A DNA stretch of 40,617 bases from an uncultured Sulfuricurvum sp. (GTDB lineage: Bacteria; Campylobacterota; Campylobacteria; Campylobacterales; Sulfurimonadaceae), in the NCBI GenBank assembly GCA_903844635.1, contig CAIMUF010000037.1, forward strand, positions 1-40,617, read 5' to 3'. Below the pieces are notes generated by a model. It was not told the DNA's origin. It was given only the letters and a program-made list of their open reading frames with translations, and made no database searches. Position numbers and translations under genes: made by a program. Of this stretch, positions 1-40,617 are shown piece by piece. How positions within the stretch are numbered: the stretch's first letter is position 1; every line of letters starts with the position of its first letter.

Positions 1-162
1 ATCGGGCATGCGGTGCGCATCGGATGGAAACACCATCATCCTTATGAAGAAAATTATGATGAAGTACGCGCGCAGGCATGGGATCGGATGTACCAGTGTT
101 CACCCGAAAAAACGGCGGAACTCTTTGTTGAAGCGCTTATCTATTTATTAGCTCCACAGTAA
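1..162 (+). CDS. C-terminal fragment of an unidentified protein
   Basis: Frame 1 is open from the window edge to a TAA at 160-162 and gives 53 residues ending in LIYLLAPQ. The visible part is rich in His, Tyr and acidic residues (GWKHHHPYEENYDE) and has no motif I recognise. It ends 11 bases before the glucokinase ATG with an AAGGAAAAAAG ribosome binding stretch between them, so the two are probably co-transcribed and the missing gene may belong to sugar metabolism. That link is inference from position only. Confidence 0.6.
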   Translation: MGHAVRIGWKHHHPYEENYDEVRAQAWDRMYQCSPEKTAELFVEALIYLLAPQ

Positions 163-173
163 AAGGAAAAAAG

Positions 174-1166
174 ATGATACTAGCCGGCGATATAGGAGGG
201 ACAAAAACGATTTTAGCCCTCTTTGAGATTCATGAAAATACGCTCAAACTTCACTCCAAGCACCAATTTGCGAGTAAAGATTATGATAGTTTTAACGATG
301 TACTGTTGGAATTCATCCGATTAAATACCAATCCTACGATTGACGCGGCGTGTTTTGGCATAGCAGGACCGATCATTGATGAAAAATGTCACACTACCAA
401 CCTCCCATGGGAAATCGCCGCAACTGAGCTTAGAGCGCTTCTTAACACCTCTCATGTTCGTCTTTTAAATGATCTTGAAGCCACCGCTTACGGGATGCTC
501 TATTTGAATGATGATGAATTTGTTGATCTAACCCCTGATGCGCCTGTATCCCATGGAAATCGTGCGGTTATCGCCGCAGGTACTGGGTTAGGTGAAGCAA
601 TGCTCTTTTTTGACGGAACGTCGTATCATCCCAGTGGTTCAGAGGGAGGACATTGTGACTTCGCTCCTTTAACCTCTCAGCAAGATGCCCTTTTACAGTG
701 GTTGAGACAGCGCTTCAACGATCATGTAAGCTATGAGCGTATTTTATCCGGTCCGGGTATTGCAACCTTGTACGACTTTTTGCTTGAGAGTAATTTTGCC
801 CCTCCTCCGCACCAGATGAGCAATCTAAGCGAAACGGATGATCGAAGTGCCCGTATCAGCCAATGCGCACTCGAACAGCACGATCCGCTGTGCATCGAAA
901 CACTTCGTTTATTTACCGAAATATACGGTGCAGAAGCGGGAAATTTAGCCCTAAAAACGATGTCGCTTGGTGGAGTCTACATCGGTGGCGGCATTGCCCC
1001 TAAGATTTTGCCTTTTATTCAAACCGACATTTTCATGAACGCCTTTACAGCAAAAGGACGATTTGAACCCATGCTTCGAAAGATGAAAGTCAAGGTCTCT
1101 TTAAATCCCGAAACAGCTCTTTTGGGAGCTGCTTATTTTGCACAGGATCACCTTAGCGTTCTATGA
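174..1166 (+). CDS. glk: Glucokinase
   Basis: ATP-dependent glucokinase of the bacterial Glk family (hexokinase/actin fold), which phosphorylates glucose to glucose 6-phosphate in the cytoplasm. The N-terminus MILAGDIGGTKT is the phosphate-1 ATP-binding loop. GTGLGEAML near residue 137 and SEGGHCDFAP near 160 are the sugar- and phosphate-binding segments typical of Glk, and GGVYIGGGIAPK near 270 is the adenosine loop. At 330 residues it has the normal family length. The start at 174 has an AAGGAAAAAAG purine stretch in front. It appears to be last in an operon running in from the left and has no evident link to the nitrogen genes that follow. Confidence 0.93.
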   Translation: MILAGDIGGTKTILALFEIHENTLKLHSKHQFASKDYDSFNDVLLEFIRLNTNPTIDAACFGIAGPIIDEKCHTTNLPWEIAATELRALLNTSHVRLLNDLEATAYGMLYLNDDEFVDLTPDAPVSHGNRAVIAAGTGLGEAMLFFDGTSYHPSGSEGGHCDFAPLTSQQDALLQWLRQRFNDHVSYERILSGPGIATLYDFLLESNFAPPPHQMSNLSETDDRSARISQCALEQHDPLCIETLRLFTEIYGAEAGNLALKTMSLGGVYIGGGIAPKILPFIQTDIFMNAFTAKGRFEPMLRKMKVKVSLNPETALLGAAYFAQDHLSVL

Positions 1167-1211
1167 ATCTTTTCCTCATAGAATGCTCCTTACCCGCATA
1201 ACTTTTCGCAA

Positions 1212-1253
1212 TTGACTTACATCAAAGACTTTATTCTTCAAACCCTTTACAAT
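1212..1253 (+). promoter_or_regulatory. FNR-type class II promoter of the TonB receptor operon
   Basis: The palindrome TTGACTTACATCAA (1212-1225) matches the FNR/DNR consensus TTGAT-N4-ATCAA except for one base. A -10 hexamer TACAAT lies at 1248-1253, 22 bases further on. The predicted start near 1260 puts the palindrome centre at about -41.5, the standard position for FNR-type activation. Confidence 0.8.
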
Positions 1254-1357
1254 TACCTATTCTTTACGTAAATAATTCCTCATTTTCACTTTCGAGGCTT
1301 AATTCCGAGCGATATAGATTAAAAAATCCCTAAAACAATAGTCTACTAGGAATACAA

Positions 1358-3541
1358 ATGAAAAAAACACTATTACTTTCATTAATCGCCACTACGTATC
1401 TCATGGCGGATGGAGTTTCCTTAGATCCCATCATCGTTACCGCAACTAAAACAGCAACAACTCTGGAAGATGCTCCGGGCAGTGTCAGTGTTGTTGCACA
1501 AGAAGCTATTGGAATGTTACCGAGAGCCAATCTAAAAGAAACCGTCAAGACGCTTGAAGGGGTTACGGTTGTACAGCATAGGGGGGTATCGGATGTTAAT
1601 CCTATAATAGTGCTTCGAGGGATCCCAGATCAGTCACGTACGATGATATTATTGGATGGCGTTCCGATGAACACGAGCTATACGAGTACCGCTTCAACTC
1701 CCTATACTATTATGTCTGAAGATTTAGAGCAGGTTGAAGTGATTCGGGGACCGTTTTCGAGCCTTTATGGAAGCAGTGCAATGGGAGGTGTCATCAACTA
1801 TATTACCAAAATGCCAAGTGAACCCGAGTATAAAGCCTCTATCGGATATGGAGATGCGTTTAATGACGGTGAAGCACAGGCTAATTTGACCAAGATCTAT
1901 GTATCGGCTGCGGATAAAATCAGTGATACTTTAAAATTTAAAATCAGCTATGGCGCGTTAGGTACCGATGGATATAAATCCGATTTTGTTGCCGTTACCA
2001 CAAAGCCTCCCAGTACGATTAGCGGATACATCACAGAGCCTTCTCCCACTGGAGGAACACAATATATTGTCGGAAATGCAGGTGATCGTGGCGTCCACAA
2101 ATATGATCTTTCAACCAAACTGCTCTATACGCCAACTGCCAAAGACACCCTGAGTGCTTCGTATCGAAAATCCCATTATGATGTGCACTACAATGATCCT
2201 GAATCATTTATTACTAATGCTTCTGGAAATACCGTCTATACCTATGCAGGACTAAAAGAATCTAAATTTTTACAAGGTTCCAGTGAGCTGAACAGTGATC
2301 TCACTATCCTTGATTACGGACATACTTTTTCGGATTCCGAGTTGAATATCCGCTATTCATATTTGTCTGTAGAAGATTGGTATACCGCTGCAGATACATC
2401 GGCGACACGCATAGGCGGAGTTGGTACTTTTACCCCAAGAGATGTCAAAAACTCAATGCTCCATGCAACGTGGCAAAAACCTATCGGACATTCTCTTCTT
2501 TTACTGGGAAGTGAATATAAAAACAATGTATCCGTTTCTGATACCTACAATATGAGCGATTGGAAAAATGAAGATACTAAAACAAATAGGATCGCGAGCT
2601 CCGGTGGGAAAGAGCAAATATTAGCGGCTTTTGCAGAGTTACAAAGTAAACTAAACGATAATCTATCAGCCAACGTCGGAGCCCGATTCGAAACATGGAC
2701 AAGCTATGATGGCTATGTTTCTGATATCAACACCTCCAATACAACGCTCAATCAAACGTACTCTAGCCAACACAAAAATAATTTTTCCCCAAAAATATCT
2801 CTCAACTATAAGGCAGCAGAGGACACGATGATCAAAGCATCATGGGGGCAAGCTTTCAGAGCTCCTGATCCGGTCAATCTTTATCGAACGTATGAAATTG
2901 CAGCATTAAATAGAGTCTATGTGTCGAATCCGAATCTAAAACCAGAGTACAGCGAATCCTATGATGTGGGGATAGAGAAAAAAACAGTCTTGAACGGTCT
3001 TTTTAAAGCATATTGGTTTCATACCACAATCGAAGATATGATCTCCACCAAAACTCCTGTTATCATTACCGGAAAAAGTTATTATGAAAGAACAAACGTT
3101 GGAAAAGCACGCTCTCAGGGGTATGAATTATCGTACATTCAGCCGTTTGACTATGATTTTACCCTCAATACCAATTATACGAAATCCTATACAAAGGTTT
3201 TAGAAAATGAGAGTGATCCCACTTCAGTCGGCAAACAATTTATCGGCATTCCAAGAGATATGGTCAATGCAACTCTCACGTATGATAATCATCAATTTTA
3301 TGGCCTGATTAACTATGCCTACCAATCGAAAATATATAACAATGCCGATAATACTGATAGCCTCTCTAATGTCTACGGCTCCTTGGATGCTGCCGGAATC
3401 GTCAATACGAAGATCGGATACAGAATCAACAAAAATATTGATATCAATCTTGCGATTACCAATCTTATGAACAAAGAGTATTACAGTTATGAAAAAGCGG
3501 AAGGACGATCATGGTATCTACAAACCAATTTGAAACTTTAA
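1358..3541 (+). CDS. TonB-dependent outer membrane receptor
   Basis: A 727-residue TonB-dependent receptor that would import a metal complex, heme or similar ligand across the outer membrane. Residues 1-17 are a signal peptide, followed by the TonB-box-like DPIIVTATK and a plug domain with the motifs LRGIPDQSRTMILLDGVPMN and VEVIRGPFSSLYGSSAMGGVINYIT. The rest is a 22-strand-type barrel ending in the aromatic-rich RSWYLQTNLKL. The ligand cannot be read from the sequence. It is led by an FNR-type promoter and overlaps the Crp/Fnr gene downstream by 31 bases, so it is probably induced with denitrification and may supply iron, heme or copper for the cytochromes. That role is inference. Confidence 0.9.
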   Translation: MKKTLLLSLIATTYLMADGVSLDPIIVTATKTATTLEDAPGSVSVVAQEAIGMLPRANLKETVKTLEGVTVVQHRGVSDVNPIIVLRGIPDQSRTMILLDGVPMNTSYTSTASTPYTIMSEDLEQVEVIRGPFSSLYGSSAMGGVINYITKMPSEPEYKASIGYGDAFNDGEAQANLTKIYVSAADKISDTLKFKISYGALGTDGYKSDFVAVTTKPPSTISGYITEPSPTGGTQYIVGNAGDRGVHKYDLSTKLLYTPTAKDTLSASYRKSHYDVHYNDPESFITNASGNTVYTYAGLKESKFLQGSSELNSDLTILDYGHTFSDSELNIRYSYLSVEDWYTAADTSATRIGGVGTFTPRDVKNSMLHATWQKPIGHSLLLLGSEYKNNVSVSDTYNMSDWKNEDTKTNRIASSGGKEQILAAFAELQSKLNDNLSANVGARFETWTSYDGYVSDINTSNTTLNQTYSSQHKNNFSPKISLNYKAAEDTMIKASWGQAFRAPDPVNLYRTYEIAALNRVYVSNPNLKPEYSESYDVGIEKKTVLNGLFKAYWFHTTIEDMISTKTPVIITGKSYYERTNVGKARSQGYELSYIQPFDYDFTLNTNYTKSYTKVLENESDPTSVGKQFIGIPRDMVNATLTYDNHQFYGLINYAYQSKIYNNADNTDSLSNVYGSLDAAGIVNTKIGYRINKNIDINLAITNLMNKEYYSYEKAEGRSWYLQTNLKL

Positions 3542-4182
3542 TGGTGAACCGATTAAAAAGTATTTTTCTTTTTTCACATCTAAGCGAAACGGATTTAATT
3601 CATTTAGCCTCTATCGTAAAACTGCGATCCTTTAATAATGGTGAAATCCTTTTTTATGAGGGGACACCTTCGGATAAACTTTATATTTTACTAGACGGCG
3701 TCCTCAAAGGCTACAAAACAGATATGAAAGAAAACGAAATCGTGCTGCACTATTTTTATCCCGTTTCGTTAGTAGCAGAAATGGCAAATCTTCACCATAT
3801 TCCATTCCCTGCAACCGCAGAATTTCAAACAGACGGAAATATTTTAGAGATCGATTATCCCATTTTTGAGCGTGATTTTCTTAAAAATCCTACCGTATCC
3901 TTTGAATTGATAAAATCACTGACACAAAAGCTCAAATACCTCGAAGATATTATTACCACACGGTTAGCGCTGGACGCGACCTCTCGTGTGGCTAAATTCT
4001 TATATGAAAATGGTGATATATCCGATTCGACCAAACGTCATAAGATTGCAACGATTCTAGGACTTACCCCCGAAACACTCTCACGCTCTTTCAAAAAGAT
4101 CAAGATTCTCGGACTCATCAGTGATGAGGGTAAAAATTTCACCATCTTAAATCGAGAGGGACTAAAAGAACTTTTTTCTTAA
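3511..4182 (+). CDS. Crp/Fnr-family regulator without cysteines (DNR/NnrR-like)
   Basis: A 223-residue transcription factor with an N-terminal cyclic-nucleotide-type beta barrel (about residues 15-130), a dimerisation helix (130-160) and a C-terminal winged helix. The recognition helix reads TPETLSRSFKKI, with E188, S191 and R192 matching the E-x2-SR pattern by which FNR contacts TTGAT. The protein has no cysteine, so it cannot carry an FNR-type iron-sulfur cluster; a DNR/NnrR-like heme-NO sensor is a reasonable alternative. The start at 3511 is preferred because AAGGA lies at 3501-3505; an in-frame ATG at 3541 has no such signal. It overlaps the TonB receptor end and precedes nirS, a typical place for a nitrite/NO-responsive regulator. 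Confidence 0.88.
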   Translation: MVSTNQFETLMVNRLKSIFLFSHLSETDLIHLASIVKLRSFNNGEILFYEGTPSDKLYILLDGVLKGYKTDMKENEIVLHYFYPVSLVAEMANLHHIPFPATAEFQTDGNILEIDYPIFERDFLKNPTVSFELIKSLTQKLKYLEDIITTRLALDATSRVAKFLYENGDISDSTKRHKIATILGLTPETLSRSFKKIKILGLISDEGKNFTILNREGLKELFS

Positions 4183-4196
4183 AAACTTTTAGAAAT

Positions 4197-4239
4197 TTGA
4201 TTTATATCAATGAAGCGGCCTCCCCTTTTCAAGTACACT
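4197..4239 (+). promoter_or_regulatory. FNR-type class II promoter of nirS
   Basis: The palindrome TTGATTTATATCAA is at 4197-4210 and the -10 hexamer TACACT at 4234-4239, 23 bases on. The predicted transcript starts near 4245, about 65 bases before the nirS ATG. Confidence 0.8.
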
Positions 4240-4310
4240 AGCTCAAGTAGGAACCATAAAGCTTTACGAACTATGCCCTATCCATATTTTACAAATGCAA
4301 GGAGTAACGA

Positions 4311-5951
4311 ATGAAAAAGATTCTTGGAACAGCTCTGGCAAGCGCTCTTTTTATGACTCTTCCACTAATGGCTGGCGATTCGAAAATGGACGTCGCAAAA
4401 ATGTTTGACAAAGAGTGTCAAGGGTGTCATGGACCCAATCACGAAGGTGGTGTAGGAAGTTCTCTTGACCCAAAAGCGATTGCTAAAAAAGGAGATTATT
4501 TTCTGCGAGATACGATACTCAATGGCAGAGCCGGTACTGCAATGCCTGATTTTAAAAGTAAATTCACCAGTGACGATGCGGATAAAATGGTTCAATATCT
4601 CTTAAAATATGAAGCCAAACAGTTAACGAAACTCACCATGGAAGATGTTGCTGCTACGCGTCAGATCCTTCTGGACCGAGAAGAATTGTACAAAAAATAT
4701 CCGAAACCAACGGACGTAAAAAGCGTACAGGATATCGTAATCTTTACCGAGCGGGATGCCTCAAAAGTAGGATTTATTGACGGTACAACGAACAAAGTTC
4801 TCTCCAAACACAGCTCAGGTTTCGCGACTCACGTAACCGTAGTCAATAAACGTATCCCTCGCTATGTGTATAACATCAGTCGTGACGGATGGGTCAATAT
4901 GTTTGATCTCAATGCCCCAGGACAACCGATGATCGCTAAAATCCGTGTCGGCAGCGACAGTCGCGGACTCGCTTGTACGCCCGATGGCCGCTATCTCATG
5001 GCGGGTAACTACGTTCCAGGCGGTGCCGTACTTTTGGATGCTATGACACTTAAACCGTTGAAAGTCTATGCGACCGATCAAGTCGAAGATATGGATGGCA
5101 AAATCGGTTCCTCTCGTGTTGCATCGATCGCCGACACTCCATACGGTCCGTATATTGCATTTGCACTTAAAGATGCAGGACACGTCTATATCGTCGATTA
5201 CAGCAAACCTGATTTCCCTATCGTCGGAGATATTCCTAAAATCGGTAAAATCTTACACGATGCCTTCTTGAACGAGGGAGAAGAGGTAGGACGCTACTAC
5301 ATGATAGCTTCTCAAGGAAGTGATGTCATGGGGATAGTAGACTTTAAAACCAAAACATTAACAGATAAAGTCTATACCGGACCAGGAAGCAAGCCGCATC
5401 CAGGACAAGGTTCAAGCTGGTACAATGAAAAATTAGGTAAACAGCTTCATGCAACGGTCAACATGAACGTAGGCGATGTAACCGTTTGGGACAACCAATG
5501 GCATGTATTAAAACACACCAAAACAGCCGGCGGCGGACTATTTATCGGAACCAATGAACATACACCTTTTCTTTGGGCGGACAACGTTATCGGCGGAGAA
5601 GATAATTATAATAAAATCCATCTAGTCAACAAAGAAACGTTGATGGTCGGACGCATTATCCAAGCGACTAAAGAGGGCAAAGTACAGCTCATCGATCCGA
5701 ACAATCTAAAAGTGATAAAAGAATGGAATATTGGTGCCGTCAAAAATGAAAAAGGCGAACTTATTGTCCCTCGATTACTGCATGGAGAACCTGCTGCTCA
5801 CGGGGAGCATACGTATGTTTCGGATTGGACATGTGGACGAATATTAGTATTTGACGCAAAAACAGGTGAATACATTACCCAGATTACGGGGCTAACTACT
5901 CCTACATTTACCTACTCTATTGAGCATCGTATGGATCTTCCGGGTGCGTAA
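4311..5951 (+). CDS. nirS: Cytochrome cd1 nitrite reductase
   Basis: Periplasmic cytochrome cd1, which reduces nitrite to nitric oxide. Residues 1-21 are a Sec signal peptide. The c-heme site is C36-Q-G-C39-H40 in a small cytochrome c domain, and from about residue 140 an eight-bladed d1-heme propeller follows. H174 (FATHVTV) fits the proximal d1 ligand, and H316 (KILHDAF) and H363 (KPHPGQG) fit the two catalytic distal histidines, which argues for NirS rather than the related NirN or NirF. At 546 residues it is close to the usual NirS length. AAGGAG precedes the ATG. It is a single-gene unit with its own FNR-type promoter and a terminator. The heme d1 synthesis genes it needs (nirE, nirJ, nirF and others) are not in this window. 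Confidence 0.88.
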   Translation: MKKILGTALASALFMTLPLMAGDSKMDVAKMFDKECQGCHGPNHEGGVGSSLDPKAIAKKGDYFLRDTILNGRAGTAMPDFKSKFTSDDADKMVQYLLKYEAKQLTKLTMEDVAATRQILLDREELYKKYPKPTDVKSVQDIVIFTERDASKVGFIDGTTNKVLSKHSSGFATHVTVVNKRIPRYVYNISRDGWVNMFDLNAPGQPMIAKIRVGSDSRGLACTPDGRYLMAGNYVPGGAVLLDAMTLKPLKVYATDQVEDMDGKIGSSRVASIADTPYGPYIAFALKDAGHVYIVDYSKPDFPIVGDIPKIGKILHDAFLNEGEEVGRYYMIASQGSDVMGIVDFKTKTLTDKVYTGPGSKPHPGQGSSWYNEKLGKQLHATVNMNVGDVTVWDNQWHVLKHTKTAGGGLFIGTNEHTPFLWADNVIGGEDNYNKIHLVNKETLMVGRIIQATKEGKVQLIDPNNLKVIKEWNIGAVKNEKGELIVPRLLHGEPAAHGEHTYVSDWTCGRILVFDAKTGEYITQITGLTTPTFTYSIEHRMDLPGA

Positions 5952-5982
5952 CGTATAGAAAATATAAAAAATCATTATTACT

Positions 5983-6018
5983 ATCCCTCCTTCTTCCGAG
6001 GGATTTTACTCACTTTTT
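5983..6018 (+). terminator. Rho-independent terminator after nirS
   Basis: The inverted repeat ATCCCTC (5983-5989) / GAGGGAT (5998-6004) has an 8-base loop and is followed by TTT and then a longer T-run. It separates nirS from the nor operon. Confidence 0.85.
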
Positions 6019-6129
6019 TTCCTTAAAACTGACATAACGAATATAAATCCCCACTATTTTCTTCACACTATTGAGTTTTTAAGCCCTTTTAATAGATTTA
6101 CCATAAAGAAGCGTTTATTTAATTACTAC

Positions 6130-6195
6130 TTAAAGGTAGAATTAAAAACTATTCCGCTAATATTACAATTACTACCCTATGGTGGAATTAAAAAT
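6130..6195 (+). promoter_or_regulatory. Probable nor operon promoter without an FNR-type site
   Basis: A -10-like TACAAT lies at 6164-6169. The partial palindrome TTAAAGGTAGAATTAA (6130-6145) lies upstream, and the phrase GGTRGAATTAAAAA occurs twice, at 6135-6148 and 6181-6194. No TTGAY-N4-RTCAA box occurs between nirS and norC, unlike most other operons here. The repeats may be binding sites for another regulator such as the NsrR-like protein at 11538; that is inference. Confidence 0.4.
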
Positions 6196-6205
6196 AGGAG
6201 TTAAA

Positions 6206-6652
6206 ATGTCTGAACGTATTACTAAAAATATGGCCAGAAATATTTACTTTGGCGGAGGTCTTTTTGCCATTTTGGTATTTACCGGGCTTACCTTTGACAC
6301 CGTTAAGCAAATCCCGAAATTAAGTCATGATGACAAGATTACTGCGTCCGTTGCTCTTGGGAAAAAAGTATGGGAGAACAACAACTGTGTTGGTTGCCAT
6401 ACGATCATGGGTGAAGGCGCTTATTATGCTCCGGAACTTGGAAATGCTTTCCAACGTTTAGGCGGAGGGGATGAAGAAGTATTCAAAACCTATCTTGCTG
6501 GATGGATGGCGGCACAGCCGATGGACATTGCAAATAGAAGAAAAATGCCTCAGTTTCATTTAACACCGGAACAAGTGACTAATCTTGCAGACTTTTTGAT
6601 TTGGACCTCTCGTGTCAACAATCAAGAGTGGCCTCCAAATATCAAAGGATAA
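6206..6652 (+). CDS. norC: Nitric oxide reductase cytochrome c subunit
   Basis: Small subunit of the cytochrome c-dependent NO reductase; it passes electrons from periplasmic cytochrome c to NorB. From the chosen start it has 148 residues: one membrane anchor (about 13-33), then a periplasmic cytochrome c domain with C61-V-G-C64-H65 and a methionine ligand candidate in RRKMPQF. The ATG at 6206 is preferred over the in-frame ATG at 6179 because TAGGAG sits just upstream (6195-6200) and because 6179 falls at the predicted transcription start. It ends 9 bases before norB and begins the norCBDQEF-type operon. Confidence 0.93.
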   Translation: MSERITKNMARNIYFGGGLFAILVFTGLTFDTVKQIPKLSHDDKITASVALGKKVWENNNCVGCHTIMGEGAYYAPELGNAFQRLGGGDEEVFKTYLAGWMAAQPMDIANRRKMPQFHLTPEQVTNLADFLIWTSRVNNQEWPPNIKG

Positions 6653-8043
<1,391 letters not shown>

Positions 8044-8044
<1 letters not shown>

Positions 8045-9810
8045 TGGATGAAAAAGTCGGTAAATTTTGGGATCACTATGTCACGAAAAAAGCGTCTCGC
8101 CTTTTTAAAGAGGAAGAAGTCATATTTTCTGACATTGCCAAAGGGTTAAAAATCTTTTATCACCTCTTAGGAGGTGAAAAGGGCAAAGAACTTCATATTA
8201 CCGATAAAAGATCGATCAAAACGTCACGAACACTGCTAGAGAAATTTTCAGGCACCGGTAAAACTTTTTTCCTTGCATGGCAAGATGAGAAAGGGATTTA
8301 CCTTCCTGCATCTTTAGCGTATTTTCCCCTAAAAGTGCACAATGAGATGCACTATTATTGGTTAATCGCAATGCTTGCCAATGTCAATATTAAACATAAA
8401 AACAGTACTCACGAGAATACCAATGCAATCAATTATCTCATCAAAAAGTATGTCGGTTTTCATGAATTTCATGCCTATGCACACCCTTTTTTAATGAGCA
8501 ATTATCCTGAATTATCCACGATTGAACCTTCCTTCGAAGCCTCATCAGCGGATAATTATCCAAACCCTTTATGGATTTATCCTTCCCTCTCTACTGCGAA
8601 TAAACTCCTTGATACAGAGGACGAAGAGGAAGACCTAAAACAAAACGATGAGCAGCGCAATAGTGAAACTTTGCAGATGAAGAAAAAGAGCGAACAAATT
8701 GACGATAAAAAAGAGACGGACGGGCTTTTACTCTTTTTACCCGAATCGATACTGAGCTTTATGGAGCAAGTGCGAGTTGATCGGCAGGAAAATGACAGTT
8801 TTGATGAAGATGCCCTTTACAATGCCGAAGATTTAGATGAGATAACTCTGGGACAAAAAGATGCCAACCTCTCCGCACGGATCAAAATGGATTTGGATAT
8901 TTCTGCTAACAGCGTTGAAGAGTACCCACTGGGCAAAGGGCATTTTATCGATGAATGGGACTATAAAAAAGAAGTCTACCTCAAAAACTATGTCTGTATA
9001 AAACCCATTATTTCCCTTCATACCGAGCCTATAGCATTGCCCAAAAGACTCCAAAAAATGATGCGCCGTATTCAAAGTGAACTTGATTTGATGGAACTCG
9101 ATCGGATCAAAAGAGACAATCTCCCCTATGGCGATGAGATCAATATCGAGTCGTGGATCGATTACAAAGGGCATCAAAACCGTTCAAACCATCCACAGCG
9201 ATTTTTCCAAACGTATGAGCGAAAGATGCGCGATATGTCAACATTGATTTTAGCGGATGTTTCCCTTTCCACCGAGGCTGGAATCACGCAAGAAATCCGT
9301 GTCATCGACATGATCCAAGATGCATTGATGGTGTTCTCCGAATCGTTGTACCGTCTTCAAGACCGATTTGCCATCTATACGTTTTCATCGATCAAAAATA
9401 CCAAAGTCAACTTTCACATCATCAAAAATTTCAAAGAAAAATACAGTGACGATGTTCGAGGACGTATTCATGCCATCAAACCTGGGTACTACACCCGCAT
9501 GGGGGCTGGAATACGAGAAAGTGCCAAGATTTTAGCCAAACAGCAAAGTGCCAATAAGCTGCTGCTGATTCTAAGTGACGGGAAACCCAATGATGTCGAT
9601 CGCTACGATGGGCGCTATGGGATCGAAGATACGAAAAAAGCTATTGAAGAAGTAAAGAAAAAGGGAATCACTCCGTTTTGTATCACGATTGATATCGATG
9701 CGAAAGAGTACCTCCCCTATCTTTTCGGGAGAAACTCCTATGCCGTGATCCGTGATGCCAAAAAACTCCCAAAAGTTTTACCCGAAATCTATATGAATTT
9801 AACCAAATAA
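8044..9810 (+). CDS. norD: NorD-like von Willebrand factor A protein, NO reductase activation
   Basis: Cytoplasmic 588-residue protein of the NorD/CbbO type. The C-terminal third (about 395-588) is a VWA domain with the MIDAS motif DVSLS near residue 401 and a later SDGKPNDVDRYDGRYG segment typical of NorD. The N-terminal two thirds are family-specific, with a low-complexity charged stretch around residues 195-230. In this family NorD works with the NorQ AAA+ ATPase to insert the non-heme iron or activate NorB, which the gene order norCB-norD-norQ supports. norD precedes norQ here, whereas some proteobacteria have the reverse order. Confidence 0.88.
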
Positions 9811-9822
9811 AGGAGAAGCATT

Positions 9823-10614
9823 ATGTCAAAAACGTACTATTTACCCCAAGGTAACGAAGTTGAGCTTTTCAAAGCGGCTGCGGGGATGAACCTCCCTATA
9901 TTAATCAAAGGACCGACGGGCTGCGGGAAAACACGGTTTGTTGAAGCGATGGGGGAAGAACTGGGTCGCGATGTTTATACTGTCGTTTGTCATGATGATC
10001 TCAGTGCCGCCGATTTGGTCGGTCGCCACCTCATCGATGAAAACGGCACGTATTGGCAAGACGGACCATTAACAAAGGCTGTGCGTAACGGAGGTATTTG
10101 CTATCTCGATGAGATTATCGAAGCGCGCAAAGACACGACGGTAGTACTACATTCTCTTGCCGATTATCGTCGTGTTTTACCGATTGATCGTACCGGTGAA
10201 GTCATCACTGCCCACCCTGATTTTATGCTCGTAGTATCGTATAATCCAGGGTATCAGAATGTATTAAAAGGGATGAAACCCAGTACCAAACAACGCTTTA
10301 TTTCACTGAGTTTTGATTATCCAAAACCTGAAATAGAAAAAGAAATCATTATTACAGAAAGCGGCGTAGATGCTAAAACAGCCCAAAAGCTTGTCAATAT
10401 AGCCGGTGAAATCCGCCGACTAAGCGACAGCGATATTCAAGAAGCGGTATCAACACGATTACTCATTTATGCAGGCAAATTAATCACAAAAGGTTTTGAC
10501 CCTTATCAAGCGTGTATGCATTCGATTGTCGAATCGCTCAGTGATGAAGAGGATGTCCTAGACGTGCTTGAAAAGCTAATATCACTCCATTTTACCAAAA
10601 GCTTACATGTCTAA
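9823..10614 (+). CDS. norQ: NorQ/NirQ/CbbQ-type MoxR AAA+ ATPase
   Basis: A 263-residue AAA+ ATPase of the CbbQ/NirQ/NorQ/GpvN group, the partner of NorD in activating NO reductase. The Walker A motif is GPTGCGKT (about residues 30-37), Walker B is ICYLDEIIEA (about 92-101) and a sensor-like segment VVSYNPGY lies near 143. Length is normal for the family. AAGGAG precedes the ATG, and its end overlaps the next gene by 8 bases, so translation is probably coupled. Confidence 0.92.
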   Translation: MSKTYYLPQGNEVELFKAAAGMNLPILIKGPTGCGKTRFVEAMGEELGRDVYTVVCHDDLSAADLVGRHLIDENGTYWQDGPLTKAVRNGGICYLDEIIEARKDTTVVLHSLADYRRVLPIDRTGEVITAHPDFMLVVSYNPGYQNVLKGMKPSTKQRFISLSFDYPKPEIEKEIIITESGVDAKTAQKLVNIAGEIRRLSDSDIQEAVSTRLLIYAGKLITKGFDPYQACMHSIVESLSDEEDVLDVLEKLISLHFTKSLHV

Positions 10615-11206
10615 AATTCTCTCACAAAAAGAGCCCTATCCACCGGGTGATTTTGCCATTTGGATCATCGTCTATGTAGAGTTACTGACGTTTGGGTTAT
10701 TGTTCGCAGGATACGCTTTTTCACGTAGAGTCAATCTGCAAATGTTTAATGATTCTCAACTTTTACTCAACCAAAGTATCGGATTTATAAATACACTTAT
10801 TTTAATTACAAGCAGTTTTTTTATCGTCAAAGCGGTTCAAAAAATCAAAAACATGACTCACAGCAATGGTTATGAATCAAGTATAATTGCTTCAAAATGG
10901 CTTTTTGCTGCGATGCTTTTAGGGATTCTGTTTCTCGTTTTAAAGTTCACTGAGTTTTCTCATCTTTTTGCGCAGGGAATAACCCTCAGTACCAATACAT
11001 TCTTTATGTTTTATCTGCTGTTAACGATGTTTCATTTTATGCACGTCTCTTTGGGTGTCATTATTTTGTTCAATCTTTACCGAAAAACAAAAATGTATGG
11101 GTACAGTCCTGAGAATTGCAGAGGGCTTGAAACAGGCGCACTTTATTGGCATTTAGTGGATTTGCTGTGGATTGTCCTTTTCCCTTTAGTCTATATCCTG
11201 CGGTAG
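10607..11206 (+). CDS. norE: NorE-like cytochrome c oxidase subunit III family protein
   Basis: A 199-residue membrane protein of the heme-copper oxidase subunit III family with about five transmembrane helices. The start PPGDFAIWIIVYVELLTFGLLFAGYAFSRR (residues 11-40) and the later MFHFMHVSLGVI and GALYWHLVDLLWIVLFPLVYIL segments are characteristic. Within nor operons this member is called NorE and aids maturation or stability of the reductase; its exact role is unsettled. It overlaps norQ by 8 bases and is followed by the norF-like gene. Confidence 0.85.
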   Translation: MSKILSQKEPYPPGDFAIWIIVYVELLTFGLLFAGYAFSRRVNLQMFNDSQLLLNQSIGFINTLILITSSFFIVKAVQKIKNMTHSNGYESSIIASKWLFAAMLLGILFLVLKFTEFSHLFAQGITLSTNTFFMFYLLLTMFHFMHVSLGVIILFNLYRKTKMYGYSPENCRGLETGALYWHLVDLLWIVLFPLVYILR

Positions 11207-11217
11207 GAATGGTTACA

Positions 11218-11481
11218 ATGAAAAAAATTGCAGAACGTATTTGGATTATTTTAATAGTATTGTCTCTTTTTGCTTTTTTAGTGGGATATTTAAAGCTGAT
11301 CAATACTTTTTTAGTGGGTATTTTATTACTAAGTACATTTTTAAAAGGGCAATTGATAAGTGATTATTTTATGGGATTAAAAGAAGTTCAACTCAAATAC
11401 AGGATCATACCGATCCTTTGGCTAATCCTTATTCTATCATTAATAGCGGTGGCATATTATCTACCCACAACAACACCCTAA
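11218..11481 (+). CDS. NorF-like small membrane protein (subunit IV type)
   Basis: An 87-residue membrane protein with three hydrophobic helices (about 8-26, 30-42 and 62-80), including KGQLISDYFMGLKEV, the pattern of prokaryotic cytochrome c oxidase subunit IV/NorF proteins. The start at 11218 is chosen because TAGGA (11204-11208) lies 9 bases upstream; the ATG at 11209 is too close to that signal, and a longer reading would run back into norE. It closes the nor operon. The NorF assignment rests on topology, a few residues and position after norE. Confidence 0.7.
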   Translation: MKKIAERIWIILIVLSLFAFLVGYLKLINTFLVGILLLSTFLKGQLISDYFMGLKEVQLKYRIIPILWLILILSLIAVAYYLPTTTP

Positions 11482-11510
11482 TCTGCGCAACCTCAACGCC
11501 TAAAAAATTG

Positions 11511-11529
11511 TATAATACTGCACAAGAAG
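11511..11529 (+). promoter_or_regulatory. Promoter and ribosome binding site of the nsrR-like gene
   Basis: A perfect -10 hexamer TATAAT (11511-11516) follows the T-rich AAAAAATTG. The ribosome binding sequence AGAAGGAT lies at about 11524-11531, before the ATG at 11538. This suggests the regulator has its own promoter instead of relying on nor read-through. Confidence 0.55.
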
Positions 11530-11537
11530 GATAATAG

Positions 11538-11951
11538 ATGCATTTTTCAAAAACCGCCGAATACGCCATTCGCGTCCTTACCTATCTTCATCGCCATAAT
11601 GAAACCACTCATTCGGTTAATGAACTTCATCAAGCGTTAAATCTACCCTATAAATACCTTACTAAAATGGTGACCGATCTCGTCAAAAAAGGGTTAGTAA
11701 ACTCCTCTCGTGGTCGTGAAGGTGGAATTAGCTTGGCAAAAGCTGCCGATTTTATCCATTTATCTGACATATTGGAAGCGATTGGCGAGCCTCTCGAATC
11801 GGATCGATGTATTTTGGGATTTGAAAAATGTGATGCGTCCAATCCTTGCGCTTTGCATGGTCAATGGGCCCCTCCAAAAGCAATGATTGAAGAGATGCTT
11901 ACCGTTACGACCTTGGCTTCACTCCTGCAAGATCAAGAGACTAAATTATAA
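11538..11951 (+). CDS. nsrR: NsrR-like Rrf2 family NO/redox-responsive repressor
   Basis: A 137-residue Rrf2-family transcription factor with an N-terminal winged helix (MHFSKTAEYAIRVLTYL, then LNLPYKYLTKMVTDLVKKGLVNSSRGREGG) and three cysteines C91, C98 and C104 spaced C-x6-C-x5-C. NsrR proteins bind a [4Fe-4S] cluster through a similar triplet and lose DNA binding on contact with NO, so a role in regulating the adjacent nor operon is likely. IscR or another Rrf2 subtype is possible, but the location right after nor favours NsrR. The next gene starts 2 bases after its stop. Confidence 0.82.
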   Translation: MHFSKTAEYAIRVLTYLHRHNETTHSVNELHQALNLPYKYLTKMVTDLVKKGLVNSSRGREGGISLAKAADFIHLSDILEAIGEPLESDRCILGFEKCDASNPCALHGQWAPPKAMIEEMLTVTTLASLLQDQETKL

Positions 11952-11953
11952 TA

Positions 11954-12733
11954 ATGGAAAAAAAAGAACTGAGTATTGAAGAACTCAAACAAATTGCCGA
12001 TACTTCACTTCTAGTGGGTAAAACGATGCTGGAGTCCGGAGCTGAAATATACAGCGTAGAAGAAACACTTTCCAGATTGGCACAGACTTTTGGCTGCGAT
12101 AAGGTAAATCTCTCCGTTTTACCGCAGACCATTGCCATGACACTGGTCAGCGGGAATGAATTTCGTACCAAAATGGTCCACATAGGAACGCTTAAACCCG
12201 ATATGCAAAGACTGTCCGAGATTTACAAGCTGACAAAAAATGTATGTTCTGCGTGCAGTCCTGTGGATGTATTAAAGCAAACTAAAGCCCTAATCTCGCA
12301 AAATCATCAATTTAGCGGGTATCAAAAAGTTTTTGCAGCGGCTCTCGCTTGTGCCTCATTTGCAGCACTTTTTAAAGGAACGGCGGCAGAATTTGCAACC
12401 GCTTTTATCGCTACATTCTTGGCGGCGTCACTCAAAAAAACATTAGACGCTAAAGAGTTCAATCCTCTCCTGAGTATAACTCTGGCATCGCTTCTGGCTA
12501 CAGTTTGTGTTGGACTTTTTTCATCTCTTGGCGTGTTGGAGGATACGAACATCGCATTGGCTTCTTCGGTATTGTTTCTAGTACCCGGAGTACAGCTTAT
12601 AAACACGTTTGAGGACATCATAAAAGGACATTATCTAAGTGGACTAGCGAGAGGTCTGCATGGACTTTTGATCTCGTTTGCAATCGTTTTTGGCATTGCA
12701 CTTGGATTAAAACTACTAGGCAGCAGCGTATGA
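11954..12733 (+). CDS. ThrE-family exporter, N-terminal half (YjjP-like)
   Basis: A 259-residue protein of the threonine/serine exporter ThrE family (PF06738 type). The soluble start (residues 1-115) has the family phrases ESGAEIYSVEETLSRLAQTFG and NLSVLPQTIAMTLVSG, followed by about five transmembrane helices including VPGVQLINTFEDIIKGHYLSGLARG. In this split arrangement the second half is the next ORF, which overlaps by 4 bases (ATGA), as in the YjjP/YjjB pair. The YjjPB pair of E. coli exports succinate, so the substrate could be an amino acid or a dicarboxylate. It starts 2 bases after the nsrR-like gene, so it may be NO-regulated with it. Confidence 0.83.
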   Translation: MEKKELSIEELKQIADTSLLVGKTMLESGAEIYSVEETLSRLAQTFGCDKVNLSVLPQTIAMTLVSGNEFRTKMVHIGTLKPDMQRLSEIYKLTKNVCSACSPVDVLKQTKALISQNHQFSGYQKVFAAALACASFAALFKGTAAEFATAFIATFLAASLKKTLDAKEFNPLLSITLASLLATVCVGLFSSLGVLEDTNIALASSVLFLVPGVQLINTFEDIIKGHYLSGLARGLHGLLISFAIVFGIALGLKLLGSSV

Positions 12734-13167
12734 TTATCCCCTATGAAGCATTATTCGCAGCATTGGCGGCACTGGGATTCGCCGTTATCTTTAACGTACC
12801 CAAAAAATTTCTCATTTTTGTAGCCATCACCGCGATAATCGGCTTTGCCGTAAAGAGCGTGCTCGTACAAAGCGGTATCGGTGTTGAGCTAGCCACCTTG
12901 CTTGGCGCCATAGTTATCGGATCAATCGGAAAAGTCTTTTCTACTATTTATAAAGAGCCTCATCAAATCATTACCATTGCATCCGTTATCCCGATGGTAC
13001 CTGGAATTTTTGCATTTAAAACTATTATCGCTTTACTCGATTTTGTTTCCGCGCCGGTTCCTTCGTATGAACTTTTAGCACAGGCAACTTTTTATGCCGC
13101 TAAAACAGGCTTTATTTTAGCCGCTATCGCATTGGGAGTTGCAGCTCCTTCGCTTTTAAAAAAGTAG
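12730..13167 (+). CDS. ThrE-family exporter, C-terminal half (YjjB-like)
   Basis: A 145-residue membrane protein with four or five helices that matches the ThrE C-terminal domain (PF12821, YjjB). The segment SVIPMVPGIFAFKTIIALLDF near residues 85-105 is the conserved pore-region phrase. It overlaps the preceding half by ATGA and together they would make one exporter. It ends 11 bases from the end of the convergent lpxR-like gene, and no hairpin terminator is evident between them. Confidence 0.82.
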   Translation: MIIPYEALFAALAALGFAVIFNVPKKFLIFVAITAIIGFAVKSVLVQSGIGVELATLLGAIVIGSIGKVFSTIYKEPHQIITIASVIPMVPGIFAFKTIIALLDFVSAPVPSYELLAQATFYAAKTGFILAAIALGVAAPSLLKK

Positions 13168-13178
13168 TCATTTATGAT

Positions 13179-14159
13179 TTACTTGATCTGCCACGTCAAC
13201 GCTATACGTCCAAAACTGTTCGATCTAAAACTGCTTGTTGTCGGACCAAAAGGAAAAAGCTCTACAGAGAGACGCAAATCTCTTTTATAAAAATCGATAC
13301 CAAGCTGCCCTCTGGGAATAATCCGAAAACGATCAACGTCATACCCATGCTGTTTTGCTTCTTCATAGAGATATGAATATCCGACACCATCCACCGCAAC
13401 ACCTGCATTTAAACTCCAGCCCCAGTTTTTGTCGTATGTATCGAGGTTTAGCTGGTCATTTTGTGAACTGTTGAGCAAGCTCCCCGTTTGAGCAAAATTT
13501 TTCGGCATATTGTAACCATATCGAACAATGCTCCCTGCCCCTACTCCTGTATATATATTTCCCACATCCAAAAAGTAGTTATTGAACCATTCGAAACCCA
13601 TTCCGCCAGACAAATTCTTTTCATATTGTCGGATACCTTTTATATACCCTGCTTGCAGCAGCACCCTATTCCCAATCTGATTATCCCATCCCTTTGATCC
13701 GGACTCGCCAATAACCTTATGGACAGCTTGCTGTAATTCTTGTGCACCGGAATATGAACCAACTGCTCCAAGTGAGATTTTGTACTCCTCAAACATTGAT
13801 GTTTCCCATAAAAAATATGAAAAATTAGCCACTAAAATACCTGCATAAGGTACATCATTATAAAGCGGCTCGCTAGCAGAAAGGTCTTGGGGGGTTATAA
13901 TGATTTCCTGAAGATTGATAGATCCATTCTGACGTTTTCCCTCAAAATCGGCAATCTTTAGTAATGAGACCATATTACGCATAGAAGAAACATACAAATT
14001 TGAAATATTATCATCATAGGTGTCTGACATCCACCCAACTTGCATTCCGCCGGTATAATGATCATCTGAATCAAACACATAATCATTGTCAATAGCTACA
14101 GAAAATATTTGAGAATACAATGGCAATATGGAAAGTAACAATAAATATAAATACCTCAA
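13179..14159 (-). CDS. LpxR-like outer membrane lipid A deacylase (DUF2219)
   Basis: A 326-residue outer membrane beta-barrel of the LpxR family, which removes the 3'-acyloxyacyl group from lipid A. After a signal peptide (about residues 1-17) comes VAIDNDYVFDSDDHYTGGMQVGW, containing the Asn-Asp pair and Thr expected at the active site. VHKVIGESGSKGWDNQ supplies the conserved His and the GWDNQ motif. It ends in FGRIALTWQIK, a typical barrel end. I prefer the TTG at 14159 because GGAGG (14166-14170 on the reverse strand) is then 6 bases away; the TTG at 14165 touches that signal. A reverse -10 TATAAT is at 14208-14213. No FNR-type box is seen. Confidence 0.82.
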   Translation of the reverse strand: MRYLYLLLLSILPLYSQIFSVAIDNDYVFDSDDHYTGGMQVGWMSDTYDDNISNLYVSSMRNMVSLLKIADFEGKRQNGSINLQEIIITPQDLSASEPLYNDVPYAGILVANFSYFLWETSMFEEYKISLGAVGSYSGAQELQQAVHKVIGESGSKGWDNQIGNRVLLQAGYIKGIRQYEKNLSGGMGFEWFNNYFLDVGNIYTGVGAGSIVRYGYNMPKNFAQTGSLLNSSQNDQLNLDTYDKNWGWSLNAGVAVDGVGYSYLYEEAKQHGYDVDRFRIIPRGQLGIDFYKRDLRLSVELFPFGPTTSSFRSNSFGRIALTWQIK

Positions 14160-14247
14160 AACCAACCTCCATTGTACAAATTCAGATCAATAACTCCTAC
14201 CTTTATGATTATACTGTTTTCCAGTCAAACAAGTTTTATTTTAGCAA

Positions 14248-14691
14248 CTATAGTAGTGTTCGAATGTTCATCGCAGCCCATAATATAGAAAGGTTGAGGA
14301 TAAAAATAGCCAACGATCCTCCGCGAGAAAGAAGCTTCTGTCGTAAGGAACGTGTTTTTTTATGCGTAGAAAATGCAATATATAAATGGACAAACGTAGC
14401 CAAACTCAACATCGAAACCATTACTATTTTAGCGGTAAAATAAGTCGCAAGTTCACTATCATCGTTCCCAATCAATGAAAACAACTCGTAATGTTCTCCC
14501 AACAAAATTCCGGTTGCAATCAAGATAACGAGCCATACCGTCTCAAAATAACCATAAAAAGGACCTATTGCCCCATATACCGCGTCTTGTGTCGATTTAT
14601 CTTTTAAAAAAACTCCCAATCCAAACAACACAATACTTCCGCCAATCCATGCACACGCAGCGAGAATATGAATGTATAAAATCCAAGGCAC
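14248..14691 (-). CDS. Four-helix CopD-like membrane protein under FNR-type control
   Basis: A 147-residue integral membrane protein with four predicted helices (about 3-28, 45-66, 82-105 and 125-144). Histidines are placed in or near the helices (YIHILAACAWIGG at the start, HLYIAF in helix 3), as in CopD/DUF2269-type proteins, which often bind heme b or copper. I cannot assign a function. AAAGGAG lies 4 bases before the ATG. Upstream is an ideal FNR-type box with a perfect reverse-strand TATAAT, so expression is expected under the same conditions as nap and nirS. It could be a small heme protein or copper importer serving respiration, but this is inference. Confidence 0.72.
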   Translation of the reverse strand: MPWILYIHILAACAWIGGSIVLFGLGVFLKDKSTQDAVYGAIGPFYGYFETVWLVILIATGILLGEHYELFSLIGNDDSELATYFTAKIVMVSMLSLATFVHLYIAFSTHKKTRSLRQKLLSRGGSLAIFILNLSILWAAMNIRTLL

Positions 14692-14715
14692 ATTGGCTCC
14701 TTTAAAAGTTAAGAG

Positions 14716-14757
14716 ATTATAGGGACTAATGCCTCAAAATACATTGATGCCCATCAA
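14716..14757 (-). promoter_or_regulatory. FNR-type class II promoter of the CopD-like gene
   Basis: TTGATGCCCATCAA at 14744-14757 is a perfect TTGAT-N4-ATCAA palindrome. On the reverse strand a perfect TATAAT lies at 14716-14721, 22 bases away, giving a start near 14709 and a -41.5 geometry. It is the best single FNR-type match in the window. Confidence 0.82.
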
Positions 14758-14787
14758 GAGCCCTTATGTCAATAATGTTATTTCTTG

Positions 14788-14793
14788 TATAAT
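14788..14793 (+). promoter_or_regulatory. Probable -10 element of the restriction-modification gene
   Basis: TATAAT at 14788-14793, preceded by CTTG, lies 29 bases before the ATG at 14823. No good -35 hexamer is visible. AAAAGAAG just before the ATG serves as the ribosome binding site. Confidence 0.5.
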
Positions 14794-14822
14794 AGAAGAC
14801 AACTAATAATAAAAGAAGCCCA

Positions 14823-17588
14823 ATGATAAGCCTAAGTGAAATCCGAAACCGCGCCCTGAAATTTCAAAAAGAGTGGGAAGGAGAGAAATACGAGCGGGGT
14901 GAGGCTCAGAGTTTTTGGAATGACTTTTTTCAGATTTTTGATGTGTCACGCCGTCGAGTAGCAACGTTTGAAGAACCGATTAAAAAACTGGGCGGTTCTC
15001 AGGGGTTTATCGACCTGTTTTGGAAAGGTCAGCTGCTCATCGAACATAAATCGTTTGGCAAAGATTTAGGACGTGCTAAAACCCAAGCATTAGACTATTT
15101 TCCCAACATCCCTGACCGTGACCTCCCGAAATTTGTCCTCGTCTGTGATTTTCAAAACTTTGAGCTGTATGATTTGGATGAAAATACAGAATATCATTTC
15201 CCACTAAACGAATTGCACAAAAATATTGAGATTTTCGCCTTTATCGCAGGGTACGTGAAAAAAGCCTACAAAGAGGAAGAACCGACCAACCGCGCCGCCG
15301 CAGAGTTGATGGGGAAACTCCATGATAAACTCCTTGAAAACGGCTATGAGGGGCATGAACTCGAACTCTATCTCACTCGCTTGCTCTTTTGTATGTTCGC
15401 TGAGGATACGGGGATTTTCCCGAAAAACGGCTTTCGAGAGTTTATCGACATCTACACCGATGAAGACGGGCGCAACTTAGGGTCTCAAATCGGTTATCTG
15501 TTTCAGATTTTCGATACCCCCAACGACAAACGTCCCAAAAGCCTCGATGAGAGCTTCGCACAGTTTCCCTATATCAACGGTTCAGTTTTCAGCGAACAAA
15601 TCCGTATCGCCTCATTTGACCGCTCCATGCGTGAAATGCTTCTCGATGCGTGTGCGTTCGACTGGAGCCTTATCAGTCCCGCTATTTTCGGTTCGATGTT
15701 TCAAGCGTCGATGGACAGTACCAAGCGTGGAGAACTCGGGGCGCATTTCACCAGTGAGAAAAACATCCTAAAAGCGATCAAACCGCTTTTCCTCGATGAG
15801 TTATGGGAAGAGTTTGAAAAGGTCAAAAAAACACCCAAACAGCTCCATGCGTTCCACGATAAAATCTCCCGCCTCCATTTCCTAGACCCCGCGTGCGGGA
15901 GCGGAAATTTCCTCGTTATCGCGTATCGAGAGTTAAAACTTCTCGAATTTGAGATTATGAAGATCACTAAATCGCTTTTACCGCTCATTCACATCGACCA
16001 GTTTTACGGGTTTGAGATCGAAGAACTTCCCAGCCGTATCACGCAGATGGCAATGCTCCTCATCGACCATCAAATGAACCTGAGAGCCGCTCAGATGTTC
16101 GGCGATCCTCATTTCAACATCCCGATAAAAGAGAGTGCAAATATCTTTAACGTTAATGCGTTGCGTGTCGATTGGGCAGATACTCTAAACGGAGGTGGGA
16201 CTTCAGTCCCGCAAATGAGCGAAGCTAAAGCATCACTTCCGAAAGTCACGATAGACTACATCATTGGGAATCCGCCATTTTTAGGTCATCATATACAATC
16301 CAAAGAACAAAAATCAGATATGGAATTAGTTTTTAATGGAGTTAAAGGCGCAGGAGTTCTTGATTTTGTATCAGCATGGTATATCAAAGCGGCACAGCTA
16401 ATGCAGGGAACAAATGCGAAAACGGCTCTCGTATCGACGAACTCGATTACACAAGGTGAACAAGTCGGGATATTGTGGCAAGAGCTGTTCAACCGTTATG
16501 GTGTGAAAATCCACTTCGCCCATCGGACATTCAAATGGAATAACGAAGCCAAACGTAACGCCGCCGTTTTTTGCGTCATCATCGGATTTGCCGCACACGA
16601 TACCAAGACCAAACGGATTTTCGAATACGAAACACCGATCTCCGAACCGCATGAAATGATGGTTACCAATATAAATTCTTATTTGGTTAGTGCTTCAGAT
16701 ATATTAATCTCAAATAGAAACAAACCAATCAGCAACATACCTTCAATGATGTATGGAAGCAAACCAACAGATGATGGAAATTTTATTTTATCAAATGAAG
16801 AAAAAATTAAATTTTTAGGAAAAGAACCTAAGGCAGAAAAATTTATAAAACCGTTCATAAGTGCACGTGAATTTCTTAATCAAGAAAAAAGATGGTGTAT
16901 CTGGCTTGTTGATGCAAAACCTGATGAGCTTAAAGAATGTCCTATGATACTGGAACGAGTTGAAAAAATTAGAAAATTTAGAAGTGAAAGTATCGCAGAA
17001 TCGACCCGAAATTATAAATTTCACACGTTATTTCGACAAGTTACCCAACCAAAAAGTGATTATATTTATGTCCCGCGACATTCCTCTGAAAGTCGAGCTT
17101 ATATACCATTTGGCTTTTTTTCAAAAGACAATATTGTAGCTGATTCAGGTTTATCAATACCAAACGCTACTCTTTATCACTTTGGAATATTGACTACAAA
17201 AATACATATGGACTGGGTCAGAGCGACATGTGGACGGATAAAAAGTGATTATCGCTATTCAAAAGATATTGTTTACAATAATTTCCCGTTTCCGCAAGAA
17301 ATCACCGACAAACAGCGCGAACAAATCGAAATCTTAGCCCAAACAATCCTCGATGCCCGCACGCAATTCCCCGACAGTTCCCTAGCCGATCTCTATAACC
17401 CTCTCACGATGCCGCCGAAACTGCTAAAAGCACATGAAGCTCTCGATAAAGCAGTGGATAAGCTGTACCGCAAAGAAGGGTTTAAATCCGATACTGAACG
17501 GGTGGCTCATTTGTTTGAGCTTAATCGTGCGTTAACAAGTTTGGTGGTAGAAGATGGTAAAATACCTAAAATGAAAGTAAAGAAATAA
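14823..17588 (+). CDS. MmeI-type (type IIL/IIG) restriction-modification enzyme
   Basis: A 921-residue single-chain enzyme combining DNA cleavage and N6-adenine methylation. The N-terminal nuclease has D64-x9-E74-H-K76, matching the D-x9-ExK site of MmeI. A helical spacer follows. The methyltransferase core has SAM motif I DPACGSGNF at 355-363 and the catalytic NPPF at 483-486. About residues 610-820 form the target recognition domain, followed by a helical C-terminus. Length equals the MmeI family norm (about 920). In this family a single methylation protects the host and no separate methylase is needed. The recognition-domain DNA (about 16650-17290) is clearly more A+T-rich than its flanks, suggesting module exchange. 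The next gene starts 4 bases later. Confidence 0.9.
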   Translation: MISLSEIRNRALKFQKEWEGEKYERGEAQSFWNDFFQIFDVSRRRVATFEEPIKKLGGSQGFIDLFWKGQLLIEHKSFGKDLGRAKTQALDYFPNIPDRDLPKFVLVCDFQNFELYDLDENTEYHFPLNELHKNIEIFAFIAGYVKKAYKEEEPTNRAAAELMGKLHDKLLENGYEGHELELYLTRLLFCMFAEDTGIFPKNGFREFIDIYTDEDGRNLGSQIGYLFQIFDTPNDKRPKSLDESFAQFPYINGSVFSEQIRIASFDRSMREMLLDACAFDWSLISPAIFGSMFQASMDSTKRGELGAHFTSEKNILKAIKPLFLDELWEEFEKVKKTPKQLHAFHDKISRLHFLDPACGSGNFLVIAYRELKLLEFEIMKITKSLLPLIHIDQFYGFEIEELPSRITQMAMLLIDHQMNLRAAQMFGDPHFNIPIKESANIFNVNALRVDWADTLNGGGTSVPQMSEAKASLPKVTIDYIIGNPPFLGHHIQSKEQKSDMELVFNGVKGAGVLDFVSAWYIKAAQLMQGTNAKTALVSTNSITQGEQVGILWQELFNRYGVKIHFAHRTFKWNNEAKRNAAVFCVIIGFAAHDTKTKRIFEYETPISEPHEMMVTNINSYLVSASDILISNRNKPISNIPSMMYGSKPTDDGNFILSNEEKIKFLGKEPKAEKFIKPFISAREFLNQEKRWCIWLVDAKPDELKECPMILERVEKIRKFRSESIAESTRNYKFHTLFRQVTQPKSDYIYVPRHSSESRAYIPFGFFSKDNIVADSGLSIPNATLYHFGILTTKIHMDWVRATCGRIKSDYRYSKDIVYNNFPFPQEITDKQREQIEILAQTILDARTQFPDSSLADLYNPLTMPPKLLKAHEALDKAVDKLYRKEGFKSDTERVAHLFELNRALTSLVVEDGKIPKMKVKK

Positions 17589-17592
17589 GCAG

Positions 17593-19497
17593 ATGGATAT
17601 TGTAGAGAAAAATTTAGCCATTATTGAAGAATGTATTCAGACTACGACTTATCAAGAAGTTGAAACGGAACGTTTTGAACTAAAAGATTTATCGAGAGGA
17701 TGGGGTGATGACTGGCAAAAAAGCGTTTGTGCTTTTTTGAACACTAATGGTGGAATCATTGTTATTGGAATAAACGATAAAAATAACTCTAAGCCTCCTC
17801 ATTATAAATTTATGGGGTATGTCAATAGTTCTGATCATGAAAATTATTTAAAAGATACTTTGCCTAAATTATTTAAAGATAGAGATGGAAGAGTATTAGA
17901 TTTGACGATAAACAATATTTTTAGATATGAGATTCGTCCTTTCATGACCGGAAACGTAGTCGTTGTCTATATAGAAAGTTTACCAGATGATGAAAAGTTT
18001 GCTTACTATCAAAATGTAGCGTATAAAAGAAGATTGACTGGCGATCATCCATTGACAAAAAGTGAAATTGATGACTATGAAGAATTAAAAAGAGAAATTA
18101 TTACTGATAAAGAGTTGAGTATTGTCAAAAATTCAACATTGGATCAACTCAATATTGATACACTAAATCAGTATATTTTGAGATACAACAAAGGAAAGAA
18201 CAAGGGAGAGACCCTGAAGGCTGATTTAAATGGTGCTTTGTCTTTTTTAACTCGTCAAGGCTTCGTGCGCGAAAATAGCCCAACTTTATTAGGTATGCTG
18301 GTTTGTGGCAACGATGTAGAGAATTACATTCAAGGAAAATGTGAAGCAGATTGCTATGTCGTCTCTCCACATAAAGTTGCGGAAAGTAAAGAGATTATTA
18401 ATGACAATATTATCGGATTGATAGAAAGAACCACCAATTACGTATGGCGTAATATCAAGGTAGGTATAGGCTATTCAAAAGGTGGAACTGCTGAACCTGA
18501 GTATCCTGAAGAGCTCTTACGTGAAAGTATCAATAACGCATTTGCACACCGTAATTACAATACAGATCGTTTTGTTATCATTGAAATCAGACCTTATGAG
18601 AGTTTAATGATAAGAAATCCTGGAGCATTTGAACGTCGTCAACGGATAACATTGGACTCAGACTATGGAAAAATTAGACGAATCGTACCCATACAAGTTG
18701 CTAGAAATCCGAAGTTAACTCATCTTCTGAAAAGTTTTGATTTTTGGGAAGGAAAAGGGCGAGGGCTAACATCGTTGATTGATGCTTGTTTAGAGAATCA
18801 GATTGATGTGCCTTATTATGTACTTACTGAGGGTGAAATTAAATTGTTTATTCCAAAAGGAAAAGTATATGATAATGAAATGGACCTTTGGTTGGGAAGT
18901 TTCGCAGGTTATATCGCAAAAAAATTAGGTAGAGAATTATCGCTTGATGAAAAAATAATGTTGAGCTTTTTTTATAAATCAGAACGCCTAAATCGAATTG
19001 AACAATATACTATCTTGCTCACTATGGATAATAATCATAAAGATATTATTGCAACACTTGAAGAAAATAAATTGATATTTAAAAACCCAATAAGTCCTGA
19101 GATTTATCCTATCTATCAAGTTGAAAGAATCTTAATGAAAAAAGAGTTTTCAAGCGAACTCAAAGAGATTTATGGTGAAGATGAATGGAGTAGCTTAAAA
19201 CAAGATTATCAAGATGTTTTGAATGCTATTTATCGACATAATATGTATTCGTCTCCATTAGAAGTGATTAGTGCAAATAATATGGGGACTCTCTTATATT
19301 TAGAAAAAAATAAAGTAGTTAATGATCCGAAATCTTTTGAAAATTATAAAAGAAAAATAAGAAATATTTTTAATCAATTGGAAATAAAGCAGTATATTCA
19401 TCGAAAAGATAAAAAAACTAAAGAAGAAAAAGGAAAGCCGGATTTTGTGATTAATACGGATTTTAGAGAGATCGGTACGCTGTTCAATCAGGAATAA
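17593..19497 (+). CDS. AlbA_2/Schlafen-domain protein with C-terminal ATPase fold (COG2865-like)
   Basis: A 634-residue protein with an N-terminal AlbA_2 (Schlafen-type) domain, containing ERFELKDLSRG and FLNTNGGIIVIGINDK at about residues 27-62. In the middle is a HATPase_c_4-like region with PEELLRESINNAFAHRNY near 305-322 and WEGKGRGLTSLIDAC near 390. The C-terminal 200 residues look like winged-helix or helical segments without a motif I recognise. Such proteins are annotated as RecG-related regulators or helicases, but no helicase motifs are visible here. The coding region is A+T-richer than the core genes around it. It begins 4 bases after the restriction enzyme, so the two form an operon and a shared defence or control role is plausible; the biochemical role is unknown. 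Confidence 0.82.
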   Translation: MDIVEKNLAIIEECIQTTTYQEVETERFELKDLSRGWGDDWQKSVCAFLNTNGGIIVIGINDKNNSKPPHYKFMGYVNSSDHENYLKDTLPKLFKDRDGRVLDLTINNIFRYEIRPFMTGNVVVVYIESLPDDEKFAYYQNVAYKRRLTGDHPLTKSEIDDYEELKREIITDKELSIVKNSTLDQLNIDTLNQYILRYNKGKNKGETLKADLNGALSFLTRQGFVRENSPTLLGMLVCGNDVENYIQGKCEADCYVVSPHKVAESKEIINDNIIGLIERTTNYVWRNIKVGIGYSKGGTAEPEYPEELLRESINNAFAHRNYNTDRFVIIEIRPYESLMIRNPGAFERRQRITLDSDYGKIRRIVPIQVARNPKLTHLLKSFDFWEGKGRGLTSLIDACLENQIDVPYYVLTEGEIKLFIPKGKVYDNEMDLWLGSFAGYIAKKLGRELSLDEKIMLSFFYKSERLNRIEQYTILLTMDNNHKDIIATLEENKLIFKNPISPEIYPIYQVERILMKKEFSSELKEIYGEDEWSSLKQDYQDVLNAIYRHNMYSSPLEVISANNMGTLLYLEKNKVVNDPKSFENYKRKIRNIFNQLEIKQYIHRKDKKTKEEKGKPDFVINTDFREIGTLFNQE

Positions 19498-19542
19498 TAA
19501 AAGATTTAAACCCGTCAAATTCGAGGGATTTTTAGATGATGA

Positions 19543-19565
19543 ACTGGTCACATTTTGTGACCGGT
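19543..19565. promoter_or_regulatory. Operator-like palindrome upstream of the ORF6N gene
   Basis: ACTGGTCACA (19543-19552) and TGTGACCGGT (19556-19565) are inverted arms with a 3-base spacer and one mismatch. The core GTCACA...TGTGAC recurs twice inside the following gene. It could also act as a weak terminator for the upstream gene, but there is no T-tract directly after it. Confidence 0.5.
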
Positions 19566-19602
19566 TTCATTATTAAAAAAAATGTCTAAAAGTGTATCAA
19601 AC

Positions 19603-19626
19603 CATTTTCGTGACATCACGAAAATG
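19603..19626. promoter_or_regulatory. Perfect 24-base palindrome before the ORF6N gene
   Basis: Arms CATTTTCGTGA (19603-19613) and TCACGAAAATG (19616-19626) pair without mismatch around CA. It ends 17 bases before the ATG at 19644, a position suited to an autoregulatory operator or a hairpin masking the ribosome binding site. Confidence 0.55.
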
Positions 19627-19643
19627 CTATAAGAGTCAATGGC

Positions 19644-20075
19644 ATGAACGAAGTCACCGCCTCTATCGATGACAATATCAAAACCAAAATCTACACCATT
19701 CGCGTATTGCAGGTGATGTTGGATAGAGATTTGGCGGAGCTTTATGAGGTAAAGACTAAAAATCCAAATAGAGCAGTAAATAGAAATAGTGACCGATTCC
19801 CACCAAAATTTATGTTTCAGCTGAGTGAAGATGAGTACCAAAATTTGAGGTTCCAATTTGGAACTTCAAGTACAAGTGGCTCTTTGAGGTCACAAATTGT
19901 GACCTCAAGTTTGGTATCACAAAATGTGACACCAAATCAATATGAGGGAAGAAGATATTTACCCTATATGTTCACAGAACAAGGTGTAGCCATGCTTTCG
20001 GAGGTAGTGCGAAGTTCAATAGCTGTATCGATAAATATCCATCTAAGAGAATCAAGTGAACGTATTAATTATTGA
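19644..20075 (+). CDS. ORF6N-domain protein, probably 3'-truncated
   Basis: A 143-residue protein with an ORF6N domain, found on phages, mobile elements and near restriction systems. The N-terminal pattern is IYTIRVLQVMLDRDLAELYEVKTKNPNRAVNRN, then RFPPKFMFQLSEDEYQNLRFQ, and the conserved GRRYLPYMFTEQGVAMLSEVVRSSIAVSINI at residues 100-131. In full-length relatives the last helix continues (for example an IMRAF-type segment) and a second domain often follows; here it turns into HLRESSERINY and stops. The stop TGA is part of the FNR-type box that drives the next gene, so the frame seems to have been cut at the insert edge. Between residues 70 and 95 the DNA holds three consecutive palindromes. 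Confidence 0.75.
   Translation: MNEVTASIDDNIKTKIYTIRVLQVMLDRDLAELYEVKTKNPNRAVNRNSDRFPPKFMFQLSEDEYQNLRFQFGTSSTSGSLRSQIVTSSLVSQNVTPNQYEGRRYLPYMFTEQGVAMLSEVVRSSIAVSINIHLRESSERINY
19848..19935. repeat. Three consecutive palindromes inside the ORF6N gene
   Basis: AGGTTCCAA/TTGGAACTT (19848-19866, one mismatch, one-base centre), GAGGTCACAA/TTGTGACCTC (19886-19906, perfect, one-base centre) and TTGGTATCACA/TGTGACACCAA (19911-19935, one mismatch, 3-base centre). They encode related peptides: RFQFGT, RSQIVT and VSQNVT. The latter two share the GTCACA-type core with the palindrome at 19543. Confidence 0.7.
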
Positions 20076-20113
20076 CTTACATCAATAGTTCTCACCCTAT
20101 ATTCAACTAAAAT
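20072..20113 (+). promoter_or_regulatory. FNR-type class II promoter of the siroheme reductase
   Basis: TTGACTTACATCAA at 20072-20085 is followed 22 bases later by TAAAAT (20108-20113), predicting a start near 20120. The box contains the stop codon of the ORF6N gene and marks the right edge of the accessory insert. Confidence 0.78.
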
Positions 20114-20136
20114 ACGACAAAACAAATCGGGGTTCT

Positions 20137-20166
20137 ATGAACTTTTTGTATAAGAAAACAGTATGA
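20137..20166 (+). CDS. Possible 9-residue leader peptide
   Basis: ATG at 20137 opens MNFLYKKTV and its TGA (20164-20166) overlaps the ATG of the siroheme reductase at 20163. A GGGG run (20129-20132) lies just upstream, while the main gene has no clear ribosome binding site of its own. This fits translational coupling through a leader peptide. No run of regulatory codons is present, so attenuation by amino acid supply is unlikely. Confidence 0.35.
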   Translation: MNFLYKKTV

Positions 20167-21917
20167 GTATTGTTGAAAAAAAATTGAATAAACGGGAACG
20201 CTACAAAGCGAAAATGATTCCGTATGATTATTATCCTCAAATTGAGACTCTTGATTTTAATGCACTCAGCGAAGCCGATATTTTTTATCTTCAAGATTTT
20301 GGTATTTTTAATAACCCTCTGAACGAAGAGGATTTTACCCTTCGTTTGCGTATCACGGCAGGGCGCATCTCGGTTCAACAACTTCACTCCATTGCGCACA
20401 TTGCAAAGTCTCATTCTCTTGACATCATCCTGACCGCACGTGCAGGCATACAACTGCATGGACTTACCAGCGAGAACATATTGAGTGTTTTTCATCAAAT
20501 TAACGCAACAGGCATCACCACCTGGCAAACATTTGGCGATAATGTTCGAAATATCGTGACGGATGTGTATGATGGGCTGGGAGAAACGTGCGAGATTGAG
20601 GTCTATCCCCTTATCGTAGAAATGGAACGGACTATTCTCAAGATTCCTCCTCAAGTTGGAATGTTACCACGGAGAATTTCAACCGGTATTTCTGGAAATC
20701 GCGCGAATGTTACCTCATTTTTTGCCAATGATCTCTATTTTGGGTTGGCACAAAAAGATGGAGTTTTTGGATTTAACGTCTATATGGGCGGCAAAAATAC
20801 TGAGATTGCCCGCTGTGCCAATATATTCTTGCTCACGGATGAAGTCGTAGCTTTTTTTAGTGCTTTTATCGAGGCATTTCACCAACACGGTTTACGAACA
20901 ACACGCTCACAAATACGTCTTTTTTATCTCCTTGAGACGATCGGCATTGAAACGTTTAAAGAATACATTGCACAAGAGTACCAAAAAACATGGCAAACTG
21001 CAGGGACGCTGATACTGGAAAAAAGAAAATTTTCGAAGAGTGAAAAACTTCAAGACGGGAGCTATGCTTTTTGCTATGAGAGTGATTTTGGACGTGTAAC
21101 ACCCGATGAACTTACTCGTATTGCGACTTTTGCCCATATAAACGAAGCAGAAGTACGACTCACTACCCAGCAAAATATTGTCATTTTAGGTTTACTAGAA
21201 AAAACATCCCCTTTTGAAAATCTCCCCAAAAGCGCCACAGTGATTGTGTGTGCAGGGAGCAGTTATTGCCCATTTTCGTTTTGGGATTTAAAAAATGAAG
21301 CACTTCTATTGCCTCTGGATAGAATTCAAAAACATCGTATCCAAGTGGGTGTTTCAGGCTGTGCCAAAGGATGTGGCAGGCATCAGCACTGCGATATTGG
21401 GCTGATCGGATTGCGTACGAGCAGTTTTGGCGATGTGGATAAAGCCGCACGAATCTATTGTGGAGCACAACACTCAAATGGGATCAGCGTGGGAAGAGAG
21501 CTTTTTACGATGGTTCCCCTCGAACACATCGGTAATGTTATCGAGATGATTATCGATGAGTATGTAGGCAGTGAACAGGAGAGCTTTGAAGACTTTTCTA
21601 CCCGCGTCCTCAACCATTATTCGGAGGATTTTTGTGCGTTATGGTTTTTGGCGAAACTTGAAACAGGGTCAAAAATGACGTTGCACAGTTTGGATAATAC
21701 CCATTTTTATAAAATTTCTTTTTGTCGTTTTGACGCAGAAAAAGAGTTGTTGGAAGAGTCTTTTTTCGGCGAATCCTTTTTATCTCTGATTGACAATAAT
21801 TTTGAAAATGCCATACGCTCTTTGAGTAAAAAACTTTGGACTATTGGTCAAGCCGATCAAAACCTTTCTCCCCAAATCAAGAAATTAATGACCAGCAAGA
21901 AATATTGGGAGCACTAA
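20163..21917 (+). CDS. Siroheme nitrite/sulfite reductase
   Basis: A 584-residue cytoplasmic siroheme-[4Fe-4S] reductase. It has the usual repeated halves: a ferredoxin-like half domain (about 55-120, ending AGIQLHG) and catalytic segments with the cluster/siroheme cysteines C363-x5-C369 (CAGSSYC) and C400-x3-C404 (SGCAKGCGRH). All four are present. About 120 residues after the catalytic core (from about 460) form an extension I do not recognise. The electron donor is probably ferredoxin, as there is no flavin domain. Nitrite-to-ammonia reduction is favoured by the FNR-type promoter and the nitrate/nitrite genes around it, but sulfite reduction cannot be excluded, especially with a rhodanese gene next door. 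Confidence 0.82.
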   Translation: MSIVEKKLNKRERYKAKMIPYDYYPQIETLDFNALSEADIFYLQDFGIFNNPLNEEDFTLRLRITAGRISVQQLHSIAHIAKSHSLDIILTARAGIQLHGLTSENILSVFHQINATGITTWQTFGDNVRNIVTDVYDGLGETCEIEVYPLIVEMERTILKIPPQVGMLPRRISTGISGNRANVTSFFANDLYFGLAQKDGVFGFNVYMGGKNTEIARCANIFLLTDEVVAFFSAFIEAFHQHGLRTTRSQIRLFYLLETIGIETFKEYIAQEYQKTWQTAGTLILEKRKFSKSEKLQDGSYAFCYESDFGRVTPDELTRIATFAHINEAEVRLTTQQNIVILGLLEKTSPFENLPKSATVIVCAGSSYCPFSFWDLKNEALLLPLDRIQKHRIQVGVSGCAKGCGRHQHCDIGLIGLRTSSFGDVDKAARIYCGAQHSNGISVGRELFTMVPLEHIGNVIEMIIDEYVGSEQESFEDFSTRVLNHYSEDFCALWFLAKLETGSKMTLHSLDNTHFYKISFCRFDAEKELLEESFFGESFLSLIDNNFENAIRSLSKKLWTIGQADQNLSPQIKKLMTSKKYWEH

Positions 21918-21920
21918 ACT

Positions 21921-21962
21921 TTGATCTATATCAAATACTATCTCTTAGGCATTTGCTATTAT
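21921..21962 (+). promoter_or_regulatory. FNR-type class II promoter of the rhodanese gene
   Basis: TTGATCTATATCAA (21921-21934) lies 4 bases after the reductase stop codon, and TATTAT (21957-21962) follows after 22 bases. The predicted start is near 21969, about 21 bases before the rhodanese ATG. Confidence 0.8.
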
Positions 21963-21989
21963 GTTTGAATCTTTCTATTAGGAGTCAAA

Positions 21990-22415
21990 ATGAAAAATGG
22001 ATTTGCTTTACTGCTCTCATTAATTGTTGTAACAGGATCATTGTTGGCAAATGAGCCAACGTTATCAGAGGAAACAAAAGCATTACTCAAGGAAGCAAAG
22101 TCGCAAGTTGAACCTATAGCTCCTCAAATGCTGAAATCACTGATGAGTGAAGAAAAAATCATACTTATTGACGTAAGAGATCCAGATGAGTGGGAAAAAA
22201 ACACCATTCAATACGATCGCCAAGTTAAACTATCAAGAGGATTTCTTGAAATTAAATATCCAAAATTACTTCTTGAAAAATATACAAAAGATGATACATT
22301 CATACTCTATTGTGCCATGGAACCTAGATCTATTTTTGCTGCTCAGCGATTACTACAACTTGGATTTAAACATGTTTTATATCTGCAAGGTGGATTGAAA
22401 AACTTTAATCCATAA
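21990..22415 (+). CDS. Periplasmic rhodanese-like protein
   Basis: A 141-residue single-domain rhodanese exported to the periplasm: residues 1-20 are a signal peptide ending in SLLANE. The rhodanese fold begins at about residue 42 with ILIDVRDPDEWEK. The active-site loop is C108-A-M-E-P-R-S, with the conserved Cys and Arg, so sulfur transfer (thiosulfate or polysulfide) is feasible, and the fold ends with VLYLQGGLKNF. TAGGAG lies before the ATG. It has its own FNR-type promoter right after the siroheme reductase, which suggests a link between anaerobic respiration and periplasmic sulfur handling; the actual donor and acceptor are not evident. Confidence 0.87.
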   Translation: MKNGFALLLSLIVVTGSLLANEPTLSEETKALLKEAKSQVEPIAPQMLKSLMSEEKIILIDVRDPDEWEKNTIQYDRQVKLSRGFLEIKYPKLLLEKYTKDDTFILYCAMEPRSIFAAQRLLQLGFKHVLYLQGGLKNFNP

Positions 22416-22458
22416 ACTCTAATCTCAAAATAGTCACTAAACATCAATAAGGAGTCCT

Positions 22459-23208
22459 GTGTCATCCATTAAAATACTTATCATTGAAGATGATGATGTT
22501 ACAGCTCTTAACTTAACACTGTCGTTGGAGGCATTCGGATATGAGGTGGTCTCCGTCGCTAATGATAAGCAAAGTGCTCAAAAAAAACTCAAAATTTACT
22601 ATCCTGACATCGTACTCATCGACATAGAGTTAAAAGGGCAGAAGGAAGGAATAGAAATAGCGCAATTTATTCGTACTAAAATGCCGCGCCCCTTTATCTA
22701 TCTCACCGCTCATTCTGGAAGCAATACACTTATAAACGCCAAGCAGACAGAGCCTTACGGCTATATAGTCAAACCTTTTGAACCACTCAATCTTCACACA
22801 ACCATTCAAATGGCACTGTATCGTTTCGAAGAAGAGCAAAAAAGATTCATCAATATCGATGAGCTAAAGAACAACAAAGAGGATCTCGAAAAACTACTTT
22901 ATGTCAAAAAAAGCTCTGATAAACCTATTGTCGAATTTGGAAAACATTATCGACATGACATTTCACTGGGAGAAACTTTTTATAAAAATCAAAAAATTTA
23001 TTTGAGTAAAACAGAGAATGCTTTTATCCGATTACTGGCTGTTAATTTTGGACGTACAGTCGATTTTGAACTCGCGATGTCGTATATTTGGGGAGAAGAA
23101 TATGTGAGTGTCAATAGTGTGCGAACTCTAGTCTGGCGTTTACGTAAAAAGCTTTCCGAAGATGTCATCAAAAATGCTTCAGGAATCGGATACTATCTGG
23201 AGGGATAA
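22459..23208 (+). CDS. OmpR-type response regulator
   Basis: A 249-residue two-component response regulator starting with GTG, with a strong AAGGAG at 22449-22454. The receiver domain (about 4-118) has the acidic pair EDDD, the phosphoacceptor in VLIDIEL (about residue 55), a Thr in YLTAHSG and the Lys in VKPFEP. The linker (120-165) is charged. The C-terminal winged helix (about 170-248), ending VNSVRTLVWRLRKKLSEDVIKNASGIGYYL, is the OmpR/PhoB DNA-binding type. No histidine kinase gene lies in the window, so its signal is unknown. It is convergent with the HPP gene, with 7 bases between the stops. Confidence 0.9.
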   Translation: MSSIKILIIEDDDVTALNLTLSLEAFGYEVVSVANDKQSAQKKLKIYYPDIVLIDIELKGQKEGIEIAQFIRTKMPRPFIYLTAHSGSNTLINAKQTEPYGYIVKPFEPLNLHTTIQMALYRFEEEQKRFINIDELKNNKEDLEKLLYVKKSSDKPIVEFGKHYRHDISLGETFYKNQKIYLSKTENAFIRLLAVNFGRTVDFELAMSYIWGEEYVSVNSVRTLVWRLRKKLSEDVIKNASGIGYYLEG

Positions 23209-23215
23209 GGAACGT

Positions 23216-23695
23216 TCATAAAAGTATTTTTTTAATTTTATCAATGCTTATAGCAATAATAATAAGAGCAATCAACCCAACAAAAAGAGGCTCAAGCAAA
23301 TAAAAGGTCAGATGTCCTTGTGTCACAATTAAAAAGTTTGCTCCGGCAGGAGGATGAATCGTTTTCGTTAAATGCATCAGCATAATTGTAATTCCTAACC
23401 CTGTCCCAATCCAAAGCCATCCACCATCAGTATAAACAAGGACAATTGCGCCAATCAATGTTGCAATAAGATAACCGCCAAAAATATTCCATGGTTTTGA
23501 AAAGAGGCTGTTAGGTGCACTAAAAAGAAGAACCGCTGTCGCCCCAAATGGAGCAATGATCATCATAGTATCCGCTTTTTGTGCAATCAAACCAATGAGA
23601 GAAAGTCCGATAAAAGCCCCTACCCCGGCAATAATACTCTCTATAAGATTTGAAAATTTTTCTTTGGCTATTTTATGTATTTCTTGTTTTTTCAT
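23216..23695 (-). CDS. HPP family membrane protein, possible nitrite transporter
   Basis: A 159-residue membrane protein with four or five hydrophobic helices and the signature TIHPPAGANFLI (about residues 111-122) of the HPP family. Cyanobacterial and chloroplast HPP proteins have been shown to move nitrite, so nitrite uptake or efflux is an attractive guess here beside nitrate/nitrite reduction genes. Its start overlaps the moaA stop (ATGA), so the two are one transcript under the moaA FNR-type promoter. The substrate is not shown by the sequence itself. Confidence 0.8.
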   Translation of the reverse strand: MKKQEIHKIAKEKFSNLIESIIAGVGAFIGLSLIGLIAQKADTMMIIAPFGATAVLLFSAPNSLFSKPWNIFGGYLIATLIGAIVLVYTDGGWLWIGTGLGITIMLMHLTKTIHPPAGANFLIVTQGHLTFYLLEPLFVGLIALIIIAISIDKIKKILL

Positions 23696-24657
23696 CCTCC
23701 AGTTCGATAAAACGCACGCGAGGAAATTTCCACGTTTTCGATTCCCCAGAGATTTTTTTCGGGCTTGTTATCGACCACTTCGGCTAACATTTTATAGGCC
23801 TCTTGAGTATCGCCGTTACGGATTGCTTCTTTGATGTTTTTTGCCCCCTCGAAATACAAACACCCGATCAAATCCCCCTCTGCACTCAGACGAAGACGGT
23901 CGCAAGTTGCGCAAAAATCGTGACGATGCGGCTCAATCGTTCCGAAACGGTATCCCTTGGACGTTTCATATAAATTTGCGGGACCGCTTTTTTCGTTTAC
24001 AATACGAGAGAATGAGTGAGTTTTAGAAAGTTCTGAGAGTATTTCAAAGCTTGCAAGCCCTTTTATCCCATCGGAGGCATGAATGTTCTCCATGTATTCG
24101 ATGTAGCGTATTTGCGCACCGATATTTTGAGCATATTCGAATAAAGACCCTATTTCGTGATCGTTGATTCCGCGTAAAATAACGCTGTTGATTTTGACGG
24201 ATAATCCTGCATTTATTGCGGCATCTATCCCTTTTAGTACCGATTCAAGAACATCTTTTTGGGCGATATAATGAAGTGTCTCTTTTTCCAGTGAGTCAAG
24301 CGAAATATTGACCCGTTTTAAGCCTGCCCTTTTAAGCTTTTCTGCCATTGCAGGAAGTAAAAAACCATTGGTCGTAAGCCCGATATCGACTTCAGGTGCA
24401 TAGGTGTGAATCATGGCAATCAACTCATCGAGATTTTCTCGTGTGGTAGGCTCTCCACCTGTAATACGAATTTTACGAATACCGCTGTCAATACTGATTT
24501 TGATAAAAGCAAAAAGCTCTTCGTAACTAAGAAGATTTTCTTTTGGCACCCAGCTAAAGGGCTTTTCGGCCATGCAGTAACGACACCTGAAATTGCATCG
24601 TTCGGTGACGGATACACGTAAATAGTTTACTTCACGATTAAAACTGTCTATCAACAT
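23692..24657 (-). CDS. moaA: GTP 3',8-cyclase, molybdenum cofactor biosynthesis
   Basis: Radical SAM enzyme that converts GTP to the pterin intermediate in the first step of molybdopterin synthesis. The N-terminal cluster motif is CNFRCRYC, then IRITGGEPTTRENL for SAM binding, the C-terminal second-cluster cysteines CATCDRLRLSAEGDLIGC and the final GG (FYRTGG) typical of MoaA. From the chosen start it has 321 residues. I prefer the ATG at 24657 because AAGG (24666-24669) is well placed and because the in-frame ATG at 24675 is only about 7 bases from the predicted transcription start. It supports NapA, which needs the cofactor, and shares its FNR-type site with the divergent regulator gene. 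Confidence 0.93.
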   Translation of the reverse strand: MLIDSFNREVNYLRVSVTERCNFRCRYCMAEKPFSWVPKENLLSYEELFAFIKISIDSGIRKIRITGGEPTTRENLDELIAMIHTYAPEVDIGLTTNGFLLPAMAEKLKRAGLKRVNISLDSLEKETLHYIAQKDVLESVLKGIDAAINAGLSVKINSVILRGINDHEIGSLFEYAQNIGAQIRYIEYMENIHASDGIKGLASFEILSELSKTHSFSRIVNEKSGPANLYETSKGYRFGTIEPHRHDFCATCDRLRLSAEGDLIGCLYFEGAKNIKEAIRNGDTQEAYKMLAEVVDNKPEKNLWGIENVEISSRAFYRTGG

Positions 24658-24688
24658 TGGGTCAGCCTTCTTCATTTATACTTGGCTT

Positions 24689-24758
24689 ATGGTAGCCAAT
24701 CCTCAAATGGATGTTCTTGATTTATGTCAATTCGAATGATAGAGGTGTGTGCTATCAT
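24689..24758. promoter_or_regulatory. Shared divergent FNR-type promoter of moaA and crp2
   Basis: One palindrome, TTGATTTATGTCAA (24717-24730), has a -10 hexamer exactly 22 bases away on each side: TACCAT on the reverse strand (24689-24694, for moaA) and TATCAT on the forward strand (24753-24758, for the regulator). Both predicted starts place the site at -41.5. Confidence 0.75.
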
Positions 24759-24793
24759 TTAAAATAGATTATTATGTAAGGAATACTCCATTG

Positions 24794-25441
24794 ATGTTGG
24801 AACAGCTTGATTTTTTTAAAGGATGTGATCCGCAAAAACTATCCCCATTATCCATCAATACAAAAATAAAAAATTATGAAGCATCGGATATCTTAGTCTA
24901 TGAAGATGATGATATAAATCGTGTTTATTTTCTCCTTGAGGGTGAAGTAAAGTTTTATAAAGTGGATCGATTTGATAATGAGGTTTTTTTGTACACCTTA
25001 AAGGATCAAGCATTACTGACCAATATCGGTTCACTTGATTGTGATCGTATCAGTTGTTTTAGTAATGTTGAGTTTCTCTCCCGAAGCCGTGTGATGTCGT
25101 GCGATTTAAAAGCCTTTAATGAGGTTGTCAAAAATGACAATACTCTACTGATTCGACTGGTAAATCTCCTCGCGAATCAAAAACAAATGATCGATTGTAT
25201 GGTAACGATGGGAATGGTGCACGATGTCACCGCGAAAGTTGCTAAAATGCTGCACGGAAATCTTGATCTTTATAACCGTCTGAAAAAACAAGAAATATCT
25301 TATCGTCTTAATATACAGCCCGCTACACTTTCACGCGTATTGGCTAAATTTATCCGTAAAGGAATTATCATCGAAGAAGATCACAAAACACTCATTCTCT
25401 TGCCAGACGAGTTAGCACACTATTTTACGGAGGGGCTATAA
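24794..25441 (+). CDS. Second Crp/Fnr-family regulator, altered recognition helix
   Basis: A 215-residue transcription factor with an N-terminal beta-barrel sensor domain and a C-terminal winged helix. The recognition helix is QPATLSRVLAKF, with A177 where FNR has the DNA-contacting glutamate; S180 and R181 are kept. The barrel region has scattered cysteines (LDCDRISC, MSCDL) but no FNR-type N-terminal cluster. The frame is open from a GTG at 24749, but that lies upstream of the predicted transcription start; the ATG at 24794 with AAGGA at 24778-24782 is the better start. Its stop overlaps the start of the sensor gene by one base, so sensor and regulator are translated together just before the nap operon. 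Confidence 0.85.
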   Translation: MLEQLDFFKGCDPQKLSPLSINTKIKNYEASDILVYEDDDINRVYFLLEGEVKFYKVDRFDNEVFLYTLKDQALLTNIGSLDCDRISCFSNVEFLSRSRVMSCDLKAFNEVVKNDNTLLIRLVNLLANQKQMIDCMVTMGMVHDVTAKVAKMLHGNLDLYNRLKKQEISYRLNIQPATLSRVLAKFIRKGIIIEEDHKTLILLPDELAHYFTEGL

Positions 25442-26340
25442 TGCAATCCATATCTACTAAAATCCGTTGGATCGTTCTCATTCTCTCAATCAATCTAATC
25501 ACCATTATTATGGTCGATATTTGGCTCAATTCATCTCAAAAACTCGATGCCAAAGTGATCAATACCGCCGGAAAGCAGCGAATGCTTTCCCAACGTACCG
25601 TCTTAGAACTTCACCGTTTATTAGTAGATGAAGATGGAGCATACGAGCGGCTACAAAGTGCACGACAAGAATTTGATCGTAACCTTAAACAGCTTAGTGC
25701 AACGACTTCAGGCTATCAAGCATTTAAAAACGACAAAATTGAGACAACCATGAAGGAAGTACATTCTCGCTGGAATCAAATGGGAGAATTGATCGATCAT
25801 TATTTACAAGGGGATCACAACTTGTATGACCTCAAAACCATTTATGATAATGGAGATCAAACACTCAACCTCATGGACAAAGCGGTCAATCAATACGAAG
25901 AATCGATGATGGAACAGCGGATATTAGCACACCGTATCCAAATCACCCTTGCTATTATCTCTTTTGGAATCATCCTTTATATGGCACGTACAACGTTACA
26001 GATACAGCGTAATTTTGAAACCTTTTTAAATCATACACAAGCAATTAGTGGAGCAAAAAATATCGAATGCAAAGGAAATGAACTTGATATTGCCTGTTCC
26101 CATATTGAGCATTTTTTACGTAATGTCGAAGAAGCACTTCAAAGTGCGACTGATGCAGTGGAAAAAAGTGAGGCAGCAACGTCCGGACTTTATGGTGGTA
26201 CACCTGAAGCAAAAAACCTGCTCGAACAAAGTGAAGATGTGATGATTCAAGTGGGTGAAGAGCTCCATCAAACTTCCACTCGTCTTAAAAAACTCAAAAG
26301 CAATCTTGAAAAAGCCAAAGCAATGAAATATCCTTTTTAA
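25441..26340 (+). CDS. NarX/PilJ-type membrane sensor without a transmitter domain
   Basis: A 299-residue protein with one membrane segment at about 10-29, a periplasmic helical domain of about 135 residues and a second membrane segment at about 165-187. Right after the first helix is N41-TAGKQRMLSQR-52, the P-box type motif by which NarX/NarQ-like sensors recognise nitrate or nitrite (PF13675, type IV pili methyl-accepting N-terminal domain). The cytoplasmic 110 residues are charged and coiled-coil-like (LKKLKSNLEKAKAMK), with no histidine kinase, cyclase or chemotaxis signalling motif. It is therefore a nitrate-sensor module with an unknown output. Coupling to the Crp-type gene and placement before nap suggest a nitrate signalling pair, by inference. 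Confidence 0.8.
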   Translation: MQSISTKIRWIVLILSINLITIIMVDIWLNSSQKLDAKVINTAGKQRMLSQRTVLELHRLLVDEDGAYERLQSARQEFDRNLKQLSATTSGYQAFKNDKIETTMKEVHSRWNQMGELIDHYLQGDHNLYDLKTIYDNGDQTLNLMDKAVNQYEESMMEQRILAHRIQITLAIISFGIILYMARTTLQIQRNFETFLNHTQAISGAKNIECKGNELDIACSHIEHFLRNVEEALQSATDAVEKSEAATSGLYGGTPEAKNLLEQSEDVMIQVGEELHQTSTRLKKLKSNLEKAKAMKYPF

Positions 26341-26359
26341 ATTTTCTTTTTGCCATTTC

Positions 26360-26401
26360 TTGACTTAAGTCAAAACCTTTTTTCTTCAATTACTTTATAA
26401 T
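26360..26401 (+). promoter_or_regulatory. FNR-type class II promoter of the nap operon
   Basis: TTGACTTAAGTCAA (26360-26373) is followed 22 bases later by a perfect TATAAT (26396-26401). The predicted start near 26408 leaves a leader of about 85 bases before the preferred napA start. Confidence 0.83.
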
Positions 26402-26447
26402 ATTTGAAGTGCATGAGTTATTTCATAGCATCAGGAAAACTTAAGGA

Positions 26448-26469
26448 GTTCGTCCATTATGGAGCGAAC
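26448..26469 (+). other. Possible RNA hairpin in the nap leader
   Basis: GTTCGTCC (26448-26455) can pair with GGAGCGAAC (26461-26469) with one bulged G around ATTAT. It lies between an upstream AAGGAG (26443-26448) and the AAGGGGG (26483-26489) that serves the preferred napA start, so it could hide the upstream start at 26459. Stability not computed. Confidence 0.35.
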
Positions 26470-26494
26470 AAGTGATTCCACTAAGGGGGCTTTT

Positions 26495-29284
26495 ATGTCA
26501 TTGGATAGAAGAGAATTTTTAAAAAGTGCAGCAGCAGCGTCTGCCGCAACAGCAATAGGAATGGCAGTACCTGCTTCAGTCGAAGCAGCGTCAGTTCAAG
26601 GTCAGGCAGGATGGCGTTGGGATAAAGCGGCATGCCGTTTTTGCGGAACGGGATGCGGTATCATGATGGCAACCAAAGACGATCGTATCGTCGCGGTCAA
26701 GGGTGATCCATTGGCTCCGGTTAATCGTGGTCTTAACTGTATCAAAGGATACTTTAACGCCAAAATCATGTACGGTGCGGATCGTCTTACTCAGCCGTTG
26801 TTGCGTATGAACGATAAAGGCCAGTTTGATAAGCAGGGTAAATTCAAACCTGTCAGCTGGAAACGTGCTTTTGATGAGATGGAAATTCACATCAAATCAG
26901 CTCTTAAAGAAAAAGGACCTACCGGCATCGCGATGTTCAGCTCAGGTCAGCAAACAGCGATGGAGGGTCACGCCGCACTCAAGCTAATGAAAGCGGGATT
27001 CCGTACCAACAACATCGATCCTAATGCACGTCTTTGTATGGCATCTGCTGTTACTGGATTCATGAACGTTTTTGGAGCGGATGAGCCGTCGGGTTGTTAT
27101 GAGGACATTGAACTTGCCGAAACGATTGTTGCGTTTGGTTCAAACATGGCGGAAATGCACCCTATCCTCTGGTCACGTGTCAGTGATCGTAAACTTAGTA
27201 ATCCTGATAAAGTACAAGTTGTTGTTCTATCGACCTACAAACACCGTACTATGGACTTAGCGGATGTCGAAATCATCTTCAAGCCTAATACCGATTTGGC
27301 GATTTGGAACTACATCGCTCGTGAGATTGTTTACAATCATCCTGAAGCGATGGACCAAGAGTTCTTAGATAAAAATATCGTATTTGCAACGGGTCCGGTA
27401 GACATCGGATACGGGCTTCGCGAAGATATTCATCACCCAAAATATGGGGCAAAAGAGCTCGATACTGCAGCCAAACAAAAATCTAAAGTTCTAACTGCCG
27501 ATGAGGGAGTCAGTCTTGGATATTTAGGCTACAAAGCGGGCGATACGCTGGAGATGAAAAATACTGAAACTGCTAATAAGCATTGGAAAATTTCTTTTGA
27601 AGAGTTCAAAAAAGGTCTTGCACCATATACCCTCGATTATGTAGCTCACGTTTCCAAAGGTGATGCAGATGAGAGCATGGAAAGTTACAAAGCAAAACTT
27701 CAGAAAATGGCAGATCTCTACATCGAGAAAAAACGCAAATGCTTGACGTTCTGGACAATGGGATTCAATCAGCATACACGTGGAACATGGGTTAATGAAC
27801 AAGCTTACATGGTGCACTTCCTACTGGGAAAACAAGCAAAACCGGGTAATGGTGCATTCTCACTCACAGGTCAGCCATCAGCGTGTGGAACAGCTCGTGA
27901 AGTAGGAACATTCAGTCACCGACTTCCTGCGGACATGGTCGTTATGAACCCTGCTCACCGTAAAATGGCAGAAGGGATCTGGGCACTTCCTGATGGAACG
28001 ATTAATCCAAAAGCAGGATCGCACTTTACTCAGATCCACCGTGATCTCGAAGATGGCAAGGTGAAATTTGCATGGGTCAGTGTTTGTAATCCGTATCAAG
28101 ATACCGGTAATGCAGATCACTGGATTAAAGCAGCGCGAAATATGGACAACTTCATCGTAACGTCCGATGGTTATCCGGGAATTTCAGCAAAAGTATCTGA
28201 TTTGATTTTACCAAGTGCGATGATGTATGAGAAATGGGGAGCGTACGGTAATGCAGAACGCCGAACACAACACTGGCGTCAGCAAGTCACTCCTATGGGT
28301 GATGCAATGTCCGATACATGGCAGTTTGTAGAGCTTTCTAAACGCTTTACGATCAAAGAAGTATGGGGAGCACAACCTATCCCAGGACTGGAGGGCGGAT
28401 TACCTGACGTTATGGGTAAAGCCAAAGCAATGGGATACGACGATAACTCAACGTTGTACGATGTCCTTTTTGGCAATGCACGGGCAAAAGCATTCGTATG
28501 GCCTGATCCAGTTGGCAAAGGGTATCAAAACTCTGAAGTTGAAGGCGATAAACGTAATGTGATCGGTAGTGATGGCAAACCGTTCAAAGGATATGGCTTC
28601 TTTATCCAAAAATATCTTTGGGAAGAGTATCGTAAATTTGGTGACGGGCATGGACATGACTACGCCGATTTTGACACCTATCACCGTGTACGCGGTTTAA
28701 AATGGCCGGTTGTCGATGGTAAAGAGACGTTCTGGCGTTACAACGCAAAATACGATCCGTATGCGAAAAAAGCAAACAACGGTGCATTTGCATTCTACGG
28801 TCATGCATTTAAAGAGATTCCAACCGGAAATCTAAAAGGTGTTACAAATAAAGAGTTGGTTCATTTGGAAAACAAAGCCAAAATCTTCTTCCGTCCATAC
28901 ATGGAACCAACGGAAGTGCCTGATGCAAACTATGATATTTGGCTCTGTACTGGTCGTGTACTCGAGCACTGGCACAGCGGAACCATGACAATGCGTGTTC
29001 CTGAGCTTTATCGCGCAGTTCCAGAGGCATTGTGTTATATGCACCCAGCCGATGCTGAAAAGCGTGGAGTGAAGCGTGGCGAGATGGTATGGGTAGAATC
29101 ACGCCGTGGTAAAGTAAAAGCACACGTCGAAACCCGTGGTCGTAACCGTCCTCCAAAAGGGTTGGTATTTGTCCCATGGTTTGATGAAAAAGTATTTATC
29201 AACAAAGTATGTTTAGATCATACGTGTCCGATTTCTAAACAAATCGACCACAAAAAATGTGCCGTCAAAATCTATAAAGCGTAA
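26495..29284 (+). CDS. napA: Periplasmic nitrate reductase catalytic subunit
   Basis: Molybdopterin enzyme reducing nitrate to nitrite in the periplasm. From the chosen start it has 929 residues: a twin-arginine signal ([19 protein letters not shown]), the [4Fe-4S] motif C-R-F-C-G-T-G-C with its fourth Cys in LNCIKG, the Mo-ligand cysteine in [10 protein letters not shown] and a C-terminal molybdopterin dinucleotide-binding region ([17 protein letters not shown]). Length fits the larger epsilonproteobacterial NapA type. ATG 26495 has AAGGGGG 5 bases upstream and starts directly at the Tat signal; ATG 26459 with AAGGAG 10 bases upstream would add 12 residues and remains possible. It leads the napAGHBFLD operon. 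Confidence 0.95.
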
Positions 29285-29289
29285 CGACC

Positions 29290-30087
29290 ATGAGCACTAA
29301 AACTCCTAATGATCGTCGCCGTTTTCTCCTCTCTATTGCGAGAGGGATTGGGTTGAGTGCGATGGGGGCTTTGGTCTGGAGTGCCTACGTAGGGGAAGTA
29401 AAAGCTGCTCCGCTGGTTTTACGCCCTCCGGGAGCGCTGGATGAAGCGGAGTTTATCAAAAACTGTATCAAATGCGGTTTGTGTGTGGAAGCGTGTCCGT
29501 ATGACACTCTGATATTAGCGCGTCCTGGGGACAATCTCCCCATCGGGACACCGTTTTTTACCCCACGATCTGTACCTTGTTATATGTGTACCGATATTCC
29601 TTGTGTACCTGTGTGCCCAAGCGGTGCATTGAACGAACCATCCGTAAGCAGCTATGTGAAAAACAAAGCCGTTTTGGACATCAATAAATCGCGTATGGGT
29701 TTAGCGGTGGTCGATGAGAGTTCGTGTATCGCCATGTGGGGAATCCAGTGTGATGCGTGCTACCGTGCGTGTCCGCTTTTAGGCGAAGCCATTACGATCG
29801 AAACATCCAAAAATGAACGTACTGGAAAGCATGCATTTTTAAAACCTGTTGTTCATGCGGATGTGTGTACAGGATGCGGGATGTGTGAGCATGCGTGTGT
29901 TACTGAAATCGCCGCTATCCATATTCTTCCCAGAGCATTAGCCATGGGGAAAGTGGGAGACCATTACATAAAAGGATGGGATAAAGCGGATGAAAAACGG
30001 TTAGAAGGAGCCTCGATAGAGGTCACTAAAACCAAAATGAGTGAAAAAAGTGCGCTTGATTCACTCAATGACGAAGGAGGATTATAA
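29290..30087 (+). CDS. napG: Ferredoxin-type quinol dehydrogenase component NapG
   Basis: A 265-residue periplasmic iron-sulfur protein that with NapH carries electrons from menaquinol to the NapAB complex. The N-terminus DRRRFLLSIARGIGLSAMG is a Tat signal. Four [4Fe-4S] motifs follow: CIKCGLCVEACP (about 58-69), CYMCTDIPCVPVCP, CIAMWGIQCDACYRACP and CTGCGMCEHACV. Since no napC is present, NapGH is the likely sole electron entry. The start lies 5 bases after napA; the stop overlaps napH by one base. Confidence 0.93.
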   Translation: MSTKTPNDRRRFLLSIARGIGLSAMGALVWSAYVGEVKAAPLVLRPPGALDEAEFIKNCIKCGLCVEACPYDTLILARPGDNLPIGTPFFTPRSVPCYMCTDIPCVPVCPSGALNEPSVSSYVKNKAVLDINKSRMGLAVVDESSCIAMWGIQCDACYRACPLLGEAITIETSKNERTGKHAFLKPVVHADVCTGCGMCEHACVTEIAAIHILPRALAMGKVGDHYIKGWDKADEKRLEGASIEVTKTKMSEKSALDSLNDEGGL

Positions 30088-30902
30088 TGAAAAATTATCG
30101 CTATTTAATCCTCCGTCGTTTGACGCAAATCACACTCATGGTTCTTTATATAGGAGCGAATGTGTGGGGATGGAAAATGCTCAGAGGTAATCTCAGCACT
30201 TCCTCTATATTGGGAACGATTCCTCTTAGCGATCCCTACGCAGTCATTCAAATTGCTGTTACGGGTGCAAGCTTAGGGATGGATATACTGCTTGGTGCTT
30301 TAATCGTGACACTTTTTTATGGTGTTATCGGTGGTCGTGCCTTTTGCAGCTGGGTGTGTCCTATCAATATTATTACCGATACGGCGGCATGGCTGCGTCG
30401 AGCTTTGAAATTTTCTGAAGTGCAGAAACGATTTTATATGAGCCGATCATTACGCTATTGGATTTTGGGTTTGAGCTTAATCCTTTCTGCTCTTATGGGA
30501 GTAGCAGCGTTTGAACTTATCAGCCCTATTTCAATGGCTCACCGTGGACTTATCTTCGGTATGGGGATGGGCGGCGGTGCGCTAGTCGTGATCTTTTTGT
30601 TTGATTTACTGGTACATGAGAATGGATGGTGCGGATATGTGTGTCCACTGGGTGCGACGTATTCGCTTATCGGGAAATTTTCCCTTATCCGTGTTTTTCA
30701 TGATGCTGAAAAATGTACCGATTGTCGCAGTTGCATCACGGTGTGCCCTGAAAAAGAGGTCCTTCATATGATCAATCGCAGCAGTGAAAGTGTACTTATG
30801 GGTGAGTGCACAAATTGTGGCAGATGCGTAGATGTCTGTCAAGAAGACGCGCTCGGATTTTCGATCCGAAGTTTCACAAAACAACCAAAGGATGAAGAAT
30901 GA
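30087..30902 (+). CDS. napH: Membrane ferredoxin-type quinol dehydrogenase NapH
   Basis: A 271-residue membrane protein with four transmembrane helices, the cytoplasmic motifs CSWVCP and CGYVCP (each C-x3-CP, family hallmarks), and two C-terminal [4Fe-4S] motifs CTDCRSCITVCP and CTNCGRCVDVCQ. It is thought to oxidise menaquinol and pass electrons to NapG. It overlaps both neighbours (napG by one base, napB by four), which indicates tightly coupled translation. Confidence 0.93.
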   Translation: MKNYRYLILRRLTQITLMVLYIGANVWGWKMLRGNLSTSSILGTIPLSDPYAVIQIAVTGASLGMDILLGALIVTLFYGVIGGRAFCSWVCPINIITDTAAWLRRALKFSEVQKRFYMSRSLRYWILGLSLILSALMGVAAFELISPISMAHRGLIFGMGMGGGALVVIFLFDLLVHENGWCGYVCPLGATYSLIGKFSLIRVFHDAEKCTDCRSCITVCPEKEVLHMINRSSESVLMGECTNCGRCVDVCQEDALGFSIRSFTKQPKDEE

Positions 30903-31507
30903 AAGCAAAAAAAATGATGAGCAGCTTCATTGCTGCTTCACTAATTATTAGCGGTCTTTACGCTGGAAATACCTCTATAGATGAAACACAGCTGGGGATG
31001 CGCAGTGCTGATTTATACACTGAAGACACAGCTAAACCAGATGGGACTAACTATCACACTGAAGCTCCCGGAACGTCAAAGAAAATTCCGCGTGCGTATA
31101 CCAATGCACCGCCGATGATTCCTCATGAAATTGACAGTCTAGGCGAGATTGATAAAAATAACAATGCGTGTCTGGGATGTCACATGCCTGAAGTCGCTCC
31201 AAGTGTTGGGGCAACATCGATTCCAAAATCACATTTCACCAACTTTAGACCAGCGGTTGAAGATGATGCGGATGATAACTTTAAATCCGAAAGTAATGAT
31301 GTTATTATCAAAAAAGATTTGCATGGACAGTTATGGCAAGGACGTTACAACTGTACCCAATGCCATGCCCCGCAAACTCAAGGGAAGCTGCGAGTAGAGA
31401 GCAGTTTCAAACCGGACTATACGGATAAAAAAGGACAAAAACACAAAAATCACTCGTACCTTATCGATGAGCTTGACATCGGTGTCAAAGTCGGAAACGG
31501 ACTATAG
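30899..31507 (+). CDS. napB: Diheme cytochrome c subunit of nitrate reductase
   Basis: A 202-residue periplasmic diheme cytochrome that feeds electrons to NapA. A signal peptide covers about residues 1-22. Heme sites are C91-L-G-C94-H95 and C152-T-Q-C155-H156, with extra histidines upstream (NYHTEAP, IPHEIDS, KSHFTNF) for bis-His ligation, as in known NapB proteins. ATGA overlap with napH. Confidence 0.94.
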   Translation: MKAKKMMSSFIAASLIISGLYAGNTSIDETQLGMRSADLYTEDTAKPDGTNYHTEAPGTSKKIPRAYTNAPPMIPHEIDSLGEIDKNNNACLGCHMPEVAPSVGATSIPKSHFTNFRPAVEDDADDNFKSESNDVIIKKDLHGQLWQGRYNCTQCHAPQTQGKLRVESSFKPDYTDKKGQKHKNHSYLIDELDIGVKVGNGL

Positions 31508-31509
31508 TC

Positions 31510-31986
31510 ATGCAAACGGCGAAAAGAGGAGGATTTTTTGGTGCTCTTTCGGCACTCTTTAATGACGTAAAATCTTCTACTCGCCCGCCATATGCGCTTT
31601 TGAATGAAACATTTGAAGCGTGTAAAACATGTGAAGCGATGTGTGTAACTGCGTGTGAAGAGAACATCATTCGTCTTGATGATCAGAAAATCCCTTTTTT
31701 GGATTTTAAAACGACAGGATGCAGTGATTGTCACAAATGTATGGAAGTGTGTACTCCGAATGTACTAAATGATCCAAATCGTTTCATACAAGGCCATGCG
31801 AAAATCACCATGATGAATTGCATGTCCCATCACGGGACGATTTGTTTCTCCTGCAAAGAGCCGTGCTTAGAGAACGCAATTGTCTTCAAAGGCATGTTGC
31901 ATCCCATTATTCTCCCTGAAAAATGTACAGGGTGTGGTTATTGTATCGGAGTGTGCCCCAGTGGTGCGATTGAGATGGTAGCATGA
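31510..31986 (+). CDS. napF: NapF-like cytoplasmic ferredoxin
   Basis: A 158-residue cytoplasmic iron-sulfur protein with no signal peptide. Cysteine-rich motifs are CKTCEAMCVTACE, CSDCHKCMEVCTP, CFSCKEPC and CTGCGYCIGVCP, giving three to four [4Fe-4S] sites. NapF proteins are thought to help mature NapA before export by interacting with the apoprotein. Its end overlaps napL by four bases. Confidence 0.88.
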   Translation: MQTAKRGGFFGALSALFNDVKSSTRPPYALLNETFEACKTCEAMCVTACEENIIRLDDQKIPFLDFKTTGCSDCHKCMEVCTPNVLNDPNRFIQGHAKITMMNCMSHHGTICFSCKEPCLENAIVFKGMLHPIILPEKCTGCGYCIGVCPSGAIEMVA

Positions 31987-32921
31987 AACTTTTATTTATC
32001 TTTTTACTTTTCATTGTTGCTGGTATTGCATCCGTTATTGCCCCCTCGTTAACACTAAAAACCGATGGGTTAATCAGCGATATGGTGGTTCGTGAAGGAA
32101 AAATTTATGCCTCAACAGATTCAGGAATTGTAAACATTTTTGATAGTGTATCAAAACGTAAACAAAGTTCCATAACTGCGCCAAACGTTTCCATTTTAGG
32201 CAAAGTTTTTACCCCAAAAATCTATTCTGTCGATCATTTAGCAGGCTCTACGGTTATGGTGAGCGAGAGTGGTGAATCTTTTCGAAATGTTTATCTATGG
32301 CGCGACAATAAGATGCTAAAAGTTATTGATAATTCGAGAGGATTATTGATTAAAAAAGTTCGTTTTCTTGATGTAAGTCATTTACTCTTCGGACTCTCTG
32401 GTGATACAATCGTTCTGATGGATTTGAACAAGCGAACACTCGTCTACCAAATACAAGCCGGTGGAGGAGTGTTTGGAGATATGGCACTTAGCCCTAAAAA
32501 ATCACTCTTAGCCGTAGGCGATGAGAGCGGTGAAATTGTACAAATCGAGACACTCAGCGGTCGAAAAATAAAAACGCTCAGCGGACTCAACCTGGATGCA
32601 ATCAATGGGCTCTCCTATCAACAAAACACCATCCTCAGCGGTGGGCACGATCGTCGTGTAGGGGTTTATCGTCCAAAGGGAAGTTATTTTATCGAAACCG
32701 ATTTTTTCGTCTATGCAGTAGGACTTAGCCCTTCAGCATCCAAAGGGGTTTATACCGATGGGGATGAAAATGAGTTACAAGTTTTTGATATAGAAACGCA
32801 AGGAAAAATCGCACGATTAAAAGGGGGAGAAACCCTTTACGATACGCTGATCTTTTTGGATGAGCATACCTTGATTGGTGCGGGTGAAGAGAATAAAATT
32901 TATTATTGGAGAATACCGTGA
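31983..32921 (+). CDS. napL: NapL, beta-propeller accessory protein
   Basis: A 312-residue protein with an N-terminal signal or anchor (MKLLFIFLLFIVAGIASVIA) and WD40-like repeat segments (MALSPKKSLLAVGDESGEIVQIE, TILSGGHDRRVGVY and others), predicted as a periplasmic seven-bladed propeller. NapL occurs almost only in Campylobacterota nap operons; its biochemical role is not well defined. The gene order supports the assignment more than any catalytic residue. Its stop overlaps the napD GTG start. Confidence 0.85.
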   Translation: MKLLFIFLLFIVAGIASVIAPSLTLKTDGLISDMVVREGKIYASTDSGIVNIFDSVSKRKQSSITAPNVSILGKVFTPKIYSVDHLAGSTVMVSESGESFRNVYLWRDNKMLKVIDNSRGLLIKKVRFLDVSHLLFGLSGDTIVLMDLNKRTLVYQIQAGGGVFGDMALSPKKSLLAVGDESGEIVQIETLSGRKIKTLSGLNLDAINGLSYQQNTILSGGHDRRVGVYRPKGSYFIETDFFVYAVGLSPSASKGVYTDGDENELQVFDIETQGKIARLKGGETLYDTLIFLDEHTLIGAGEENKIYYWRIP

Positions 32922-33268
32922 ATATTTCAAGCATTGTGGTGCAAACCAACCCAAATTTTACCGAAGAAGTAGTCGAGATTTTTAAATCTGCTGATTTTTG
33001 TGATTACCATTTTCACGATGAAAAAGGGCGCATTATCGTCACCATTGAAGGTGAAGGGGTCGAAGAAGAGATTCAAAAACTCACAAGAATTCAGTTTATG
33101 GATCATATTATTTCTGCAGATATGTCATTTGCGTACAGTGAAGATGAGCTCAATGCCGAGCGTGATAAGCTCGAAGCTGTAGGTGATGCTTTACCCGAGT
33201 GGCTGAACGATGAAAACGCTACAAAGCGCGACATCAAATACAACGGCGATCTCAAAGACCGATTTTAA
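32918..33268 (+). CDS. napD: NapD chaperone for NapA
   Basis: A 116-residue cytoplasmic protein starting with GTG at 32918, which overlaps the napL stop (GTGA) and has GGAG 6 bases upstream; the frame also runs back to a TTG at 32906 but that is less likely. The N-terminal 80 residues have the NapD ferredoxin-like fold pattern (MNISSIVVQTNPNFTEEVVE, then GRIIVTIEGE). NapD binds the Tat signal of NapA and holds it until the cofactor is inserted. The acidic C-terminal 35 residues are longer than in E. coli NapD. Confidence 0.9.
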   Translation: MNISSIVVQTNPNFTEEVVEIFKSADFCDYHFHDEKGRIIVTIEGEGVEEEIQKLTRIQFMDHIISADMSFAYSEDELNAERDKLEAVGDALPEWLNDENATKRDIKYNGDLKDRF

Positions 33269-33277
33269 AATAGCTTA

Positions 33278-33320
33278 TTGACCTAAGTCAATGACATGCA
33301 GAATCTGTTTGTCTTACAAT
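33278..33320 (+). promoter_or_regulatory. FNR-type class II promoter of the first porin gene
   Basis: TTGACCTAAGTCAA (33278-33291) is followed 23 bases later by TACAAT (33315-33320). It begins 9 bases after the napD stop, so the porin is expressed under the same conditions as nap but on its own transcript. Confidence 0.8.
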
Positions 33321-33366
33321 AAACCATTGATCGCTCAAAGATCAACGTGAATAAAAGGATAGAAAA

Positions 33367-34632
33367 ATGAAAAAAATTACCTTATCAATAGTTGCTATTG
33401 CTTCAATAGCGGGAGCGTTTTCAACTACGCTAAGTGCCGATGATGGCTTTTCACTTTTTAATAACTTAAAAGCTAATGGTGAAGTACGGGCTCGTTATGA
33501 GAACGTTAATGTTCAAGACTCACTAAAAAATGATGCCAATGCCATGACGGTTCGTGCTACTATTGGTATCGCAGCCGATGTCGCAGGCGTTGATGGGTTA
33601 TCCATGAAAGCTGAGGCAACGACCGTTCAAGCTATAGGTGGAGTGAAATACGATAATAATCCTTCTACTACAATTGGTAATGCTAATTACGAAACGGTTG
33701 TCGATCCAGTACAAACTCGCTTTACTGAAGGGTATTTACAATACAAAAAAGGGGCAACAACAGCCAAAGCAGGTCGTCAAATTATTAATCTTGATAATCA
33801 GCGTTTTATTGGTTCGGTCGATTGGCGTCAAATGCCACAGAGTTTTGATTCTGCAATAGTTGTCAACAATAGTATCGAAAACCTTACTCTTATCGGAGGA
33901 TACGTATGGGGAGTTAACACTGTTAAAGATGAACCTACAGCTAAAACTAACTCGGTAGTGTTACATGCTGCGTATAAAGTAAATCCGATGCTCACAGTAA
34001 CAGGCTACGATTATATGCTCTCATCATTTGCTGACACAGCAGGATTGGCACTTACTGGAGATGTTCCTTTAGCTGGAGCTAAAATCGGTTATCGTGCAGA
34101 GTATGCGTCGCAAGGAGATGCGTCATTGGATACTTCAGGCATTGTAACTACTCCAACTACCGGTAAAGCCGATGCGAACTATTATAATCTCGATGCCCTT
34201 GCAAATATTAGTGGATTGCTTGTAGGTGCAGGATATGAAGTATTAAGCGGACATACAGTTGGTGACGGAAAAACAGCATTTTTTGCTCCATTAGGAACAT
34301 TACATGCCTTCAACGGCTGGGCTGATAAATTTCTCGGCGGAACTCCAACAGGTGGGCTATGTGATGCCAGTGCAACTCTCGGTTATACAACTCCTAGTTT
34401 AGGTAAAGCAATGGTCGTCTATCATGATTTCAAAACGGATGTCGCGATGAGTGGAAAAAGCGATTTGGGTTCAGAGTGGGACGCTTTGTATACTAATGCT
34501 ATCCCTGGTGTAAAAGGGCTGAGTGGACTTGCAAAAGCTGCTTATTTTAAAGCTGGTGATGTCAATAGTGATGGTTTTAATTTAACTAAAGATGTCAATA
34601 AAATTTGGCTACAACTCGATTATAAATTCTAG
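33367..34632 (+). CDS. Outer membrane porin, anaerobically controlled
   Basis: A 421-residue outer membrane beta-barrel: signal peptide about 1-24 (ending TLSADDGF), then alternating strands such as GEVRARYENVNV, TEGYLQYKKGATTAKAGRQIINLDNQRFIGSVDWRQMPQSFDS and a C-terminal aromatic IWLQLDYKF. The AGRQ..LDN.RF phrase is common in porins of sulfur- and nitrogen-respiring Epsilonproteobacteria. Placement after nap with its own FNR-type promoter suggests a role in nitrate or nitrite entry, which is inference. TAAAAGGATAG serves as ribosome binding site. Confidence 0.83.
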   Translation: MKKITLSIVAIASIAGAFSTTLSADDGFSLFNNLKANGEVRARYENVNVQDSLKNDANAMTVRATIGIAADVAGVDGLSMKAEATTVQAIGGVKYDNNPSTTIGNANYETVVDPVQTRFTEGYLQYKKGATTAKAGRQIINLDNQRFIGSVDWRQMPQSFDSAIVVNNSIENLTLIGGYVWGVNTVKDEPTAKTNSVVLHAAYKVNPMLTVTGYDYMLSSFADTAGLALTGDVPLAGAKIGYRAEYASQGDASLDTSGIVTTPTTGKADANYYNLDALANISGLLVGAGYEVLSGHTVGDGKTAFFAPLGTLHAFNGWADKFLGGTPTGGLCDASATLGYTTPSLGKAMVVYHDFKTDVAMSGKSDLGSEWDALYTNAIPGVKGLSGLAKAAYFKAGDVNSDGFNLTKDVNKIWLQLDYKF

Positions 34633-34648
34633 AACACTTTTTCTCTTC

Positions 34649-34670
34649 AGGGCTTTTGGCCCTTCTTTAT
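34649..34670 (+). terminator. Hairpin terminator after the first porin
   Basis: AGGGC (34649-34653) and GCCCT (34659-34663) form a stem with loop TTTTG, followed by TCTTTATTCTT. It lies 17 bases after the porin stop. Confidence 0.75.
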
Positions 34671-34690
34671 TCTTCTTAACTAAAACTTCC

Positions 34691-34715
34691 GCGCTAAAAC
34701 TCGTCACTTTAGCGC
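34691..34715. repeat. Inverted repeat between porin and nrdD
   Basis: GCGCTAAA (34691-34698) and TTTAGCGC (34708-34715) are perfect 8-base arms with a 9-base loop. No T-run follows. It may be a second, bidirectional stop signal or a protein-binding site. Confidence 0.45.
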
Positions 34716-34768
34716 ATTTAAAACCTCTTTATATATCTCACTTTAAATCAACGTATTTCTTCGATATA

Positions 34769-34810
34769 TTGACTCAAGTCAAAGACATTTATACTCAAAT
34801 CCATTACAAT
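34769..34810 (+). promoter_or_regulatory. FNR-type class II promoter of nrdD
   Basis: TTGACTCAAGTCAA (34769-34782) is followed 22 bases later by TACAAT (34805-34810), predicting a start near 34817, just before the leader hairpin. Confidence 0.83.
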
Positions 34811-34823
34811 AACCTATCTAAAA

Positions 34824-34842
34824 ATACGGCTTTTAGCCGTAT
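34824..34842 (+). other. Hairpin in the nrdD leader RNA
   Basis: ATACGGC (34824-34830) and GCCGTAT (34836-34842) are perfect 7-base arms with loop TTTTA, at the 5' end of the predicted transcript and ending 24 bases before the ATG. There is no T-run after it, so it is more likely an RNA-stabilising or regulatory stem than a terminator. Confidence 0.5.
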
Positions 34843-34866
34843 ATAAATTCTAAAAAAGGAACAATA

Positions 34867-36969
34867 ATGGGTGTAGCTAGACGTGTTTGTAAACGCGATG
34901 GATCAACAGAACTCTTTCATCTCTATAAGATTGTGGATGCAATCAAAAAAGGGTTTGAAAGCGTCTCACGCCCCTACAATCAAATCGCACTAAAATGTCT
35001 CTTGGAGAGACTCGAAACCAAGCCGCTTTGGAACGTAGAAGAGATTCAAGACATCATCGAAGAAGAACTCCATCATTCCGGTGAATTTGCAGTGATGAAA
35101 TCGTTTATAACTTACCGATTTTTACACAAAATGCAGCGTGAACACGTCGCAGGTTTATTACCCGATACTACGTTCGTAAACTCCACCCAAAGCGTTCAGG
35201 AATACATCTATAAAACGGACTGGCGCATCAATGCCAACGCGAACACAGGGTATTCGAATGCAGGACTTATCAACAATCTAGCGGGCAAAGTAGTTGCAAA
35301 TTTTTGGCTTGATTCCATCTACTCACCCCAAGAGGGAGCAGCACATCGCAACGGTGATATCCATATCCACGATCTTGATTGTCTAACGGGATATTGTGCC
35401 GGATGGAGTTTGCGTGCATTGCTTAACGAAGGCTTTAACGGCGTTCGAGGACGTGTTGAGAGCGCTCCCCCCCGTCATTTGCGTGAAGCATTGGGACAAA
35501 TGGCAAATTTTTTAGGAATACTGCAATCCGAATGGGCAGGAGCTCAAGCATTTAGCTCATTCGATACCTATTTGGCTCCTTATGTATTTATCGATGCGTT
35601 GAGTGCGGATGATGTGAAAAAAGCGATACGAAGTTTTGTCTACAATCTCAACGTCCCAGCCCGCTGGGGACAATCTCCATTTACGAATATTACCCTCGAC
35701 TGGGTTGTTCCTGAGGATTTAGCGGGGCAAATTCCTACCTATAATGATCACCATCTTTTTTCGCAAATCAGTGCAACTGCACACCATCAACGCAAGTTAT
35801 TTGAGAGTGGAAAATTTTCTCTCGAAGCACTGACATACGGCGATTTTCAAGCAGAGATGAATGTTATCAACAAAGCCTACTATGAGATCATGACCGAGGG
35901 GGACAGCGGAGGACAGCCCTTTACATTCCCGATCCCCACGGTCAATATCACCGAAGATTTCGATTGGTACGGCGAAAATACCGATATTTTGTTCGAAAAC
36001 ACTGCCAAAATCGGTTCGAGCTATTTTCAAAACTTTATCGGCAGCCAGTATCTAAAAGATGAAAACGGAGTAAAAGTAGAAAATCCAAACGCCTATAAAC
36101 CGGGAGCTGTTCGCAGTATGTGCTGTCGATTACAGCTTGATTTGCGGGAACTTCTAAAACGCGGAAATGGACTGTTCGGCAGTGCCGAAATGACGGGAAG
36201 TATCGGTGTCGTTACGATCAATATGGCACGTTTAGGCTATTTGTACGCTGGAGATAAAGATCGGTTTTTTGAGGCACTGGATGTGCTGATGGAAAGTGCC
36301 TATTCAACGTTGGAGAAAAAGCGAGTCTTTGTAAACGAGATGTTTGAACGGGGACTTTATCCCTATACGGCACGCTATTTAAAAGGATTTAACAACCATT
36401 TTTCCACCATCGGAGTCAATGGGATGAACGAAATGGTCCGTAATTTTAGCGGTGATACAGAGGATTTATCGACTCAGTGGGGAGTAGATTTTTCACTGAA
36501 TATTTTAGAAAAAATGCGCAATATCATTCGAGGTTATCAAGAGCGTAGCGGTAATTTGTACAATCTGGAAGCAACACCTGCCGAGGGGACGACCTACCGT
36601 TTTGCCAAAGAGGATAAAAAACGTTATCCCGATATTTTACAAGCAGGAGAAGGTGACAACATTTATTACACCAACAGCTCCCAAATCCCCGTTGCCTATA
36701 CCGACGACCCCTTTGAGGCACTGGAACTCCAAGACGAACTTCAGTGCAAATATACAGGGGGAACGGTGTTGCATCTCTATATGAGTGAGCGTATCGGAAC
36801 CATCGAAGCATGCAGACGAATGGTCAAAAATGTCTTAACCCATCACCGCCTCCCCTATATCACCATCACACCACTTTTTTCGGTGTGTCCAACGCATGGC
36901 TATTTACACGGCGAGCATGAGTTTTGCCCAAAATGTGACGAATTAATCTTATCCAAGGAGGTTGCATGA
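34867..36969 (+). CDS. nrdD: Anaerobic ribonucleotide reductase catalytic chain lacking its glycyl-radical tail
   Basis: Class III ribonucleoside-triphosphate reductase, 700 residues. Residues 1-95 are an ATP-cone for allosteric control. The catalytic barrel carries GDIHIHDLDC (C172), YC (C177) and RSMCC (C419, C420), matching the conserved active-site cysteine segments. A zinc ribbon closes the chain: C674-PT-H677 and C687-P-K-C690. In intact homologues this ribbon is followed within a few tens of residues by the glycyl-radical motif (RVxGY) in the same protein. Here the chain ends 10 residues after C690 (DELILSKEVA, stop) and the motif is found in the next ORF, in the -1 frame. An FNR-type promoter fits strictly anaerobic use. 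Confidence 0.9.
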   Translation: MGVARRVCKRDGSTELFHLYKIVDAIKKGFESVSRPYNQIALKCLLERLETKPLWNVEEIQDIIEEELHHSGEFAVMKSFITYRFLHKMQREHVAGLLPDTTFVNSTQSVQEYIYKTDWRINANANTGYSNAGLINNLAGKVVANFWLDSIYSPQEGAAHRNGDIHIHDLDCLTGYCAGWSLRALLNEGFNGVRGRVESAPPRHLREALGQMANFLGILQSEWAGAQAFSSFDTYLAPYVFIDALSADDVKKAIRSFVYNLNVPARWGQSPFTNITLDWVVPEDLAGQIPTYNDHHLFSQISATAHHQRKLFESGKFSLEALTYGDFQAEMNVINKAYYEIMTEGDSGGQPFTFPIPTVNITEDFDWYGENTDILFENTAKIGSSYFQNFIGSQYLKDENGVKVENPNAYKPGAVRSMCCRLQLDLRELLKRGNGLFGSAEMTGSIGVVTINMARLGYLYAGDKDRFFEALDVLMESAYSTLEKKRVFVNEMFERGLYPYTARYLKGFNNHFSTIGVNGMNEMVRNFSGDTEDLSTQWGVDFSLNILEKMRNIIRGYQERSGNLYNLEATPAEGTTYRFAKEDKKRYPDILQAGEGDNIYYTNSSQIPVAYTDDPFEALELQDELQCKYTGGTVLHLYMSERIGTIEACRRMVKNVLTHHRLPYITITPLFSVCPTHGYLHGEHEFCPKCDELILSKEVA

Positions 36970-37127
36970 AAAATGAAATGGTGCTGAAAAGCCAAGAATC
37001 AAAACGTACACGATGTATGGTTTACACAAGAGTGATGGGGTATCATCGCCCCGTCGAGAGTTTTAATATCGGAAAAAAACAAGAGCATAAAGATCGAATG
37101 TATTTCATTCTGTCATCCCGAACTTGA
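36966..37127 (+). CDS. Separate glycyl-radical domain of NrdD
   Basis: A 53-residue ORF starting at the ATG that overlaps the nrdD stop (ATGA). A perfect Shine-Dalgarno AAGGAGG lies at 36955-36961, inside the nrdD end. The peptide contains C17, then TRVMG25YHRPVESFNIGKKQEHKDR, which corresponds to the C-terminal part of NrdD proteins (R-V-x-G-Y ... N-x-GK-x-x-E), so Gly25 is the candidate radical residue activated by NrdG. Its first 16 residues have no counterpart I recognise. The last five residues (LSSRT) and the stop come from a palindromic repeat. A functional two-chain enzyme is inferred from the intact motif and strong initiation signals; a recent frameshift is the main alternative. Confidence 0.82.
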   Translation: MKNEMVLKSQESKRTRCMVYTRVMGYHRPVESFNIGKKQEHKDRMYFILSSRT

Positions 37128-37174
37128 TTCGGGATCTATTTATTTATGGATACCGTGTCAAGCACGGTATGACG
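37110..37174. repeat. REP-like double-hairpin repeat element
   Basis: Two linked palindromes: ATCCCGAA (37115-37122)/TTCGGGAT (37128-37135) with loop CTTGA, and ATACCGTG (37150-37157)/CACGGTAT (37163-37170) with loop TCAAG. The halves are also inverted copies of each other, bounded by GTCAT (37112-37116) and ATGAC (37169-37173). The GTCATCCCGAACTTGATTC type is a familiar dispersed repeat in many proteobacteria. No second copy is seen in this window. Confidence 0.8.
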
Positions 37175-37208
37175 AAAGATGAAAGCACGGAATGACGAAA
37201 CATGAAAG
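37163..37208 (+). repeat. 23-base tandem duplication at the nrdG start
   Basis: Units 37163-37185 and 37186-37208 differ at 2 positions (CACGGTATGACG... against CACGGAATGACG..., with AAAGATG against AAACATG). The second unit carries the nrdG ATG at 37202. In the first unit the matching ATG (37179) opens an 8-residue frame, MKARNDET, whose TGA (37203-37205) overlaps the nrdG start. Confidence 0.7.
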
Positions 37209-37867
37209 CACTCTACGACATCACCCCTTTTACCCTTCTCGATTTTCCCGACACTCCTGCAGCTATTTTTTGGTTTGCAGGGTGCAATCTGCGATGTGTT
37301 TATTGCTACAATCCTGATATTGTATTCGGCACTGGTCATATAGATGAAGAGGAAGCGCTTGCTTTTTTACGTCGTCGCCAAGGACTGCTGGAAGGCGTTG
37401 TACTGAGTGGCGGCGAATGCACGACCTATCCCCATCTTCTCTCTTTTTGTCGTTCTATAAAATCACTGGGATATAAAATCAAACTCGACACCAACGGTAT
37501 GCGTCCCGATGTGATTAAAGCGCTAATCGACAATAAACTAATCGATTTTTGTGCCCTAGACTACAAAGCCCCCGAAGCCAAAATGGATGAAATCTGCGGT
37601 GGCGGGAACGAAAAACGTTTTTGGGAGAGTTTTAAAATACTTCGTCATAGTGGAGTTGATTTTGAAGTACGAACAACATTCCATCCAGAATTGCTAGACG
37701 AAGAAGATATTATCACCATGGCAAAGAGTTTGAAGAGCAAAGGATATGATCGCGAATATTACGTACAGATTTTTCAAGGAGGAATGAAAACGATAGGAAA
37801 GCTTTCATTATCAAATCGTCGTGTTGACTATGAAAGACTAGCCCCGCATATAACCCTACGATCTTAA
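37202..37867 (+). CDS. nrdG: NrdG-type radical SAM activase of anaerobic ribonucleotide reductase
   Basis: A 221-residue radical SAM enzyme that generates the glycyl radical. The cluster motif is CNLRCVYC (about residues 26-33), followed by VVLSGGECTTYP (SAM contact) and IKLDTNGMRPDVI. The N-terminus ITPFTLLDFPDTPAAIFWFAGC is typical of NrdG that works with NrdD of the Thermotoga/epsilon type. The start at 37202 lies in a tandem repeat and has only a weak ribosome binding site, so translation may depend on the short upstream frame. Because the glycyl radical site here is on a separate peptide, this enzyme would have to act on that peptide docked to NrdD. Confidence 0.9.
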   Translation: MKALYDITPFTLLDFPDTPAAIFWFAGCNLRCVYCYNPDIVFGTGHIDEEEALAFLRRRQGLLEGVVLSGGECTTYPHLLSFCRSIKSLGYKIKLDTNGMRPDVIKALIDNKLIDFCALDYKAPEAKMDEICGGGNEKRFWESFKILRHSGVDFEVRTTFHPELLDEEDIITMAKSLKSKGYDREYYVQIFQGGMKTIGKLSLSNRRVDYERLAPHITLRS

Positions 37868-37873
37868 CGACTC

Positions 37874-37915
37874 TTGACCTGCATCAAAGCAATTTATTTC
37901 ATAATCTTTTATAAT
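37874..37915 (+). promoter_or_regulatory. FNR-type class II promoter of the cytochrome c gene
   Basis: TTGACCTGCATCAA (37874-37887) is followed 22 bases later by a perfect TATAAT (37910-37915). Confidence 0.82.
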
Positions 37916-37943
37916 ACTCATATCTTTATCCAGGGGTTTAATT

Positions 37944-38243
37944 ATGAAAAAAAGTATTTTGGTATTCGTAGCCTTATTAGGGCTTGGTTCGGTTAGTGTT
38001 ATGGCAGATGAAGGTGCAGATTTATACAAAAAATGCTCAGCGTGTCACGGTGCCGCAGGTGAAAAATCAGCACTTGGGAAAAGTAAAATCATAAAAGATA
38101 TTGGAGCCGCAGGTATTATCACCGCACTCAAAGGCTATAAAGACGGAAGCTACGGCGGACCGATGAAAGCAGTCATGAAAGGTCAAGCAGCAACACTTAG
38201 TGATGCTCAAATCACTTCAATCGCCGCTTATATCGCTAAATAA
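37944..38243 (+). CDS. Small periplasmic cytochrome c (c553-like)
   Basis: A 99-residue monoheme cytochrome c with a signal peptide (about 1-21, cut after VMA), heme site C31-S-A-C34-H35 and a methionine ligand candidate in GGPMKAVMKGQA. The final LSDAQITSIAAYIAK is the standard class I C-terminal helix. It probably shuttles electrons from the bc1 complex to periplasmic reductases; in this setting NirS and NorC are likely acceptors. The strong FNR-type promoter supports anaerobic use. CAGGGG precedes the ATG. Confidence 0.9.
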   Translation: MKKSILVFVALLGLGSVSVMADEGADLYKKCSACHGAAGEKSALGKSKIIKDIGAAGIITALKGYKDGSYGGPMKAVMKGQAATLSDAQITSIAAYIAK

Positions 38244-38254
38244 TTTCGACACTC

Positions 38255-38270
38255 TGCCCCCTTTTGGGCA
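38255..38270 (+). other. Hairpin after the cytochrome c gene
   Basis: TGCCC (38255-38259) and GGGCA (38266-38270) pair around a 6-base loop, 12 bases after the stop codon. No T-run follows, so as a terminator it is weak. Confidence 0.4.
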
Positions 38271-38273
38271 TAG

Positions 38274-38343
38274 TAGACAGGCAGCATCACACAAACACGA
38301 TCTCCTTAAATTTTTTGTTTATAGCCGACTTGCTGTCTGTCTA
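38274..38343. repeat. Long-range inverted repeat in the cytochrome c/DsrE intergenic region
   Basis: TAGACAGGCAGCA (38274-38286) and TGCTGTCTGTCTA (38331-38343) are inverted arms with one mismatch in 13, separated by 44 bases. The enclosed stretch contains ACAAA and TTTGT, which could extend the fold. It may be a small structured RNA or the remnant of a mobile element. Confidence 0.45.
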
Positions 38344-38397
38344 GTATTCCTCACCCACCACTCCATCCTCAACCCGTAAAATTCATTATTTTCTTAT

Positions 38398-38430
38398 CTT
38401 TTCATTTTCTTTTCATTGTTTTCTTACAAT
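38398..38430 (+). promoter_or_regulatory. Promoter with 11-base direct repeats before the DsrE-like gene
   Basis: CTTTTCATTTT (38398-38408) and CTTTTCATTGT (38409-38419) are adjacent direct repeats with an 11-base period. They end 5 bases before a -10-like TACAAT (38425-38430). Direct repeats of this period overlapping the -35 region are typical sites for OmpR/PhoB-type regulators. This gene has no FNR-type box. Confidence 0.5.
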
Positions 38431-38457
38431 TTCCACATCTAGATATAAGGAAAAAAT

Positions 38458-38934
38458 ATGAAAACAAAAAAAACTGTAGCGTTACTAGTAGCTCTGCTTG
38501 CTAATTTTATCCCTCTACAAGTACACGCAGGAGAAGATGAAACTATAAAGATCGTTTATCAATGCGATTTTTCTGATGAAGAAAGATTTAACCGCATGCT
38601 TAACACACTTAATAATCTTGTTGGCCAATATCAAGAGAGTCTGACTGATTATAAAATTGATGTTGTTGCTTTAGGATCATGTCTCCCATATTTTATGAAA
38701 GATTTTACAGGAACATCCTTGGTCAAAACTCCAAATCTGGAAGAAACACAAAAAAGATTGCGTTCATTAATGGTTTCTTCGGGCAATGTAAAACTTTTAG
38801 CATGTCAAAATACAATGAAAAAGAAAAATGTTAAACCTGAACAAATCTTAGAAAATATCGAATTGACTCCGTCGGGTATTTCTAAAATCATTAGTGATCA
38901 ACGTAGTGGGCACGCTTATATAAATATCAACTAA
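38458..38934 (+). CDS. Periplasmic DsrE/YchN-like protein
   Basis: A 158-residue protein with a signal peptide (about 1-23, ending VHAG) and a DsrE-type fold: IKIVYQCDFSDEERFNRMLNTLNNL, then VVALGSCLPYF and the conserved VKLLACQNTMKKKNVKPEQIL with a central cysteine, ending SGISKIISDQRSGHAYINI. DsrE-family proteins handle sulfur or small-molecule thiols, but most are cytoplasmic; exported versions have no firm function. AAGGAAAAAAT precedes the ATG. Its promoter has OmpR-type direct repeats, so control may differ from the neighbouring genes. Confidence 0.8.
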   Translation: MKTKKTVALLVALLANFIPLQVHAGEDETIKIVYQCDFSDEERFNRMLNTLNNLVGQYQESLTDYKIDVVALGSCLPYFMKDFTGTSLVKTPNLEETQKRLRSLMVSSGNVKLLACQNTMKKKNVKPEQILENIELTPSGISKIISDQRSGHAYININ

Positions 38935-38998
38935 ACGTTTTTGTAAGCAGTAATCTTAGAGTTCTGAAAAATTATTATGTATAAAAAAGGAAATTATC

Positions 38999-40375
38999 AT
39001 GAAAAAAAACTTTTTGCTTCTTAGCATGGTTGCTGCTAGTTCATTATTTGCCGGGAGCGATCTCTCTAGTGCTTTTCAAGAGGGTAAAGTAAGCGGACAG
39101 ATTCGTTACTATTATATGGATGAAGATAATAAAGGGAACTTAAAAGACTATTATGGTTCGGCATTGGGCGGGTATTTAAAATATGAGACAGGATCGCTTG
39201 AAGGATTTAAAGCGGGTGCTGCAATTTATGCCGCAACGTACTTAAGCGATAATGTTACTTCGACTAATACTGAATCAACAGCAAAAAAAGGTTCTAGATA
39301 TGTTGTTGGATTGATGGATGCTGCTGATCCTGACAAAAACCAGCTTATGAATTTAGGCGAAGCCTATATCAGCTATCAAAAGTCCAAAACAAAAGCGACA
39401 GTTGGTAGAATGAAGCTTAATACACCATTTATAAATACAGAAGATGGAAGAATGATTCCAACCTTGGAACAGGGTATATGGGTCACTAGCAAAGACATAC
39501 AAAACTATGAACTTCAAGCAGGATATATAAATGCTTTTTGGAATAGAAGCACATCAGATTGGAAAAGTGTTCAAGACTCTTTTGGATATGGTTATCCGCA
39601 AGGAATAGCTCCTAATGGCAAGCCTTCCAATTATGGAAGCGGTAACACCAATACGAATGGTGTATATGTAGCTTCTGCTGCTTATACTGGCATTGCAAAT
39701 ACAAAACTAGAAGTTTGGGATTATTACATCCAAAATGTTTTCAATTTAGGTTACTTTGAAGGAAACTACAACAAAAAATTTGGCAATTTCACAGCACTGG
39801 CTGGAGCACAATACATCAATGAAAAAGACGTAGGAAATGGCGGGAATGATGACAGAACAAAGGCTTACATGGATCACGGTGAAAAAAGTGAGACGTATGG
39901 AGCAAAAGCGGGAATTGGATATGCTGATACACTACTAACACTTGCGTCTACCGTAACGACTGATAAAGGTAGATTTTTATTTCCTAGAGAATGGGGGAAA
40001 GAGCCGTTATTTACATTCCAAAAAAGAGAAAGATCAGATGGCAGCGGTGGGTGTGATGCATGGCTAGTGACATTGGATCAAGATTTTAAAGGATTGGGAT
40101 TGGACGGTTTGACTTCAAAAATCGGCTATGGAAGATATCACAAGCAAGATGCTAAAAATGCTATTTTAAACAAATATGGACTTCCAAGCTATGCCCAAAC
40201 TTCTGTAGACGTATTCTATAATTTCAAAGGTCCTCTCAAAGGACTTGCATTAGAGTATCTATTTACTAGAAAGTCGGCTATTGGGAATACTTATGAAACA
40301 CCCGTTTCTTCAGCATATGTGTTTGGAAAAAATGATATAAATCTTCAAAATATTATTTTAAACTATAATTTTTAA
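38999..40375 (+). CDS. OprD-like outer membrane porin
   Basis: A 458-residue outer membrane porin. The signal peptide covers about 1-18 (ending SLFAGSD). The OprD/epsilon porin pattern is clear: SGQIRYYYMDED, GGYLKYETGSLEGFKAGAAIY, EAYISYQKSKTKATVGRMKLNTPF, then DGRMIPTLEQG near residue 150 and a C-terminal strand NIILNYNF ending in Phe. The family imports small, often basic or carboxylated molecules; substrate unknown. AAAAAAGGAAATTATC gives a good ribosome binding site. It has no FNR-type box and could be read from its own TATAAA-like promoter near 38981 or from the DsrE-like gene 64 bases upstream. Confidence 0.85.
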   Translation: MKKNFLLLSMVAASSLFAGSDLSSAFQEGKVSGQIRYYYMDEDNKGNLKDYYGSALGGYLKYETGSLEGFKAGAAIYAATYLSDNVTSTNTESTAKKGSRYVVGLMDAADPDKNQLMNLGEAYISYQKSKTKATVGRMKLNTPFINTEDGRMIPTLEQGIWVTSKDIQNYELQAGYINAFWNRSTSDWKSVQDSFGYGYPQGIAPNGKPSNYGSGNTNTNGVYVASAAYTGIANTKLEVWDYYIQNVFNLGYFEGNYNKKFGNFTALAGAQYINEKDVGNGGNDDRTKAYMDHGEKSETYGAKAGIGYADTLLTLASTVTTDKGRFLFPREWGKEPLFTFQKRERSDGSGGCDAWLVTLDQDFKGLGLDGLTSKIGYGRYHKQDAKNAILNKYGLPSYAQTSVDVFYNFKGPLKGLALEYLFTRKSAIGNTYETPVSSAYVFGKNDINLQNIILNYNF

Positions 40376-40617
40376 AACTTCACTTTCGCGCATAGGCACT
40401 TACACTAAAGAAGTGTTAGGACTTATGAATGCAATAAGTTGATAAAATGATCAATACACATACTTTGATCAACAAACCCAAAATTTAAATCTGAAGTGCA
40501 ATTTTTGAAAATCTCTTAAAATAAGAGAAACGAATAAAATAAAGAATTGTAGTTTTGGATTTGAAGAGGTTAAATGTTAAACTCTACCTTCAAATTCTAA
40601 CCACAGAAAAGGAGAGG
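40376..40617 (+). other. Non-coding end of the window with a ribosome binding site at the edge
   Basis: No ORF of substance is seen. ACACT/AGTGT (40402-40416) could form a small stem. A TTGAT-AAAATG-ATCAA palindrome lies at 40439-40454, with 6 rather than 4 central bases. The window ends with AAAGGAGAGG (40608-40617), a strong Shine-Dalgarno sequence, so another forward gene should start within about 10 bases beyond the edge. Confidence 0.6.

Follow-up and report, generated by a model that had tools for sequence, protein, structure and literature searches.

How do Campylobacterota perceive nitrate and switch on their nap genes? Members of this phylum are reported to have no orthologues of FNR, ArcA or NarP (reviews PMC6682613 and PMC8139620). 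They possess Crp/Fnr regulators like the one analyzed here, namely NssA, NssB and NssC of Wolinella succinogenes and NssR of C. jejuni. NssA is required for nitrate induction of nap in W. succinogenes, and the means by which Nss regulators sense nitrate, NO and N2O have been called unsolved (PMC6682613, PMC8139620). At the present locus, a gene encoding a Crp-type regulator and a gene encoding a nitrate receptor-like membrane protein are placed directly before nap. On balance, we favor the reading that the two proteins form a kinase-free transmembrane nitrate-response system, in which the receptor signals to Crp and Crp to nap. The pair thus read is a concrete, testable answer for nitrate perception in Campylobacterota, and suggests a simple kinase-free switch-on of nitrate respiration across the phylum.

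Organization of the crp-receptor-nap locus

The window, which is the whole stretch of 40,617 nucleotides analyzed, corresponds to contig 37 in a genome of 2.67 Mb. The crp gene (24794..25441, forward strand) encodes a 215-residue regulator of the Crp/Fnr superfamily, as assigned by the ORF call, Pfam, sequence and structure model, with a GTG at 24749 as a possible alternative start. The receptor gene (25441..26340, forward strand) encodes a 299-residue PilJ/NarX-type protein with two transmembrane helices and no kinase, according to the ORF call, Pfam and the model. The stop codon of crp and the start codon of the receptor gene share one base (TAATG), and the pair is located directly upstream of napAGHB on the same strand. 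A previous sequence-only reading had noted the two ORFs at these positions, their one-base overlap and their place directly before nap, all of which were confirmed.

Profile search identified napA (26459..29284, forward strand, likely start 26495) by a TIGR01706 match of 1358 bits. It is followed by napG, napH, napB, a napF-like gene and another two ORFs belonging to the cluster (29290..33268, forward strand), assigned from ORFs and profile matches; the designation of napL and napD by position is putative. Upstream of the pair, an OmpR-type response regulator gene without an adjacent kinase gene (22459-23208) sits between a rhodanese gene and a gene for an HPP-family membrane protein.

The receptor possesses a McpN-like periplasmic domain

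The receptor matches the PilJ family (PF13675, 1.7e-19), and its residues 3-202 gave a partial match to NarQ (3e-7). The structure model has a mean pLDDT of 77, ranging from about 70 to 91 in the sensor domain and from 56 to 72 in the tail. Structural similarity search revealed that the model resembles the nitrate-bound domain of McpN (PDB 6gcv), with a Z-score of 16.2 over 122 residues at 21% identity, and the NarQ fragment covering the sensor, transmembrane and HAMP segments (PDB 5iji), with a Z-score of 13.5 for residues 1-229. Similar to McpN, the nitrate chemoreceptor of P. aeruginosa, the receptor has a PilJ domain with an N-box, the consensus of which is [IVL]-[ND]-x-A-G-x-Q-R-M-L-[ST]-Q (PMC6381276). 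The segment INTAGKQRMLSQ (residues 40-51; 25558..25593, forward strand) matches this N-box exactly (PMC6381276) and is the predicted nitrate site at the dimer interface; the periplasmic nitrate box noticed earlier is indeed present. Among the 202 distinct pairs described below, 134 have the strict N-box pattern and 191 have GxxRML[ST]Q.

Judging from this motif and the modeled fold, nitrate is likely the ligand. The pair might also work as proposed with a different ligand, such as nitrite, which is bound by NarX and NarQ as well, or another oxyanion. Against this, the N-box fits a nitrate-binding consensus that is missing from P. aeruginosa PilJ (PMC6381276), and the pair is linked to nap; we regard a ligand other than nitrate as very unlikely.

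A longer version of the receptor with two tandem PilJ domains (~455 residues) occurs in several families (L083, L087, L091, L093 and others), some of these proteins having both boxes intact. In L093, napA is found near such a pair.

The crp-receptor pair is conserved throughout the phylum

Species genomes were searched with the Crp alignment alone, and the 80 best loci all came from genomes with Campylobacterota-type or unspecific MAG names. The receptor gene lies directly downstream of crp in 79 of these 80 loci, including one with a broken receptor frame (L164). In the single exception, L124, crp precedes napA, and the genome lacks such a receptor. Conversely, crp was found directly upstream of the receptor gene in each of 40 loci sampled from those families of the phylum that have the receptor, and in all of a further 110 loci. 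As some loci are common to several sets, the distinct pairs amount to 202, with one PilJ domain in 157 and two in 45. The intergenic distance is at most 20 nt in 196 of the 202 pairs, and 84 share the same one-base overlap. Altogether, it is well supported that the pair represents a phylum-wide conserved functional unit, far beyond chance.

The expectation that the pair is kept next to nap in other genomes was borne out for the pair itself, though not always for its position: the two genes remain adjacent also where nap is not their neighbor, as in loci beside nrdD, moaA or nosZ. Of 104 genomes of Arcobacteraceae type (the family of G434), 81 have both the pair and napA, three the pair only, 14 napA only and six neither, a co-occurrence with a Fisher p value of 0.0014. 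Some lineages can do without the receptor, since nap occurs without the pair in 14 Arcobacteraceae genomes and L124 has Crp without the receptor.

In Arcobacter-like genomes (L063:1351-3776 and relatives), the pair is repeatedly followed by three genes encoding proteins of about 108, 224 and 473 residues, which have no NCBIfam match.

A nos-linked clade has an altered ligand site

Eleven of the 202 receptors lack GxxRML[ST]Q, nine of which have an INxQKAFTQ-like sequence in its place. The Crp proteins paired with these nine receptors form one clade with a support of 100, and all nine pairs (L098-L100 and L303-L308), from Sulfurimonas-like and Arcobacter-like genomes, are located directly upstream of nosZ. 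This context was seen at first in three of the nine loci; the other six were fetched afterwards, and all six have nosZ. Two of the NosZ proteins were identified by TIGR04246, and the rest by similarity to those two. The sequence TTGACC..AGTCAA is present before nosZ in six of eight nos-type loci scanned. One of the three Arcobacteraceae-like genomes with the pair only, G522, has just a nos-type pair. The rule holds one way only, as at least one pair with an intact N-box, that of L066 (and L133, probably from the same organism), also lies directly before nosZ.

The receptor pocket has changed along with the operon, as would be expected of a receptor, a Crp and an operon that work as one signaling line. 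The receptor of the nos clade is a candidate sensor of another nitrogen oxide. Since nosZ encodes the reductase that consumes N2O, the pair family also offers a candidate receptor for a second signal at this gene.

The cytoplasmic tail is a conserved element without a known signaling domain

The cytoplasmic part of the receptor comprises ~110 residues (about residues 187-299). A putative HAMP-like segment that includes the sequence GNELD follows the second transmembrane helix (residues 187-228; 25999..26124, forward strand). HAMP as a Pfam domain is not among the recurrent matches in the 80 members, and the assignment is based on the NarQ superposition, which extends to about residue 229. The model and the conservation further point to a helical hairpin composed of helices 214-248 and 255-296 (26080..26328, forward strand), the proposed Crp-docking output. 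Past residue 229 the hairpin, with pLDDT values of 56-72, gave no clear match to a solved structure in the model search.

The motif S-E-D-x-x-I-x-x-x-E-x-L, as read from the alignment, is conserved in the tail near 26230-26265. In 80 receptor sequences, Glu265, Leu282 and Leu289 are invariant, and Ser264, Asp266, Ile269, Glu273 and Leu275 are nearly so. The mean column entropy of the tail is 1.23, compared to 1.33 of the periplasmic domain, and is 0.81-1.12 for residues 261-290. With an entropy no higher than that of the periplasmic domain, the tail is both conserved and structured, and not a decaying remnant.

Pfam search against 80 receptor relatives detected no kinase, MCP or cyclase domain in the tail above background. 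PilJ, found in 77 of the 80, is the only family shared by most of them, other matches being weak and scattered; the MCP signaling domain gave just two weak matches among the 80 tails (best 0.0036), not above background. The HisKA_3 phosphoacceptor and ATPase domains are also absent from the receptor by Pfam. The sequence-only reading had described the protein as a sensor with no output domain. No known output domain aligns with the tails of the 80 relatives, so the description is right with respect to a kinase or any known signaling domain, but it is too strong for a tail that is conserved and structured.

The receptor shares with the NarX/NarQ and NarL/NarP systems of E. coli a periplasmic four-helix nitrate domain with a GxxR box, two transmembrane helices, a HAMP-like linker and a link to nap control, as far as motif, model and gene order tell. 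In contrast to NarX and NarQ, it has no dimerization/phosphoacceptor or catalytic domain, and its partner is of Crp type rather than a receiver-domain regulator. It also differs from McpN, which has an MCP signaling domain coupled to CheA.

NarX, NarQ and McpN all signal through kinases, and an OmpR-type regulator is encoded nearby (22459-23208). Accordingly, the receptor might act via a third, unlinked protein, such as an orphan kinase, CheA or a response regulator, with Crp being a separate regulator of the same operon. However, no NarX/NarQ-type (HisKA_3) kinase was found in the genome, and the tail has no MCP signaling domain above background. In addition, no kinase recurs beside the pair among the identified neighbors in the mapped loci, most unmarked neighbors being unnamed. 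We consider this route distinctly unlikely. The genome encodes one other PilJ protein, which was considered as a true NarX and rejected, as its sequence reads as that of a GGDEF protein.

The Crp regulator and its cysteine pair

Each part of a Crp-type regulator is present in the protein: the cNMP-type effector fold (cNMP_binding, 8.1e-9) and the Crp winged helix-turn-helix (HTH_Crp_2, 1e-6). Its predicted structure has a pLDDT of 92.9 and matches Crp/Fnr structures throughout, with the best Z-score of 19.8. None of the cAMP-contact residues of E. coli CRP, namely Glu72, Arg82, Ser83, Thr127 and Ser128, is kept in the alignment. FNR, a [4Fe-4S] protein, uses three N-terminal cysteines and Cys122; the alignment revealed no FNR-type N-terminal cysteine cluster in Crp.

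Two other cysteines, Cys88 (codon 25055..25057, forward strand) and Cys135 in the dimerization helix (codon 25196..25198, forward strand), fall in the alignment on or next to residues by which E. coli CRP contacts cAMP. Both are present in 176 of the 202 pairs and neither in 22, with four discordant pairs. They changed together in four of four supported independent contrasts (in nearly all draws), which are too few for significance. Both cysteines are absent from two other stand-alone Crp-type regulators examined. This pattern makes a redox, metal or thiol input possible, which would turn Crp into a two-input device.

Alternatively, the signal could be intracellular (redox state, NO or a metal) and be sensed by Crp itself, with Cys88/Cys135 or a DNR-like heme as the sensing site; the receptor would then be a modulator or have some other role, such as signaling to chemotaxis or to Nap. 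The co-conserved cysteines, with Cys135 changed along with Cys88 in each of the four contrasts, agree with this, as does the closest solved relative by sequence, the NO sensor DNR of P. aeruginosa (PDB 3dkw, E 9.5e-5). The likeness to the DNR/NNR nitric-oxide regulators, which sense NO by heme, is one of sequence similarity only. Yet a self-sensing Crp leaves unexplained why the receptor is near-obligate and why ligand site and operon are swapped together in the nos clade, and neither cysteine is present in several pairs that are linked to nap or have an intact N-box (L076 and the L029 group). We judge this reading unlikely, though worth serious attention. The earlier claim that Crp is tied to a membrane nitrate sensor is favored by the nos-linked clade without the nitrate box, which fits a receptor serving its own Crp and operon, but is qualified by the cysteines, since Crp may have a second input.

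Operators and promoter geometry

Four operators on the forward strand were mapped in the window, each followed by a -10 hexamer. TTGATTTATGTCAA (24717..24730) precedes crp, with TATCAT (24753-24758) at a distance of exactly 36 bp from where the operator starts, and TTGACTTAAGTCAA (26360..26373) precedes napA, with TATAAT (26396-26401) at 36 bp. TTGACCTAAGTCAA (33278..33291) lies before a porin-like gene with TACAAT at +37, and TTGACTCAAGTCAA (34769..34782) lies before nrdD, which encodes the anaerobic ribonucleotide reductase, with TACAAT at +36. The pattern TTGAY-N4-RTCAA occurs at 50 sites in the genome, compared to six sites for the reversed control pattern, and 11 of the sites fall in the 40.6 kb contig.

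Boxes were found in 53 of 66 receptor-napA intergenic regions, against 0.16 expected from shuffles (maximum two). A set of 59 napA upstream regions contained 47 boxes, 46 of which are of the type TTGAC-N4-GTCAA. At 42 of 46 napA sites, the operator start and the -10 element are spaced by 36 or 37 bp; the spacing at crp sites is mostly 36 bp. In CRP and FNR, the class II activator position has the operator centered near -41.5. With a start ~7 bp after the -10 element, the boxes would likewise be centered near -41.5, in class II geometry. In Nitrosophilus labii, the first base of the box is 49 bp upstream of the napA start predicted from RNA-seq (PMC11539149), a spacing that agrees with this geometry. 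Similar to the NssA group, the locus thus has boxes of the Nss binding consensus TTGA-N6-TCAA (PMC11539149) before nap at class II spacing. The geometry at the crp operator suggests autoregulation in this genome. The boxes could also serve other Crp-family regulators of the genome that have a similar recognition helix, namely the one encoded at 3511-4182 before nirS and another on contig C54.

The contig makes up 1.5% of the genome, and most of its eleven boxes are followed at +36 or +37 by a -10-like hexamer, giving the appearance of a denitrification island that has numerous class II promoters. The region 34769-36969 comprises nrdD with its nap-type box; in L120, nrdD is found directly behind the pair.

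A putative kinase-free route from nitrate to nap

Based on motif and fold, we propose that a receptor dimer binds periplasmic nitrate at the N-box, as McpN, NarX and NarQ do. By analogy to NarQ, binding would shift the transmembrane helices and the HAMP-like segment. The helical hairpin would be the output, contacting the co-translated Crp dimer and setting its freedom or competence for TTGAC-N4-GTCAA boxes. Crp would then activate nap, and its own gene in this genome, from promoters that have the observed class II geometry. We prefer a mode in which the apo receptor holds Crp and nitrate frees it over allosteric activation of Crp by the nitrate-bound receptor, two modes that the data do not separate. 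The co-conserved cysteine pair may add a redox or metal input.

Direct contact between receptor and Crp is plausible as the simplest route, because there is no NarX/NarQ-type kinase, no recurring recognized kinase neighbor and no MCP domain. Mean-field DCA of 157 concatenated pairs gave no enrichment of the tail (35 of the top 100 couplings, compared to 37.7 expected), but it failed on intra-protein contacts too and hence had no power. In a mirror-tree analysis of 109 non-redundant pairs, the partial correlation of the Crp effector half was 0.59 with the tail and 0.44 with the periplasmic domain, a difference of 0.15 (95% interval 0.03-0.27) that was not seen for the DNA-binding half. The signal is weak and in the direction of a tail-Crp contact. 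The most specific version of the proposal is that a non-enzymatic receptor controls Crp by direct hairpin contact and without phosphotransfer across the Campylobacterota, and that the system was duplicated, with a changed ligand site, for nitrous oxide reductase; we hold it tentatively, at a little short of an even chance. If the contact is direct, the pair would be a minimal two-protein, phosphate-free route across the membrane, and a ready part for nitrate biosensors.

Mlc-PtsG, FecR-FecI and TcpH-TcpP are pairs in which a non-kinase membrane protein holds or switches a transcription factor. To our knowledge, none of them combines a nitrate receptor with a Crp-type regulator. The parts are known and the wiring is new. 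The Nss regulators differ from the present pair in being described as one-component, with no membrane partner mentioned in the papers found; a paired receptor is likewise not described in that literature, though the primary Nss study may mention one. On the favored reading, the pair is probably how NssA-type regulators perceive nitrate.

The window holds two further features of the nitrogen-oxide island. A second Crp/Fnr gene (3511-4182) immediately precedes the gene of a cytochrome cd1-type nitrite reductase (4311-5951), which has its own box, TTGATTTATATCAA, at 4197. An MmeI-like restriction-modification gene and a Schlafen/AlbA_2 gene are inserted in the island at 14823-19497.
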